Positions 1-64,000 of a DNA stretch of 64,000 nucleotides are shown here, in pieces; the first letter of the stretch is position 1, and each line of letters starts with the position of its first letter. Source of the DNA: Methanolobus mangrovi (GTDB lineage: Archaea; Halobacteriota; Methanosarcinia; Methanosarcinales; Methanosarcinaceae); assembly GCF_031312535.1 (NCBI RefSeq), contig NZ_CP133594.1, positions 1,302,001 to 1,366,000 on the forward strand, given 5' to 3'. The notes below the pieces were generated by a model. It saw only the letters and a program-made list of their open reading frames with translations, made no database searches and was not told the origin of the DNA. Made by a program: the position numbers and the translations under genes.

Positions 1-47
1 GCATCTGTATACGTACCGCCAGCATCAATTCCCAGACTATAGTGCAT
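1..47 (-). CDS. Hydantoinase/oxoprolinase-like protein, N-terminal fragment
   Basis: Only the first 15 codons lie in the window. The ATG at 47-45 is preceded by GGAGGT (59-54) with 7 nt spacing. The peptide MHYSLGIDAGGTYTDA carries the IDxGGTxTD phosphate-1 loop of actin-fold ATPases and matches the N-terminus of the hydantoinase A/oxoprolinase family. Such genes often sit beside corrinoid methyltransferase genes in methanogens, in keeping with mtaA directly upstream. Whether it hydrolyses a cyclic amide or acts as a corrinoid-protein reactivator cannot be told from this fragment. Confidence 0.6.
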   Translation of the reverse strand, partial: MHYSLGIDAGGTYTD

Positions 48-231
48 AATAGACCTCCATTTTAAAATTAAAAATCCAAAGTTAAATTTGAAAAAAACAA
101 ACTAGTAGCGCAAATACCCTTTGGTTAATTAAAGATGAAACAGGTTATATTAAAAATTTATGTTAACACTGAATAATGAAAACGAAAGCAATAGAAGGGA
201 AAATTAATAGAATTAAATCAAAAAAGAATGG

Positions 232-263
232 AGACATGACCATAGTTGAACTATGGTATGTCT
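232..263 (-). terminator. Strong hairpin terminator after mtaA
   Basis: The arms 232-246 and 250-263 pair over 14 bp with a single bulged G at 238 and a three-base loop. Read on the minus strand, the stem begins 11 nt after the mtaA stop codon and is followed by a T-rich tract (complement of the A-rich stretch 208-228). This should separate mtaA from the hydantoinase-like gene downstream. Confidence 0.75.
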
Positions 264-274
264 GTTTAGAAAAT

Positions 275-1285
275 TTATGCGTAGTATTCGTCTCTTGCTT
301 CGACCATTGCCTTAAGGTTTGCAACTGGAGTGTCAGGTGCAATTCCACAGCCTGGTGCAAGTACGTCGATACCGTCTTCGAGAGCCTTTGTTGCAGCTGC
401 CTTGACTGTTGCTGCATCGCCTGCGAGGAGAACAAAAGGACTTGAAACGTTACCACAGATTGTTACCTTTCCAGCAACCTTTGCCTTTGCGCCCTTAAGG
501 TCCTTTACTTTCTCTTCAATGCTGATTGATGGGAAGTGGCAGTCTGCCATCATTTCAAGGATTGGGGAAACATCGCCACAAATGTGGAGAATCATTGGGC
601 CCTTTACACCATCTGCGAATTTCTGAAGGAATGGCTTGAGCATCTTGTCAAATGTGTCTGGTGACATAAGGTCAGGTGAGGCTACTGGATCTGGTACACT
701 GATAACGTCTACTCCTGCGTCGAAGAGTGCGTTTGCGTACTCGATACATGCATCACATGCGAAGTCAAGAATTGTGTTGAAGTCTTCTGGTGCCTTGATG
801 GACCATTTCATGAACTTCTTTACACTTGCAAGGTCGGATGCGAGTGTTACTGGACCTTCCATACCTGCAATTATAGGTACTTCGTCTCCTACTTTCTCCC
901 TGATGATCTTCATTGTTTCAAGTACAGCAGGAATTCTGCCTACACTAAGGAGATTCTCTGGCATTGCAAGATTGTCAACGCCCTTTGGGTATGGGTGGTC
1001 GGTAACTGAAGGCTGCCTGTTCTTTGTACCCATGTTGACTTCACAACCCATTGCTTCTGCAAGTACTGTGAGACAGTATGGAGCTCTTACACCCTCAAGA
1101 CCGCATACTTCGTATGATGCGACTGCAAGGTCTGCCATCTTCTGTGAGTCGGTGTGTGCTTCTGGCCATGCTGCGCCTGTGAGGTCCATGAGCTCAACAA
1201 TAGCGGACTGTGTTACAGTGCAAACAGGTACTTTGTCGACTTCTTCACCTTTTAATGCTTTGAGTAATCTTTCTTTCATGTTCAT
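275..1285 (-). CDS. mtaA: Methylcobamide:coenzyme M methyltransferase (MtaA/MtbA family)
   Basis: A zinc enzyme of the uroporphyrinogen-decarboxylase fold. It moves the methyl group from a methylated corrinoid protein to coenzyme M, the second half-reaction of methylotrophic methanogenesis, in the cytoplasm. The 336-residue length is normal. The HxC-Xn-C zinc site is visible as His234-x-Cys236 and Cys313. The N-terminal block (KVPVCTVTQ, ELMDLTGA, WPEAH) and NMGTKNRQPS are close to methanol-type MtaA, so MtaA is preferred to the methylamine paralogue MtbA. The ATG at 1285 has AAGGAT five bases upstream. No corrinoid protein or MtaB is in the window, so the gene is unlinked to its partners here. 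Confidence 0.9.
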   Translation of the reverse strand: MNMKERLLKALKGEEVDKVPVCTVTQSAIVELMDLTGAAWPEAHTDSQKMADLAVASYEVCGLEGVRAPYCLTVLAEAMGCEVNMGTKNRQPSVTDHPYPKGVDNLAMPENLLSVGRIPAVLETMKIIREKVGDEVPIIAGMEGPVTLASDLASVKKFMKWSIKAPEDFNTILDFACDACIEYANALFDAGVDVISVPDPVASPDLMSPDTFDKMLKPFLQKFADGVKGPMILHICGDVSPILEMMADCHFPSISIEEKVKDLKGAKAKVAGKVTICGNVSSPFVLLAGDAATVKAAATKALEDGIDVLAPGCGIAPDTPVANLKAMVEARDEYYA

Positions 1286-1338
1286 AATGAATCCTTCTCT
1301 GTTGAGTAGATTTAAGTCACCCTGATTTGAGTAACATC

Positions 1339-1350
1339 AGATATAAAACT
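1339..1350 (-). promoter_or_regulatory. Probable TATA box for mtaA
   Basis: Read on the minus strand, 1350-1341 is AGTTTTATAT, about 55 nt upstream of the mtaA start, which leaves a leader of roughly 30 nt. The rest of 1351-1520 is AT-rich, with no gene seen. Confidence 0.45.
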
Positions 1351-1520
1351 ATTGGATTGAAGCAGAGGGATGCAGAAAATGAAGAAAAAACACAATTAAT
1401 AACCATGAACAAATAGACATACGTATGTAAGAAAAAAGATAAAAAAACTAAAATATTGAATTACAAAAAAATAAGTTACAGATAAAAAGCTATGTCAAAC
1501 CATCAGATTTGGCCTATTAA

Positions 1521-1706
1521 CTACTTTTTACCATCACCCCAGATCGCAATAATCTTATCAATGGATATATGCGTGTACATATCATCATCCTTGATTGTCA
1601 GGACCCCGTCTGCACATGCTTCAACAACTCCGTAGAACCTATCAGGACCGCCACAATAGATATCTATCTTCTTGTTCAGATAATGTTCAACTATGAATGA
1701 TTGCAT
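1521..1706 (-). CDS. Small Sm-like domain protein
   Basis: This 61-residue protein is almost entirely one small beta-rich domain (strand-forming segments KKIDIYCGG, FYGVVEACADGVLTI, HISIDKIIAIWG). The pattern resembles the Sm/LSm fold, including a conserved D-G turn and a C-terminal strand ending IxxWG. Short proteins of this type are widespread in Methanosarcinales. RNA binding is inferred from the fold only. It starts at an ATG with GGGAGGC about eight bases upstream. It stands alone between mtaA and the helicase, with a 104-bp gap on its 3' side. Confidence 0.6.
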   Translation of the reverse strand: MQSFIVEHYLNKKIDIYCGGPDRFYGVVEACADGVLTIKDDDMYTHISIDKIIAIWGDGKK

Positions 1707-1810
1707 TTTTAGCCTCCCTTTTATAGATTAAAAACCTTTACCCACATAAAATTGGTACTTTTATTTATATTAACGTTATCTATCCATCCAGCCTTACAAA
1801 TAAAAGCAAT

Positions 1811-4642
1811 TCAGCTCCAGAATCTCTTATTCTTGGCATAGTTCCTTTCAGCAACCAGTATATCGCGATAAAAAGCCTCTTCGTCATGACGCATTTTTTG
1901 TATTACCCTGGTTGCCATTTCCGGTCCCACACCCCTGCTTGCAAGTGCAATTGCCGCCATCTTCCCATGAGTCATTACGATATTTGCGTTTCTGTAAACT
2001 CTTCTGATACGCTTTATGTCCTCTTTTGCGGTCACTTTTTCCTGCTTCCTCACAAGTTTGATCTCATCTTCCTCCCATGGCTTCAAAGCAGCCACAAGAC
2101 CTGAATCACAAACAGGACAGATTATCTTATCAGGAACATTCTTTACCATTCTTCTGGATGTCCACTTCTTACAATGAACACAGAAAAGTATCACATTATC
2201 ATTCATTATGCGCTCTTTCAAAGCCATAACAATTGACCTGTCCGCCTTTTCAGGAGCTACAAGATCGCGTTTCATGGAAAAACCGGAACTACCAATAGGC
2301 GTTGAATTGCTGACAACAACCTGAATATCGCCCGAAGATACCTTTGTGAGTATATCTGTAACCCTTTCCACATCAAGCATATTGTGAAATATCTCTCTTA
2401 TGACCTCGTCATACATCGCAGTGTCACGATATATCTCAAGAAGTTTCTTCATGCTGATCCGGTCATAATCCAGATCCTTACTAAGAGCACCGAACTTCCT
2501 GGCAACATGAACCATCTTCCATTTCATCAATGATGTGTTCTTCAGGGTCATCTCAATAATAGGTTCGATATGCTCCGGCTGAATATCTCTTAAAAGAACC
2601 TCGATCTCCTTTGCCTTGATCCTGCGTGGAAGTGTCATCCGTATCCTGTAAGGATCTATCTCCTGTGCAACACTGCTTCCATACCTTGCAGCGAGAAGGG
2701 AAGTGAGGACTTTTGCCAATGTCTCGTTCGCGTTATGGCCAAGGCATGTGTTTATAAGAACAGCATCACCATCATTCTCTATAACGAACATATGCTGATC
2801 AGGCAACGGATAACCACCTTCAATATGCTCCCTCAGAATAGAAAGCAACTCCTCCAGACCTTCAGGCTCCATAGGATAAACAGAACATACCTCTTTTGCA
2901 ATGTCCTCATCCTCCTTCCCTTCATGGATCATACCCGCTACTAAGGAACGAATGCTTGCAACTTCCTGAGCTACCTCAAATGGCACCGGAATTTCCTCGC
3001 CGACCCAGCTTGGTATCTCCCCCATACCCCTTACGGGTTCCACTTTAATCCGATCACGGTCACTGACCATTTCAATGACTCGCCACATATCACCCTTGGT
3101 GATAAAAACAGCTCCTGGAGTAGCAAAATTAATTACAAAAGCCTCGTCCAGAACACCAACTGGCCTGCCGGTGACAATATCGAATATCTCGTACTTCCTC
3201 TCATCAGGTATCATGGAGAGGTTCTCATAATAGTATTGCCAGCTTTTTTTTCTCCGGCTTATGCAATCCGAACCTTCTTCCTGCCAGACCATCCGATAAT
3301 CCAATATCTGGCTGATAACCTTCCTGAGAACCTCTATCCTCAGGTCTTTGAAAGGATATGCACGTTTCAAAATATTGTATATTTTCTCTACCCTGACCTC
3401 TCCGAAATCAAGTACCATACCTGAAAGCTGATTGGCCACCACATCCAGGGAATTCATATGCGGAGATATAGACTCAACTTTTCCATTCTGAGCCAGTTTG
3501 CAGATAGCCATGCTCTCTGCAACGTCATCGGCATCCATGGCAATTATAGTACCTCGGGAAATCTCATGTATCCTGTGTCCGGCACGCCCTACACGTTGTA
3601 ATAATCTGGAAACCTGCCTCGGAGAACCATACTGGACCACGTGATCGACATTACCGATATCAATACCAAGTTCCATTGATGAAGTGCATATAAGACCCCT
3701 GAGGTCTCCATTCTTGAACGATTCCTCAGCCTCGATGCGTGAATCCACCGAGAGGGAACCATGATGAACACCAATTGGAAGCTCCAGCATATTAAAGCCC
3801 GCTGCAAGGGCTTCAGCACTTTGCCTTGTGTTTACAAAAACAAGAGTAGATACATTATCCATAACTATATCCCTGACACAACGCAGATGTGCAGCGAACT
3901 GAACATCGCATGCCAGCTTCTTTGAAAGTACCACGTCATCTTCTGTGACCTGCGGACTTACAACATTGAAATCCAGAAGCTTTAGCATGGATACCGAAAT
4001 AACGGAAACATCCCTCTCTGTTCCTGCCAGGAATTTCGCCACTTCTTCTGGATTGCCTACGGTTGCCGAAAGTCCTATTCTCTGGAACTCGCCTGAAAGT
4101 TCCACAAGCCTTTCAAGACCAACTGAAAGCTGGGTTCCTCTTTTGGATGATGCCATCTCATGTATCTCGTCCACAACAACATGAGTGACGGATTCCAGAT
4201 TCTTCCGAAGGCGTGAGCCCGTAAACATTGCCTGCAAAGTCTCAGGAGTCGTTATTAAGAAATCAGGCGGCTTTCGTGATTGCTTCTGCCTTTCATACTG
4301 GGAAGTATCACCATGCCTTACCTGTACGTCAATTCCAAGCTCTTTTCCCCACCACTGGATACGCGAGAGCATATCGCGATTTAGAGCACGCAGCGGTGTG
4401 ATGTAAAGAACAGATATTCCAGTTCTCTGTTCCTGTGTTTTAGCAAGTATAGCGTGGAATATGGGGAGAACTGCTGATTCAGTCTTACCGGAACCGGTAG
4501 GCGCAATGAGGAATGTGTGGTCACCTCTGAGTATATATGGAAATACCTTTTCCTGAGGTTCAGTGGGAGCCTTAAATCCCTGCTTTTCAAGGGCAGCCTG
4601 TATCCGCGGGTCAAATGAATCGAAAATATTACCAAAGCTCAT
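1811..4642 (-). CDS. lhr: Lhr-type ATP-dependent helicase with C-terminal zinc motif
   Basis: A superfamily 2 DExH-box helicase of the archaeal Lhr group. Helicase motifs are clear: APTGSGKT at 47-54, DEIH at 158-161, SAT at 192-194 and QRVGRAGHR at 349-357, followed by the long Lhr C-terminal region. Near the end, four cysteines (821, 824, 842, 845) form a CxxC-CxxC zinc knuckle, then a basic tail. Lhr proteins unwind DNA and RNA/DNA hybrids and act in nucleic-acid repair or RNA processing. The start codon overlaps the stop of the upstream phosphoesterase as ATGA (4642-4639), so the two are translationally coupled. The product name is firm, the exact pathway is not. Confidence 0.88.
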
Positions 4643-5487
4643 TTTTTAGTTCCCTTGCATTTTCTTTTTGAAGGACGCATCCTGCTTTCTTCCATTTTTC
4701 TTATGTTCTTCAGTTTTCCGAGTTTGGTCCCGTCCAGAAGATAGGCTTCTGCATTGTCAATATCCACACCTTTTGATGAGAACAGAGGACCAAGCAGGTC
4801 ATCATGCAGGGATTCATTGAAAGCCACACCACCACATAATTCATTGAACGATGGCACGATTATCAACTCCGGATCGTTCCAGCTACCATTTTCTTCCCGC
4901 AGGTCCATGCTTGTGAAATGCTCCCTCATGACCTGAAGGTTCAGATGTGTCTTTATCCAGCTTTGTTCTACCGTGGCATATCCCAGGGAGTCAGTGAAAC
5001 GAATCGTTGGATGATTGTGAGCGGCAATAATGTATTTTGCTGAAAGCAGAGCCGGGTCCGGCCAGGTATGCCCGTGGAAATATCCCACGTCCTCTATTAC
5101 AGAACCACGTACTGGATGCACGGTTATGTTCTTCCTTTCCGGTAACAGGTATTCGATGCCACCATCATGATTGCCGGGGAAGATATCCACCATTGCTTGG
5201 TCGGAAAGCACTGAAAGGAAATATGGGATCTCATCCCGCTCCTGCCATGATATCTGTGGAACATTATGCTTCACATCCCCAAGCAGGATTATCCGGTCAG
5301 GAGATACTTTTTCAATGTATCCGAGGATTCGTTCAAGACCGTGTTTCATACGACTTGGAATGGAAAAACCACTTCTGTAAAGGTCCCACTCGATTCCAAG
5401 GTGTACATCGGCAATTATCAATGCCTTTGTATCATTGCTCACTACAAGTGCAGGTTCATCAAAAACCGGGTCTATCTCGATTGTCAT
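4639..5487 (-). CDS. Metallophosphoesterase coupled to Lhr helicase
   Basis: A calcineurin-like phosphoesterase of 282 residues. The metal ligands are in canonical order: DVH at 27-29, GD at 70-71, GNHD at 105-108, GH at 139-140 and HNH at 157-159. It should bind two metal ions and cleave phosphoesters, probably in nucleic acid. Its stop overlaps the helicase start by 4 bp. Linkage of this phosphoesterase subfamily to Lhr-type helicases recurs in archaea and bacteria, so a joint role in DNA or RNA end processing is inferred. The last 40 residues are basic. Confidence 0.85.
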
Positions 5488-5499
5488 TGTTGATGCAAA

Positions 5500-5913
5500 T
5501 TAACGGTTGTCTTTTTCAGCTATTTGATCCATCTTTTTTGACAGCTCAATGACAGCAGTTTTTAGTTCTTCGATATCACTTTCGATGTCCAGCACCTTGT
5601 TAAAAAGAGGACTCCTGTCATCCTTGATGGCCTGTTCCTGTGCAAATCGCTGTTTGCTCGGAAACACATACACATAGGTCAGCCACATGCCTATGAATGC
5701 AGCAATGAATAATGCTGCAAGGAAGAAGAGATAATGAGGAAAGAGTGTCCTCATGAAACTGTCCCCTGAACTATAGTACTGAAGCCTTGTTATCATCAGG
5801 AAATTCAGCAGGGAGAAAAGGAACATGGTCTCTCCCACGATTATCAGTAACCCGCCAACTTTTGTTGACATCTTTCGTTGCTTTGGTACTATCCGATCAA
5901 CTATAGAACTCAT
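5500..5913 (-). CDS. Small membrane protein with C-terminal coiled coil
   Basis: I do not recognise a family for this 137-residue protein. It has two hydrophobic segments (about residues 19-42 and 61-84) separated by a short polar loop. A charged C-terminal helix of about 40 residues (DIESDIEELKTAVIELSKK) with heptad character follows. The N-terminus is basic, suggesting both ends lie in the cytoplasm. It ends 12 bp before the phosphoesterase start and is probably the first gene of the phosphoesterase-lhr operon. Confidence 0.65.
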   Translation of the reverse strand: MSSIVDRIVPKQRKMSTKVGGLLIIVGETMFLFSLLNFLMITRLQYYSSGDSFMRTLFPHYLFFLAALFIAAFIGMWLTYVYVFPSKQRFAQEQAIKDDRSPLFNKVLDIESDIEELKTAVIELSKKMDQIAEKDNR

Positions 5914-6029
5914 TAAGGAAATATTGGACTCATGGGATATTTAGATTATGTAGTATGGACAGGGAGATAACTGATCACTATATAATTCATGCATATTACG
6001 TGTTTTAATTATTAGACGGGATAAATATA

Positions 6030-6046
6030 GTTCTTTATAAATAACA
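6030..6046 (+). promoter_or_regulatory. Probable TATA box for the DUF1724-type regulator
   Basis: The sequence TTCTTTATAAATAAC lies about 60 nt before the ATG at 6101. The divergent spacer 5914-6100 (187 bp) otherwise holds only AT-rich promoter-like DNA. Confidence 0.4.
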
Positions 6047-6100
6047 AGAAATTCATATTAACTTTTTACTCTCGACTAAAATAACAGTTACCTGAAAGTT

Positions 6101-6898
6101 ATGTCGCAAATCAAAAAACCATTGATTGATGTAATATTTGCATCTGAGAAAAGAAAACAGGTACTTTGGCTCTTAAAAGATGGAGCAAAGGAAATGGAGA
6201 CACTTCTCAAATCTCTTGATACCAACAGGATAGCCCTGCTTCCTCAAATAAGGATACTTGAGGAGCATTACCTTGTTTCGCATGATAACGACATCTATGA
6301 ATTGACAACTATTGGAAAACTAGTTGTTGATGATATGGCACCTTTACTAAATATTGTTGAAACTTGTGATACAGATATCGACTATTGGGGAACCCATAAC
6401 CTTGATTTCATTCCAGCTCATCTCCTGAAAAGAATGAATGTATTTGAGAACTGTCAGATAATAAATCCCCCTATTACAGATCAATTCGATATAAAATGCA
6501 TTTACAATGAAAAAAGTAAAGAATCAGATTTTCTCTATGCAATTACTGCAATGCTTTATCCTAACTATCATGTTGTATTCTCTGATCTGATTGACAACAA
6601 TTTAAAAATAGATTTAATTGTCTCTGAAGATCTACTCAAGAAAATACGCACTGATTATCATGCGGATTTTGAAAATTATATGAAAACTGGATTAATCAAT
6701 ATCTATGCTTACAATAAAAGAATGGATATCTTGTTTTTTACATTTACGGAAGATAATTTGTTGATACGTTTGCTTAAAAGCAATGGGGATATTGATGGTA
6801 AGCTTTTGCTTTTCAATATAAATGCAAAAACGCTTGACTGGGCTGAAGAGCTCTTCAACTATTATCTAAAAGACTCGATTCCAGTAACTGAACTTTAG
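6101..6898 (+). CDS. Methanogen winged-helix transcriptional regulator (DUF1724 type)
   Basis: A 265-residue protein with an N-terminal ArsR-like winged helix (about residues 5-85: FASEKRKQVLWLLKDG, then a recognition-helix region IALLPQIRILEEHYLV). The C-terminal domain of about 170 residues is typical of the methanogen-specific DUF1724 family. Members of this family include the Msr regulators of methyltransferase operons in Methanosarcina. It has no obvious Shine-Dalgarno site. It stands alone, with divergent genes on its left and a 180-bp gap on its right, so the target is not shown by context; mtaA, 5 kb away, is only a guess. Confidence 0.75.
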   Translation: MSQIKKPLIDVIFASEKRKQVLWLLKDGAKEMETLLKSLDTNRIALLPQIRILEEHYLVSHDNDIYELTTIGKLVVDDMAPLLNIVETCDTDIDYWGTHNLDFIPAHLLKRMNVFENCQIINPPITDQFDIKCIYNEKSKESDFLYAITAMLYPNYHVVFSDLIDNNLKIDLIVSEDLLKKIRTDYHADFENYMKTGLINIYAYNKRMDILFFTFTEDNLLIRLLKSNGDIDGKLLLFNINAKTLDWAEELFNYYLKDSIPVTEL

Positions 6899-7081
6899 CA
6901 AATACTTGGTTTTTAAGTGGTTTGTTGGACACTAGTGATTAAAAGTTGAAGTTCTGTTTCTTGAATTTGAAAAATAATTGCTATTTAATTTTGATGAGAA
7001 GATTTCCGTTTTTGCTGCCATACACCAGAACAAACACCAAAAGATAGAATCCCATTTAATGTCCTTCAATCATTTTAAAAT

Positions 7082-8098
7082 ATGGACATTGCCGAAGAAA
7101 CCTTAAAGAACATTGTTGCTGTAAATCAGCGTATAAGAGGCTTTCAAATGGAACATTGTTCAAAGGCAGAGAAACTTCAGAATCCTATTAGACAGGCAAA
7201 GATCATCGAAAACATGAGCGTTGACGAGCTGGTTCATGCCATTGATGGCTGCGCTTTCGGTGCAGGAAAATTAGCAGATGCTGTTGACATTTATACAGAG
7301 ATGCTGGCTGGCGGATCTACCAGCTTCTTCGGATTGGCAGGAGCCATGGTGCCTGCAGGAATGCGGGACATAGTTACAGATCTTATAAAAGACGGGTACA
7401 TCGATGTGCTTGTCACCACCGGTGCCAATATGGTGCATGAGATAGTGGAATCAATGGGACTGCACCACTATAAAGGATGTTCGGAATGTGATGACATCGA
7501 ATTGAAGCATGAAGAAATAAACAGGATATACGATGTCTACCTGCCAGAACCTTATTTTGTCGATTTTGAAGAGAAACTGAAGGCAATTCTTTCTGACATA
7601 GGTCCTGACACCATCTCTATCAGGGAATTCATGACCCACCTCGGAAACAACATAGATGACAAGAATTCAATACTAAAAGCTGCAGCCGACATGAACGTCC
7701 CTGTCTATTGCCCTGCAATACAGGATTCAATGATAGGGCTCCAGGCATGGCTCTTCAAGCAGACAAACCCACTGAACGTCGACGCATTTGCAGACATGAA
7801 AGAGATAATCGATATCTGCTACGAGGCAAAGAATCCCGGAGCAGTGCTTATCGGCGGCGGTGTCCCGAAGAATTATATATTCCAGTCCATGCTCATAACC
7901 CATCAGGAATTCGAGTATGCCATCCAGCTCACAATGGACACCCCTGAAACAGGAGGACTTAGCGGTGCAACACTTGATGAAGCACGCTCATGGGGTAAGG
8001 TCAGCGAGACTGCACGCTCGGTAACAGTCCACTCTGATGCCACAATAACACTCCCGATCATGGTCGCTGCTGCAAGAAGCAGGCTTGCCAAATTGTAA
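7082..8098 (+). CDS. Deoxyhypusine synthase-like protein
   Basis: A 338-residue member of the deoxyhypusine synthase family, which transfers the aminobutyl group of spermidine to a lysine of translation factor aIF5A using NAD. NAD-site segments ([18 protein letters not shown]) and the catalytic-lysine motif SWGK (Lys306) are intact, so activity is likely. Archaea often carry two paralogues, and some use other polyamines. The ATG at 7082 lacks a Shine-Dalgarno site; an in-frame ATG at 7149 is an alternative that would remove 22 residues. pyrF follows after 23 bp and may be co-transcribed. Confidence 0.82.
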
Positions 8099-8121
8099 GA
8101 AACACATTAAGGAGCGATTAT

Positions 8122-8775
8122 ATGGAAAAGAACACAAGACTCATACTTGCACTTGATGTCACAGACAGGGACGAAGCAATACAGATATCCGAAAAAGTTG
8201 CCGGATATGTAGATGCTATCAAAATAGGTTATCCCCTTGCCCTTGCAACAGGAATGGAAATAATTGGACAGCTTTCAAAGTATGCACCAATCATTGCAGA
8301 TTTTAAGGTTGCTGACATACCAAATACAAACAGACTCATATGTGAGCAGGTATTCAAGGCTGGTGCAGATGGCGTAATAGTTCAGGGATTCACGGGACAT
8401 GACAGTCTCGAAGCTGCTGTGAAACTTGCAAAAGAGCAGAAAAAGGATATTTTTGTCGTTACCGAAATGAGCCACCCCGGTGCTCTTGATTTCATGCAGC
8501 AGGCAGGAGAAGGCATTGCAAAGATGGCAGCAGACGTAAAGGCTTCCGGTGTTGTCGCACCGGCAACCCGTCCTGAGCGTGTTACAGAAATAAGAAAAAT
8601 AATAGGAAACGAACTATCCATAATCTCACCTGGCGTAGGTGCCCAGGGAGGATCAGCCTCTGATGTAATAAAAGCTGGTGCTGACTGGGTGATCGTTGGC
8701 AGGAGCATTTACCAGTCGGATGAACCGGACATGGCTGCCAAAAAAATAGTTGATGAGATTAAAGAAGTAATCTGA
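8122..8775 (+). CDS. pyrF: Orotidine 5'-phosphate decarboxylase
   Basis: This enzyme catalyses the last step of UMP synthesis. The short archaeal form (217 residues) shows the catalytic charge network: Asp12, Lys34 and the DxKxxDI motif with Asp60, Lys62 and Asp65. The phosphate-binding end ([20 protein letters not shown]) is intact. AAGGAG lies nine bases before the ATG. It follows the deoxyhypusine-synthase-like gene by 23 bp and converges on the coiled-coil gene, with 81 bp between stops. Confidence 0.95.
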
Positions 8776-8856
8776 TCTTTTATCTGAAATTGTGTGCCGA
8801 TGATGATAAAACCAAATCTGATATATGATGAACCCTATGAGTTCTGAGGCACACAT

Positions 8857-10317
8857 TCATCCCATCAATTCTATATTCTGTTTGAGTATCTGTGAAAATA
8901 CCTCATTCTTCTTGACATCTGATTTTGCTTCTTCAAGACTTCTCTTTAGATTTGAAACGGAGTTTTCAAGGCTCTGAATATAGATCATCTGCTGTTCCAG
9001 TTTGTTATTGAGCTTCTTGATATCGAGATTCTGGCGATGTATTGTAACATGAGTACCAATTTCATTGTTGGTTCTCTCAACCATCTCTTCAAGCTCTTTT
9101 CTTTTGGATTCCATCTCTGCAAGAGCTTTTTCAATATCCCCTTCTAATATTGAATTATCCTCACGCTTCTGCCTTAGCTTTTCATCCTCAGCCTCAAGCT
9201 CAGATTTCTTCTCTTTCAGAGCCTTCATCTCATCCTGCAAAGCAAGTTCTTTTTCTTTGTGAACCTGTATATTTTCCTCATGCTTTAACCTGAGTTTTTC
9301 ATCCTCAGCCTCAAACTCAGATTTCTTTGTTTCCAGAGCCTTTATTTGCTCCAGGAAAGCCAGCTCCTTTTCTTCATGAGCCTTGACACTTTCTTCGTAC
9401 TTCAGCCGGGAAGCTTCCAGTTCACCGGTCTTAGAACCAAGTTCAGAGAACTCAGTATGTATATTACCTTTTATGCTTTCAATTGAAGAACGCTTTTTAG
9501 TAAGGACTGATTCTTCATCCTCAAGTTCACATCTAAGTGTCTCAATGTCTGCACGCTTTCGGTTAAGCTCTTTTAACTCAGCGTAATAATCGGACTTTAT
9601 TGCCTCAATGGCTGCAGGATAGGTGATATCTGCCAGATCAATAGAGATTTCCTCACCTGCTATTAGTTTCTCTTCCAGATACCGTCGCTTTTCATCCAGA
9701 TCATGTTGCTGTTGGTTGTATTTTTCAAGCTCACTATCATAAGTAGATCTCAGGGAAGATAATTCTTCCATCTTTGCAGTATACTCAGCAAATTCTTTCT
9801 CATACCCAAGTCTTGAGTCTTCAAATTCTTTAACCTGAGCTTCAAATGCAGAACGCTTTTGTTCAAATGCAGCGATCTCTTTTTTAAGCGCTTCTTTCTG
9901 TTCAGGAGGGATTGACTTTTCAGCTTTCTGCACAGCAGATTTCATTATCGCACATTTATTCTTAAGCTCCTGTTCCTGTTCAGAGAATTTGCTTTTGAGT
10001 TCATCAAGTTCTTTTTGTTTTTGCTCATATTCGCTGAGATTGGATTCATACCGCTTCTTAATTTCTGAAAGAGCAGACTCTTTCTGGAGAAGCTCTTCTA
10101 TGTCTGAACCCAGCTTTTTATAAACAGACTCCTGATTTTCCCGAGCATGACCCTGATTATTCCCTGACATGTAATTCTGCGGGCTTGAGGAAGATTCACC
10201 TTTTTTTACTTCCTTTCCCACATCATCTGTTGCATTAGGTTTTCTATAGATATTCGGAGTGAAAACCTTAGCTGAATTTTCAGCCTTTTTATTTTCCTCA
10301 GACCACAATGACTTCAT
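8857..10317 (-). CDS. Long coiled-coil protein coupled to an actin-like ATPase
   Basis: No enzymatic domain is recognisable in these 486 residues. Residues 1-70 are polar and low in complexity, while about 75-480 form nearly continuous coiled coil rich in Glu, Lys, Leu and Ala. Within it a unit of about 37 residues is nearly duplicated (EKELAFLEQIKALETKKSE and EKELALQDEMKALKEKKSE, each followed by an AEDEKLR block; DNA about 9140-9400). There is no signal peptide or membrane segment. The start overlaps the stop of the actin-like gene as ATGA, implying fixed stoichiometry and a joint role, probably as a filament partner or adaptor. Function is inferred from context only. Confidence 0.8.
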   Translation of the reverse strand: MKSLWSEENKKAENSAKVFTPNIYRKPNATDDVGKEVKKGESSSSPQNYMSGNNQGHARENQESVYKKLGSDIEELLQKESALSEIKKRYESNLSEYEQKQKELDELKSKFSEQEQELKNKCAIMKSAVQKAEKSIPPEQKEALKKEIAAFEQKRSAFEAQVKEFEDSRLGYEKEFAEYTAKMEELSSLRSTYDSELEKYNQQQHDLDEKRRYLEEKLIAGEEISIDLADITYPAAIEAIKSDYYAELKELNRKRADIETLRCELEDEESVLTKKRSSIESIKGNIHTEFSELGSKTGELEASRLKYEESVKAHEEKELAFLEQIKALETKKSEFEAEDEKLRLKHEENIQVHKEKELALQDEMKALKEKKSELEAEDEKLRQKREDNSILEGDIEKALAEMESKRKELEEMVERTNNEIGTHVTIHRQNLDIKKLNNKLEQQMIYIQSLENSVSNLKRSLEEAKSDVKKNEVFSQILKQNIELMG

Positions 10318-11354
10318 GATATCAATTCCTCATTCTGTTTTCCAGCATGCAGTTGTTGCCAGAATTCCAGCGGCATGTTCCTGGCAAGTTCCAGTGCACC
10401 TTCAGAAATAGCAAATGTAGAGTCCGGGTCAAGGAATACTTTACCTCCACCAAGTTCTTTAAGCTCATTTTCAATAAAAGTACCAAGATTTGGTAGATTG
10501 CTGGTACCGCCAAATATATGGATATTGTTCCTTACGGTTTCACGTATATCCTGATCAACATCAGATAACACCCTGGTGATGCCTGAAACTATGTCAGTTA
10601 ACACAAACTCACATGCAATCTGCATCTCTTCAGCTATTGATTCCTGAAGGGTGCCATTTTCAAGAGGAACATCCACAATACAAGAATCATGTACTGAACC
10701 AAGATTTCCGTATTTTTCTTTCCACTCCATAGCAAGTTCTTCCGTCATTTTTGAATCCGGCCATCTTTCATTGATAAGTTTAACGATCTCACGATCGATG
10801 TCCTTTCCGGCACATGGAAGACTCAGACACTCATTTTGCTGAGGAATGTTGCTGTTAATAACGCATATATCTGTTTTACCAGATCCTATATCCACTATCA
10901 TTGACCCTTCCTGAAGAGACTTTTTGTAAGCTATGCAAAAAAGCTCATCAACAACCATTGCACCTGAAAATATCTCACTGGAAAGCTCCAGAAGATTCAT
11001 TTTGTATTTCCGGTCCGCATTGGATGGTACACCTATTATTGCATAGGCAGTCTGTTTATCAGGGTCAACATCATGTTTATTAAGAAAATCTTTTAAAAAC
11101 TTCTTGAAAGCAAGAACGTCATCTTTCCCCTTCAATTCATTGTTCAGGGGTTCTTTGATAACACCATCCTGCAATTCCATAGCTTGTTTACCGGATAGTA
11201 TTTTCTCTTCTGTATTGTCGTTACCGTCCTGCAGAAAAGTTACCACACTTCGCTCAGAGAACTTTTTCCCATTGCTGGTGCAAACCGATGTTTTGAACAC
11301 ACCCGCATCTATTCCAAGATACAGGCACCCATTATTACTGTTAAAGTCCTCCAT
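10314..11354 (-). CDS. Actin-like (MreB/ParM/MamK-type) ATPase
   Basis: A 346-residue protein with the actin/Hsp70-type nucleotide motifs in order: phosphate-1 LGIDAGVFKTSV (D16), phosphate-2 VDIGSGKTD (154-162), and the adenosine motif IHIFGGTSNLPNL (about 278-290). Length and layout fit prokaryotic filament-forming actins rather than sugar kinases or Hsp70. It lacks the substrate domains of Ppx, hydantoinase or BcrA-type ATPases. It is the first gene of a two-gene operon with a long coiled-coil protein, suggesting a polymerising cytoskeletal or positioning system. Crenactin affiliation looks unlikely because eukaryote-like actin segments are absent. Polymerisation is inferred, not shown. 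Confidence 0.75.
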   Translation of the reverse strand: MEDFNSNNGCLYLGIDAGVFKTSVCTSNGKKFSERSVVTFLQDGNDNTEEKILSGKQAMELQDGVIKEPLNNELKGKDDVLAFKKFLKDFLNKHDVDPDKQTAYAIIGVPSNADRKYKMNLLELSSEIFSGAMVVDELFCIAYKKSLQEGSMIVDIGSGKTDICVINSNIPQQNECLSLPCAGKDIDREIVKLINERWPDSKMTEELAMEWKEKYGNLGSVHDSCIVDVPLENGTLQESIAEEMQIACEFVLTDIVSGITRVLSDVDQDIRETVRNNIHIFGGTSNLPNLGTFIENELKELGGGKVFLDPDSTFAISEGALELARNMPLEFWQQLHAGKQNEELIS

Positions 11355-11444
11355 ATTGATCTACCACTTTTTACTTGATCCTCATGAAACTCACACAAAT
11401 ATGATCATAAGATATTTTTTCCTGAATATGATGTCTTATTAAAT

Positions 11445-11460
11445 CAGTATTTATATATTA
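11445..11460 (-). promoter_or_regulatory. Probable TATA box for the actin-like operon
   Basis: Read on the minus strand the sequence is ATAATATATAAATAC, about 95 nt upstream of the actin-like start. The spacer 11461-11591 also holds a direct repeat, AATTAACAGAAA, at about 11491-11516, of unknown meaning. Confidence 0.4.
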
Positions 11461-11591
11461 TGAACATGGGATTTCAGTTTATGGCGATGAATTAACAGAA
11501 AAAAAATTAACAGAAAGTAAAAAACAGATACATACGGCATTAAATGAACAAATATACCTATGAACAAGATTTGGAAATATATGTCATTGGA

Positions 11592-12482
11592 TTATATATA
11601 ACTCTCTTTATGTTTTTTGTACAAAACGTGTATGATACCATCTGCAAGTCCCAGTTGTGGTACATGCATATAATTGATATTACCCCAATTCATGACAGAG
11701 TAATATATCTTTGATGCAGGTACAATAACATCAGCCCGATCAGGACGCAGACCAATCTTTGTTATACGCTGCTCCAGTGTGAATCCTTTAAGGTAATTAT
11801 TAAGATCTTTGATATCTTCAGCCATTAGAAGAGTACCATCCTTCCTGCCAGACATACGAAAGAGCTTGTTAATATTTCCACCACTTCCGATAGCATGCTC
11901 AGGTGCATTCTTACTGGTTACACTTTTCACCCAGCTTTTCATCTCATTCCAGTCCTTTTTTGTAACAATGCCTTCTAGCATTCGGATAGTACCTATATTG
12001 AATGACCTGTAAGCAAAAACATTGCTACCTTTGAACAGTATCAGTTCCGTACTGCCGCCACCCACATCAATATGCAGATAAGTTGAATCACTGCTTCCAA
12101 CTATCTTTTCTATACGATTGGAATAGATTATCTTCGCTTCTTTCCTTCCGCTTATAACTTTAAGGTCAATTCCACTCTTTTTCTTGATCATGGAAACAAT
12201 CTCATCGCTGTTGTCAGCCTCTCGCATGGCTGAAGTTGCACATGCCATAAAGTCAATTGGTCCATATGCATCCATCAGGTGTTTGAATGCGATCATCGTA
12301 CTCACTAGACTGGAAATCTTTTCCTGAGATATATTGTTATGAACAAATGCATCCTCGCCAAGACGGATGGGCATACGCACAAGAGATACCTTTTCATAGA
12401 TAGGTTCCACACCCCCGGAATCAACTCTTGATAGAAGCAACCTCACGGCATTGGAACCTACATCAATAGCAGCAAATTTCAT
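11592..12482 (-). CDS. ppx: Exopolyphosphatase, short Ppx/GppA form
   Basis: A member of the Ppx/GppA phosphatase family, which releases phosphate from polyphosphate ends or acts on pppGpp. The actin-fold signatures are clear: AAIDVGSNAVRL at 4-15 and the glycine-rich IDVGGGSTEL at 138-147. At 296 residues it holds only the two catalytic domains and lacks the C-terminal HD-type domain of long bacterial Ppx. The start ATG overlaps the ppk1 stop by one base (TGATG), so it is translationally coupled to the polyphosphate-making enzyme. This pairing favours polyphosphate as substrate. Confidence 0.9.
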   Translation of the reverse strand: MKFAAIDVGSNAVRLLLSRVDSGGVEPIYEKVSLVRMPIRLGEDAFVHNNISQEKISSLVSTMIAFKHLMDAYGPIDFMACATSAMREADNSDEIVSMIKKKSGIDLKVISGRKEAKIIYSNRIEKIVGSSDSTYLHIDVGGGSTELILFKGSNVFAYRSFNIGTIRMLEGIVTKKDWNEMKSWVKSVTSKNAPEHAIGSGGNINKLFRMSGRKDGTLLMAEDIKDLNNYLKGFTLEQRITKIGLRPDRADVIVPASKIYYSVMNWGNINYMHVPQLGLADGIIHVLYKKHKESYI

Positions 12483-14560
12483 CAGGCATCCTCATTATTC
12501 AATTGCTTTTCAAGGAAATCATAGATATCATCCTGAGCCCGGTAAGACCTGTCCCCACCTATTCTGTATTTATTATTCTGGTGCTCATCGATAATTCTTG
12601 CTTTGGTATTATCCAGGAATTGTAAACTCATGTATTCTTTCAACTCATTTTGAAGAGAAGGACCATATATGGGTGTCGCAACTTCCACACGCCTGTCCAG
12701 ATTCCTTACCATCCAGTCAGCAGATGAAATGAAATACCTTTCCTCTTCATTGTTGCAGAAAATGAAAATACGGGAATGCTCGAGATACTTATCAACTATA
12801 CTGATGGCTTCGATGTTTTCGCTGAACCCTTCAACACCCGGAACTAGTGAACAGATACCCCTGATAGCCAGTTTTATCCTGACCCCTGCCTTACTGGCAT
12901 CATAAAGTGCATTGATCATCTCGCTATCCACAAGACTATTCATCTTCGCATGAATGTATGCCGGCTTCCCTTCTTTTGCATTCTTTATTTCATTTTCAAT
13001 GTGTTTTTTGAATGCATTGCGCATTTGCAGAGGAGCTATTATGAGATGCTTGTAATCATATACTTTATAGTTATGAGTGAAGAAATCAAAAACCTTTTCC
13101 ACTTCAAATGTCAGATCAGGATTTGATGTCATAAGCATATGATCACAATAGAGCTTTGCAGTAGATTCATTGAAATTACCTGTCCCGATGCAGGAATAAT
13201 GAACAGGACTATTTCCCTCATTCCTTGTAATATGACAGAGTTTTGAATGGACTTTCAGACCGGGCACACCGTCAATAATCTTTGCACCCGCATCTTCAAG
13301 TTTCTGGGTCCAGTAAATATTGGATTCCTCATCAAACCTCGCCTGAAGTTCAATGACAACTGTAACGCTTTTCCCATTCTTTATTGCGTTAATGAGCGCA
13401 TTGATAACATTGGAATTGCGGGCAACCCTGTAAAGGGTGATCTTTATGCTCGAAACATTGGGATCGATGGCTGCCTCTCTTAGAAGGTCAATGAAATAAT
13501 CAAAAGACTGATAAGGATAATGAAGTAGAATATCTGTTTCCCTTATAGCAGCAAATATGCTTTTATGGCGCAGAAGGTCTTTGTGCGGTAAAGGATGTTT
13601 ATTTTCATAAAAGAATGAATCGGGTCCTACCTGTGGAAAATTCATGAAATCCTTTGCATTATGATATTTACCACCTGGTACAAGATTTTCGAATTTTTGG
13701 ATCTTTAGTCTTTTGAGCGTGAAATCCAGAAGATAGTAAGGCATATCCCGGTCATAGACAAAACGAACTGGCTGGCCTTTTTTTCTTTCCTCAAGGCTCT
13801 CAGATACCTTTTCAAAGAAACTTTTGGTTACATCATCATCAATATCCAGTTCAGAGTCCCTGGTCAGTTTTATCGTATATGCACCTATTGAATCATATTC
13901 AAATGTTGAGAAGATATCATCAAGACCAAAACGTATCACGTCATCCAGCATGATCACACATTTCTTCTCACCACAATGAGGAAGCATGATAAAACGGGGA
14001 AGAACATCCGCAGGAACCTCGATCAAAGCAAATTTTGAACCGTTTGGATCCCACTTTTTCCTGACATCGATTAGAAGATAGATAACCTGATTCTTTAAAT
14101 ATGGAAAACTTGGAATATCTTTCAGCATGACAGGAATAAGACGTGGCCGTACTTTTTCCTGGAAATAGGTTTTAAGGAAAGTCTTTTGAGCTTCATCAAG
14201 CTGTGTTTCATCAACAATGAAAATATCATGCTTTTCCAGCTCCTTTGTAAGTTCTACAAACACTTTGTCAAACTCATCCCGAAGCTCCAGCACTTTATTA
14301 TGAACCTGTCTCATAACCTTTCTAGGTGAAACACCCACCATAACCTTGGATTTAAAACCAGCATCTATCATCCGCTGTAAAGTACCAACCCTTACGCTGA
14401 AAAACTCATCAAGGTTCGAAGAGAATATCCCAAGGAACTTGAGACGTTCAAGTAATGGGACTCCAGGATCTTTTGCTTCCTGGAGTACTCTTTCATTGAA
14501 TGAAAGCCAGCTGATCTCCCGGTTAATATAATCCTTCACTTCATTGGACATAAAGCTCAT
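12482..14560 (-). CDS. ppk1: Polyphosphate kinase 1
   Basis: Catalyses reversible transfer of the ATP gamma-phosphate onto polyphosphate. All four PPK1 regions are present: the N-terminal block INREISWLSFNERVL, a middle phosphohistidine block (KVHSKLC with the catalytic His, then GTGNFNEST), a second PLD-like lobe (YIHAKMNSLVD), and a C-terminal region SSADWMVRNLDRRVE. The open frame extends to 14668, but those first 36 residues are hydrophobic and unlike PPK1. Homology begins just after the ATGs at 14560 and 14551, so 14560 is chosen; the Shine-Dalgarno site is weak. ppx follows with a one-base overlap. The upstream spacer 14640-14690 has several TATA-like runs. Confidence 0.9.
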   Translation of the reverse strand: MSFMSNEVKDYINREISWLSFNERVLQEAKDPGVPLLERLKFLGIFSSNLDEFFSVRVGTLQRMIDAGFKSKVMVGVSPRKVMRQVHNKVLELRDEFDKVFVELTKELEKHDIFIVDETQLDEAQKTFLKTYFQEKVRPRLIPVMLKDIPSFPYLKNQVIYLLIDVRKKWDPNGSKFALIEVPADVLPRFIMLPHCGEKKCVIMLDDVIRFGLDDIFSTFEYDSIGAYTIKLTRDSELDIDDDVTKSFFEKVSESLEERKKGQPVRFVYDRDMPYYLLDFTLKRLKIQKFENLVPGGKYHNAKDFMNFPQVGPDSFFYENKHPLPHKDLLRHKSIFAAIRETDILLHYPYQSFDYFIDLLREAAIDPNVSSIKITLYRVARNSNVINALINAIKNGKSVTVVIELQARFDEESNIYWTQKLEDAGAKIIDGVPGLKVHSKLCHITRNEGNSPVHYSCIGTGNFNESTAKLYCDHMLMTSNPDLTFEVEKVFDFFTHNYKVYDYKHLIIAPLQMRNAFKKHIENEIKNAKEGKPAYIHAKMNSLVDSEMINALYDASKAGVRIKLAIRGICSLVPGVEGFSENIEAISIVDKYLEHSRIFIFCNNEEERYFISSADWMVRNLDRRVEVATPIYGPSLQNELKEYMSLQFLDNTKARIIDEHQNNKYRIGGDRSYRAQDDIYDFLEKQLNNEDA

Positions 14561-14709
14561 TTTTCTTGATTTTAAAAACATTAGAATGCTGTCGTATTTT
14601 AATATAAATACAGCAATCCTGTTATTTAATACTTCATACAGATTCATATATAGTAGTATATAGTACAATATAGCCTAATACGATCAATACAAGTCAACAG
14701 ACACCATTT

Positions 14710-16593
14710 TCAAGATAGGTAAATACCTGATATTGACTGCGAAAACCTCACACTGAAATCCGGATCGATAACCTTTGACCATACATCAGGGAAGGTATCA
14801 AGGAGGTTTTGAAGTTCCTGTTTCCTGTATTCAAGATAAGCATCCACACCCGGATAATCCTGAAGTCCGGTTGAAGCATGGGAACTTTTTTTATCAACTT
14901 CACCCCACCTGCCATATTTCTCGAAATTCTCCAGGAGTTCAAGTGCAACCACCGTATCATGCATATCTCCCAGATTATCCTGGAGGGCCTTCAGATCCCT
15001 TATAAGATCCCTGGACTCTGAACCAAGTACTTCTTTAAAGAATTCAAGTGTATAGCGTAGTATCTTAACATCAATTCTCAGCTGATGATATTTTTCAAGG
15101 GATGGATCGACTACTGTTTCATCTGAAATAACTTCATCATATGCTCTGACAGCTGCAAACTGGGTGTATAAAAGTACAGGCAGAACATCCATGACCCTGC
15201 AAGGAACAGGTTCACCATTCTTATTTATGGATTTCATTTTCCAGGCTTTTTTCCCCAGAAGATAATCAGCAAAATTATTTTTGAACTTATTATACTTTAC
15301 ATCATCCAGATACTCAAGCATGTTACCGCGCTGCTTTGCCTTCTCTATTAGAATGGAATCTGTAAGTGGATCCATGTCTATTCGTATTTCAGGAGATTGG
15401 CCCTCAAGGTAATGATCTATCTTCTCAAGGAAAACATCCAGATCTCTCACAGAACCCAGTACCCTTCTTGTAGATTTGATGTTCCTGTAATGTGAAAACA
15501 TCTTTTTCATATCAAGATAATCTTCCAGAACCTCGATAGCCGAGCGCATACGCATTGCAGCAACCCTCATATCATGAAGTTGTTCAATATCCTTTCCTAC
15601 TTTCGTCCCTCTCTCGTGCTCAACCATGACTCCGAAATGGAACATGAGTATCTTGCGTGCAGCATCTCGCATTGTATCGGTGGCCTTGATGTCGGTCTTT
15701 TTCATTGACCTGAATTCAGAGAACGGAACAACAGGCATGTCGGAGGCAGATATTTCTAGTGTCTCTGCGGAAGCCACTGCAATTGACCCAATATCTTCAA
15801 CTTGAGTTTTTTCAGGTATTCCAATATCCTCTGTTTCCGGAATTTCAACTATTTCCGGGAATTGTGTTGTTTCCAGAGCTGTGGGTTCGATGAAGCTATT
15901 ATCTTCTTTGATCTCTTCAGCAATTGCTGGATCAGACATCGTGTTTTCCTCAGTGTTCTCCATTATTTGTGACTCCGGCTGTTTTTCTCCAGAAGCTGTA
16001 TCAGTTACGATGAATGTATCGTCGCTTCCACTTGTATTTGTAAGGAAAGCTGGCTCGTAAGAAGCTGTTGTTATATTAGTTATCAAGATACCTGCAAAGG
16101 TTGCAAGTACGGAACAATCATTATGTTGATCAGGTTCATTGGCGATGACAGAGCATTGTTTCTGAACGGTTGTTCCCTGCTCTTTTGAGCTTTCAAACGC
16201 CTGCAGAAAATAATTAGCGAAAATATTGATCAATAGCAGAAAAATCCCCAGTGAATAAAATATTATCACATAGGATACCCTTGGATATAAACAGTTGTCA
16301 GGGAATGAGAATACGAACATAAGAACTCCTGTTACAGAGAGCAGCATACCTGCTATGAAAGAATAATTCTGTGAAAGCTGACGGCGAATTCCTGCAATAT
16401 TGATGCCTGCAAGAATTAACAGTATCCCAAAACCCAGTAAGAAGCAGACTATTAATATTACCTCTGAACCGGAACTGCGACTGAGCCTGCTGACTATTGC
16501 AAATAGAAGGCCGGTCATGCAAAACACCAGACCGATCAAAAAACCCAGAGATGCAGTTAAGGAATATTTCTTAACAAACATGTTCGATGACAA
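14710..16593 (-). CDS. Membrane-anchored CHAD domain protein
   Basis: A 627-residue protein built in three parts. Four hydrophobic segments (about 10-33, 43-67, 77-95, 104-128) are followed by an acidic, low-complexity linker (about 130-300). The last part (about 305-625) is a CHAD domain, recognised by LHDMRVAAMRMRSA and the paired YHQLRIDVKILRY with conserved His and Arg. CHAD helical bundles bind polyphosphate, and its place just upstream of ppk1-ppx supports this. The first codon appears to be TTG (16593), preceded by GGGGAG at four bases; an ATG at 16581 is the alternative. A role in tethering polyphosphate at the membrane is inferred. Confidence 0.82.
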   Translation of the reverse strand: MSSNMFVKKYSLTASLGFLIGLVFCMTGLLFAIVSRLSRSSGSEVILIVCFLLGFGILLILAGINIAGIRRQLSQNYSFIAGMLLSVTGVLMFVFSFPDNCLYPRVSYVIIFYSLGIFLLLINIFANYFLQAFESSKEQGTTVQKQCSVIANEPDQHNDCSVLATFAGILITNITTASYEPAFLTNTSGSDDTFIVTDTASGEKQPESQIMENTEENTMSDPAIAEEIKEDNSFIEPTALETTQFPEIVEIPETEDIGIPEKTQVEDIGSIAVASAETLEISASDMPVVPFSEFRSMKKTDIKATDTMRDAARKILMFHFGVMVEHERGTKVGKDIEQLHDMRVAAMRMRSAIEVLEDYLDMKKMFSHYRNIKSTRRVLGSVRDLDVFLEKIDHYLEGQSPEIRIDMDPLTDSILIEKAKQRGNMLEYLDDVKYNKFKNNFADYLLGKKAWKMKSINKNGEPVPCRVMDVLPVLLYTQFAAVRAYDEVISDETVVDPSLEKYHQLRIDVKILRYTLEFFKEVLGSESRDLIRDLKALQDNLGDMHDTVVALELLENFEKYGRWGEVDKKSSHASTGLQDYPGVDAYLEYRKQELQNLLDTFPDVWSKVIDPDFSVRFSQSISGIYLS

Positions 16594-16620
16594 TGATCTC
16601 CCCTCGGGTAATATCGACTA

Positions 16621-16965
16621 TTATAATTTAATGCGCTTCAGTTCATTTATAGTCTCACTGAGAACCTTTTGCTGCATTTTCATTTGCCTGATATGACTTT
16701 TTATCAGGCGTTTTTTTGCTTTTTTGCTTTTGTTTTCGGAAAGTGAACCTTTTAGTGCCTTTAGCTTTGATTGGACCTTGAATTTCACTATTTCCCTGTC
16801 CTTAAGGATTGCTTTAACCGGACAGATCTTTATGCATTTGCCACAGTTGATGCATTTTTCATTTAAAATAAGAGCTTTCCCCTTTACCATATCAATTGCA
16901 TCCACAGGACATTTTTTTACACATTTCCTGCACGAAATACATTCCTTTTTATTGACCCATGGCAT
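16621..16965 (-). CDS. 2[4Fe-4S] ferredoxin with basic C-terminal tail
   Basis: Two complete CxxCxxCxxxCP clusters (CISCRKCVKKCP and CINCGKCIKICP) occupy the first 50 residues and should bind two [4Fe-4S] centres. The remaining 60 residues are strongly basic and helical (KSKKAKKRLIKSHIRQMKM). Such a tail is unusual for a ferredoxin and might bind RNA, DNA or polyphosphate. The open frame reaches a GTG at 16974, but AGGGAG (16979-16974) sits eight bases before the ATG at 16965, which is the better start. It is 28 bp upstream of the CHAD gene on the same strand. Confidence 0.82.
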   Translation of the reverse strand: MPWVNKKECISCRKCVKKCPVDAIDMVKGKALILNEKCINCGKCIKICPVKAILKDREIVKFKVQSKLKALKGSLSENKSKKAKKRLIKSHIRQMKMQQKVLSETINELKRIKL

Positions 16966-17101
16966 ATTATTCACTCCCTATTACTAATGGGTCAAGCAGG
17001 TATAAAAGTATATACAGTGAAGGAAATATACTATACGTTGCTGTCATGTGAAAACTTATGCTGACCAGATTCAACATTCATTTGCTTAAAGAGAGATTGA
17101 T

Positions 17102-18397
17102 ATGATCCAGTCCATCCAGTGGGGTATTGACCCTTTATCATTCGTTTTTCTGGAGAAGATAATACTTTCACTGATGATAGGGATACTTATCGGTATTGAG
17201 AGGGAACACTGGCGTGCAGATAAAAAGATATTCGCAGGGGTCAGAACCTTTGCCATTACCTGCATAACAGGTACTCTTGCCACGCTACTTGTTGATTATA
17301 TCGGCGTATGGATACTTGTTATAACAAGTCTTCTTGCAGTTCTTTCTTCAGCAGCTCTCATATACGTCGTCAACATCCTCAAAGGTAAATCAGGACTTAC
17401 TACTGCAATTGCACTCTTCTGCACATACCTTTTAGGAATAGTCGTTGCCCAGGGACTATATCTGGTAGCAATAGTCACAGCCCTTATACTGACTTTCATC
17501 CTTATAGAGAAGAAACCTCTGCATTCATTTGCAGAGCATCTCTCGGAAAGTGACATAAATAGCGCTATTAAATTCCTGGCAGTTGCCTTTGTACTTTACC
17601 CGATAATGCCGGAAGAACCCATCTATGGAATTCTGAGGCTCAAATCAGCCATACTTATAGTAGTACTGGTCTCATTCATTAGTTTTGTAAGTTATATTTC
17701 CCTGAAAAAGATGGGGCCAAAAGGTGGCATTCCGTATTCTGGTTTTTTTGGAGGATTCATTAGCAGTGAAGCCACCGTAGCTGCACTTTCAGGATTATCA
17801 ATGAAAAGACCGATACTCAAGGATTCCATTCACATCGGTTCAATGCTTGCAGTAGTATCTATGATCATAAGTAACACTATTATAGCACTGATTGCAGATC
17901 CGACTGCAAAGACTGCCTCATTAATGGCTCCACCTTTCGTGGTAATGGGAAGCATCGCCATTATAGTTGTAGCACTCAAATGGAAGAATACATTGAACCT
18001 GGAAGAAAGCATAGATATAGGCTCACCGTTCGCACTTGGTCCGGCATTCAAATTCGGAGCTGTATTCACAATACTCCTTGTTATCGCTAACTTCGCTAAC
18101 GAATATGGAGGAACAGGGGGGGCTTATGTGACAGCACTCGGAGGAATAGTCAGCAGTTCTGCAGTGACTGCTTCTGTAGCAGCACTGGCATTCTCAGGAA
18201 ACCTTTCGGTCCAGACAGCTGCTGAAACAGCGATCCTTGCCGGACTTATCAGTACCCTCAGCAAAACATTCTACATAAAGGTCACCGGCTCACCCGAGCT
18301 GTTCAAAACATCCCTTTTATCATTCATCGCGATTGTAGCAGCCGGGTCTGTCACATTGATAATATGGAGCTTTTACATACGGACATATCTTGGTTAA
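17102..18397 (+). CDS. MgtC/SapB-like membrane protein with DUF4010
   Basis: A 431-residue integral membrane protein with about 12 hydrophobic segments. The N-terminal third has the MgtC/SapB signature (GILIGIEREHW, then GVRTFAITCITGTL), and the rest matches the DUF4010 type (GFFGGFISSEATVAAL, GGIVSSSAVTASVAALAF). The substrate is unknown; Mg2+ or other ion handling is only suggested by the MgtC-like part. It is the first plus-strand gene of the polyphosphate district, 56 bp before the tandem PPK2, and might balance cations bound to polyphosphate. Confidence 0.75.
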   Translation: MIQSIQWGIDPLSFVFLEKIILSLMIGILIGIEREHWRADKKIFAGVRTFAITCITGTLATLLVDYIGVWILVITSLLAVLSSAALIYVVNILKGKSGLTTAIALFCTYLLGIVVAQGLYLVAIVTALILTFILIEKKPLHSFAEHLSESDINSAIKFLAVAFVLYPIMPEEPIYGILRLKSAILIVVLVSFISFVSYISLKKMGPKGGIPYSGFFGGFISSEATVAALSGLSMKRPILKDSIHIGSMLAVVSMIISNTIIALIADPTAKTASLMAPPFVVMGSIAIIVVALKWKNTLNLEESIDIGSPFALGPAFKFGAVFTILLVIANFANEYGGTGGAYVTALGGIVSSSAVTASVAALAFSGNLSVQTAAETAILAGLISTLSKTFYIKVTGSPELFKTSLLSFIAIVAAGSVTLIIWSFYIRTYLG

Positions 18398-18453
18398 TTA
18401 GAGAATCTATATAACTATATATATTGAAGCGTACTATTTTTTATGGATAATAC

Positions 18454-19956
18454 ATGCTTGAAAATGTAGATCTGGATAAAAGTCTCAGCAAAGAAGAATA
18501 TGATGACATAATCGAAGATTTGACGATACGAATTGGAGAACTACAGAGAAAAGCATGGAAAACGGACATACCCACCATCATAGTCTTTGAAGGTTGGCAC
18601 GCATCCGGTATGACAGAGATAATCAACCGATTCCTTTTGACCCTCAACCCAATGGGATTTGACCTTTACACAACCGGAAAGCCCTGTTATCAGGAAGAGC
18701 AAAAACCACTATTATGGCGTTTCTGGACAAAGATACCGAAGAAGGGAAGCATCGCTATCTTTGACAGGAGCTGGTATCGCAGAGTAGTCATAGAACATGA
18801 CGGGAAAGGTAAAGTGGATAAGCACATGCCGAAATGCCTTGAGGGTATAACCTATTTTGAAAGACAGCTCACAGATGAAGGATACCTCCTCATCAAATTC
18901 TTCCTTCATGTCAGCAAAAAAGAACAGGCAAAGAGATACCGTGACTTGAAGAAGGAAGGCGTACCACTTTTTATCGTAGAGGAAGAGGAACAGGAATATC
19001 TCAATGAATACGACAGGCATCTGCCCGTAATAGAAGGGATCCTTGAAAGAACGGACAAAGCCTCTGCACCATGGACCATTGTAGAGGCTGAGGACAAAAA
19101 CTTTGCCACTGTTAAAGTGCTTGCAAAGGTTATAGAGTCGATAGAGAATAAAATAGTTGAAGCTGAGAGCAATGCCGAAGCAACTCAAAATGACCAAGTT
19201 GATAACTGTGTCATCCCGAACATAGATTCATCGATACTTGAAAAAATAGATCTGGATAAAAGTCTCGCTTACAAAGAATACAAAAAAGAAAAGAAGGCAT
19301 GTCAGAAAAAGATAGCACAACTCCAGTATGAGCTTTTCAGGAACCGTATTCCCCTTATCGTACTATTTGAAGGCTGGGACGCTTCAGGAAAAGGTGGTAG
19401 CATAAGGCGACTTGCACAGAAACTGAACCCCAGATTATATCGTGTGATCCCTGTGGGAGTGCCTTCAAATTATGAACTGGCACATCATTATCTGTGGAGG
19501 TTCTACAATGAGATACCCGAAGCAGGCCACATCGGGATATATGACAGGAGCTGGTATGGCAGGGTGCTTGTGGAACGGGTGGAAAAACTGTGTAATACCC
19601 ATGAATGGAAGCGTGCTTACAGGGAGATAAATGAGTTTGAGGAAATACTCACTAACTACGGCACCATAATCATCAAGTTCTGGACCCATATTGACAAAGA
19701 GGAACAGCTTAACCGGTTCAAGCAGCGTGAGAACACACCATATAAGAAATGGAAGATCACATCAGATGACTGGCGCAACAGGGAAAAATGGAACCTGTAC
19801 CTTAGTGCTGCAGATGAGATGCTTCAAAAGACAAGCACTTCCTGGGCACCCTGGACAATCGTTGAATCCAATGACAAGTACTACTCAAGGATAAAGATAC
19901 TACACACTGTCATCGACCGCATAGAAGAGGAACTGAAACAGAGAGGACTTCAATAG
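18454..19956 (+). CDS. Tandem PPK2 protein (polyphosphate:AMP phosphotransferase type)
   Basis: Two PPK2 domains are fused in 500 residues. The second (about 260-500) has an intact Walker A FEGWDASGKGG at 305-315 and Walker B-like YDRSWYGR at 363-370. The first (about 1-235) keeps DRSWYRR but its P-loop reads FEGWHASGMTE at 45-55, losing the Lys and Gly-Gly. This degenerate-plus-active arrangement is that of class II PPK2, which phosphorylate AMP to ADP with polyphosphate. A TATA-like run lies at 18405-18423. It converges with the CYTH-HD gene, overlapping it by 7 bp at the 3' ends. Confidence 0.88.
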   Translation: MLENVDLDKSLSKEEYDDIIEDLTIRIGELQRKAWKTDIPTIIVFEGWHASGMTEIINRFLLTLNPMGFDLYTTGKPCYQEEQKPLLWRFWTKIPKKGSIAIFDRSWYRRVVIEHDGKGKVDKHMPKCLEGITYFERQLTDEGYLLIKFFLHVSKKEQAKRYRDLKKEGVPLFIVEEEEQEYLNEYDRHLPVIEGILERTDKASAPWTIVEAEDKNFATVKVLAKVIESIENKIVEAESNAEATQNDQVDNCVIPNIDSSILEKIDLDKSLAYKEYKKEKKACQKKIAQLQYELFRNRIPLIVLFEGWDASGKGGSIRRLAQKLNPRLYRVIPVGVPSNYELAHHYLWRFYNEIPEAGHIGIYDRSWYGRVLVERVEKLCNTHEWKRAYREINEFEEILTNYGTIIIKFWTHIDKEEQLNRFKQRENTPYKKWKITSDDWRNREKWNLYLSAADEMLQKTSTSWAPWTIVESNDKYYSRIKILHTVIDRIEEELKQRGLQ

Positions 19957-21203
19957 TCTTCCCTGAAATATACATCCTTTTCAAAGAGCAAACGCCACAG
20001 GTCAGCTTTTGTATCTGCCCTGTCGGCATCTGTGTCTGCTCCAGGCCCCATCACTTTTATGACTATGTCTTCTTTCTCAAGATCAATATCAACTATTTTA
20101 CTATCCATTCTGCTGAGATCCAGTGCATCTGCGAGTCTTAGAATTGCGGACATTTTGAGTATGTCATCCTGCATCTGCAAAGGAAGCTGGGAGAACTTCT
20201 TGTTCTGGGATAGTTTTTGAAGCTTCTTTTTATCAATCCTCTTCTTATGGAGGAAGGTCATCCACGGCAGGAACAGACAGAGAGGATAGGGAAGTTCCTC
20301 AGGACATGTTGAAAGGAGGATATCCCTTCCTACCTTATGGTGGGTGCTGACATCGGTCATAACCCCTATATCATGAACAAGAGCTGCAAACCTCAATGTC
20401 TGGCGAAGATTCCCATCCAGTGCATGAATAGGTTTGAGTGCATCAAAGAGCATTAAGGAATTCTCGGCAACCTTACGGGCATGCTCCTGTTCGATACTGT
20501 ATTCTTCGAACATATCCCTGATAGGCGAGAATGTTATCTGCTGATTATCAGAAACGATACCATAATCAAGGCTTTTAGCATCTTGTTTAATGTTCTCCAT
20601 ATAGAGTTCAAGCCCATTGTCAAATTTGGAACTGGTGCCTACAACCAGACCTGCTTCATCCCGGAAAAATGCAGCTATCTGATGAAGTTCATCCTCTTTG
20701 CCATCACCCATTAGCTCTACTTCAAGCTCAAGATAGATTTTTTTGTTGTTTCCACAAATGATGATAACATCATCAAAACTCAATTCGGCCACATGCCGTT
20801 CTCTGTTGTAGACCTGAAGGTCTGTTCTTTTGTGTTCTACAAGAAACAGTGGGAAGAGATTACCCGAGCCTATCATCTTTAATACCCGGTTCTTAAGGTC
20901 ACAATCATTCCATTCTTTCACAGGAACCTTCTCAGAAAGGGTGAATTCGGTTTCTTCCCTCATATGGATAAGAGAACTTGCACTTTTCAGTGACTTGAGA
21001 GTATAGACCACCTTGTCTTTTTTTTCTCTGCACCTGAATGAAAAACCTGAAGCGTATATTGCCATGTCCAGTGTATCAAGGTAAGTATCTCTGAACTCTT
21101 TCAGCACAGCATCCGAAATACTAAACTCATTTATTGAATCTATATTCATGAGCTTATCGAACACATCACGCCCTGATACAAGGAACTTAGCTTCAATTTC
21201 CAT
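19950..21203 (-). CDS. CYTH-HD fusion protein
   Basis: Residues 1-200 form a CYTH (triphosphate tunnel) domain: the N-terminal EIEAKF provides the ExExK motif, and later strands carry FRCREKK, YTLKS and LELEVEL. Residues from about 225 to 400 form an HD-type domain (LVHDIGV about residue 275, then a distal HHKVGRDILL) resembling the C-terminal domain of long Ppx/GppA proteins. CYTH enzymes act on tripolyphosphate or triphosphates and are often linked to CHAD. It lies downstream of CheR and GNAT on the same strand with short gaps (10 and 38 bp), so it may be co-transcribed with them. Confidence 0.8.
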   Translation of the reverse strand: MEIEAKFLVSGRDVFDKLMNIDSINEFSISDAVLKEFRDTYLDTLDMAIYASGFSFRCREKKDKVVYTLKSLKSASSLIHMREETEFTLSEKVPVKEWNDCDLKNRVLKMIGSGNLFPLFLVEHKRTDLQVYNRERHVAELSFDDVIIICGNNKKIYLELEVELMGDGKEDELHQIAAFFRDEAGLVVGTSSKFDNGLELYMENIKQDAKSLDYGIVSDNQQITFSPIRDMFEEYSIEQEHARKVAENSLMLFDALKPIHALDGNLRQTLRFAALVHDIGVMTDVSTHHKVGRDILLSTCPEELPYPLCLFLPWMTFLHKKRIDKKKLQKLSQNKKFSQLPLQMQDDILKMSAILRLADALDLSRMDSKIVDIDLEKEDIVIKVMGPGADTDADRADTKADLWRLLFEKDVYFREDY

Positions 21204-21241
21204 AAAAGCAAATATGATGTCTTAAGTTAAAAGTCTTCTAT

Positions 21242-21586
21242 TCAGGAGCAATGTCCCTTTTTATGGAAAATGTAAGAACCATCGCCATTGTTCGAAAAAC
21301 CCATTTTTTCCCAGAATCCAATTGCTGTCGGCCTTACCCTGTCTGCAATGACAGTATTGAAATGTTCTTTGAAAAACTCTATTGTTTTACTTCCATAGTT
21401 ATTTCCCTCAAATTCCGGAAAAATAGTTATGGAATGGATAGTCAGAACATTATCATCCACTCTGCCCCGGGCCTTTCCAACTCTTTGCCCATTGCGGTCG
21501 ATATTCAGCCACCTGTAATCAGAACTTTGCACAGATGGGAGCAGTTTAAATGATAGTTCATGTGGCATCTCAAAGACATCCGACAA
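21242..21586 (-). CDS. GNAT-family N-acetyltransferase
   Basis: A short acetyltransferase of 114 residues. It has the usual acceptor strand (LTIHSITIFPEFEGNNYG), with a degenerate acetyl-CoA loop, and ends with the common RPTAIGFWEKMGF motif. The substrate is unknown. The first codon is TTG (21586); an ATG at 21568 with GGATG about eight bases before it is an equally good start. It begins 10 bp after the CheR stop. Confidence 0.72.
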   Translation of the reverse strand: MSDVFEMPHELSFKLLPSVQSSDYRWLNIDRNGQRVGKARGRVDDNVLTIHSITIFPEFEGNNYGSKTIEFFKEHFNTVIADRVRPTAIGFWEKMGFSNNGDGSYIFHKKGHCS

Positions 21587-21596
21587 TTATGTGTTA

Positions 21597-22202
21597 TCAA
21601 CCAACTTTTCGGTACAGCTGTGCATTTGCAACAACCGGTTCAAAGTATTCCTGCATTTCCAGAGGAATCTTCTGGGTCTGTTCGGTTGCAAAATAACCAC
21701 CCTCAAGAGAATCATGGAACATCTTGAGAACTTCTATCCTTTCCTCTTCCTTAAAATGCAAAAGTACATTTTTACACAGAATCAGGTTGAGACCTGTTCT
21801 GATAGGTTTCAGATTTAAAAGGTCATTTTTTGTGAATTCAACACTTCTCCTGATTTCATCGGAAATCCGGAAGTGGTCGGGTTCATCTGCTGGTGAGAAA
21901 TATTTATTGAATATTGGCTCCGGTATCCTCTGAACCATTTCCCGGGGGTATATACCTTTTTTAATTATATCTCCAAACAGGTTGCTGTTATCTATGTCCG
22001 TTGCATGTATCTTCACATTCCTGAAGGTCATACCCATATTCTCCCTCAGCACAATTGCCAGTGAGTAAGGTTCTGGACCCATGGCACAGCCGGCATCCCA
22101 TATATGAATGTAACGTCGGCTTCGAAGTTCAGGAATTACATAATCCCTGATCATTTCCAATGTTTGCATATCCCTGAAAAAATAAGTGAAAGCTATTGCC
22201 AT
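21597..22202 (-). CDS. Short CheR-type receptor methyltransferase
   Basis: The 201 residues cover only the SAM-dependent catalytic domain of CheR: the TxFFR-like segment FTYFFRD at 5-11, the SAM loop WDAGCAMGPEPYSLA (about 35-49), ATDID, and the end motif LILCKNVLLHF. The alpha-helical N-terminal domain present in standard CheR (about 270 residues) is missing. AGGAG just before the ATG and an upstream TATA-like run (22215-22245) show this is a real start rather than truncation by error. It probably methylates Glu residues of the nearby soluble receptors. Confidence 0.8.
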   Translation of the reverse strand: MAIAFTYFFRDMQTLEMIRDYVIPELRSRRYIHIWDAGCAMGPEPYSLAIVLRENMGMTFRNVKIHATDIDNSNLFGDIIKKGIYPREMVQRIPEPIFNKYFSPADEPDHFRISDEIRRSVEFTKNDLLNLKPIRTGLNLILCKNVLLHFKEEERIEVLKMFHDSLEGGYFATEQTQKIPLEMQEYFEPVVANAQLYRKVG

Positions 22203-22342
22203 CCTCTCCTGCTACTATTTAAATATAATACATTAATTATATTTATATATTTCTCGGTTAAATTAAGGATGACTTGTGCAGATGATATTGAAGAGTAAAA
22301 AAAGTAAATTAAAAAGAAAAAAGAAAGGAAAAGAAAAAAGGA

Positions 22343-22361
22343 TTGCCTGAATATCAGGCAA
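22343..22361 (-). terminator. Hairpin terminator spanning the cheW stop
   Basis: Arms 22343-22350 (TTGCCTGA) and 22354-22361 (TCAGGCAA) pair perfectly over 8 bp with a 3-nt loop. On the minus strand a T-rich tract (complement of 22308-22340) follows. The stem includes the last codons and stop of cheW, and ends the receptor-cheW transcript before the cheR promoter. Confidence 0.7.
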
Positions 22362-22845
22362 GACTTGCGATATCCTCAACTTCCTTTTTATTCAATACTT
22401 TTGCAAGATCAAGAAGTATCAGAAGGCGACCATCCATTTTGCCTACGCCTGTGATATATTCCTTACTTACACTTGACATGACAAGTTCAGGAGCCGGATC
22501 AATATTTGAAGCAGGGATTCTCAATACCTCATTCACGGAATCAACGATCATACCCACAACATTATTGCCGATCTCAACAACAATTATGCGTGAATGCTCA
22601 TCTACTTCCTTTGATCGGAGATTAAAGCGTTTATCAAGATTGATAACCACAATAATCTTTCCACGCAGGTTGATGACACCTTCTACATACTCAGGAGATT
22701 GTGGGATCTGTGTGATCTCAGGCATCCGTATGATCTCCTGGACCTTCATGATCTCTACTCCGAATTCTTCACCACCTAGCTGGAAAACTACCATTTGTAA
22801 TAATTCATCAACGGAAGTTGTTCCGGATTTTAAATCATCTGCCAT
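22354..22845 (-). CDS. cheW: Chemotaxis coupling protein CheW
   Basis: CheW couples receptors to the kinase CheA. The 163-residue protein has typical landmarks: VFQLGGEEFGVEI, VQEIIRMPE, VEGVINLRGKIIVVINL, and the C-terminal GRLLILLDLAKVL. It follows the 1186-residue receptor by 18 bp in the same operon. No cheA, cheB or cheY is in the window, so the array kinase must be encoded elsewhere. Confidence 0.92.
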   Translation of the reverse strand: MADDLKSGTTSVDELLQMVVFQLGGEEFGVEIMKVQEIIRMPEITQIPQSPEYVEGVINLRGKIIVVINLDKRFNLRSKEVDEHSRIIVVEIGNNVVGMIVDSVNEVLRIPASNIDPAPELVMSSVSKEYITGVGKMDGRLLILLDLAKVLNKKEVEDIASLA

Positions 22846-22863
22846 TTATTATATCACACCTTA

Positions 22864-25800
22864 TTAAACAAGAGCATGCTCTTTCTTTTCTATTCCCTGG
22901 CTTCTTGCAGGGCCTTTACTTTGTCCACCTGAGGTAGACGAAGAATCCAGTATAAACTTATCAACGACTGCTTTCATCTCACCTGCAAGGCTTGAGAGAT
23001 CTTCTGCTGATCTTGAAAGTTCCTGCATTGTTGCGCTTTGTTCCTGAACCGCTGCAGATGCTTCTTCTGTTCCTGCTGCGGATTCTTCTGATATTGCACT
23101 GACCTCTTCAATAGAAGAAGTGACTTCTTCAATAGAAGCAGACTGTTCTTGTGCAGCAGCTGCAATATCCTGAACCATACTTGCTATCAGGTTACCTGCA
23201 GCAACCACATCTTCAATGACATTAGCTACTTCATTAATGGCAGATGCACCAGTCTCAACCTCTTCAGAACCCTGCTGCATGGATGTAACAGCATTGTGCG
23301 TGCCTTCCTGTATCTCCCCGATGAGTGTTGAGATCTGTTTGGCGGCATTACCTGAATCCTCAGCAAGTTTCCTCACTTCATCCGCCACAACGGCAAATCC
23401 ACGGCCATGCTCACCTGCACGTGCTGCTTCAATTGCTGCATTCAGTGCAAGCAGATTGGTCTGGTCTGCAATGTTAGTGATCAGATTGACAATCTCACCT
23501 ATCTGCTTGGACTTGCCATCAAGTTCCATTATGACACCGGAAGACTCTGAAGTTGCATTCCTGATGGAATTCATCTTGACAAGGAGATCTTTGGCAATTA
23601 CACCAAGACTATTGATCAGTTCATTAGACTCCTTTGCATTCTCTGCTGCTTTTTGTGAATTCGTGGCAACTTCCTGCACAGTCATAGTCATATCTACCAT
23701 TGCCCTTGAGACCTCTTCGGTCTTTGATGCCTGGCTCTGTGCCCCTCTCGAGATTTCTGAAACCGTATCAGCTACCTGATAGGACGAAGAAGACATCTGT
23801 TCAACAGAAGCTGACATCTCCTCGGCTGTTGATGCAACATTCCTTGAGCTGTCATATACCATTGAAACAACATCATTCAATGATAGTCTTGTGTTCTCAA
23901 CACCATCTGTCAGTACCTTGAACTCTCCAACACCGTGAACAGAGACTGCCCTGCTGAGGTTGTTATTTGAAATTTCTCCCAGCACACTGGAGGAATCTGC
24001 AATTATTGCCTGCAGGTTTCCACCGAAATCATCGAGTGTATCGGAGAATAACTTGAAATCACCCTTTGTTACGAAGTCGAACCTTGCATCAAGGTCACCT
24101 TCAGAATACTTATTGACTATACGCATTGCCTCATTAAGTGGATTCACAAGCGCATCTATAGCCAGGTTGACAGTATTGATAGCGTCGCTGAAACGTCCCT
24201 CATAAAGGGAGCCATCTGCCCTGTAGTCAAGGTTACCGGCCTCCGCTGCGTTACCAAGTTTTATGAACTCATTTACAATACCCTCGATGTTGCTCATCAT
24301 TGAAATGTAACATGGGATGAGCTCATCATTCTCGGAGCGTTTGCCAATCTTCTTAAGCCCTTCAAGATTGCTCAGGTCACCAACAGCGATCTTCTTGTTC
24401 ACACTCATTGTGGTCAGGATTCTTTCACGAACACCATTTGTAGCGGATGCCACTTCAGCATAGATTCCCTGGTAATTACCTTCAACTTTTCTTGTATGAT
24501 CGTTGTTAACCATAAGCTGCAGAATTTCATTGGACTCTACAAGACCACCGAGACCATCGATACAACCATTGATGTTGTTCTTGAGAATATTGAAGTCACC
24601 CTTGTATTCATCATTGATCTTTTCAGGTATCTCTCCCTTTGCTATCTGGTCAACATACTCAGCTGTCATTTTCAAAGGACAGATAACAGCATCAAATGCT
24701 TTGTTCACAGTTGTAGTCGCTTCATTGAAAAGACCCTGGAATCGTGAAGATTCAGCTCTGTGCTCAAGATTACCTGATTCGGCAGCGTGCCCCAGAGCAA
24801 TGAACTCATCGGCCATTCCCTTGACTGTTTCCATGAGTCCAATGGTGTATGGCAACAGTTTATCATTCTCAGAACGTTTGCCTGCTTGCTTATATCTTTC
24901 AAGGTCACTGAAATCACCCTTGGCCATGAATTCGAATGTACGCTGGATATTCAGGAGCCTGTTGCGAACTTCGTTTACAGCCTGGCCTACTTCATAATAG
25001 ATACCCTGATAATCTCCTTTCACATCCATTGTAAAATCGTTTACTGCCATTTTTTGCAACACATTGTTTGCTTCGACCATACCACCGATGCCATCAATAC
25101 ATGCATTGATGTTATTCTTTATCTCGTTGAAATCACCTTTATAGTCATCAGTTATCTTTTCAGGGATGTCACCTTTGGAGATACGATCAACATATTCAGC
25201 CGTCACATTAAGCGGAGCAATCATGGCATCAAATGCAGTATTTACAGTACTGACAGCCTCCTGGAAAAGACCATCAAACTTTGAAGGATCTACCCTGTAG
25301 TCTAGCTTTCCATCTTCTGTAGCATGACCAAGTTCAATGAACTCATCGGCCATTCCCTTAACCGTTTCCATAAGTCTGATAGTGTATGGCAACAGCTTAT
25401 CATTTTCAGAACGCTTGCCTGCTTGCTTATATCTTTCAAGGTCACTGAAATCACCTCTGGCCATGAACTCGAATGTACGCTGGATGTTCAATAACCTGTT
25501 ACGTACCTCATTTACAGCATAGGCATTATTCTTGAATACTCCATTATATTCACCATTAACACTGTTCTCAAAGTCGTTCTCAGCCAGCTTGAGAAGAATA
25601 TCAGTGCTCTCATTCAGTGGTCTTGCAATTGAGTCGAGAGTATTATTAAGGTTCTCTATGATAGTCCTGAACTCACCACCATGACGTGTTGCATCGACAC
25701 GCATATCAACTCTACCTTCTGCGCCTGCTATTGCAAGGCTCTCCGAGTCTTTGATAAGTGCATTGATCGCATCGACACAGATGTTCAGGTTGTTCTTGAA

Positions 25801-26424
25801 ATCATTATAATCGCCTTTGAATTCCTTTGTGATCTTCGGAGGGATATCTCCCTTTGAAAGCCGATCCACATATTTGGATGCTGCTGTGAAAGGTCTGATA
25901 ATCGAATCAAGCATTTCATTGATCCCAAGAACAAGTTCTTTGAATTCGCCTTCAAAATTCTCAGGGTCTGCACGAACATCAAGTTTACCTTCAATGGCGG
26001 AACTCACCAATAGATTGATCTGATCATGAAGCTTCTTCTGCTCATCTACATCCTTTTTCCACCCTGTGGCCTTGTCAAGAAAAGTATTCAATGCTTCTAC
26101 CATCTTGCCTTCTGTACCATCGACCTGAAGGCTGAGTTTTGAACCAGAACTGCCGTTAGTAGTAGAATTCAAAATATTGATTACATCATTATGCAACTTG
26201 TTGCTCTTTTCTATTTTAAGAGAAGTCTGCTCAGAATGTATTTTCTGTTCTGCCACTTCGTTCTTCCACCCCGTGGCCTTGTCCAGAAAAGCATTCAATG
26301 CTTCTGTCATCTCTCTTTCAATCCCACTGCTTTGAAGGTTTAGTCTGGAATCAGACTCACCTTTTTCGATGGAATTCAAAACATCAATGATTTCATTGTA
26401 TAGTTTGTTGTTTTTCCCTAACAT
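22864..26424 (-). CDS. Soluble poly-HAMP methyl-accepting chemotaxis protein
   Basis: An 1186-residue receptor without signal peptide or membrane segment. The N-terminal 850 residues are a long array of HAMP-like repeats (recurring DYRx[35 protein letters not shown]). The last third is a standard MCP signalling domain, with hairpin tip [20 protein letters not shown] (about residue 990-1010). It should form a cytoplasmic chemosensory array with the adjacent CheW. The signal is not evident: there is no PAS, Cache or other ligand domain. The ATG is followed by MLGKNNKL, similar to the start of the second receptor, indicating paralogy. The C-terminus lacks a CheR-docking pentapeptide. Confidence 0.88.
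24790..25521 (-). repeat. 179-codon near-identical HAMP repeat pair in the receptor gene
   Basis: Segments 24790-24984 and 25327-25521 are closely similar at DNA level, offset by 537 bp (179 codons). Both encode a module containing FEFMA(K/R)[16 protein letters not shown] and [12 protein letters not shown]. The similarity points to recent internal duplication or gene conversion within the array. Confidence 0.75.
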
Positions 26425-26656
26425 ATTATCACCCTATAAAATCAAATTCACTAAAGTGTAAGTTTAACTTTTGCACATATAACCTGTAAAAATTATACCC
26501 GAGCATACAATTCAGTATAATTATAATTAGGCTGATTTAAAGATAAGCACGATAATATAAAAGTATATCATTAAAAAATATATGAGAGAATCTATCAAAA
26601 TGTTTTCAAAAGATGAATGACTAATAAAAATAGAATAGATAAAAGAAATGAATAGA

Positions 26657-26922
26657 TCATGCTGAAATACAGGCAGCATAACCAGTACGAACTATCCCTG
26701 CCAGTTGGCTCTTTCCGAGCACTCTTATGGAGTTGATCAGAAAAAGCAAACGGTCATTGAGGTTACCGATTCCCTCTACAAAATCAGGAGATTGAGGAAT
26801 ATGGACAAGTTCGGGAATACGGATGATCTCCTGAACGTTGTTATACCCATTCCAAAATCCTCCCTGAACAGCTGAAGCATGTTATCGAAGAATTCTGAGC
26901 GATCTAAAGATATTTAATCCAT
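26657..26922 (-). pseudogene. Decayed CheW gene
   Basis: Reading the minus strand from an ATG at 26922 gives a stop at the third codon (TAA). Then comes a CheW-like MLQLFREDFGMGI, a frameshift near 26845, and NVQEIIRIPELVHIPQSPDF joined to VEGIGNLNDRLLFLINS, ending IVRTGYAACISA. The first part matches CheW around residues 16-56 and the second matches residues from about 136 onward, so about 80 codons are missing internally. Stop, frameshift and deletion all show it is not functional. It sits just after the second receptor, as cheW does after the first. The rest of the 514-bp gap (26425-26656) is AT-rich with nothing else recognisable. Confidence 0.85.
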
Positions 26923-26938
26923 TAAACAACCCCTTTCA

Positions 26939-29900
26939 TCAGACAAGTAGTGGTTTCTGGAAATCACCCTTCTTAGAACTCGATCCTGAACCAGAGTGAT
27001 CAAAATCATCAGATCCCTTACTCTGATTTTCATTACGTAACTCTACCTTGAACTTGTCAACAACTGATTTCATATCATTTGCAATAAACGCCAGTTCATC
27101 AGCAGAATTAGCAAGTTCGTGCAATGAAGAAGTTTGTTCCTGAACCGCGGCTGAAGTCTCTTCAGTGCCTGCTGCAGTCTCTTCAGATATTGCAGCCACT
27201 TCTTCCACAGAGGATGCTATCTCTTCAATTGCAGCAGATTGTTCTTCTGCAGTTGCAGCAATATCCGCAACCATTTTAGTGATACCATTTACAGAAATGA
27301 TTATCTGTTCGATCTCACTAACAGCCAGGTTCAGGGATTCGGCACCTTTTGATACTTCCTCTGTCCCCATCTCCATGGATGAGACCGCTTCACCTGTACC
27401 AGATTGTATTTCCTGTATAAGTCCAGCTATCTGCTTTGCTGCATTTCCTGAATCTTCAGCAAGCTTTCTGACTTCGTCTGCAACAACGGCAAATCCACGG
27501 CCATGCTCTCCTGCTCTGGCAGCTTCAATGGCAGCATTCAGAGCAAGTAAGTTAGTCTGATCTGCAATACTGGTGATAAGGTTGACAATTTCATCAATCC
27601 TTTTTGATTTTTCTTCAAGATTGTTGATGACCTCTGCAGACCTGGAAACTGCTGTGCTTATACCATTCATCTTATTTAGCAGATCATTGGTAATATCACC
27701 CAACCCATTCATTTTTGCATTGGAGTCACGGGCATGGCTTGCAGCCATCTGTGAATTAGAAGCTACATCCTGTATACTTTGCGTCATATGTTGCATTGTA
27801 CGAGATACTTCCTCCGTTTTCATTGACTGGTCTTGTGATCCCCTTGATATTTCCTCCACAGTACTGGCAACCTCAGTTGATGAGGAATTTAACAATGAAG
27901 TGGATGCAGACATATTATTGGCAGTATTTACAACCATATCAGATGCTTTCTTAACATTGTATACGATATCATTAAGAGATAATCTGGCACTTTCAATGCC
28001 ATCTGTCAGTTTCTTATATTCCCCCACACATTCAACGGATATTGACCTTGTAAGATTATCATTAGCTATTTCCGAAAGAACTGTACTTGCATCCACTATT
28101 AGCTCATGCAGATTAGTTCCGAATGAATTCAAAGTATTTGCCAGTTCATTGAAATCCCCGTGCATTTCCATTGTGAGCCTTGCACCCAGATCACCTTGTG
28201 AATAGGATGTTATGACATCAGAACTTACTTTCAACGGAATTACAATTGCATCCAGAGTCTTATTCACACCATCAACGATCTTGTAGAAATCGCCACCATG
28301 CTTTGAGGCATCAGCCCTTACAGACAGTTGACCATTGATCCCCGCCTCTGCCAGCATCTCAGAATCTGCGACAAGTGAATTGATGGCTTCGATGCAACCG
28401 TTGAGATTGTTCTTGATCTCATTAAAGTCACCATAATAAGTATCAGTAATAACCTCAGGAATATCTCCCTTTGATATCCGGTCAATATACTCAGCGGCAA
28501 CGTTCAACGGAGAAACTACCGAATCAAAGGCAGAATTGACATCAATTATAGCTTCTTCATATTTACCATTGAAACCGGATGCATCAGCCCTGTAATCGAG
28601 TCTGCCTTTCTCAACTGCAGCCCCAAGATCAACAAACTGGTCCACAAGACCCTGTATACTTTCCATCATTGCAATGTATGCAGGCATAAATTCATCATTT
28701 TCCGACCTCTTACCTATATTCCTATAGGCATCGAGCATCTGGAGATCACCCACAGCAAGCTGTTTTGTAGTATTCTGAATAACGATTGTATGCCCAAGAG
28801 CCTCATTAGTTGCTTTTGTAATTTCTCCGAATATTCCCTGATATTCCTTCTCGACCTTAATAGTAAAATCGTTAACTGCCATGTTCTGAAGAACATCATT
28901 GCATTCCACAAGAGCACCTAAACCATCGATACAATGATTGAGGTTGTTCTTGATTTCATTGAAGTCACCCCTATACTCATCTGTGATCTTATCAGGTATT
29001 TCTCCCTTAGATATGCGGTCAACATATTCTGCGGCAACGTTCAAAGGACCAATGAAAGCATCAAGTGTTTCATTAACAGCATTGACAACATCTCTCGGGT
29101 TACCTTCAAATTTACTTACGTCAGCACGTGCATCGAGCTTTCCGTTAATTGCTGCATCTGATAATTTCAGTACTTCCTTTGTGACGTTTACCTCTGAAGT
29201 CATATCCATAATGTATTCAAGACCACCAATGATCTCCCCGGAACTATCTCTTAGAGGTGTAGCCGTGTAACGGATAGGAAGCTCACCGGATGGCAGGCGT
29301 GCAATTGTGTCGGCAGAAGAGACGTTTCCAGTTTTCATGGCTCTTGCAACACGACAGTTCTCCGTATTACAATGAGGGGTATCGAACAGTTCATAGCATT
29401 TTGCACCTATACAAGTTTCAACAGCTTTTCCTGCTGCTGTCGCACCTGCAGGATTTATGAAAGATACATTGAAATCCATATCCACTGCCATAACCGGAGC
29501 TGGAATCCTGTTAAGAAGTTCTACCTTTGAACCTGACTCTTCAAGAGCATTCTTCACCTCGGTCTGGTCCATGAAAATTTCCAGAGAACCAATGACATTG
29601 CCGTGCCTGTCTTTAAGAGGAACTCCACTGCATTTGATAGAGACATCCTGACCAAGGTCTGCAACTGCCTCCCCATGTTCTATATTCTGAGTGATCATAG
29701 ACCTTGTACATACACAACTATCGGTCTTGCAGACATTGGTCTTGTAATGGTCATAACATTTGGTACCGATCATGCTATTGGTTGCAAGACTGGCAGCTTC
29801 TGCTGCTTTGCTGTTGACATAGTTGATATTATACTCCCTGTCAATGACCATGAAGGGAACCGGAATATTATCGATGTGTCCCACAAGCGTACTGACCACA

Positions 29901-30790
29901 TCATTCATTCCCTCTACGAGTTTAGCATATTCACCGCTGAACTTTGCAGAGTCTGCACGGGTAGCGAGCTTGCCCTCAATTGCAGCATCCGTAAGGAACT
30001 CAGCTTCAGTTAAAAGAGCATTAATAGAATCTATACAGAGGTTGAGGTTATTCTTGATCTCATTGAAATCCCCGCTGTAGGAATCAGTGATCTTTTGGGG
30101 AATATCACCTTTTGAAATACGATCGATGTACTCAGCAGCTACATTAAGAGGACCTATGAATGCATCAAGGCAACCATTCACTCCCTCCACAACCTTACGG
30201 AAATCGCCATTATGCCTGCTGGAATCTGCACGGGTATCAAGACGTCCTTCCACACCAGCCTGTGCAAGTATCACAGCATCATCGACCAATGCATTGATAG
30301 CATCTATACACATGTTGAGATTGTTCTTGATCTCATTGAAGTCACCTTTATACTCGTCCGTGATCTTTTCAGGAATGTCACCTTTTGAGATACGGTCAAT
30401 ATATTCTGCAGAAACGTTCAAAGGACCCATGACAGCATCAAGAAGCTGGTTTATACCACCAAGGATCCTGTTGCAATTACCTTCCATTGATGAAATATCA
30501 CCACGTACGTCGAGTTTGCCCTCCACAACTGCATCGATCAATCGAAGGACTTCTCCTGCAAGCTTTTCATTCTGAACTTCATCAGCTGCCTTTAGGTCCA
30601 GTATCTTTTCTTTTTGAGCTAATTCATTCTTTAATGAGAAGTATTCGTCTAAAATAGCATTCAAAGATTGTGCCACTTTTCCATCTAAAGAACTACCTTT
30701 TGGAGAGATTCTGGCAGTTGAATCTCCCGATCCCACTGCATCAAGTACACTGATAAGTTCAGTCTTCAATTTATCGTTCATCCCTAGCAT
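26939..30790 (-). CDS. Soluble poly-HAMP receptor with two Cys-containing PAS domains
   Basis: This 1283-residue methyl-accepting protein has no membrane segment. Order: N-terminal HAMP-like repeats (about 1-300), two PAS domains (about 310-420 and 430-545), more HAMP repeats (about 550-920), then the MCP signalling domain with tip [20 protein letters not shown] near residue 1090. Each PAS carries the same Cys spacing C-x8-C-x4-C, starting at GTKCYDHY (about residue 346) and GAKCYELF (about 464). The first has an extra Cys two residues on. This suggests a metal, Fe-S or redox-disulfide sensor. A decayed cheW follows at its 3' end. Its promoter lies in the AT-rich divergent spacer. Confidence 0.88.
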
Positions 30791-31166
30791 TATTCACCCT
30801 TCCTGAAAATTATGTGTTAATCTGTAAATTAATTAGTGCGATACCAGCAAACATCTGGAATTTAATATGCTGCAAGAGAAAATGCATTTGATTAGCAGCT
30901 TTGCCTTGCAAAGAAATATTATAGCGTGCATATATATAAATATATTTAGCATATAAATATTTGTATTTTTATTATAAACTTTAGTTGAAGACTGTCACGG
31001 GATTCGGATATGTGAAAGAAAGCCACACTGTTAACGACATCTTTATATATTGATTATTAACGCTTTAACAAAGCAAAAATGGATGCAAAATGAAATACCT
31101 CAAAACTATTAACTTTGTGTTCTATTGCGTCACATTTATCAGAGAGAAACAATACATAGTATATAA
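30791..31166. promoter_or_regulatory. Divergent promoter region between receptor and HTH-PAS gene
   Basis: There is no gene in these 376 bp. A long AT run at 30923-30970 has several TATA-like sites usable by the minus-strand receptor. CTTTATATAT at 31042-31051 is the best TATA for the plus-strand HTH-PAS gene. I see no clear operator palindrome. Confidence 0.4.
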
Positions 31167-32609
31167 GTGGAAATATACAAAGAAGAACATCGCCTGATCA
31201 AAAATCTTCTGAAGGACAATCCTCGTGGCCTTAGTGTAACTGATATTTCCAAAAAAATAGGAATAAACAGAAATACTGTTGCTAAATATTTAGAGATCCT
31301 TCGCATAAGTGGACATGTTGAAATGGAGTCCATTGGTACTGCAAAGGTATATTTCTTATCCCAGAGGATACCTGTCTCTACATTACTTGATTTTTCTTCA
31401 GATAATATAGTAGTAATAGATAGTGAGCACAAAGTCATTCAGGCAAATGACAGATTTGCCGAGTTAGTCAACATTCCCAAAAAAGATTTTAGAGACAGAC
31501 GAATCGATGATGTACCCATATCAATGCTATCAAATCGGACACTGATAGAAAAGATAGATGAAGGTCTGAAAGGAAAAGAACTGGTGGAGATCTTTGACCT
31601 TATCGTAAAGAATGAACTGTGTTTTTTCAAAACAAAAATAATTCCTTCAACGTTTGATGATGGGGAAGCGGGCGTAACCCTGATTATGGAAAACATAACA
31701 GAAGACGTTAACTCGCACAATACTTTAAAAGAACAACAGGAGATACTAGAAAATAGGGTTTCTGAAAGAACAGCAGAACTTGAAAGATCAAATGAATTAC
31801 TAAAAAAAGAGATTACAGAAAGAAAAAAAGCAGAGGAACGAATTCTAGAGGAAAATACAAAAGCTCAGACCTATCTTGATGTTGCAGGCGTACTTATAAT
31901 AGTGCTGGACGAAAATCAAAATTGCACCCTAATAAACAAAAAAGGACTCGAAATACTTGAATGTGCGAATGAGGACATCATTGGAAAGAACCTGAACGAT
32001 AATTTTATCCTTGAATCAGAGAGGAATGATGTTCATGAGAGATGCTGCAGAATTTTGAATGATGGCTGTGAAATTAATTGTGAAAGCCACATTATCACAC
32101 CCACTGGTAAAGAGAAACTTATCAAATGGATAAATGCAAGCATTAAAGATAAAAATGGAAACATTCATGGAATAATCGTATCTGGGCAAGATATCAGTGA
32201 GCAAAGAAGAATCGAAAATGAACTGAAGGAAAGTGAACAAAAATACCGCCTTCTTGCTGATAACACCCTTGATAGTATCTGGAAAATGGACAAAAACCTT
32301 GTATTTACCTATGCTAACCCTGCTACAAACTTAATAACAGACCTTGGTCCTGAGGATTTCATAGGAACTAAACTTCATGATCATTTCCCTGAAAGTGAAA
32401 TGAAAAAAATGATGGAAATAATGTCCTCTTCTATGGAACACAGGCCTGATGGAAACTTTACAAAAATGGAAACAGTCATATATGATACAAAAAGAAACCT
32501 TGTACCAATAGATATCTATGCTAAAATGTTATTTGATGAGAATGGAGATTTTTGCGGATTGCAGGGAACAACCAGAAAAAGAACCAATGTTAATACGTCA
32601 CATGAGTGA
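31167..32609 (+). CDS. HTH-PAS multi-domain regulator without a kinase
   Basis: A 480-residue protein. It opens with a winged-helix DNA-binding domain (about 1-75; LSVTDISKKIGINRNTVAKYLEI). A PAS domain (about 78-185), a coiled-coil linker (about 190-235), and two more PAS domains (about 240-350 and 355-470) follow. It ends with a PAC-like segment and has no histidine kinase or ATPase domain. It is therefore probably a one-component transcription factor that senses through PAS. The start is GTG at 31167: a stop codon immediately precedes it and the HTH begins within a few residues. No strong Shine-Dalgarno site is seen. Confidence 0.8.
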   Translation: MEIYKEEHRLIKNLLKDNPRGLSVTDISKKIGINRNTVAKYLEILRISGHVEMESIGTAKVYFLSQRIPVSTLLDFSSDNIVVIDSEHKVIQANDRFAELVNIPKKDFRDRRIDDVPISMLSNRTLIEKIDEGLKGKELVEIFDLIVKNELCFFKTKIIPSTFDDGEAGVTLIMENITEDVNSHNTLKEQQEILENRVSERTAELERSNELLKKEITERKKAEERILEENTKAQTYLDVAGVLIIVLDENQNCTLINKKGLEILECANEDIIGKNLNDNFILESERNDVHERCCRILNDGCEINCESHIITPTGKEKLIKWINASIKDKNGNIHGIIVSGQDISEQRRIENELKESEQKYRLLADNTLDSIWKMDKNLVFTYANPATNLITDLGPEDFIGTKLHDHFPESEMKKMMEIMSSSMEHRPDGNFTKMETVIYDTKRNLVPIDIYAKMLFDENGDFCGLQGTTRKRTNVNTSHE

Positions 32610-32833
32610 ATATTAATATACAGTAAATTACTTTTTATTTACTTTTAATTATACTTTTTGTAGTTGTTGATTTTTTTAATTTACTACCAGATGTGACATG
32701 AAAATATATAAGCAGTCACCAGAAACTACATAAAAGAACATGATATATAAGGTACAATTTCATCTGCAAGAAGTTAGATGATTCACTATTATAATTAACC
32801 GCTCACAATTATATAGATTCCCGGAGGATTCCC

Positions 32834-34561
32834 ATGAAAGTAAAAATCACTGAAACTATTCTTCGAGATGCGCATCAATCCCTCATTGCCACTAGAATGC
32901 GCACCCGTAACATGCTTCCAATTGTGGATAAGCTTGATGAAGTTGGATACTATTCACTTGAGATGTGGGGTGGAGCAACATTTGACAGCTCCATAAGATA
33001 TCTCAACGAGGACCCATGGGAAAGATTAAGGGACCTGAAAAAACATATGAAGGAAACCCCTGCACAGATGCTCCTCAGAGGTCAGAACCTGGTAGGATAC
33101 AGGCATTATTCCGACGATGTTGTAGAAAAGTTCGTTAAGAAAGCCCATGAGAATGGTATTGATATCTTCAGGGTATTTGATGCTGTAAACGATGTCCGCA
33201 ACATGGAAAAAGCAATTACTGTTGCTAAAAAGGAAGGAGCTCATGTACAGGGAACAATAGCCTACACCATCAGTCCTGTCCATACGATTGACAAATATGT
33301 AGAACTGGCAACTGAACTTGCAGAGCTGGAATGTGATTCCCTGTGTATCAAGGATATGGCAGGTCTCATATCACCACAGCAGGCATATGACCTTGTAAAA
33401 GCACTGAAGTCAGAAGTGAACCTTCCTGTGGATCTGCACGCACACTGCACATCAGGAATGGCACCTATGAGCTACACTGCAGCATGCAGAGCAGGCGTTG
33501 ATATATTAGATACTGCACTCTCCCCCTTTGCATGGGGAACATCACAACCGCCAACTGAATCGATCGTGGCCGCACTCGCTGAAACAAAGCGTGCTACAGG
33601 ACTTGACCTTGAACTGATATCTGAAATATCACAGTATTTCAAGGAAATCAAAGAACACTACCGCTGTATACTTGATCCTATATCCGAGCAGGTTGACACC
33701 AATGTCCTGCTTTACCAGATACCAGGAGGAATGCTGTCAAACCTCGTATCCCAGCTCAAAGAGCAGAATGCGCTGGATAAGTTCAATGAGGTTCTCAAGG
33801 AAATGCCACTTGTACGTGCAGAACTTGGATACCCACCGCTTGTTACACCTACCAGCCAGATAGTAGGAACCCAGGCAGTACTCAATGTACTCATGGGCGA
33901 GAGATACAAGGTAATTCCAAAGGAAGTAAAAGATTATGTTCGCGGCCTTTACGGAAGACCACCGCAGAAGATAAGCGCCGAGATAATTGCAAAGATAATC
34001 GGCGAAGATGAACCGATCACCTGCCGACCTGCCGACCTTCTCCAGCCGGAATATGAGAAGATGAAGAAGGAAGCGGAAGAGATGGGCATCATAAAGAAAG
34101 AAGAGGATATCCTCACTTACATACTCTATCCTGCAATAGCTCCGGCATTCCTGAAAGGTGAACTTGAAGAAGAAGACCTTACACCTATCATGGAGAAAAG
34201 ACACCCATGTGCTACAGCAGACGTTTCCGGCATACCAACTGAATACAAGGTGGAAGTTGACGGAGAAGTTTTCAATGTAAAGGTAAATCCTGTCGGCGGT
34301 TCTGTTAAAGTCGTTGAAGCAGATGAGAAGCCAACTGCAGATTCCGTACCCGGAGCCGTTACAAGTCACATGCAGGGAATGGTACTTTCCATAAAGGTCC
34401 AGATCGGAGATTCCATTGAAGAAGGCGACACGGTCTGCGTCATTGAAGCTATGAAAATGGAAAATGCAATCCATGCGCCACATGGAGGAACTGTCAAAGC
34501 CATTCTTATTTCAGATGGTGATGCTGTCAAATCCGGCGATGTACTAATGAGTATAGAGTAG
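32834..34561 (+). CDS. pycB: Pyruvate carboxylase subunit B
   Basis: The carboxyltransferase and biotin-carrier subunit of two-subunit pyruvate carboxylase, which makes oxaloacetate for biosynthesis. The N-terminal TIM barrel begins ETILRDAHQSL and has the metal-site motif DLHAHCTSGM. The C-terminal biotinyl domain ends with EAMKMEN, the biotin lysine being about 40 residues from the end. GGAGG lies seven bases upstream of the ATG. Candidate TATA sequences at 32703-32712 and 32741-32750 leave a leader of 60-100 nt. pycA and birA follow in the same direction, which supplies biotinylation. Confidence 0.95.
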   Translation: MKVKITETILRDAHQSLIATRMRTRNMLPIVDKLDEVGYYSLEMWGGATFDSSIRYLNEDPWERLRDLKKHMKETPAQMLLRGQNLVGYRHYSDDVVEKFVKKAHENGIDIFRVFDAVNDVRNMEKAITVAKKEGAHVQGTIAYTISPVHTIDKYVELATELAELECDSLCIKDMAGLISPQQAYDLVKALKSEVNLPVDLHAHCTSGMAPMSYTAACRAGVDILDTALSPFAWGTSQPPTESIVAALAETKRATGLDLELISEISQYFKEIKEHYRCILDPISEQVDTNVLLYQIPGGMLSNLVSQLKEQNALDKFNEVLKEMPLVRAELGYPPLVTPTSQIVGTQAVLNVLMGERYKVIPKEVKDYVRGLYGRPPQKISAEIIAKIIGEDEPITCRPADLLQPEYEKMKKEAEEMGIIKKEEDILTYILYPAIAPAFLKGELEEEDLTPIMEKRHPCATADVSGIPTEYKVEVDGEVFNVKVNPVGGSVKVVEADEKPTADSVPGAVTSHMQGMVLSIKVQIGDSIEEGDTVCVIEAMKMENAIHAPHGGTVKAILISDGDAVKSGDVLMSIE

Positions 34562-34571
34562 GTGAACAGGT

Positions 34572-36053
34572 ATGTTCAAGAAAGTACTGGTAGCCAACCG
34601 AGGTGAAATCGCCATCCGTGTAATGCGTGCATGTCGTGAACTTGGTGTTCAGACTGTGGCAGTGTACTCTGAAGCTGATAAGAATGCCCTTTTTGCAAAA
34701 TATGCAGATGAGGCATATAGTATCGGCCCTGCGCCTTCCAGCCAGAGTTACCTCAATGGCGACAAGATCATAGAAGTTGCACTTGAATGCGGAGCAGAGG
34801 GTATTCACCCAGGATACGGATTCCTATCTGAGAACAGTAAATTCGCCCGCAAGTGCGAGGAAGCAGGAATTACATTCATAGGACCATCAAGCAAGTCCAT
34901 TGAACAGATGGGAAGTAAGATCGCCGCCAGGAATACCATGATAGCCGCAGGTGTTCCGGTAGTACCAGGGACAAATGAGGCCATATCCGACCCGGAGAAA
35001 GCAGCGGATATCGCAGATGGTATCGGTTATCCAGTTATAATCAAAGCATCTGCCGGTGGCGGCGGCATAGGAATGAAAATAGTACATTCCAGAAAGGATT
35101 TTCACAATGCCCTTAATTCCATACAGTCTGTGGCGGAATCGGCTTTTGGAGACTCAACTGTTTTTATTGAGAAATATGTAGAAGAACCAAGACATATTGA
35201 ATTCCAGATACTTGCAGACAAGTATGGAGATGCAGTATATGTCATGGAAAGGGAATGCTCCATACAGCGCAGGCACCAGAAACTCATTGAAGAGGCTCCA
35301 TCTCCCGTAATGACACCTGAGCTTCGTAAACAGATGGGAGAAACTGCGGTCAAGGCTGCAAAGGCAATAGGATACGAGAACGCAGGAACTGTTGAGTTCC
35401 TTTACTCCAAAGGAGATTTCTATTTCCTTGAAGTCAACACCAGACTACAGGTAGAACATACCATCAGCGAAATGATTACCGGCATAGACCTCGCAAAGCA
35501 GCAGCTCCATATTGCATGTGGTGAGAAATTACCATTCAAGCAGGAAGATATTAGCATAAGAGGTTGGGCAATTGAATGTCGCCTTAACGCTGAAGATCCA
35601 CTCAATGACTTCGCACCATCCCCCGGAAAAATAAGAAGATATCGTTCCGCAGGCGGACCAGGCATCAGGGTCGACAGTGGAGTTCATATGGGATACACCA
35701 TTTCACCGTACTACGACTCCATGATCTCAAAACTCTGTGCATGGGGAAGTACCAGGGATGAAGCCATTGACAGGATGCAACGTGCACTTTATGAATACGT
35801 GGTCGTAGGAGTCACAACCAATATCCCATTCCATAAGGCAGTACTGAAACATCCTGCATTCAGGGAAGGAAAACTTACAACACACTTCATAGAGGACAAC
35901 AATATCATAGAAGATGTGAAAAAGGTTGTTGAGGAAGATTCCGCCAAAGGTGCCACCCTGGCATCAGTACTTGATAACAAGGACCAGAAAATTGCTGCTG
36001 TCACCGCTGCTGTGGGCTCATATGTAAATGCTGCCAAAAAACAGACAAAGTAA
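34572..36053 (+). CDS. pycA: Pyruvate carboxylase subunit A (biotin carboxylase)
   Basis: Carboxylates the biotin of PycB using ATP and bicarbonate. The 493-residue ATP-grasp protein has all expected motifs: VANRGEIAIRV at the start, the glycine-rich loop KASAGGGGIGMK, EKYVEEPRHIEFQ, the catalytic block ECSIQRRHQKLIEEAPS, and EVNTRLQVEH. It starts 10 bp after pycB, with AGGTGAACAGGT before the ATG. Single-strand operon pycB-pycA-birA. Confidence 0.95.
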   Translation: MFKKVLVANRGEIAIRVMRACRELGVQTVAVYSEADKNALFAKYADEAYSIGPAPSSQSYLNGDKIIEVALECGAEGIHPGYGFLSENSKFARKCEEAGITFIGPSSKSIEQMGSKIAARNTMIAAGVPVVPGTNEAISDPEKAADIADGIGYPVIIKASAGGGGIGMKIVHSRKDFHNALNSIQSVAESAFGDSTVFIEKYVEEPRHIEFQILADKYGDAVYVMERECSIQRRHQKLIEEAPSPVMTPELRKQMGETAVKAAKAIGYENAGTVEFLYSKGDFYFLEVNTRLQVEHTISEMITGIDLAKQQLHIACGEKLPFKQEDISIRGWAIECRLNAEDPLNDFAPSPGKIRRYRSAGGPGIRVDSGVHMGYTISPYYDSMISKLCAWGSTRDEAIDRMQRALYEYVVVGVTTNIPFHKAVLKHPAFREGKLTTHFIEDNNIIEDVKKVVEEDSAKGATLASVLDNKDQKIAAVTAAVGSYVNAAKKQTK

Positions 36054-36108
36054 TAAACCTTTGGCAACAACATATAATATGGTGGGGAGTAAACATTCGT
36101 ATGGTGGA

Positions 36109-37086
36109 ATGCCTGTGAATGACAACAGAAAAGAGATTATAAGATTGTTAAGACAATCTGAAGGAAATCCGGTTTCAGGTCAGGATATAGGGGAAAAACT
36201 GGGCATATCCAGAGCAATGGTCTGGAAGTATGTGAGGAACCTCAGAAAAGAAGGATATGACATCCGTTCTTCTCCAAAAACAGGATATATACTTGATGCA
36301 TATCCGGACAGAATAGACCCTGATGAGCTAAAAGCTATCTTGAAGACAAGTCTTATAGGAACTGATGTCCGATACTATTCGGACTTAGAGTCTACCAACA
36401 ATACAGCCAGGGAAATTGCAACTAGATCGCCGGAAGGCACCGTAGTAATTGCGGAGACGCAGAGAAAGGGTCGCGGACGCATGGGGACCGAATGGCAATC
36501 TATCCCCGGCGGCATATGGTTGTCCCTTATACTCAAACCGTCTGTACCACTTGATAATGTCTCAAAGATAACACTCGTAGCTGGCATTGCAGTAACAAAT
36601 ACACTGAGAAATGCTGGAATTGATGCACGCATCAAATGGCCAAATGATGTATTAGTTAGAGGCAGGAAAATATGCGGAATACTCACCGAGGTCAGCGCCG
36701 AAGTTGAAAAGGTGGATTACGTCATCCTTGGTATCGGGATAAATGCAAATGTCAAACTTGTTGATTTTAGAGAAGATATAAGACTTAATTCCACAAGTAT
36801 TTCCAATGAAATAGGAAAAGTAATTAACAGAACCGCTTTTATCGCATCGCTTCTTTATGAACTTGAACAGCAGTATATAATGTTCAAAACCCGGAAATTC
36901 ACTGATATCATTGACGAATGGATAAATCTCTCTGATACTATCGGGAAAGAAGTAAAGATCAAAACACCAAATAAACTCATTGAAGGCAAAGCTGTGGGAA
37001 TTACTGAAAACGGAGCGATTGTCGTCCTTGACAGAAACAATGAGAGACAGGAGATCATTGCAGGTAATTGCCGCTATCGTAATTGA
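36109..37086 (+). CDS. birA: Biotin-protein ligase with N-terminal HTH (BirA type)
   Basis: Attaches biotin to the PycB carrier lysine. An N-terminal winged helix (NPVSGQDIGEKLGISRAMVWKY) is followed by the catalytic domain with ETQRKGRGRMGTEW (biotinyl-AMP loop) and IKWPNDVLVRGRKICGIL. It ends with a small SH3-like domain. The HTH makes it a likely biotin-dependent repressor of the same operon. The open frame runs back to 36028 inside pycA, but homology begins near the ATG at 36109. A GTG at 36115 has better spacing (6 nt) from GGTGGA (36103-36108) and may be the true start. Confidence 0.9.
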   Translation: MPVNDNRKEIIRLLRQSEGNPVSGQDIGEKLGISRAMVWKYVRNLRKEGYDIRSSPKTGYILDAYPDRIDPDELKAILKTSLIGTDVRYYSDLESTNNTAREIATRSPEGTVVIAETQRKGRGRMGTEWQSIPGGIWLSLILKPSVPLDNVSKITLVAGIAVTNTLRNAGIDARIKWPNDVLVRGRKICGILTEVSAEVEKVDYVILGIGINANVKLVDFREDIRLNSTSISNEIGKVINRTAFIASLLYELEQQYIMFKTRKFTDIIDEWINLSDTIGKEVKIKTPNKLIEGKAVGITENGAIVVLDRNNERQEIIAGNCRYRN

Positions 37087-37106
37087 CTTTATGATGTGAT
37101 ACTTTG

Positions 37107-37691
37107 ATGCCGCACTCAAAAAGAACCTGCAATATCATCATTGCATTTCTGCTTTTTATTTCAATAATAACATCGGTGTGTGCTGAACCCCTATTTATAA
37201 ATGAATATAATGAACCTTTGATCATAAGAGAGCATAGCGAACCTTTGTTAATAAACGGAACCGGAATATTTCTGACAACCGGTGATTCATGGGATTTCTA
37301 TCAGGGTTATACCTTAACTATCAAGAGTGTCAATATTGAACAAAAGCAAGTGTGGATCAAACTCCTGCATGAAGATGAACTCCTTAAAGAAGCGATCCTG
37401 TCAGAAGATGCTACTTTTGTCTATACTAAAGACCATGAAATACTGAACATTACCATGGATACTATATATGCAAGTCCCGGTGGAGAACTCGTTACTTTCA
37501 AACCAGTATACCAATACCAGGACAGTGATTTTCCGGAACCTGTAACCTCAGACGATGATGAGAATGTAAATCAAAGCATCGATAATCAGACTCCCGGAAA
37601 CAGCACCAATAACCAGACAAGCGGATTTACAATATTCCAGGTAATTGCATCCATATCAGTTTTACTGGCATGCAGACGCTTTGTAAATTAA
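37107..37691 (+). CDS. Small secreted protein with S-layer-like domain
   Basis: A signal peptide (about 1-26, NIIIAFLLFISIITSVCA) is followed by one short domain (about 45-140; WDFYQGYTLTIKSV, KQVWIKLLHEDELL). This resembles half of the Methanosarcina S-layer domain (DUF1608 type). Then come an Asn/Thr/Ser-rich stalk with several N-glycosylation sequons (NQS, NST, NQT) and a C-terminal hydrophobic anchor ending CRRFVN. It should be a cell-surface protein anchored at its C-terminus. Just before the terminal anchor is the repeated EPL.I motif region (residues 27-50). It begins 20 bp after birA; no functional link is apparent. Confidence 0.65.
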   Translation: MPHSKRTCNIIIAFLLFISIITSVCAEPLFINEYNEPLIIREHSEPLLINGTGIFLTTGDSWDFYQGYTLTIKSVNIEQKQVWIKLLHEDELLKEAILSEDATFVYTKDHEILNITMDTIYASPGGELVTFKPVYQYQDSDFPEPVTSDDDENVNQSIDNQTPGNSTNNQTSGFTIFQVIASISVLLACRRFVN

Positions 37692-37718
37692 GCAAAAATA
37701 GGAAATATGGAAAGGAGA

Positions 37719-38642
37719 TTAGAATTTCAGATCGCCTTTCTCCATTAATACTTTAAGGTCTTCAAGACTCAGACGACCACTCTTCTCCAGCTTCTCTTTG
37801 GCAACAACAAGATGCTCTTCCTGCTTCTTATCATCCTTTTCAACCTGGATATCATTGAGTTTCTCAAGATAAACACCAAGCTCATCCCTAAGAGCAGCGA
37901 TCTTCTTCTTAAGAGGGTCGATCTTTTCCCTGATGGGGGCAGTAATAGCATATTTTTCTGAGATCAGTTTGTGAGCTTCATCAGCAGCTTTTCTCAATTC
38001 ATCAGCTTGATTATAGAGATCGATCATTTCAAGATGGTATTTCTGAGATTCTTCTGCAAGTTTTCCAATTTCATCGCCAAAGTCTTCCTTTGATTCAAAC
38101 ACATCTTTTGAAGCTTCATATGTTTTCATTAGCTTCAGATGAATATCATTTGCATCAAATGCTGCTCCGAGACGCTCTTTAAGTTCAAGTAACCTGCCAA
38201 ACAGATCCACCTCATGATTCAATGGAATATCAGCATTCAGGAAAAGGTCAAGGTCTGCAGCATAGGCTTTTGAAAGTGTCTCAACGCTTCCCTTAGACAA
38301 CTTATTGAGGTCATCTCTTTTCGTTTTAAGTTCACTGATATCATCTGAGAATTTACGTGACTTTTCATGAACCTCATTCCTTGAAGATTTCAAAGCAGCT
38401 ATCTTTGCATTGATAGAGTCTCTCTTGGCTTTGACATCCCGTGCTTTTGCCACCAGACCCTTTACCTTGGAATTAAAAGCATCACGCTTTACTTTCAGAT
38501 CATCTGTGTTGGTACGATGAAGTTTGAGTTCCCTGAAGATACTTTTAAGCTCACGTTCATGGTGATCTACCTGAGTACGAAGGTCATTCGCTTTGTTCTT
38601 CAGTTCTTTTTCATTCATTGAAGAGATATCTATATCTGTCAT
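37719..38642 (-). CDS. Archaeal coiled-coil protein (COG1340-like)
   Basis: A 307-residue cytosolic protein that is almost entirely coiled coil, rich in Lys, Glu, Asp and Leu, with KRDxxNxK-type repeats (KVKRDAFNSKVKG, DVKAKRDSINAK). It resembles the conserved archaeal coiled-coil family often misannotated as phosphoserine phosphatase; no HAD phosphatase motif is present. Function is unknown. Its ATG overlaps the stop of the upstream coiled-coil gene (ATGA, 38642-38639), so the two are co-translated, and both lie directly downstream of DUF424 and mcm. Confidence 0.75.
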   Translation of the reverse strand: MTDIDISSMNEKELKNKANDLRTQVDHHERELKSIFRELKLHRTNTDDLKVKRDAFNSKVKGLVAKARDVKAKRDSINAKIAALKSSRNEVHEKSRKFSDDISELKTKRDDLNKLSKGSVETLSKAYAADLDLFLNADIPLNHEVDLFGRLLELKERLGAAFDANDIHLKLMKTYEASKDVFESKEDFGDEIGKLAEESQKYHLEMIDLYNQADELRKAADEAHKLISEKYAITAPIREKIDPLKKKIAALRDELGVYLEKLNDIQVEKDDKKQEEHLVVAKEKLEKSGRLSLEDLKVLMEKGDLKF

Positions 38643-39316
38643 GCTTTGACATCTCCCACATCAGCAGTTATGGGTTGTTTTTCCCAGTAATCCAATGCCT
38701 CTGTATGACTCTTAATCCTGTTCTCCAGCCATTTATATCTTGGAGATATTTCGTTCATTTCCCCCTCAAGTGAAGAGATGGAATTATTGTAGCTCTCCTC
38801 AGAACTATCAATTGAACTTAATTCCATTTTTGAACTAAGAGCCTGCCTGATCCTTTCCTGTATAGCATTAAGACGATCGTTAATCCCAGATGCTTTCGAG
38901 TCAAGAGAAGAGACACTCTGCAAAATAGAATCTACCTGTTTTTGTTCCTCATCAAGAGTAAGTGAACCTTTTACCTTTGAAAGCTTCTCTTTGGCGGAGT
39001 CCATTGCACGGGAAAATTCGTTATTATCGGAAATAGAGTCACTCAGTTCATCAAGCAACTTTTCTGCCTGATGATAGAACAATTGTCTTTTCTCAGTTAA
39101 TATCTCTACTTTTTCCAGAACATCTTCCCTGTTCTTTTTAGAGGACTCGATACTTTCCAGAACTACTTTCATCTTATTTCCGAGTTCATCGAATTCAGAA
39201 GCATATTCATCTATGAATTTCTTATGCTTCTGCACAACTCCTCCAATCAGCCCTTTTCTGTCAAAGGTGTTTAGCGCATTATTCTCTGCGCCCGAAACTG
39301 CCATCTCATCATTCAT
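38639..39316 (-). CDS. Coiled-coil protein, partner of the COG1340-like protein
   Basis: This 225-residue product has helical, heptad-patterned sequence throughout and no recognisable catalytic motif. The open frame reaches 39334, but CGAGGTT (39328-39322) lies five bases before the ATG at 39316, which is the better start. It begins 18 bp after the DUF424 stop and is coupled to the next coiled-coil gene by a 4-bp overlap. Two coupled coiled-coil genes suggest an obligate hetero-oligomer. Confidence 0.72.
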   Translation of the reverse strand: MNDEMAVSGAENNALNTFDRKGLIGGVVQKHKKFIDEYASEFDELGNKMKVVLESIESSKKNREDVLEKVEILTEKRQLFYHQAEKLLDELSDSISDNNEFSRAMDSAKEKLSKVKGSLTLDEEQKQVDSILQSVSSLDSKASGINDRLNAIQERIRQALSSKMELSSIDSSEESYNNSISSLEGEMNEISPRYKWLENRIKSHTEALDYWEKQPITADVGDVKA

Positions 39317-39334
39317 AATAAAACCTCGTAGCAT

Positions 39335-39625
39335 CTATACCCTGAATACCTGAGCATGTGCTACTTCATTAATGATCATTACATTGTTTTTATTTACAAC
39401 ACCGGACCTAACGGCACATGAAACTGCCTTTTCACCAAAGATGTTGACATTTGATGCTTTTGATATAACGTCAATAGCATCTTCCTCTGATATTAGTTCC
39501 CCTTTATAGAATTCTTCTGTTATTGTAACAGTGATATTTCCTTCTTTAAGAGTTTTTCCTATCAGTTCCCGGTCACACAAAGCAACAATACTGGTGTCAC
39601 CTGATTTATGGATCTTGATATACAT
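39335..39625 (-). CDS. DUF424 family protein
   Basis: A 96-residue archaeal protein of the DUF424 family, judged from the pattern of an N-terminal beta strand pair (MYIKIHKSG, IVALCDRELIGKTLKEG) and the C-terminal VNIFGEKAVSCAVRSGVV. Structure-based function is unknown; the small fold is suggestive of nucleic-acid or translation roles. It lies 12 bp downstream of mcm on the same strand, so co-transcription with the replicative helicase is very likely. Confidence 0.8.
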   Translation of the reverse strand: MYIKIHKSGDTSIVALCDRELIGKTLKEGNITVTITEEFYKGELISEEDAIDVISKASNVNIFGEKAVSCAVRSGVVNKNNVMIINEVAHAQVFRV

Positions 39626-39637
39626 AGCATCACTTCT

Positions 39638-41728
39638 TCAAACTACTTTTACATGTTCTTTGTCGGGTTTTATCAGGTCACCGGAACGTCTCATCTTGGA
39701 TATCAGCTCTTCTGCGTGCTGATGATCTATCTGCTGATTCTGGGCTTCTGCATAGACCTCTTCAAGCGGTGCTTTTCCACCAGGATGCTTTTCACCGACC
39801 ATTTTGATAATTTCTTTGATAATCTTTATCTTATCCCTCTGGCTCTTACTTGTACCGGAAGCTATTATGTCCACATCGAATGCCCCGGTATCAGGATCAA
39901 CACCGACCTGTCGTAGACAGGAATAGACTATCTTGGTCGTTCTTTTGGCATCATCCATTGTCGCAACATTACTGAGCCTAAGACGCGCACTTGCCTCTGC
40001 AAGTCTTACAAGAGCCTCAAGCTGACGTGCAGTAACAGGCACAGGAGCATCTTTCCCATCCCCCATCTTTCGCAGGTCCATGTAGAACTTGACAAGATGT
40101 TCACGTGCCTCCTGCTCCATTACGGGAAAAATATTCCTTCTCGAATAGGCAACATACTTCCTGAGCATATCGGCATCAATGACAGGTTTGATAACTTCCA
40201 TATGTTCATCGACCTGTTCCTGAGTAATAATGCTTGAAGGCATGTTCTTACGCTGTTCTGAAAGTTCACCAGCATAATGTGACTTGAGAATGTGTTTGGC
40301 TATCCTTGAATCCATATCCTCGTTGGGCGTATCCAGCATAACAAATATCATATCAAATCTTGAGATCAGGGCAGGAGGCATGTTTATCTGCTGAGCTATG
40401 CCCTCATACCTGTCAAAACGCCCATATTTTGGATTTGCAGCACCAAGAAGTGCACATCGTGATTTCAGTGTGGCAAGAATACCTGCTTTTGCAACACTTA
40501 TTGTCTGCTGTTCCATTGCCTCGTGGAGTGCACTCTTATCCTCTGTGCTCATCTTGTCCATTTCGTCCACTGCAGCGATACCCATGTCTGCCATGACAAG
40601 AGCACCTGCTTCCAATGTCCATCGGCCATCTCCCAGATCATCTTTTACTGCTGCAGCAGTAAGACCACTTGAAGACGCACTCTTACCTGATGCAAACACG
40701 CCTCTTGGAGAGAGCTTTACCATATAACGAAGCATCTGACTTTTTGCAACACCAGGATCTCCCACAAAGAGCATGTGAATATCACCACGTACCCTGGAAC
40801 CATCGGGCAGATGTTTGGCAACACCTGAGAACAGTTGAAGTGAAAGGGCTTCTTTCACATCTTCATAACCATAAATTGAAGGAGCTATGGACCCTATTAC
40901 TTTATTATATATTTCCGGGTCACGACTCATCGCAAGGATCTCTTCTTCCTCTTCCGGACTTATCTCGAGTTCATCAAATTCCAGATCCATGTATTCTATG
41001 GAATTGGCATGTAAGACCAGATCATAGAAAGGAGATTTGCCTTCACGAGTAGTTCTCTGGTGAGAACGTAAGACCCCATTGATGATGACACGATCTCCTG
41101 GTTTCACAATACCTGCCAGGTCATCTTCAATATCTACATCAAGACTTTGAGGTTGTGAACCGCCTTTAAGGTTCTCAGGAGATTCCTGTATCTGGAGTTT
41201 CTGGGCATCAATAAAAACAGACTGGTTTATGACTATTTTGAACGGACCATTACGGCCACAGGATTCATTTTCACACCCAACAGGTTCTACAAATTTAACC
41301 TCGGTCTGTGGGATCATTGTCACATGTTCACAACGCATACACTGGAATGCAGCTTCGAGAACCTTCGGACGTACTTCTGTCGCCTTACGGATCATACCAT
41401 CAATGGCAACAAACTGGAGAAGGTGCTTGCTACGAAGATCCCTGTTAGGTATCTTATTTGGTATCCTTACAAAACGTACCCTTGTATCATCCAGAGTTTT
41501 CTCAACAGGAAGATCTATCTGACGCAGCGCATTGTTAGCACTGGGCATTACCTCATCAGGATTTATAAGAAGCTCACTGGCAAGTTCCCTATCAAATATT
41601 TCAAGATCGGGGAACTCAACTTCCAGACTACGCTGATCAGGATAATTGTTCGCAAGATCCAGAACACTATCCCAATAATATTTTTTAAGGAACACTACGA
41701 ATTTTTCGTCCCACTTACCTTCAGTCAT
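39638..41728 (-). CDS. mcm: MCM replicative DNA helicase
   Basis: The hexameric helicase that unwinds origin and fork DNA. The N-terminal domain contains a zinc knuckle (CMRCEHV with CENESC). The AAA+ core has Walker A GDPGVAKSQ, Walker B AAVDEMDKM, sensor AAANPK-like LLGAANPKYG, and the arginine finger SRFDMIF. A winged helix closes the 696-residue protein. No intein is present, unlike some archaeal MCMs. It leads a minus-strand set with DUF424 and two coiled-coil genes. Confidence 0.96.
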   Translation of the reverse strand: MTEGKWDEKFVVFLKKYYWDSVLDLANNYPDQRSLEVEFPDLEIFDRELASELLINPDEVMPSANNALRQIDLPVEKTLDDTRVRFVRIPNKIPNRDLRSKHLLQFVAIDGMIRKATEVRPKVLEAAFQCMRCEHVTMIPQTEVKFVEPVGCENESCGRNGPFKIVINQSVFIDAQKLQIQESPENLKGGSQPQSLDVDIEDDLAGIVKPGDRVIINGVLRSHQRTTREGKSPFYDLVLHANSIEYMDLEFDELEISPEEEEEILAMSRDPEIYNKVIGSIAPSIYGYEDVKEALSLQLFSGVAKHLPDGSRVRGDIHMLFVGDPGVAKSQMLRYMVKLSPRGVFASGKSASSSGLTAAAVKDDLGDGRWTLEAGALVMADMGIAAVDEMDKMSTEDKSALHEAMEQQTISVAKAGILATLKSRCALLGAANPKYGRFDRYEGIAQQINMPPALISRFDMIFVMLDTPNEDMDSRIAKHILKSHYAGELSEQRKNMPSSIITQEQVDEHMEVIKPVIDADMLRKYVAYSRRNIFPVMEQEAREHLVKFYMDLRKMGDGKDAPVPVTARQLEALVRLAEASARLRLSNVATMDDAKRTTKIVYSCLRQVGVDPDTGAFDVDIIASGTSKSQRDKIKIIKEIIKMVGEKHPGGKAPLEEVYAEAQNQQIDHQHAEELISKMRRSGDLIKPDKEHVKVV

Positions 41729-41813
41729 GGTTACACAATATTAGTTAAAAATCATTTAGGGAATCCAACATAGCCTTCAAATGATATGAACATTTCGAAA
41801 CATACCCATTATA

Positions 41814-42527
41814 CTATTCTTCATCCTGCTTGCACTCACTATCATAACGCCTCTGGATCTTACGCATGATACCATGAAGCGTATGCACTTCACGAGGAAG
41901 CAGACATGCTCTCCCGAATATTCTCTTTAACATCAGTTTGGTCTTTTCCCTTTTATGCACAGGATAATCAATATTGTCAATAAGCTCTGATAGATGCTCA
42001 TACAGTAATCTCATATCCAGAGAATCTGCCAGCGGAGTATCACCAACTTTGATATCACTGAACTCGTAAAGGACAACAGCTACTGCATGGGATAAGTTCA
42101 TGACCGGATATATATCAGATGTGGGAATCGTCATGATCAGATCGCACTTTTTAAGCTCGTCTCTGGCAAAACCATGATCCTCTCTTCCAAAGAGTATCGC
42201 AACCCTGCCACTCATGCCCTTAAGACGTTCTTTTATCTCCACCGGGGAATATCCGGGAACCCTTAAATGCAGGTCAAATCTCGAACCTGATATACCGGTA
42301 GTACCTATAACAATACTGCAATCATCAATAGCCTCTTCAAGAGTTGTGACTATCCTTGCATTAGCCAGTATATCTCTTGCATGTGAGGACATAGCCCTTG
42401 CTTCACCTTCAAGTTTACAGGGATTTACAAGTACCAGGTCTGAGAAACCAAAATTTTTCATTGCTCTTGTGACAGAACCTACATTTCCCTGATAAAGGGG
42501 CTCAACAAGTACTACTCTGAAATCCAT
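41814..42527 (-). CDS. SpoU-class RNA 2'-O-methyltransferase (TrmJ-like)
   Basis: A 237-residue SPOUT methyltransferase. Motif 1 is LVEPLYQGNVGSVTRAMKNFG, motif 2 LFGREDHGF, and motif 3 IPTSDIYPVMNLSHAVAVVLYE, the arrangement of TrmJ, which methylates position 32 of tRNA. The C-terminal tail carries the helical HLSELIDNIDYP segment seen in TrmJ. Substrate assignment is by family. It is divergent from hdrE. Confidence 0.85.
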   Translation of the reverse strand: MDFRVVLVEPLYQGNVGSVTRAMKNFGFSDLVLVNPCKLEGEARAMSSHARDILANARIVTTLEEAIDDCSIVIGTTGISGSRFDLHLRVPGYSPVEIKERLKGMSGRVAILFGREDHGFARDELKKCDLIMTIPTSDIYPVMNLSHAVAVVLYEFSDIKVGDTPLADSLDMRLLYEHLSELIDNIDYPVHKREKTKLMLKRIFGRACLLPREVHTLHGIMRKIQRRYDSECKQDEE

Positions 42528-42592
42528 TTGAACGATACAACCGTTGCATCTTGTTTATGATTTGCACTACTTAAGTATGTGACAGCATATAA

Positions 42593-42728
42593 GGTTAATT
42601 AACCAGAAATATTTCCGTGTGCATGAATTTTGAGCAACAAAGTGTCTACTGATATAGATTTCTTTGATGAAAATCTTTAAATAATATCGACACCACAATC
42701 ATGCAAACCGAACCGGTTACTTATAAGT
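42593..42728 (+). promoter_or_regulatory. hdrED promoter with palindromes
   Basis: The divergent spacer has a perfect 12-bp palindrome GGTTAATTAACC at 42593-42604. A second palindrome, AACCGGTT (42711-42718), directly abuts the palindromic TATA-like ACTTATAAGT (42719-42728), about 60 nt before the hdrE start. The second is well placed to be an operator or BRE-like element for the respiratory operon. AGGAG precedes the hdrE ATG. Confidence 0.45.
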
Positions 42729-42787
42729 AAAAAATGATTTCAATTCTCGTAATAATTATACTTATATAGATATCAGGAGAAAACTAA

Positions 42788-43588
42788 ATGGCTATGGATT
42801 ATTTTGCAGGCGTAACTGACGCCTTAAGACTTACTTTTGTGCAGGTTATGATTATGGCGAACCTGTCCATTGGTATTTTCATTATAGGAATGTATATAAA
42901 CTTAAAGAAGTGGGGTATGGGCTCCACAGGCTATGGTGCAGCACCTTCAAAAAGCATTTTAGCCTTCCCTAAGATGCTCATGTACCAGATGAGCGAGCAC
43001 GCCCATGTCCACAACCAATCTGTTCTGGAAACATTTGTTCTTGACATAGTCTTCCAGAGAAGGATACTGAGAAGAAGCCCTCTCAGATGGTTCATGCACT
43101 TCACTATTTTCGTTGGCTGGATGGTCCTTTTTGTAATGTCACTTGCTATGTTCCTTGTGGAAATGATACACATGGTCGGCGAGAAAGTAGGATATGCACA
43201 TTCACTTCCTGAATTTATGAGCCCTGAGGTCTTCAGAGAGCTCCTTGCAGTACCAAACGATGTATTCAGTTACATTCTGCTTATCGGAATAATTATCGCA
43301 ATCTACAGAAGACTTTTTGTTGCAAAGGTAAGAGAAGCCACAATTGCATATGACTCAGTCCTTCTTATCGGTCTTACTGTAATCACAATATCAGGATTCA
43401 TTGCAGACGGCATCAGGACCGGCAGATTCTGGGCACTTGGCATAGATGACCCTACTATAGCACCACCAATGGCGCTTTTCCACGTAATTATCTCACTACT
43501 GTTCTGTATTGCATACATCCCATTCAGTAAATACATACACATGATTGCAATACCACTCGCACTCCTTGCAAACAAGGGAGGAGAATAA
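42788..43588 (+). CDS. hdrE: Heterodisulfide reductase cytochrome b subunit
   Basis: The membrane subunit that takes electrons from methanophenazine and passes them to HdrD. The 266-residue protein has five hydrophobic segments. Candidate heme His residues lie in the MSEHAHVHN loop, [12 protein letters not shown] and [12 protein letters not shown]. It stops one base before the hdrD ATG (GGAGGAG lies within its last codons), giving tight coupling. Its presence shows an energy-conserving membrane respiratory chain like that of Methanosarcina. Confidence 0.93.
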
Positions 43589-43589
43589 A

Positions 43590-44834
43590 ATGGCAAAACG
43601 TGAAACTTCCATTAATACAGAGAATTTTACAGCAGTCCAGCTTATGGAACTGGATTCATGCAGTCGCTGCGGCGAATGTGTGGACTGGTGTCCAACATAT
43701 GATGCATCAGGAAAAGAACCTGGACTTGCACCAAGAGACAAGATCCTCAGGTGGAGAGAGTACATGAACAAGTCCTACGGACTTCGTGCAAAACTCTTTG
43801 GTCCAAAGGAAATACCTGAAGAAGAGATCGAGCAGTTCAAGAATGATGTATATGGCTGTACAACCTGCGGAATGTGTGCAACAGTCTGTGAATCAGCTAT
43901 CAACACCGTCGAACTCTGGGAATCCATGCGTGCAAACCTTGTAAAGCGTGGAAACGGTCCATTCGGTAAGCAGGGTGCTTTCCTCAAACTAATCGGAGAG
44001 TACAAGAACCCTTACATGGAAGACAACAAGAACAGAACCAACTGGTTCCCTGAGGACATCAAGGTCGAAGACAAGGCAGAGATCCTTTACTTCGGAGGAT
44101 GTACCGCAGAACTTAAACAGAGGAAACTTGCACTTGCAACCACACGTGTACTCAACAAGCTTGGAATCAAATTCACAATGCTCGGTGAAGATGAGATATG
44201 CTGTGGATCCGCACTTATCAGAACCGGCCAGTACTTCATCAATGATACTGCAAAGGTAAATGCACAGAAGAACATTGATAATATCAAAGCAAAGGGTGCA
44301 AAGACTGTACTCTACGCATGTGCCGGATGTTTCAGAGCATCACTCATTGACTGGCCAAGACTCACAGGAAAGGAACTTCCATTTAAAGTAATGCACATTA
44401 CAGAGTTCCTGCAGAACCTTATTGAGAAAGGCGAGATCAAATGGGAGAAATCCATTGACAAGAAGGTCACATACCACGACCCATGCCACCTTGGGCGCCA
44501 CGTAGGCGTATTCGAACCACCAAGAGCTGTTCTGGAAGCAATTCCAGGTATCGAGTTCGTCGAGATGGAAAGAATAGAGAACAACCAGCGCTGCTGTGGT
44601 GCTGGTGGTGGAGTGAAAGCAGGTATTCCTGACCTTGCACTCGGTGTTGCTTCAACACGTGTTGAAGATGCACTTGCAACAAAAGCAGACCTCCTTTCAA
44701 GTGCCTGCCCATTCTGTAAGAGAAACCTCAGTGACGGAAGGGATGCAATAGGTGCAAAGGAACTTGAAGTAGAGGACGTTGTCGTTCTTACTGCTGAAGC
44801 AATGGGAATTGACCTCAGCGACGCACCAGAGTGA
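43590..44834 (+). CDS. hdrD: Heterodisulfide reductase catalytic subunit D
   Basis: Reduces the CoM-S-S-CoB heterodisulfide, the terminal step of methanogenesis. The N-terminus has two [4Fe-4S] motifs ([12 protein letters not shown] and [12 protein letters not shown]). The C-terminal half has two CCG domains: [18 protein letters not shown]; then [21 protein letters not shown]. These bind the noncubane clusters that carry out catalysis. The ATG at 43590 has GGAGGAG at good spacing, although the open frame continues upstream inside hdrE. 414 residues, normal length. Confidence 0.96.
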
Positions 44835-44864
44835 TTAATTTCACTCTTCCTTTTTTTATTTTTA
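44828..44864 (+). terminator. hdrED terminator
   Basis: Arms AGAGTGA (44828-44834) and TCACTCT (44841-44847) pair over 7 bp, then a run dominated by T (44850-44863) follows. The stem includes the hdrD stop codon. Confidence 0.7.
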
Positions 44865-44905
44865 GGGTAAATTGAATATACTTATTAGTACTATTTACGT
44901 TTCTC

Positions 44906-45544
44906 ATGCAAATCCCTTATGAATTACTTGGTAAATTCTTCATAATACTTGCAATTGCTGCATTAGTAGTGTTGGGAATAGCATTATTACTTGGAGCATA
45001 TAGCTTTAAAAAACAAAGGATACTCTTCCCTAATTTTGTCCTGTTCATTCTTTACCTGTTCTACGGCCCTGCAAAATGGATATGCAGAGTATTTGGTATC
45101 AAAGACACCCTGGTTGATGAGATACTGGTAGAAGTACGCAATGCAGTCATGCTTGAAGGGTTTAAGAAGATAAAGGATGGAAGAGTCATATTCCTTCCAC
45201 AGTGCCTGAGACATCCGAATTGTAAAGCCCGTTGCGACCCCTTAGTGGGCTACGAATGTAAAATGTGTGGCCTTTGTGATATTGGAACCATATGCAAAGC
45301 TGCCAAGGAAAAGAATTTCGAAGTTTATGTTATACCAGGAGGGAGCTTTGTGAAAAAAATAATTAAAGCTCATCGGCCTGAAAGCTGTATAGGAGTAGCC
45401 TGTTACCCGGAACTGGCGGAATCTATGCAGGGAGCTTCACCCTTTATGATAGTACAGGGAGTTTCACTATTACAGGATGGATGCTATAACACTAAAGTGG
45501 ATGTTGAGGAAGTGATCAGGAAAATGGAGGAGTGCAATGTATAG
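44906..45544 (+). CDS. DUF116 family membrane-anchored Cys-rich protein (first)
   Basis: An N-terminal transmembrane segment (about 9-30) precedes a cytosolic domain with many cysteines: LPQCLRHPNCKARCDP, YECKMCGLCDIGTIC, GVACYPEL and DGCYNTKVD. This fits DUF116, a family with probable Fe-S or metal binding and unknown function. The last codons overlap the next gene, another DUF116 member, by 8 bp, suggesting a heterodimer. It lies 70 bp downstream of hdrD, behind a terminator. Confidence 0.8.
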   Translation: MQIPYELLGKFFIILAIAALVVLGIALLLGAYSFKKQRILFPNFVLFILYLFYGPAKWICRVFGIKDTLVDEILVEVRNAVMLEGFKKIKDGRVIFLPQCLRHPNCKARCDPLVGYECKMCGLCDIGTICKAAKEKNFEVYVIPGGSFVKKIIKAHRPESCIGVACYPELAESMQGASPFMIVQGVSLLQDGCYNTKVDVEEVIRKMEECNV

Positions 45545-46157
45545 AACAATAGGAATTCTGGTTACTATAGTATTCTTACTTTCCATCCTGCTTGCATTCG
45601 TTGCGTTGACCGTGAGCCGCATCAGCCTTAACAGGCATGTATGGCTTGCAGGCTTCTTTGCCGGAATACTTGACTTTTTTTATATGCCTTTGAAGTACTT
45701 TTTTTATAAGTTCTCAGACCCCAGGATACTTGATAAATGGATGGTATCCCTTAAAAACATCTCAAACAGGAATGATTTCAGGAAAACTCAAAAACGCATG
45801 ATAATAACCCCACATTGTATGCGTTCCATGGATTGCCCTGCATCCTCCACAAAAACTGGCATACAATGCATTTCCTGTGGAAAATGTATCTTTAGCAAAC
45901 TTAAGGAAGATGCTGACAAGTATAGATATGACCTGTACATCGTAACAGGCTCTTCATTCGTAAAGCATGTGCTCAAAGAAAAGAACTATGATGCAGCTTT
46001 ACTAATAGCCTGTGACTATGAACTGAACAAGGTAATGATGGGCCTTAAAGGTAAGAAAATTGTTACTTATGGAATTCCTATGCTCAATGACGGATGCTTC
46101 AATACGGAAGTTGAGTATGAAAAGGTAATAGAGACATTGGAAATGCTTTCTGATTAA
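45537..46157 (+). CDS. DUF116 family membrane-anchored Cys-rich protein (second)
   Basis: A 206-residue paralogue of the preceding gene. One N-terminal hydrophobic segment (about 4-30) and possibly a second near 38-58 lead into a cytosolic domain with MITPHCMRS-like and CISCGKCIFSKL cysteine clusters, then IACDYELNK and MLNDGCFNTEV. About five cysteines line up with those of its partner. A redox or metal-relay function near the membrane is inferred; no biochemical role is known for the family. Confidence 0.8.
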   Translation: MYRTIGILVTIVFLLSILLAFVALTVSRISLNRHVWLAGFFAGILDFFYMPLKYFFYKFSDPRILDKWMVSLKNISNRNDFRKTQKRMIITPHCMRSMDCPASSTKTGIQCISCGKCIFSKLKEDADKYRYDLYIVTGSSFVKHVLKEKNYDAALLIACDYELNKVMMGLKGKKIVTYGIPMLNDGCFNTEVEYEKVIETLEMLSD

Positions 46158-46181
46158 CCCTTTGAGAAATGTGGTGCTCAA

Positions 46182-47321
46182 ATGTATGACCTTATAATCA
46201 TTGGTGCCGGACCTTCCGGTTCGTCTGCCGGAAGAATAGCAGGAAAAAACGGAATTAAGACACTTATAATTGAGAAGGAGATATTTCCCCGATACAAACC
46301 ATGTGGAGGAGCATTATCCGAACATGCGATGTCCTATCTTGATTTTAAAATACCGGATGAGATTATCGAAAAGGATATTTTCGGAGGAAGGGTTCGCTTC
46401 CGGGGAAAAAGTATAGAATACTTCAAAGATCACCGCCTTTCTGTTATCGTAACAAGAAGCATATTTGACAATTTTCTGCTTGAAAAAGCAAAAGAGACAG
46501 GCATTGACATTCATCACGGGGAAAAAGTAACAGACGTATCCCCAAATGGTGCTCATGTTTTAGTTACAACAAATAAAGATAGCTACAAAGCCAGATATGT
46601 GGTAATTGCAACCGGCTCACAGGGAAAACTTAAAACTGTGGTTAGAAGAGAGGACAACAAAAGTGAATATGGGGTTTGTCTTGTCACTGAAGTTGAGGAA
46701 AAGGATGAAGTTATTGACCAATATATTAAAGATGCTATCGAAATGCACTTTGGTGTATCCGGAGTAGGTTACGGATGGGTATTCCCGCACAAAGGTTATT
46801 ACTCAGTGGGTGCCGGCAGTGTGATGGCAAAGCATCTCCCATATCCAAAAAAGGCAATGCAAGATTATCTGAAAGTTAATGGGTTCATGGGAGAATACAA
46901 ACTCAATGGACATGTAATCCCATGTGGCGGCCACAAAAGAAAACTGGTTAAAGGAAGGATAATATTAAGTGGCGATGCAGCAGGCTTTGTTGATGCATTC
47001 ACAGGTGAAGGACTGGCATATGCTATCCGGTCAGGACAACTTGCCGCGGAGATTATCAAAGAGAATGCAGCAAATGGGTCTGACCTTCAGGAACTTGTAA
47101 ATTATGAAAACAGATGTTACTCCGAATTTGGCGAGCATCTAAAATATTCACTCATTTTTGCAAAGATAATGCACTACTTCCCCGAACGTTCTTTCAATGC
47201 ATTTATAAAAGAAACGGACATACTTGACATGTTTCTTGAAGTTGTGACCTTTAACAGAACATATAAAGACCTGGTCAAATGGCTTATATTCAATTTCAAA
47301 TTCCGCTGGCTTAAAAAATAA
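46182..47321 (+). CDS. Geranylgeranyl reductase-family flavoprotein
   Basis: A 379-residue FAD-dependent oxidoreductase. The N-terminal dinucleotide loop IIGAGPSGSSAG, the PCGGAL motif characteristic of geranylgeranyl reductases, and the second FAD motif ILSGDAAGFVDAFTGEG are all present. Archaeal members saturate isoprenoid chains of membrane lipids. Given the place near hdrED, reduction of the methanophenazine side chain or another quinone-like carrier is an alternative. It starts 24 bp after the second DUF116 gene and probably belongs to that operon. Its 3' end lies about 10 bp from the 3' end of rnpB on the other strand. Confidence 0.85.
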   Translation: MYDLIIIGAGPSGSSAGRIAGKNGIKTLIIEKEIFPRYKPCGGALSEHAMSYLDFKIPDEIIEKDIFGGRVRFRGKSIEYFKDHRLSVIVTRSIFDNFLLEKAKETGIDIHHGEKVTDVSPNGAHVLVTTNKDSYKARYVVIATGSQGKLKTVVRREDNKSEYGVCLVTEVEEKDEVIDQYIKDAIEMHFGVSGVGYGWVFPHKGYYSVGAGSVMAKHLPYPKKAMQDYLKVNGFMGEYKLNGHVIPCGGHKRKLVKGRIILSGDAAGFVDAFTGEGLAYAIRSGQLAAEIIKENAANGSDLQELVNYENRCYSEFGEHLKYSLIFAKIMHYFPERSFNAFIKETDILDMFLEVVTFNRTYKDLVKWLIFNFKFRWLKK

Positions 47322-47329
47322 GAGTGTAT

Positions 47330-47714
47330 TGAGTGAGGAGAGTAAGCTCCCTTCTGTTAATGCAATACATTCATCCCGCCTGGCAGGATTATGCGCTCCA
47401 AAGAGCTGCATTGACGGCATTCGGCTACGCGTCGACAAACTTCGGGAATGGTCTAAACAACCATCGACCCCTACTCCTGACTTGCACCCACGAGGATTCG
47501 CCGTTCCATCCGCGATCCATGCGACCTCAGCTTTTCAGCATCATAGCATTAACATGGTACGGTATCGTTTCTGTGCCAGCATGCAGCGAACTGCATGAGT
47601 TGCAAAGCAACTGCCCGGGCTCTCGCCCGATGCCCTTTACAGGCATTCGTGTGTTTAGAAGGTGGGGAGACTTTCCTCAGGTCATAAGACCCGGCGGCCG
47701 TCCTTCCTCTCTCG
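47330..47714 (-). ncRNA. rnpB: RNase P RNA
   Basis: The catalytic RNA that trims tRNA 5' ends. On the minus strand the universally conserved CR-I block GAGGAAAGTCTCCCC lies near 47679-47665, ACAGAAA at 47574-47568, and the CR-V block ACAGAAGGGAGCTTA near 47358-47344. The terminal P1 helix can form between GAGAG near 47712 and CTCTC near 47336. The region is a GC-rich island in AT-rich DNA without a convincing gene in any frame. Ends are placed to within about 10 nt. A TATA box lies 26 nt upstream, and a T-run (complement of 47313-47320) follows the 3' end. Confidence 0.92.
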
Positions 47715-47734
47715 GTTATAAAGATGGTATTAAG

Positions 47735-47746
47735 TGATATATATCT
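47735..47746 (-). promoter_or_regulatory. TATA box of rnpB
   Basis: Read on the minus strand, AGATATATATC (47745-47735) is centred about 26 nt before the predicted RNA 5' end, the standard archaeal spacing. Confidence 0.6.
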
Positions 47747-47887
47747 TATTATGAACAAAACCATAAACCATCACAATCAGTAAAATTGCGCACTTCTGTA
47801 TAAAATAAAATAGAACTGATGTTAATAATTAAAGATAACAACATAACATTTATAATAGATTTGCTAGAAACCTTTAATTGGTAAGAT

Positions 47888-48118
47888 ATGAAATACAATA
47901 GATACCTCATAGTTGGTATCACTTTACTAACGATACTATTGCTGTTCCTATTCACAGGAGCTGTTTCTCAAACCGAAACAGAGTTGTTTGGACTTGACGG
48001 ATTAGATTCATACCAACATGGATACAGTACATTATTGTTAGGAATAGGATTGCCTCTTGTGCTGGCAATACTTTATCTATTTACCAGTACGAAAAAAAGC
48101 AAATCCCAGGAAAAATAA
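47888..48118 (+). CDS. Small two-helix membrane protein
   Basis: This is a 76-residue protein with hydrophobic segments at about 7-26 and 46-65, separated by a polar acidic loop, and a basic C-terminal tail (TSTKKSKSQEK). I do not recognise a family. The ATG follows TTGGTAAGAT, a weak ribosome site. It stands alone between rnpB and the convergent DUF1059-like gene. Confidence 0.55.
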   Translation: MKYNRYLIVGITLLTILLLFLFTGAVSQTETELFGLDGLDSYQHGYSTLLLGIGLPLVLAILYLFTSTKKSKSQEK

Positions 48119-48132
48119 AAAGTGATTCAGCA

Positions 48133-48378
48133 TTAAAGCTTAAGTACGCCACAGCCGCAGCCGCGATTCAACAGGTAATCTACTTTTGAAATAATCTCTT
48201 CCTGATGGAAATCAGATAATTCTTCGAACTCATCCTTATGCTTATCCTTGACGTGCTCTATCATTTTTTCCTTTGCTTTTTTCGGATCGGCATCGATCAC
48301 AATGAAATCATCATTAAAGCCAAGATCCCTGCATCTTAGTATATGTACTATGATAAAACCTCCCTGATTAAAGTACAA
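48133..48378 (-). CDS. DUF1059-like small protein with anomalous start
   Basis: A small cytosolic protein. The segment VHILRCRDLGFNDDFIV with a later KAKEKMIEHVKDKH fits the DUF1059 family of predicted small metal-binding proteins; the C-terminus has a Cys-Gly-Cys (RGCGCG). No ATG lies near the expected start. The frame opens with TTG at 48378, while a perfect GGGAGG (48364-48359) sits seven bases before an ATA codon (48351), exactly where family homology begins. The true start may be that ATA, giving 72 residues. The span given is the widest frame. Confidence 0.65.
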   Translation of the reverse strand: MYFNQGGFIIVHILRCRDLGFNDDFIVIDADPKKAKEKMIEHVKDKHKDEFEELSDFHQEEIISKVDYLLNRGCGCGVLKL

Positions 48379-48437
48379 ACTCCTACCTTATTAATTTTTG
48401 TTTTAACTGCAAAAAAGAGGGCTGTTATCGCCGTACT

Positions 48438-48989
48438 TCAAAGGAAGAATGAAGCACCGATAACGATGAACAGAATACCTGCAGCTGTTGAGATGGTTCT
48501 TTTATTGATTCTCTCCATGAGGATCTTACCAACATATATGGCCATAGAAGACAGGACCAGTAAAGCAAATACAACCCCTATAAACACAAGTACAGGATCG
48601 TACTGCGTAGCAAAGAGAGCCGCTGCGAGCTGGGTTTTGTCACCCATTTCAGATACAAGGATGAGACCAAATCCAGATATAAAAGGACTCTTCAGTTCAT
48701 AGGAGCCATCGTCATCATCCTCTGCCCTGTTCAGGAGTGTTGTCAGACCAAATATTATGAACAGTATGCCGGCACCTATGCGTACATATTCCATCGGAAT
48801 CCTGTTTGCTATGAAATTCCCTAAAAGGATAGCAAGACCATCCGTCAGTACAAAAGCCAGCATCACACCGGCAAGTAGTGAAACATATTTTGTGGTCTTT
48901 GTAGAGAGGACAAGTACTGCAAGCTGGGTTTTGTCACCCAACTCAGCGAGCCCCACCAATAGGAATGGAATAAGAATGTCCTGAATCAT
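48438..48989 (-). CDS. GDT1/UPF0016-family cation transporter
   Basis: A 183-residue membrane protein with six or seven hydrophobic segments in two repeats. Each carries the family signature E-x-G-D-K-T-Q (LAELGDKTQLAVLVL and VSEMGDKTQLAAALF). GDT1/TMEM165/MntX-like proteins export Mn2+ or Ca2+ in exchange for H+. A polar DDDD loop separates the halves. It is monocistronic by spacing. Confidence 0.88.
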   Translation of the reverse strand: MIQDILIPFLLVGLAELGDKTQLAVLVLSTKTTKYVSLLAGVMLAFVLTDGLAILLGNFIANRIPMEYVRIGAGILFIIFGLTTLLNRAEDDDDGSYELKSPFISGFGLILVSEMGDKTQLAAALFATQYDPVLVFIGVVFALLVLSSMAIYVGKILMERINKRTISTAAGILFIVIGASFFL

Positions 48990-49422
48990 GCATCATAAAT
49001 CCCCAACCTCCTATATAAGATATCTTAAAGTAGCCATGTGAAATTTCGATTTAAATTCAAAATACAAGCAATATTCCAGTAACTGGTATCTGTCCGGTCA
49101 GGCTTGGTTGTAACTTTCTTTAATGATAACATATCTGAATTTGTTGATTATACAAATATCCCGGCGTGTCAGGGCAAAATATATAATACGAGATTTATTT
49201 GAACTCTTATGATAATTCGATAAACTTAAATACAGAATAACGGCAAGAGGCTGTCTGTTAGCGGTTTATAGACACAAAGAAACATGAAAAATAGAAACTT
49301 ATTAGTAATAGCAAGCGCCAACCGTTATCCTACTATTACTATCCTGATGGTTAGGAACAGGGCGGAGGTAGGAAGACCGGCCTGCAAAAAATAGTATTAT
49401 AAAATAGAGGAAGTGACAAAGC
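48990..49422 (+). promoter_or_regulatory. Promoter and possible structured leader of the glutamate-synthase-family gene
   Basis: No gene is seen in these 433 bp. TATA-like runs are at 49179-49188 and 49222-49232. The part nearest the gene (49237-49390) is GC-richer than its surroundings and can fold. ATAACGG (49237-49243) pairs with CCGTTAT (49322-49328), enclosing a TGTCT/AGACA hairpin, and CCTAC (49329-49333) pairs with GTAGG (49368-49372). It does not match a riboswitch I know. A 15-codon open frame starts at 49346. Confidence 0.4.
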
Positions 49423-51015
49423 ATGGGTAACCTTAGGCAACCAAATGCAAATGAAGCCACTCAGACCTTCAACAGGTCTAAGAGTGTAGTACCGATGTCA
49501 GGTATCTGTACACGTTGTGTGGACGGATGTCGTGGAAATTGTGAAATATTTAAATCAACATTCAGAGGACGTGAAGTCCTGTACCCCGGACCTTTTGGTG
49601 AGGTCACAGCCGGTGCAGACAAGAACTATCCTATTGACTACTCCCACCTTAACATACAGGGATATGCAGTAGGCGCAATAGGAATGCCAGATGACATGTT
49701 ACCTGGCCCTGAAACTGCGAGATTCCCGAATGTTAGTACTGAGACAGAGTACGGCTGGGACAAAAAAGTAAAGATGAAGGTACCCATCTTCACCGGAGCA
49801 TTAGGTTCCACCGAAATTGCAAGGAAGAACTGGGAACACTTTGCCATCGGCGCAGCTATTTCAGGTGTCACCATTGTTTGTGGTGAGAACGTATGTGGTA
49901 TAGACCCTGGACTTAAAAGAGGAAATGACGGTCTTGTAACAGAATCACCAGAGATGGACCGCAGGATTGAACTCTACAACAAATATCATGATGGCTACGG
50001 TGAAATGCTCGTCCAGATGAACGTAGAGGACACAAAGCTTGGTGTAGCAGAATACCTTTCCAGCAAGCACGAAATGGATACTATTGAACTCAAATGGGGA
50101 CAGGGTGCAAAATGTATTGGTGGAGAGATCAAGGTAAAAGAGCTTGACCGCGCTATCGAGCTTAAGAAAAGAGGTTATATCGTAACACCGGACCCTGAAC
50201 TTGCATCTGTACAGGAAGCATACAAAGTTGGTGCCATAAGAGAATTCGAAAGGCACTCAAGACTTGGTTTTGTCACAGAGGAAGGATTCCATGCAGAATG
50301 TGACAGACTCAGAGACCTTGGATTCAAGCGTATTACATTGAAAACCGGTGCTTACTCGATGGCAGAGACTGCAATGGCTATCAAATACAGTTCCGACGCA
50401 AAGATCGACCTGCTCACCTATGACGGTGCTCCTGGTGGAACCGGTATGAGCCCATGGCCAATGATGGAAGAATGGGGAACACCAACAATATACCTGCAGT
50501 CACTTGTCCAGGAATTTGCAGATAAACTCACTTCAAAAGGCAAGAGAGTACCAGACCTTGCAATGGCCGGTGGATTCTCAAGCGAAGACGGTATCTACAA
50601 GGTTCTGGCAATGGGTGCTCCATACTTCAAGGCAGTATGCATGGGCCGTGGCCTCATGATCCCAGGAATGGTCGGTAAGAACATTGGCAAATGGCTTGCT
50701 GAAGATGACCTTCCAAAGACTGTATCCGAATTCGGACACAGGAAAGAAGAGATCTTCGTACACTATGAAGAACTGGAAGAGCGCTATGGTGCTGACATTG
50801 ACAACATACCACTGGGTGCTATCGGTATATACTCATATGCTGAAAAGACCAGGGTTGGCCTGCAGCAACTCATGGCAGGTTCCAGAAGGTTCAATATTTC
50901 TACACTTTCACGTAAGGACCTCATGGCACTTACAGAAGATGCAGCAAAAGTAACCGGAATCTCATATGTCATGGATGCATACAGGGACATCGCAGAAGAG
51001 ATACTCGATGGATAA
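49423..51015 (+). CDS. FMN-dependent glutamate synthase-family protein, archaeal type
   Basis: A 530-residue protein with the FMN barrel of glutamate synthase (GltB central part; TYDGAPGGTG, KAVCMGRGLMIPG, AMAGGFSSEDG). The N-terminus adds cysteines CTRCVDGCRGNC, likely an Fe-S site. The amidotransferase domain is absent, so ammonia transfer would need a separate glutaminase, or the enzyme does a different flavin reaction. Relatives include subunit C of methylamine-glutamate methyltransferase. The ATG at 49423 lies downstream of AGAGGAAGTG. The gene is monocistronic and ends at a strong terminator. Confidence 0.82.
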   Translation: MGNLRQPNANEATQTFNRSKSVVPMSGICTRCVDGCRGNCEIFKSTFRGREVLYPGPFGEVTAGADKNYPIDYSHLNIQGYAVGAIGMPDDMLPGPETARFPNVSTETEYGWDKKVKMKVPIFTGALGSTEIARKNWEHFAIGAAISGVTIVCGENVCGIDPGLKRGNDGLVTESPEMDRRIELYNKYHDGYGEMLVQMNVEDTKLGVAEYLSSKHEMDTIELKWGQGAKCIGGEIKVKELDRAIELKKRGYIVTPDPELASVQEAYKVGAIREFERHSRLGFVTEEGFHAECDRLRDLGFKRITLKTGAYSMAETAMAIKYSSDAKIDLLTYDGAPGGTGMSPWPMMEEWGTPTIYLQSLVQEFADKLTSKGKRVPDLAMAGGFSSEDGIYKVLAMGAPYFKAVCMGRGLMIPGMVGKNIGKWLAEDDLPKTVSEFGHRKEEIFVHYEELEERYGADIDNIPLGAIGIYSYAEKTRVGLQQLMAGSRRFNISTLSRKDLMALTEDAAKVTGISYVMDAYRDIAEEILDG

Positions 51016-51017
51016 AC

Positions 51018-51060
51018 AAAGTAAGTTCAATACTTACTTTTATTTTCTTTTTTGATTTTT
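51018..51060 (+). terminator. Terminator after the glutamate-synthase-family gene
   Basis: Arms AAAGTAAGT (51018-51026) and ACTTACTTT (51032-51040) form a perfect 9-bp stem with a 5-nt loop, followed by a T-rich tract to 51060. Confidence 0.75.
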
Positions 51061-51076
51061 GAAAAGGGGAAGTTGG

Positions 51077-51283
51077 TCAGTCCTCAACTTCCAGTGCCTG
51101 AATTATATCATGGACAGTAAACTCGCCCCTGGCAACCCTTAGAACCATGGGATATATGAAGGAACAATCATCAATTGCACTCCAGCGTTCTTCTCCAATC
51201 GTCCTTATTAATTCATCCATGACTTTCCCGCACTCATTACAATATTTTGTTTCACTTTCAATACCACAAACAATACAGTTCAT
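51077..51283 (-). CDS. Small zinc-ribbon protein
   Basis: A 68-residue protein with two Cys pairs at its N-terminus (CIVCG and CNECG) that should hold one zinc. A helical acidic part (VARGEFTVHDIIQALEVED) follows. GGAGG is seven bases before the ATG. Function is not known. It sits alone, convergent to the glutamate-synthase-family gene. Confidence 0.7.
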   Translation of the reverse strand: MNCIVCGIESETKYCNECGKVMDELIRTIGEERWSAIDDCSFIYPMVLRVARGEFTVHDIIQALEVED

Positions 51284-51504
51284 GAATTAACCTCCACATT
51301 TTTGTATTACCACAGGTTCCAATCTATGGTTATTTTAACTGTTTGTGCTGATAGTATTTAGGTTTTGAGTTACCAAATAGCCAGTTGTATCATATTTGAA
51401 GTACTTTCAAAACTCCTTTATCGCATACACAGCGTTATATTAATAAAATAACCATTCATTATTCAGCGACATATTACTAATTCATATTTACCAGAGGCCT
51501 AAAC

Positions 51505-52650
51505 TTGTCAGATAATCTTTTTGATATTAAGGTAGGAGAACTCTCCTTCAAAAATCCCATCGCTCTTGCCCCAATGGGAGGAATAACCAATAGTTGTTTT
51601 GCAAATGAGAATGCAACCGATGCGGGACTGGTGATACTCGGAGGATACAACCTTGATGCTGCAACGCAGAAAGCAGCATCTGAAATGCTTGCAAGAGGAA
51701 GGGAAGAATTTGAATCCAATGAACCACTGAAGCTCATCGAAAGCGAGATAAAAGCAGTAAATGAAGGACCTGTCGTTGGAGTCAATGTAAGAAGTACAAC
51801 GATAGAACCTCTGATAGAAGCTGCAAAGATCGCAAAACATGCAGATGCTATCCTGGAACTGGATGCTCATTGCAGACAGAAGGAAATCACAGACATCGGA
51901 GCAGGACAGGCACTTCTCACTGACCTCACCAAACTTTGCGACTGGATAGAACATATCAAGGAAACCGGTGTTGTACTGTCAGTCAAGGTACGTGCAAATG
52001 TAGTGGATGATATTGAACTGGTGCAGCAAATTGAAAGTTCTGGTGCTGATATACTTCATCTCGATGCCATGAAAGAAGGTTCCGGAGCAGACCTTAATCT
52101 CATAAAGAACATACGTGATTCCACACGGATGTTCCTCATTTGTAACAACTCTGTAACTGACATAGATGCTGCACAGGACATGTTCACACGCGGAGCTGAT
52201 ATGGTTTCCGTTGCAAGGGGTGTTCTTGAAGACTCAGGACTTATCAGTAACCTTGTTCACAGCATATCTGCCCAGCAGGAAGACATGGGATGGTACAATG
52301 CACCAAAACATGTTTGCAGAGGAGAAGGAGACCTGAGGGGACTGGCTTTTTGCTGTTTACCCGTAAAACCATGTCCCGTACACAATAATATCAAGAAGCT
52401 TGGTTACTCTGCACAGGAATTCGCAGATACTAAAATGGAGTTTGTCAAAGGTACTATGCTTGAGTATGGAGATAGTACATGTTTTGGAAGCCTTGCATGG
52501 TGCTGTAAGATATCAAAACGCTGTTACCTCAGAGATGGAGTGCTGGAAACACTTGGACTTTCAGATGCAGAATATATGCGCCTGAAGAAAGAACTTGCAG
52601 ACTACATAATTAACAATGCTAAAAAGCCAATAGGCACCTCCAAGAATTAA
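51505..52650 (+). CDS. Methanogenesis marker 9 flavin-barrel protein
   Basis: A 381-residue protein. Residues 1-260 are a dihydroorotate-dehydrogenase-like flavin barrel (FKNPIALAPMGGITN, VVGVNVRST, GADILHLDAMKEGSG). The C-terminal part is Cys-rich (KHVCRGEG, FCCLPVKPCPVHNN, WCCKISKRCYLRD) and typical of the methanogenesis marker 9 domain. The start is TTG at 51505, with AGAGG seven bases upstream. It starts a tight run with the CitG-like, DUF447 and dmrX genes, suggesting a role in making or maintaining tetrahydromethanopterin. Confidence 0.82.
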   Translation: MSDNLFDIKVGELSFKNPIALAPMGGITNSCFANENATDAGLVILGGYNLDAATQKAASEMLARGREEFESNEPLKLIESEIKAVNEGPVVGVNVRSTTIEPLIEAAKIAKHADAILELDAHCRQKEITDIGAGQALLTDLTKLCDWIEHIKETGVVLSVKVRANVVDDIELVQQIESSGADILHLDAMKEGSGADLNLIKNIRDSTRMFLICNNSVTDIDAAQDMFTRGADMVSVARGVLEDSGLISNLVHSISAQQEDMGWYNAPKHVCRGEGDLRGLAFCCLPVKPCPVHNNIKKLGYSAQEFADTKMEFVKGTMLEYGDSTCFGSLAWCCKISKRCYLRDGVLETLGLSDAEYMRLKKELADYIINNAKKPIGTSKN

Positions 52651-52656
52651 GCAGCT

Positions 52657-53616
52657 ATGAAAGACTCACTTTACACCATTAACAGAGGCAACTATCCGCT
52701 CTCATCCTACATTGCACGCTGCGCACAGCTTGCAATGTGCCTGGAAGTTTCTGCCTCTCCTAAACCTGGAAATATTGACAGGTATAATGACTACGAGGAC
52801 ACACGCTACGAGCATTTTCTGGCATCAGCCACAGGTGTTTACCCAGTTATAGAAGAGGCTTCATCCAAGACAGAGGACATAGGCAAATTCATCAGGAATG
52901 CTGTTACGGAAAGTGTAATGTGGCAAAAAGGAGGGAATACCCATTTCGGAGCATTCCTGCTGTTAGTACCTCTTGCAATGGCTGCAGGGGAAATTCTTCA
53001 GGAAGATGAACCTTTTACCATTCAGCAACTTGTAGAATCTGCGTACAGGATCGTTAAGAACACAGATACAACTGATTCTGTTGACTTTTATAGCTGTTTT
53101 GAAGCGGCAGGTGTAAAAGTAAATCCTGCAGATGAGTTCGACCTTCAGAATAAAGCTGCTATTGATGAGCTAAACGAAAGGGACATGAGTCTTTACAAGC
53201 TCATGGACATTGCCAGAGGATACGATCTTATAGCCAATGAATGGGTCACCGGTTTTAAAAGATGTGCCGCATGTGCTGAGATAATAATTGATGGCATGAA
53301 TAACGATCTTTACCCTTCAAAAGTTAAAGCTGATATCAATGACATAACCGTTTATGCATTCATGAAGACACTTGCCGAGAATGAAGACACCTTCATCAGC
53401 ACTAAATACGATGACAGAACCGCTGCTTACGTATCAGGACAGGCAAAAGCGATAATAAAAGAAATGTATAAAAGTCATGAAGACTTTGAGACTATATTGC
53501 CATTGATAGAAAAACTGGACAAAGAGCTTCTGGAGAAAAAAATCAATCCGGGGTCCACAGCAGATATCATCATCGCCGGTCTTTTTATCGCATTGCTTTC
53601 GGGAGTAAGGTTCTAA
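52657..53616 (+). CDS. CitG-like triphosphoribosyl-dephospho-CoA synthase family protein
   Basis: A 319-residue all-helical protein of the CitG/MdcB family. The family signature SPKPGNIDR is near residue 32, and TESVMWQKGGNTHFGAFLL with the second conserved block GGNT is near 95. Family members join a ribosyl triphosphate group to dephospho-CoA, but the methanogen and methylotroph version (Orf5) is tied to methanopterin or methanofuran synthesis. It follows the marker 9 gene by 6 bp and overlaps the DUF447 start by one base (TAATG). Confidence 0.8.
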   Translation: MKDSLYTINRGNYPLSSYIARCAQLAMCLEVSASPKPGNIDRYNDYEDTRYEHFLASATGVYPVIEEASSKTEDIGKFIRNAVTESVMWQKGGNTHFGAFLLLVPLAMAAGEILQEDEPFTIQQLVESAYRIVKNTDTTDSVDFYSCFEAAGVKVNPADEFDLQNKAAIDELNERDMSLYKLMDIARGYDLIANEWVTGFKRCAACAEIIIDGMNNDLYPSKVKADINDITVYAFMKTLAENEDTFISTKYDDRTAAYVSGQAKAIIKEMYKSHEDFETILPLIEKLDKELLEKKINPGSTADIIIAGLFIALLSGVRF

Positions 53617-54203
53617 TGGATAAGAAAATAAATTTTGATGATTTTGGTCTTTATGAAGGCATATCAGAAACTATTGTCACAACAAACCGAGGCTGGACAG
53701 CAAATGCCGCCCCCATGGGCATTATCCGTAAGAAAGACAAACTATTCGTCCGCATGTTCAAAGGTTCTAATACCTACAATAATGTGCTTTCAGAAAAGAG
53801 TCTTGTTGTAAATATCACTCTTGACCCATTGGTCTTTGTAAATTCTACTTTTACCGACCTTGAAGATTCAGATTTTGAAAATGTAAACCTGGGTGGCAGG
53901 AATTTTACTGCCCTGAAAAAAGCTCAATGCTGGATCGCTTTTGATTGTACGAACACAAAGATCACATCCGAAGCACTTGTTACGGAACTTGTACCCGCAG
54001 GTACACGTATGAACAAGATCCAGATAAGAGCACCTAACCGCGGCCTCTTCGGAGTCATTGAAGCCTGTGTACATGCAACCAGATACAAACTAACAGGTGA
54101 CGACAAATACCTTAAACTAATCAAAGCATATGGTGACATAGTGGACAAATGCGGTGGAGAGGATGAAAAAGAAGCAATGAAATTGCTTTATGGCTACCTC
54201 TGA
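53616..54203 (+). CDS. DUF447 family flavin-barrel protein
   Basis: A 195-residue member of DUF447, with a split-barrel flavoprotein look (ETIVTTNRGWTANAAPMG, GSNTYNNVL, RAPNRGLFGVIEACVHATRY). In methylotrophic bacteria the homologue Orf17 lies in the tetrahydromethanopterin gene cluster. Here it is between the CitG-like gene, with a one-base overlap, and dmrX, 48 bp downstream. The biochemical step is not known to me. Confidence 0.8.
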   Translation: MDKKINFDDFGLYEGISETIVTTNRGWTANAAPMGIIRKKDKLFVRMFKGSNTYNNVLSEKSLVVNITLDPLVFVNSTFTDLEDSDFENVNLGGRNFTALKKAQCWIAFDCTNTKITSEALVTELVPAGTRMNKIQIRAPNRGLFGVIEACVHATRYKLTGDDKYLKLIKAYGDIVDKCGGEDEKEAMKLLYGYL

Positions 54204-54251
54204 CATGTCCCGATGAAAAGAATATAATAAGAAAAAGACTATTTTCTCCCT

Positions 54252-54956
54252 ATGACAAAAACGATAGCATGGGGAATTACCGGGGCCGGGCATTTCCTTA
54301 CATCCAGTTTTGGGATCTTCAAGCAGATCAAAAGTGAACATGACATAAGAGTTAATACTTTCCTGTCCAGTGCTGCTGAAGAAGTAGTAAGGATGTATGG
54401 ACTTGAAAATGAGCTGGAAACAATATCCTGCGGAGAATACCTTGAAGAGATATTCCTCGAAACACAGCAGGGGAAAAGCTGGCCAAAAACAGGACGTTTC
54501 CTTCTCGATAAGTATGACGCACTAATCGTAACACCGGCAACATCCAATACAGTATCTAAAATTGCACACGGGACTGCTGATTCACTTGTAAGCAACGCTG
54601 TTGCACAGGCTGTAAAAGGAAGCGTACCGGTATATGTTGTGCCTGTTGACATAGCAGGTGTTGTCATATCAGAATTACCATATGGGATTGCCAGGGAAAT
54701 TTGTCAAAAATGTGACCCATGTCCTCCGCGAGATAATTGTCCCAATGATGCTATTACAGACCAGATAGACCTGTTAAAATGCAGCGGGTGCGGAATCTGT
54801 AAAGAGCTCTGCAATTTCAATGCAATAAAAGGCGGACCTGTTGAACTGAAGGTCAGAGACATCGATGCAAGAAATGTGGACATCATGAAAGAACTTGAAG
54901 GTATAACGGTACTGGAAAAACCTGAGGATATACTGGAAATCCTCCACGAGATCTAA
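54252..54956 (+). CDS. dmrX: Dihydromethanopterin reductase, DmrX type
   Basis: An archaeal flavoprotein that reduces dihydromethanopterin to tetrahydromethanopterin (or sarcinapterin), the last step of cofactor synthesis. The N-terminal flavoprotein domain has WGITGAGHFL and TPATSNTVSKIAHG. A C-terminal ferredoxin-like part has CQKCDPCPPRDNCP and CSGCGICKELC for two [4Fe-4S] clusters. 234 residues. Its neighbours are homologues of genes in bacterial tetrahydromethanopterin clusters, which supports the assignment. Confidence 0.87.
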   Translation: MTKTIAWGITGAGHFLTSSFGIFKQIKSEHDIRVNTFLSSAAEEVVRMYGLENELETISCGEYLEEIFLETQQGKSWPKTGRFLLDKYDALIVTPATSNTVSKIAHGTADSLVSNAVAQAVKGSVPVYVVPVDIAGVVISELPYGIAREICQKCDPCPPRDNCPNDAITDQIDLLKCSGCGICKELCNFNAIKGGPVELKVRDIDARNVDIMKELEGITVLEKPEDILEILHEI

Positions 54957-54975
54957 AACATAAGCATCTTACTTT

Positions 54976-55647
54976 TTATCTTATTCCAATACGTCGGCCA
55001 AGCTTATTCACATGGCCGATGAACATCTGCTTGATTACGAATGATACAGGGGTTTTTCCTCCACCCGGACTGGTACGGCCTTTGCGTATGGCATCCAGCA
55101 CACCTTCAACTGTTCTGGAATCAGCCTGAATCTCCGTATATGACCTTCCCACCATTTCCGCTTCATGGGAATCGCTTCCGCCAACCATTGGAAATCCCAG
55201 TTCCTGAGCGACTTTTCTGGCTTTATTGTTGGGACCATCGGTTACACAGCGGGAATTCAACACTTCCACTGCATCAGTATCCAGTCCATCAACATAACCA
55301 ATGCCATGGGATGTCATTTTAAAAGGATGAGGAATTATTACAACAGCTCCCTGCTGACGTGCCCTTTTGATGGTTTCTTCAGGGCTAAGTCCCGATTCTA
55401 TGGATTCGCGAACTCCCAGCACAAGAATATGTCCTTTAGAGGAACTCACTTCCACACCAGGTATGACAATCAGATCCGAACCAATTTCCTTTGCCCTCTT
55501 GGAACATGCAATACCGCCCTCTATGGCATCATGGTCACATATAGCAAAACCATCGAGGCCGTTTCGGGCTGCATGCTCAAGTATATCGTCAAGGCTGGCA
55601 TTGCTATCTTTCGAATAACAGGAATGGACGTGAAGATCGAGCTTCAT
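54976..55647 (-). CDS. PHP-domain phosphoesterase
   Basis: A 223-residue PHP protein. Metal-binding motifs are visible: HVHSCYSKD near 6-14, CDHDAIEG near 37-44, VIPGVEVSS near 60, and GGSDSHEAEM near 155. It should be a metal-dependent phosphatase acting on small molecules or nucleic acid; the exact substrate is unknown. It converges with dmrX, with 19 bp between stops. Confidence 0.8.
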   Translation of the reverse strand: MKLDLHVHSCYSKDSNASLDDILEHAARNGLDGFAICDHDAIEGGIACSKRAKEIGSDLIVIPGVEVSSSKGHILVLGVRESIESGLSPEETIKRARQQGAVVIIPHPFKMTSHGIGYVDGLDTDAVEVLNSRCVTDGPNNKARKVAQELGFPMVGGSDSHEAEMVGRSYTEIQADSRTVEGVLDAIRKGRTSPGGGKTPVSFVIKQMFIGHVNKLGRRIGIR

Positions 55648-55699
55648 GAAAGTACCTTAGTCTTAAGAGTTTATAAAGATATTTTAAAACCAGGAGAAA

Positions 55700-55785
55700 T
55701 TGGGTGGTTGCGAACGGGTAATAGAATTTTGGTGGTTGGGTGGTTGGATAGGATTGGTGGTACATTAGAGAAGTACCCGTTCGCA
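55700..55785. repeat. 12-bp inverted repeat enclosing a G-rich segment
   Basis: TGCGAACGGGTA (55709-55720) and TACCCGTTCGCA (55774-55785) are perfect inverted copies 53 nt apart. The enclosed DNA is rich in GG runs, and TTGGGTGGTTG occurs twice (55700-55710, overlapping the left arm, and 55736-55746). No open frame is convincing. It may be a small RNA, a two-tetrad G-quadruplex or a decayed mobile fragment; I cannot decide which. Confidence 0.5.
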
Positions 55786-55860
55786 TGCATACAAACTACC
55801 TTATCGCATATATATATATCGATGCCCATAAAATTATTTAGGAACATATAATATTGCCCT

Positions 55861-57111
55861 TCAGGATAATTCTGCTGCTAAAGAAATGGCTTTATTTATA
55901 ATCTTGTCCCGTGCTTCAAAATCTATCGAAATATCTTTACCGTACTTGATATTATGAACAAGACCTTCATCAAATATCCATGCTACAATTGACATTGCTT
56001 TTTCTGACATTGGAAAAGAGAGACTGATCCTTTCCCACTTTGGAAGGAGATCATGGATCTGTGCTTTAAGTTCATCGAATCCAAAACCACTTTTTGCAGA
56101 CACAGCTACGGGATTGGGAGCAAGATAACCAAGACTTGACATGCGCTCTGTCAGTTCATCCTCTTCTATGAGATCAATTTTATTGAAAACTGTCACGATA
56201 GCCACATCCTGCAACTGATCCCACATTGTTTCATGGCATACAAGCAATTTTTTGCGTATGTTTTCCAGATCTTCAGAAGAATCAACAACAAGAAGAACGA
56301 CATCTGCAAGGAAAATTTCGTCAAGGGTGGACCGAAAAGCATCCACCATCCAGTGAGGAAGGTCTTCGATAAAACCGACGGTATCCGTTAGCAAGACATC
56401 TCTTCCCTCCACATTCAGTGAACGCGTAGTAGGAAGCAGTGTTGTGAATAGCATATCCTTAGACTCGACGTTCTCATCCACAAGAGCGTTGAAAAGAGTA
56501 CTTTTTCCTGCATTGGTGTAGCCTGCAAGTGCCACCAGCGAAAAACCCTTTGAGTGCCTGTGAATCCGGAGGGCTTCATTGTCCTTCTGTATCGTTTCCA
56601 GCTCACTTCTGATACGAGTCATCCTGTTCTTTATATCCTGTGCGTATGAATCCTCGTATCCTCCCAGACCCATAAAACCCGGCCTTTCATCTTTTTTGAG
56701 GATAGATATCACAGCCCGTGCCCTTGGAAGCTCATATTGGAGCCTTGCGAGTTCAACCTGCAATTTGGAACGATGAGTGGTTGCTCTGGTTGCGAATATT
56801 TCAAGGATTAGCTGAAACTTGTCAATAATCTCACAACGGCAGATCTCTGAAATATTGTATATCTGCATTGTACTGAGAGGATTGTGGAATATGATTTTAT
56901 CAGGTTTCAGATGAACAACCATTTGTGCCAGTTCATCGACCTTGCCCCTTCCAAGATGGAACTTCCTGTCAGGATGCCTGGTCTGGGTTAGTTCGCACAT
57001 AACCTCATAACCTGCTGCCTCAGCCAGTTCCCTGAGCTCATTTAGCTGAAGCATGTTCTTTTCATCTTCAGACCGTGGGTCATTTCGCTTTACTAAAATA
57101 GCACTTTTCAT
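55861..57111 (-). CDS. hflX: HflX-type GTPase
   Basis: A 416-residue ribosome-associated GTPase. The N-terminal HflX domain ends with GGYEDSY-type linker sequence. The G domain has GYTNAGKSTLFNALV (G1), DTVGFIEDLP (G3), NKIDL (G4) and SAKSG (G5). It splits or rescues stalled ribosomes in other organisms. The archaeal protein lacks the bacterial C-terminal extension beyond a short tail. AGGT is six bases from the ATG. It follows the DUF2209-like gene by 24 bp. Confidence 0.92.
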   Translation of the reverse strand: MKSAILVKRNDPRSEDEKNMLQLNELRELAEAAGYEVMCELTQTRHPDRKFHLGRGKVDELAQMVVHLKPDKIIFHNPLSTMQIYNISEICRCEIIDKFQLILEIFATRATTHRSKLQVELARLQYELPRARAVISILKKDERPGFMGLGGYEDSYAQDIKNRMTRIRSELETIQKDNEALRIHRHSKGFSLVALAGYTNAGKSTLFNALVDENVESKDMLFTTLLPTTRSLNVEGRDVLLTDTVGFIEDLPHWMVDAFRSTLDEIFLADVVLLVVDSSEDLENIRKKLLVCHETMWDQLQDVAIVTVFNKIDLIEEDELTERMSSLGYLAPNPVAVSAKSGFGFDELKAQIHDLLPKWERISLSFPMSEKAMSIVAWIFDEGLVHNIKYGKDISIDFEARDKIINKAISLAAELS

Positions 57112-57135
57112 AGGGATACCTGATTTCCTGAATAA

Positions 57136-57528
57136 TCATTGAACGCCCAGCTCTTTTAGAAGGAGTTTTCTTGAACTAAGCGATACATGATGGGCAATTT
57201 CAATGCATCGTCTTTCGCTCAGCGATTCCTGATATTTGAAATCATAAGAGAACATACTATCAATAAGCCATTGGGGTTTATTGTACATATCACCTGCTTC
57301 GGCGACTATGGTACCCTGGAACTTCAGTTCTGATACGGTCTCCTCGATCATCTTCACAACATACGGAATGTCGGGTGGCGATCTGCTCCTGAAAGACCGT
57401 ATCGTTATCTGGTTGACCTTCTCAATGTGGTCAGCAGTAACAGATGCAGCGACAGCCGCACATACCATAAGATATTCATCTTTTACCTTATGACGTCCGG
57501 AAATGTCTACTGCTATTATATCAAACAT
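57136..57528 (-). CDS. DUF2209-like small protein
   Basis: A 130-residue protein resembling DUF2209, a family restricted to methanogens and relatives. The start MFDIIAVDISGRHKVKDEYL has an RNase H-like DxSGR look, and the rest alternates strands and helices. A nuclease-like fold is only a suggestion. It precedes hflX on the same strand. Confidence 0.65.
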   Translation of the reverse strand: MFDIIAVDISGRHKVKDEYLMVCAAVAASVTADHIEKVNQITIRSFRSRSPPDIPYVVKMIEETVSELKFQGTIVAEAGDMYNKPQWLIDSMFSYDFKYQESLSERRCIEIAHHVSLSSRKLLLKELGVQ

Positions 57529-57573
57529 CTGCTAAATCAAAGACATGGATATTATATAAGTTTGAGTAAATCT

Positions 57574-58632
57574 TTACATCTTTATTCTGCCGATATCGAT
57601 ATACTCGATGCCACTTGCAAATTCGACGGAATATAACATCTGTTTCCTGACACTGTTGGCAAGTCTCACTGCCCTTGACATCAGGGGAAGGAAGAATTCA
57701 TAGTCCTGCGGAATTGCATGTACCAGATAATCCGAATGAGGAAGCTTGTTCAGTGATTTAACTTCATTGTAGACCCTGAAATGAGTACCAAATTTAAAAC
57801 CGGTCTTTGGAACAAATCCCCTGCTGCGAAGGTCAACATACGTGCTGTACTTGCGTTCAAAATCAGGATCAATGGATGATGCTGTCTCGGAGAATTCGGC
57901 AAGGTCAGGAATATTGCCCGTTGTGCCATCCTTAATCTTTATGAGAGCCTGCTCAAGCAGGTATGCAGATTCTACAAGAGATAACTGGAGACGCTCATTA
58001 TCAAGAGGTTTACCATAAAAACCATTTTCGTAAAGCAGATGTGAAGCCTCTTCATCCCATATCAGGACACGGTCTTCCAGCATCGTTGCAGGAACAGGTT
58101 CATCCTCTGGAAGGATTGCATCCATACTCCCTTTGATATCAGCTTTCTTCACTTCATAATAAGTAAGGTCACTTTCTTCATCAACAATGGCAAGCACCAT
58201 TTGCTTGCGAACGTTTACCGCAGCAGTGTACTGTGAAAGAAGGTCCTTAATAGGCATTGGGATACGCTCAGACCTTACATAGACGAACATCTTTGCCTGG
58301 GTCTTGCCCGGATGGCCTCCCCTGGGATATACCCGGAAATCCGTAACACTTGGCTGGACATAGTATCCCCTCTCTCGAAGGTCTTTGTAAACAATGTACT
58401 TCAACTCAAAGAACTGCTGTCTGTTAGATGCTTCTGTGAAAAACTCCTGAAATGTAAGGGCCTTTTCATCCATGGTAATCTCAAGCCTGTTCTTGTAAAG
58501 CAGATATGCTGCCTCGATAAGTGTGAGTTCAAGAACATCGCCCTTTGGACGTCCGTAATACCCGGTGTTATACAGCTCATTAATAGCCTGTTTCCCGGCC
58601 TTTACCCTATCGTTGATAAGTTTTCCAATCAA
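57574..58632 (-). CDS. endA: tRNA-splicing endonuclease (two-domain euryarchaeal form)
   Basis: Cuts introns from tRNA and rRNA precursors at bulge-helix-bulge sites. The 352-residue chain has two endonuclease repeats. The first is degenerate at the active site (YYVQPSVTDFRVYPRGG), and the second is catalytic (FKFGTHFRVY with His, HSDYLVH, and RLANSVRKQMLY with Lys). This is the fused homodimer form. The open frame begins with GTG at 58641, but CAGGTG (58646-58641) is eight bases from a TTG at 58632. From there the product begins with MIGKL, as homologues do, so that start is chosen. Confidence 0.9.
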   Translation of the reverse strand: MIGKLINDRVKAGKQAINELYNTGYYGRPKGDVLELTLIEAAYLLYKNRLEITMDEKALTFQEFFTEASNRQQFFELKYIVYKDLRERGYYVQPSVTDFRVYPRGGHPGKTQAKMFVYVRSERIPMPIKDLLSQYTAAVNVRKQMVLAIVDEESDLTYYEVKKADIKGSMDAILPEDEPVPATMLEDRVLIWDEEASHLLYENGFYGKPLDNERLQLSLVESAYLLEQALIKIKDGTTGNIPDLAEFSETASSIDPDFERKYSTYVDLRSRGFVPKTGFKFGTHFRVYNEVKSLNKLPHSDYLVHAIPQDYEFFLPLMSRAVRLANSVRKQMLYSVEFASGIEYIDIGRIKM

Positions 58633-58775
58633 AAAATTCACCTGAATTAAATAAGAATATGTGTAAGAATGTATATGGATTCAGATATTGGACTACCTAT
58701 TTAACCATAGTGGACTGGAACCTGTGATTCCTGAAATATTGGAACAAAAGAGAATGTGAGAGTGACAATTGAAAA

Positions 58776-58811
58776 TGAAGCCTGAAAGCCTCAGCTTAGA
58801 GGTAGGCTTCA
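58776..58811 (-). terminator. Hairpin over the glucan phosphorylase stop
   Basis: Arms TGAAGCCT (58776-58783) and AGGCTTCA (58804-58811) pair perfectly and enclose a second CCTC/GAGG stem. The structure spans the stop codon of the phosphorylase gene and is followed on the minus strand by a short T stretch. Confidence 0.55.
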
Positions 58812-60469
58812 GTAACATAACGGTGCATCATCCTATGACTATTGAAGTAGTATGCGATTAGTTCAATTGAATTGTTTATGAGGTTCACCCATTCATCTTT
58901 TCTCCAGTAGTATTTTGGGATTATGATATATTCCAATTTATTGTAAAGGTCATCCAGTTCCATCATTTCAATTTGTTCCAGAGATTTATCCACTTCCGGC
59001 CTGGGACCGATGGAATAACCTGTGACACCTTCAACACAACCTTCTATCCACCAGCCATCAAGCACACTGAAATTTACAACACCATTATGTGCGGCCTTCA
59101 TACCACTGGTACCGGATGCTTCAAGTGGTTTTCTGGGATTGTTAAGCCAAACGTCAACGCCCGATACCATCTTCAGGGAAAGATCCATATCGTAATTTTC
59201 CAGATAAGCAATCTTTATTTCACTTTTGAGTTCTTCAGCATACCTAAAGATCATCTCTATGAATTTTTTGCCCTGTTCATCTTTAGGATGGGCTTTTCCT
59301 GCAAAGATCAACTGTATCTTTCCGGCTTCATTCACCTTTCTGAGTCTTTTAAGATCAGAAAAGATTAAAGTGGGTCTTTTGTATTCTGTAATGCGTCTTG
59401 CAAAGCCAATGGTCAGTGTATCATAATCCATATCATTCCCACATTCACGATTCACATAATCAATGAGATCTTTTTTTGCGAACTCATGCGCATCCCATAT
59501 TTCACTATCCGGTATACTGCGGACCCTGACAAGAAGCTCCGGCTCATTTGCCCAGCCGGGAAGATATTCATCATAAAGTTTTCTGAAATGAGAACAAACC
59601 CATGTATAAGAGTGAACACCATTTGTTATAGAATTGAACTTGTATCCGGGAAACATTTTTTCAGATATTTCCCTGTGCCTTTTTGCAACACCGTTGACAT
59701 AGTTTGAAAGGTTCAGACCAAGAACGGTCATATTCAATTGGTGTTCTCCGCCATACTTTTTGAGAATCTCAAAATCCGAGTTTTGCCCGATCAACTCCAT
59801 CACAAGGTCATGTGAGAATACATCGTGTCCGCTTTCAATAGGTGTATGAGTAGTAAAAACACACAGCTCTTTGACTTTTGAGACTGACACATTATTCTGG
59901 TGCAGTAATTCAAGAGCAAGCAGACTGGAATGGCCTTCATTCATATGATATTTAGTTATGGAATAACCAAGCTCTTTCAGCATCCTGACCCCACCGATAC
60001 CCAATATCATTTCCTGCTTCAATCGGTATTTTCGATCTCCGCCGTAAAGACTATGGGTTATCTGCCTGTCTTCCATGGAATTTCCTTCAACATCCGTATC
60101 CAGGAAAAGTACAGGAACGGTTTCCTGGGTGAGACTTTGGTGCTCATAGAACCATGCTTTGACCTTTACATCCCTGTTCTGAATTGTCACAGTCACTTCA
60201 GCTGGCAGAGGTTGCATGAAATCAGATGGGGACCATTCCTGCGGATGTTCGGTTTGCCTGCCAGCAGAATCAAGCTTCTGCATAAAATATCCCCTTCTGT
60301 TCAGGAGAGTGACACCAATAAGTGGAAGCCCCAGATCAGCGCTTGCCTTTATGGTATCGCCTGCCAGTATACCCAATCCACCACTGTAAGTAGGAATCTC
60401 CTTCTTTAATCCGATCTCCATTGAAAAATAGGCTATCTTACGCCCTTTTTCCAGAATGATATTATCCAT
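58796..60469 (-). CDS. glgP: Alpha-glucan phosphorylase, short archaeal type
   Basis: Cleaves glycogen or maltodextrin with phosphate to give glucose 1-phosphate. The 557-residue protein has YFSMEIGL and TYSGGLGILAGD near the N-terminus, ITNGVHSYTW, IGFARRITEYKRP, and the pyridoxal phosphate region EASGTSGMKAAHNG near the C-terminus, with the cofactor lysine. The frame starts at 60487, but AAGGAG (60484-60479) is nine bases from the ATG at 60469, which is preferred. The gene stands alone and fits use of stored glycogen in methanogens. Confidence 0.9.
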   Translation of the reverse strand: MDNIILEKGRKIAYFSMEIGLKKEIPTYSGGLGILAGDTIKASADLGLPLIGVTLLNRRGYFMQKLDSAGRQTEHPQEWSPSDFMQPLPAEVTVTIQNRDVKVKAWFYEHQSLTQETVPVLFLDTDVEGNSMEDRQITHSLYGGDRKYRLKQEMILGIGGVRMLKELGYSITKYHMNEGHSSLLALELLHQNNVSVSKVKELCVFTTHTPIESGHDVFSHDLVMELIGQNSDFEILKKYGGEHQLNMTVLGLNLSNYVNGVAKRHREISEKMFPGYKFNSITNGVHSYTWVCSHFRKLYDEYLPGWANEPELLVRVRSIPDSEIWDAHEFAKKDLIDYVNRECGNDMDYDTLTIGFARRITEYKRPTLIFSDLKRLRKVNEAGKIQLIFAGKAHPKDEQGKKFIEMIFRYAEELKSEIKIAYLENYDMDLSLKMVSGVDVWLNNPRKPLEASGTSGMKAAHNGVVNFSVLDGWWIEGCVEGVTGYSIGPRPEVDKSLEQIEMMELDDLYNKLEYIIIPKYYWRKDEWVNLINNSIELIAYYFNSHRMMHRYVTEAYL

Positions 60470-60629
60470 ATTATCATGCTCCTTCATGCTCTATGAAATA
60501 TCTTTTGAAAATATTCTATTAAGGTTATTAACAATAAAATGACGTATTCACTAATATGCTTTCACATGAACAATTATAAATTAAAAAATAAGTGAAGTTA
60601 CGACTTCCAATATTGCAAAAAAGATTAAC

Positions 60630-62108
60630 TCATTCCCTCATCACAAAATCCACAAAGCTCCCTGCAAACTCCCTGTAAGAACTCGCAACCAGATGAGCAT
60701 AGCATCCCAGAGTATTATTCACAGTAAGTCCGTCCCAACCGTCAATAATGCCGGTTCCGCGGGATAATTTGATAGCGAACTTTGCATCCTTCGGGATATC
60801 TGTAACTTCTGAGTGATGGAACTCATGACCACGGAAAGAGTTTCCTGTTTTGCCGATGACTGAATCCATTGCCAGTGAACCAATATTATAGCTGACAACA
60901 CGTTTGTGGCCCATCAAAGTATGTCCGGGAAGTGCTCCCACCATATCGTGGGTTGATTCTGGCATCTCAGCCATATTGTGAGCGCCCTGTCCTTTTACTC
61001 CCGTACTGAGTTTTTCAGTCAGATACATGAGGCCACCGCATTCCGCATAGATTGGCAGGCCGGAACGTGATGCATCCAGAACGTCTTCACGCATGGAAAC
61101 GTTGTTCTCAAGTTCTGCAGCGAAAAGCTCAGGATAGCCGCCGCCAAGATACAGGCCATCGACATCCGGGAGTTTTTTATCATGGATCGGGCTGAAGTAT
61201 TTGATATCTGCCCCTGCCATCTGGAGCAGTTCCAGGTTATCGTGGTAATAGAAATTGAAAGCTTCATCAAGAGCAACACCAATGACCGGACGCTCTCCTT
61301 CGATCTCACGGGGAGTGAAAACTGTTTTTGGCGGACGCTCAAGAGCAGGAGCTGTTTGAGCCATCTCCAGCAGACGATCGATCTTAATGCCATCCTTAAT
61401 GGTATTTTTAATGAAATCTATCCGCTCATCATAATTGTCAGCCCGACGGCGCTCCTCTATTGCAGGAACAAGGCCTAGATGCCTCATGGATATCTTCATG
61501 GAATTATTGCGGCGAATCACACCGATAACAGGAATACCTGTGTAGTGTTCGATGGCCTCTGTGGCTTTTTTCTCGTGGCGCGGACCACCTATATTGTTGA
61601 GGATGACACCGGTTATATGCACATCCCTGTCGAAATACTTAAAACCGTTTACAAGAGCAGCAGCCGAACGGGTGATACTCCTTGCATTGATGATAAGGAT
61701 AACAGAACATTTCAGTATCTTAGCTATCTGTGCGGTGCTGCCTGTGTCCGAAAAACTGTCAAAACCTTCAAACAGGCCACGAACACCTTCAATGATAGCG
61801 ATATCAGCATCACCGTCAGCTTCCGTGCCATGAATGAAAACATCCCGCACACCCTCCTCGTCCATCAGGAAACCATCGATATTACGAGCTCTGCGGCCCG
61901 TTATCTCAGAATAGTAACTGGGGTCGATGTAATCCAGTCCGACCTTATACGGCTGGACCTTATAACCCGCCTCGGTAAGAGCCGCAAGCAGACCAATTGT
62001 AATAGTGGTCTTGCCTGAGGAGGAACTGCCTGCTGACAGGAGTATCCTTGGTATTTCTTTTGTTTCTTGCTTTATTTCCGGGACAGGAGGATTGTGGGAC
62101 ATGGTCAT
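60630..62108 (-). CDS. cfbB: Ni-sirohydrochlorin a,c-diamide synthase
   Basis: An ATP- and glutamine-dependent amidase of the CbiA family that amidates Ni-sirohydrochlorin in coenzyme F430 synthesis. The P-loop domain starts ILLSAGSSSSGKTTI, with later EGVRGLFEG and TGVILNN. The C-terminal class I glutaminase domain has the catalytic Cys in YAECGGLMYL. Cobyrinate synthase (cobB) is the alternative for the family, but the location next to cfbC-cfbD settles it. Start: ATG at 62108, five bases after the cfbC stop; an ATG at 62102 with AAGG ten bases upstream is also possible. Confidence 0.9.
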   Translation of the reverse strand: MTMSHNPPVPEIKQETKEIPRILLSAGSSSSGKTTITIGLLAALTEAGYKVQPYKVGLDYIDPSYYSEITGRRARNIDGFLMDEEGVRDVFIHGTEADGDADIAIIEGVRGLFEGFDSFSDTGSTAQIAKILKCSVILIINARSITRSAAALVNGFKYFDRDVHITGVILNNIGGPRHEKKATEAIEHYTGIPVIGVIRRNNSMKISMRHLGLVPAIEERRRADNYDERIDFIKNTIKDGIKIDRLLEMAQTAPALERPPKTVFTPREIEGERPVIGVALDEAFNFYYHDNLELLQMAGADIKYFSPIHDKKLPDVDGLYLGGGYPELFAAELENNVSMREDVLDASRSGLPIYAECGGLMYLTEKLSTGVKGQGAHNMAEMPESTHDMVGALPGHTLMGHKRVVSYNIGSLAMDSVIGKTGNSFRGHEFHHSEVTDIPKDAKFAIKLSRGTGIIDGWDGLTVNNTLGCYAHLVASSYREFAGSFVDFVMRE

Positions 62109-62113
62109 CAACC

Positions 62114-62905
62114 TTAACGTGTAAGTTCGCGAAGCCTTTCATCTTCAAGTGCTTCAGGCATGACAGAATCTTCATTTGACATGATTGCATGTGCAAGTTC
62201 ACGATAGACACCTGCAACAGGTGAGTCAGGAGCCTTTTCAAGCACGGAGAAACCATCCCTCTCGCAGTCCTGAACTATCTGCTCTTTTGGAATGAAAGCC
62301 ATGAGTTTACTGCCTATCTCCCCCGAGAACTTCCTAACAATATCCTCTTCCCTTGTAACACTTCTGGAATTGCAGATTATGCCGGAAAGCTGAGTATCTA
62401 TCTTGGCAAGTCCCCTGCAGATATTGTTTGCAGCATAGAGTGGCATGTATTCACCTGATGTAAGAATGTAAGCCTGGTTCACAAGTCCCTTGCGTATAGG
62501 CGCAACAAAGCCGCCACACACGATATCCCCAGGAACATCGTAGATGATAAGGTCCATATCATCGATAGACTTGCACATCTGCTTCAATTTCTGGATAGCA
62601 ACGATAATCCCTCGTCCTGCACAGCCAATTCCAGGTTCGGGGCCACCGACTTCCACACATTTAACACCTTTGTAACCTTCATGGACGATATCTTCCTCCT
62701 TGACATCGATCTTCTGCCTGAGAAGGTCAAGGATTGTTGGTATTCTCTTACCACCAAGGAGTGTGATGGATGAATCGCTCTTTGGATCGCATCCGATGAT
62801 CATGACTTTGTAACCTTCATCTGCACAGGCTGCTGCAACATTTGAAGCGGTACTGGATTTGCCGATGCCACCTTTGCCGTAGATGGCTATTCTTTTCTGT
62901 GCCAT
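62114..62905 (-). CDS. cfbC: Ni-sirohydrochlorin a,c-diamide reductive cyclase, reductase component
   Basis: A NifH-like iron protein that passes electrons to CfbD in ATP-driven ring reduction for F430. The P-loop GKGGIGKS is at residues 10-17. The two cysteines ligating the shared [4Fe-4S] cluster are Cys95 (GIGCAGRG) and Cys130 (GDIVCGGF). The ATG at 62905 overlaps the cfbD stop by one base (TGATG) and has GGAGG seven bases before it, so a TTG at 62908 is less likely. 263 residues. Confidence 0.93.
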
Positions 62906-64000
62906 CAAGCAGCCTCCTGTTCCGCGTCTAATATATCCTTTGCAACTTCACGCATCGTTGCCCCAAACTCGGATTCAACAATGTGGGTCACACCAAGTGT
63001 CTTCGGATGCAGGTCGATCTCCACAATGACATTCGTGTGTCCCATTTCCTTTAACGGAATAACCTGTCTGGGACCATTTGTAACGGATATTACTTCCATT
63101 CCTGCAAGGTTGTCCATAGGTATTGCATGTGGCACACCGGTGATAACAGCAAAGTCGAAGTCGCTGTATTTTTCGGCGATCAGTTCACTGACCTTTTCAC
63201 CTGCAATTGGGTACTCGTCCATACCACCAATATTCTCATGGATCGTGATTCCTTTTTCCTTGAAATCTTCCATTATTGATCTGGCATGATGCCGAACCCG
63301 TGGAAGACCAAGAGTATCATCCACGTTTGCCATGTTGATGACATTCTCTTCCATGCCAAGCTGGGCAGCTACTTCATTGATAGCAACGGTTATGTCAGCG
63401 AACATATAACCAGTCTCTTTCTTAGCATTCATAATGGTAAGACAGCGCTTGCCTTCTTTCAGATAATTGATAACCTTTTCAGCAACCTTATACTTCAGGT
63501 CTCCGCGTGAAGGAGTAAGGTATTCCCTGCTTGCTGCACCATGACGCTTCTCCACATTGGTTGCTTCCTCAAGAAGGATCTTCTGCCTTTCAAGCTCATC
63601 CGAATCTATGATACCTGCATCACATGCAGATTCCAATGCTATGAGAACACCTTTGGTATTGTTAGGGTATCCTGCATGCACTTCCACCTCAATGACAGGT
63701 ACATCCAGTTTTGCATCCTGAACAGGCTCACGGAGCTCCTCTCCAATGATCATACTGGCACAGGTGCCCACCACGCCGATGAGTTTCGGATTGAACATCT
63801 CATTTACTTTTGTAAGTAAAGATGAGAGTTCATCACGTCCTCCAAAGACAAAGCCATTCTCATCAAGAGCAGTGGTCACAACATGTATACCATCCTCTTC
63901 AAGGAGTCTTGCGTGTTTGAATGAGCAACCGGGCGGACCGTGAAGTATAGCAACATCAACATTCAGGTCACGTAATGTATATAAGGCAGCCACGATAGAG
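62905..64000 (-). CDS. cfbD: Ni-sirohydrochlorin a,c-diamide reductive cyclase, catalytic component (5' end cut)
   Basis: The NifD/NifK-like component that binds the nickel tetrapyrrole. Visible motifs include the Cys ligand in [28 protein letters not shown] and [11 protein letters not shown]. The frame is open to the window edge. The GTG at 63993 is probably an internal Val, because the preceding codons read Ser-Ile and match homologues (SIVAALYTL). About 15-20 N-terminal residues are therefore missing. It is coupled to cfbC by a one-base overlap. Confidence 0.92.

Follow-up and report, generated by a model that had tools for sequence, protein, structure and literature searches.

A MamK-related actin-like protein with a dedicated coiled-coil partner in Methanolobus mangrovi and its relatives

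The stretch of 64,000 nucleotides analysed from the genome of Methanolobus mangrovi (hereafter the window) encodes an actin-like protein (ALP) directly followed by a long coiled-coil protein (CC), and the two very probably form a filament with its dedicated tether. The proposal of an earlier note on this DNA, that of a filament-forming actin served by its own coiled-coil partner, is well supported by homology, by the predicted fold and by conservation of the pair in 54 of 54 ALP-bearing genomes. The complete reading, a MamK-type filament and coiled-coil tether with soluble chemosensory arrays or the archaellum base as cargo, is plausible but is put forward tentatively. The features of the gene pair are as follows.

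10314..11354, minus strand: ALP, MamK-related actin-like ATPase of 346 aa, from its open reading frame, sequence and fold matches and tree
8857..10317, minus strand: CC, coiled-coil partner of 486 aa, directly 3' of ALP
10314..10317, minus strand: ATGA overlap of 4 bp, ALP stop and CC start
10237..10263, minus strand: N-terminal motif FTPNIYRKP (CC residues 19-27), conserved in Methanolobus partners
9268..9378, minus strand: internal duplication of CC, copy 1, 37 aa (residues 314-350)
9151..9261, minus strand: internal duplication of CC, copy 2, 37 aa (residues 353-389)
8860..9054, minus strand: C-terminal tail of CC, about 65 aa (residues 422-486), candidate ALP-binding module, homologous to the partner tails of Methanoperedens, ANME-2 and g4
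11441..11467, minus strand: promoter block ATGTTCATAATATATAAATACTGATTT, TATA element with flanks, 27 nt, upstream of ALP

Both open reading frames, of 346 and 486 residues, were confirmed as real, and the ATGA common to them may couple their translation. Purifying selection acts on both genes in most comparisons of closely related species, with dN/dS values of about 0.10-0.22 for ALP and CC; a single pair gave 0.45 for ALP. In CC, heptad periodicity is significant over most of residues 57-480, with breaks near 113-138, 197-234 and 309-365, and residues 1 to about 56 have no coiled coil. This N-terminal region carries the motif FTPNIYRKP, whose coding pattern is unique within the genome. The internal duplication of 37 residues was upheld: when the protein is compared with itself at an offset of 39 aa, 24 of the 37 positions match, whereas none of 200 shuffles gave more than 15.

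In the PDB the top sequence match of the window ALP was MamK (5ljw, 5jyg and 5ljv, E about 1e-41). Its score on the NCBIfam model of MamK was 224 bits, under the curated cut-off of 400, while a Methanoperedens ALP reached 398.4 bits and several bacterial relatives exceeded 400. On the MreB model (PRK13927) it scored 42 bits, short of the cut-off of 293. The AlphaFold model of ALP (pLDDT 89, pTM 0.87) has an actin fold, and its best fold match was not a non-polymerising ASKHA enzyme but the subunit of the MamK filament (Z 37.0, 319 residues aligned, rmsd 2.6), followed by BeeR (Z 34.0) and by MreB and actin (both about 32). When the tree was rooted on MreB, the archaeal ALPs came out as a single clade (support 100/100) among bacterial MamK-like proteins. 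The fork uniting this clade and the bacterial MamK-like rows with MamK has a support of 88/89, is drawn open and includes two wrongly cut rows; deeper forks are weak, and three salactin rows (L127, L129, L131) are usable, with two others (L130, L132) being wrong open reading frames. Because of the NCBIfam score, the PDB and fold matches and the tree position taken together, ALP is judged, from sequence and model, to be a divergent relative of the bacterial MamK family, to be called MamK-related rather than MamK. The tree also suggests that the archaeal ALP may have been acquired from bacteria. One of the bacterial MamK-like genes (L091:7021-9999) lies between genes for an N-acetylmuramoyl-L-alanine amidase and a receiver-SPOR protein. 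A viral or plasmid origin of ALP was considered and rejected: no relatives were found on viral contigs, and the plasmid matches listed were only MreB-like or unannotated.

The distribution of the pair was surveyed in 186 genomes of Methanosarcinales, of which 54 bear ALP: 26 of the 27 genomes of Methanolobus, three of a second genus of Methanosarcinaceae (g4), six of family f2 and 19 of genus g16, the latter two being named ANME-2 and Methanoperedens by named records. In every one of these 54 genomes the gene immediately downstream of ALP encodes a coiled-coil or ArlD/E-type partner, an absence of the pair from related genomes being what the earlier note had held to count against its proposal; several partners outside Methanolobus run off the contig end or hold masked bases and were checked in part. 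The spacing between the two genes ranges from -4 to +46 bp, the one exception being a gene model with an uncertain start. At most Methanoperedens loci (L077-L088) the start codon of the partner follows the ALP stop codon immediately and in the same frame. A literature search on MamK in archaea and methanogens gave no account of an ALP-CC pair, and one on Methanoperedens together with MamK gave no match.

Partners outside Methanolobus begin with an ArlD/E-type domain followed by coil, with total lengths of about 200 to 1940 aa. The PF04659 (ArlD/E) model was above the Pfam cut-off in all five Methanoperedens and ANME-2 partners scanned (f2 and f5), and the domain was assigned to the remaining partners outside Methanolobus by eye from sequence similarity. 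Giant coiled-coil partners with such a domain occur in ANME-2 (L057:2640-8462, 1940 aa; L083:2691-7664, 1657 aa). A Pfam scan of the window CC did not find PF04659, and the Methanolobus proteins have the FTPNIYRKP start instead. What the partners have in common is the C-terminal tail of about 65 residues, whose homology was recovered by hhalign with a probability of 96%, an E-value of 3.5e-9 and a score of 54, against scores of at most 23 for interior coil windows short of the tail; interior and reversed controls were far lower. A tail profile built from Methanolobus only gave 20-51 bits on the Methanoperedens tails and a held-out g4 tail, with 257 decoys at or below 7.9 bits; the giant ANME-2 partners were marginal at 8-10 bits. 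Since it is common to the partners, this tail is likely the part that binds ALP. Co-folding of a Methanoperedens ALP and its partner as a read-through, in frame over one stop codon, did not yield a confident model, the pLDDT being 47.6 and the pTM 0.34.

The neighbours of the pair listed next, all on the same strand, fall into a chemosensory group and a polyphosphate island.

22864..26424, minus strand: methyl-accepting chemotaxis protein (MCP) with several HAMP domains, no TM helix predicted; a matching cluster directly precedes ALP in some Methanolobus
22354..22845, minus strand: CheW
21597..22202, minus strand: CheR
11592..16593, minus strand: Ppx, Ppk1 and a CHAD protein (polyphosphate island), judged to lie outside the system

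The MCP, CheW and CheR genes (21597-26424) are about 10 kb upstream of the pair, with the polyphosphate island in between. In one Methanolobus genome (G015, locus L074) the three genes directly upstream of ALP are MCP, CheW and CheR by Pfam, and in the other three Methanolobus without PPK1 the upstream open reading frames are similar to these in size and order; in these four genomes (G005, G012, G015, G023) CheW is 1.4-2.0 kb from ALP. In 21 Methanolobus genomes CheW shares a contig with ALP, at a distance of 1.4-17.6 kb; for a single genome the probability of this by chance is about 4%, but the genomes are non-independent, and this closeness can be passive synteny. Across the order, CheW is present in 48 of 54 ALP-bearing genomes vs 74 of 132 others, and within Methanoperedens in 17 of 19 vs 6 of 12 (p 0.03), both comparisons being uncorrected for relatedness; counted by genus, the co-occurrence is not significant. 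These counts were compiled by hand, and the Methanoperedens total was deduced from consecutive genome handles. A clear CheW was not seen in six of the 54 ALP-bearing genomes, including the near-complete G454, and the partly annotated neighbourhoods of the pair in Methanoperedens and ANME-2 showed no recognisable Che genes.

Other features of the chemosensory genes were also noted. Two large MCPs, each with multiple HAMP domains, follow one another in the region 22864-30790 of the window; the second has PAS domains as well, and hydropathy predicted no TM helix in either. Elsewhere in the genome, a che cluster with CheA- and CheB-like neighbours, recognised by eye, includes a protein of about 706 aa with an FtsA-like ASKHA fold (L140:7369-9489, about C1:113368-115488) that scores above the cut-off of PF14450. 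Among the 186 genomes, strong CheF matches and ALP were not seen together in any one genome, a pattern that by hand count is not significant at genus level.

The archaellum switch proteins ArlCDE bind CheF and may touch the polar cap, and chemosensory arrays have been observed in association with this cap (PMC8978795); for this reason the ArlD/E domain of the partners may point to motility or sensing machinery. The suggestion that chemosensory or motility machinery is the cargo has circumstantial support from the gene neighbourhood and the ArlD/E domain on partners. CheF counts against it: as the link it was discarded, ALP-bearing genomes having given just four weak partial matches and no convincing detection. 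In the mechanism that we propose, ALP would polymerise into a MamK-type filament to which the conserved C-terminal tail of the partner would bind. The variable coiled coil would set the reach of the tether or bundle filaments, and the N-terminus of the partner would hold the cargo, through the ArlD/E domain outside Methanolobus and through FTPNIYRKP within it. Soluble chemosensory arrays or the archaellum base would be the most likely cargo; such arrays would need placing because the neighbouring receptors are without a membrane anchor.

The nucleotide site of ALP bears on how dynamic such a filament would be. All three actin motifs expected of the 346-residue protein are recognisable, the phosphate-1 motif being LGIDAGVFKTSV, phosphate-2 VDIGSGKTDIC and the adenosine motif FGGTSNLPN; the first two deviate from the MamK consensus, in which they read LGVDLGTSHTAV and VDIGAGTTDIC, respectively. 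Both are altered throughout the Methanolobus clade, whereas Methanoperedens retains MamK-like motifs. The position which we take, from general knowledge of MamK, to be that of the catalytic Glu is E, D, G or S in Methanolobus according to species. Many Methanolobus copies have an eroded ATP site, so that it is uncertain whether they would polymerise dynamically. It is therefore possible, though somewhat doubtful, that the Methanolobus ALP hydrolyses ATP slowly or not at all and is co-assembled with CC into a static scaffold, with the Methanoperedens protein being a dynamic MamK-type actin. This would accord with the clade-wide changes and with the purifying selection that persists on both genes, but in the window ALP the catalytic Glu is retained, as is the DxG of its phosphate-2 motif, and the predicted fold is intact. 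A static scaffold of this kind would be compatible with the chemosensory or motility cargo favoured here.

A general cytoskeletal role that involves no particular cargo, be it in cell shape, in division or in DNA segregation, is less likely. Archaeal precedents exist in volactin, which has been linked to shape (PMC10869688), and salactin, linked to DNA segregation (PMC10746226), and the pair is found in nearly every Methanolobus sampled. Elsewhere, however, its presence is patchy, and with only five of the 27 genera of the order bearing ALP it does not behave as a core shape or division gene; such a role would also leave the ArlD/E domain of the partners unexplained. DNA as the cargo found no support, as a ParMRC-type centromere-like iteron array was not found beside the operon, where only two copies of a 15-nt direct repeat lie upstream of ALP, and the search for viral and plasmid relatives gave no viral ones and, among the plasmid matches listed, only MreB-like ones.

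The positioning of polyphosphate granules by the filament, as MamK positions magnetosomes, is very improbable, although the arrangement of the genes invites it. Most Methanolobus genomes, like the window, have the pair behind ppx, ppk1 and a CHAD gene of the same orientation (the 240 bp given in the earlier note was measured as 237 bp to the end of ppx), with PPK2 and a CYTH protein farther along, and the wider island of the window (11592-21203) comprises Ppx, Ppk1, a CHAD membrane protein, tandem PPK2 and a CYTH protein with Ppx-GppA domain III. However, PPK1 is missing in 31 of the 54 ALP-bearing genomes, among them the four Methanolobus named above, each estimated to be 99% complete and retaining the pair, and granules are therefore refuted as the general cargo. 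Outside Methanolobus PPK1 and ALP are anti-correlated, PPK1 being present in just one of 28 ALP-bearing genomes vs 59 of 131 others. The pair also has a conserved promoter of its own, which argues for regulation independent of ppx: across 21 Methanolobus loci 22 of the 27 positions of the block do not vary, whereas the best block ahead of the DHS or ferredoxin genes has no invariant position at all. The idea of a promoter regulon was rejected, no second copy of the block having been found in the genome with up to three mismatches allowed.

The reading of a MamK-related filament tethered to chemosensory or motility machinery remains the preferred one. In its boldest form, which we regard as speculative and rather unlikely, a MamK-type filament acquired from bacteria would be linked, through a coiled-coil adaptor with an ArlD/E domain, to the machinery of chemosensing and of the archaellum, forming at the pole a scaffold akin to the archaeal polar cap. 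MamK-like actins, best known for magnetosomes, are now placed in archaea that produce or oxidise methane, where a coiled-coil partner always accompanies them and the relatives of that partner bear an archaellum-type domain. This bears on how archaea position their motility and sensing machinery (PMC8978795, PMC6509185), and the cultured species of Methanolobus are organisms in which the role of the pair can be tested.

Among known systems, MamK is the nearest solved relative of ALP by sequence and fold, with equal length and domain plan, and it too is helped by separate partner proteins in positioning cargo. ALP differs in its score under the NCBI cut-off, its archaeal host, its altered phosphate motifs and its single co-encoded coiled-coil partner, and no magnetosome genes were recognised among the Pfam-annotated neighbours of the pair. 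The nearest functional precedent is found in Desulfovibrio magneticus, where MamK and Mad28 work with the extended coiled-coil proteins Mad20, Mad23, Mad25 and Mad26 (PMC12748827), so that actin-like and long coiled-coil proteins jointly place cargo; the view that bacterial actins work with small adaptors is to that extent incomplete. The archaeal partner, likened to the Mad proteins by description, is instead a single protein whose tail is conserved and whose relatives carry an ArlD/E domain. BeeR (PDB 8r2n) is the second-best solved match by sequence and fold, but ALP scores 118 bits on its NCBIfam model, short of the cut-off of 530, and BeeR falls outside the group of MamK and the archaeal proteins in the tree. 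Salactin and volactin are likewise archaeal actin homologues, from haloarchaea. Salactin has been reported as closest to MamK (PMC10746226), but ALP reaches only 45 bits on its NCBIfam model against a cut-off of 400, and the salactin-like rows sit on a separate long branch; volactin was set beside ALP by description. The archaellum switch proteins ArlD and ArlE are matched through PF04659 by the N-terminal domain of the partners outside Methanolobus, but the partner genes adjoin an actin rather than an arl cluster, the domain is followed by coiled coil and tail, and the window CC is without it.
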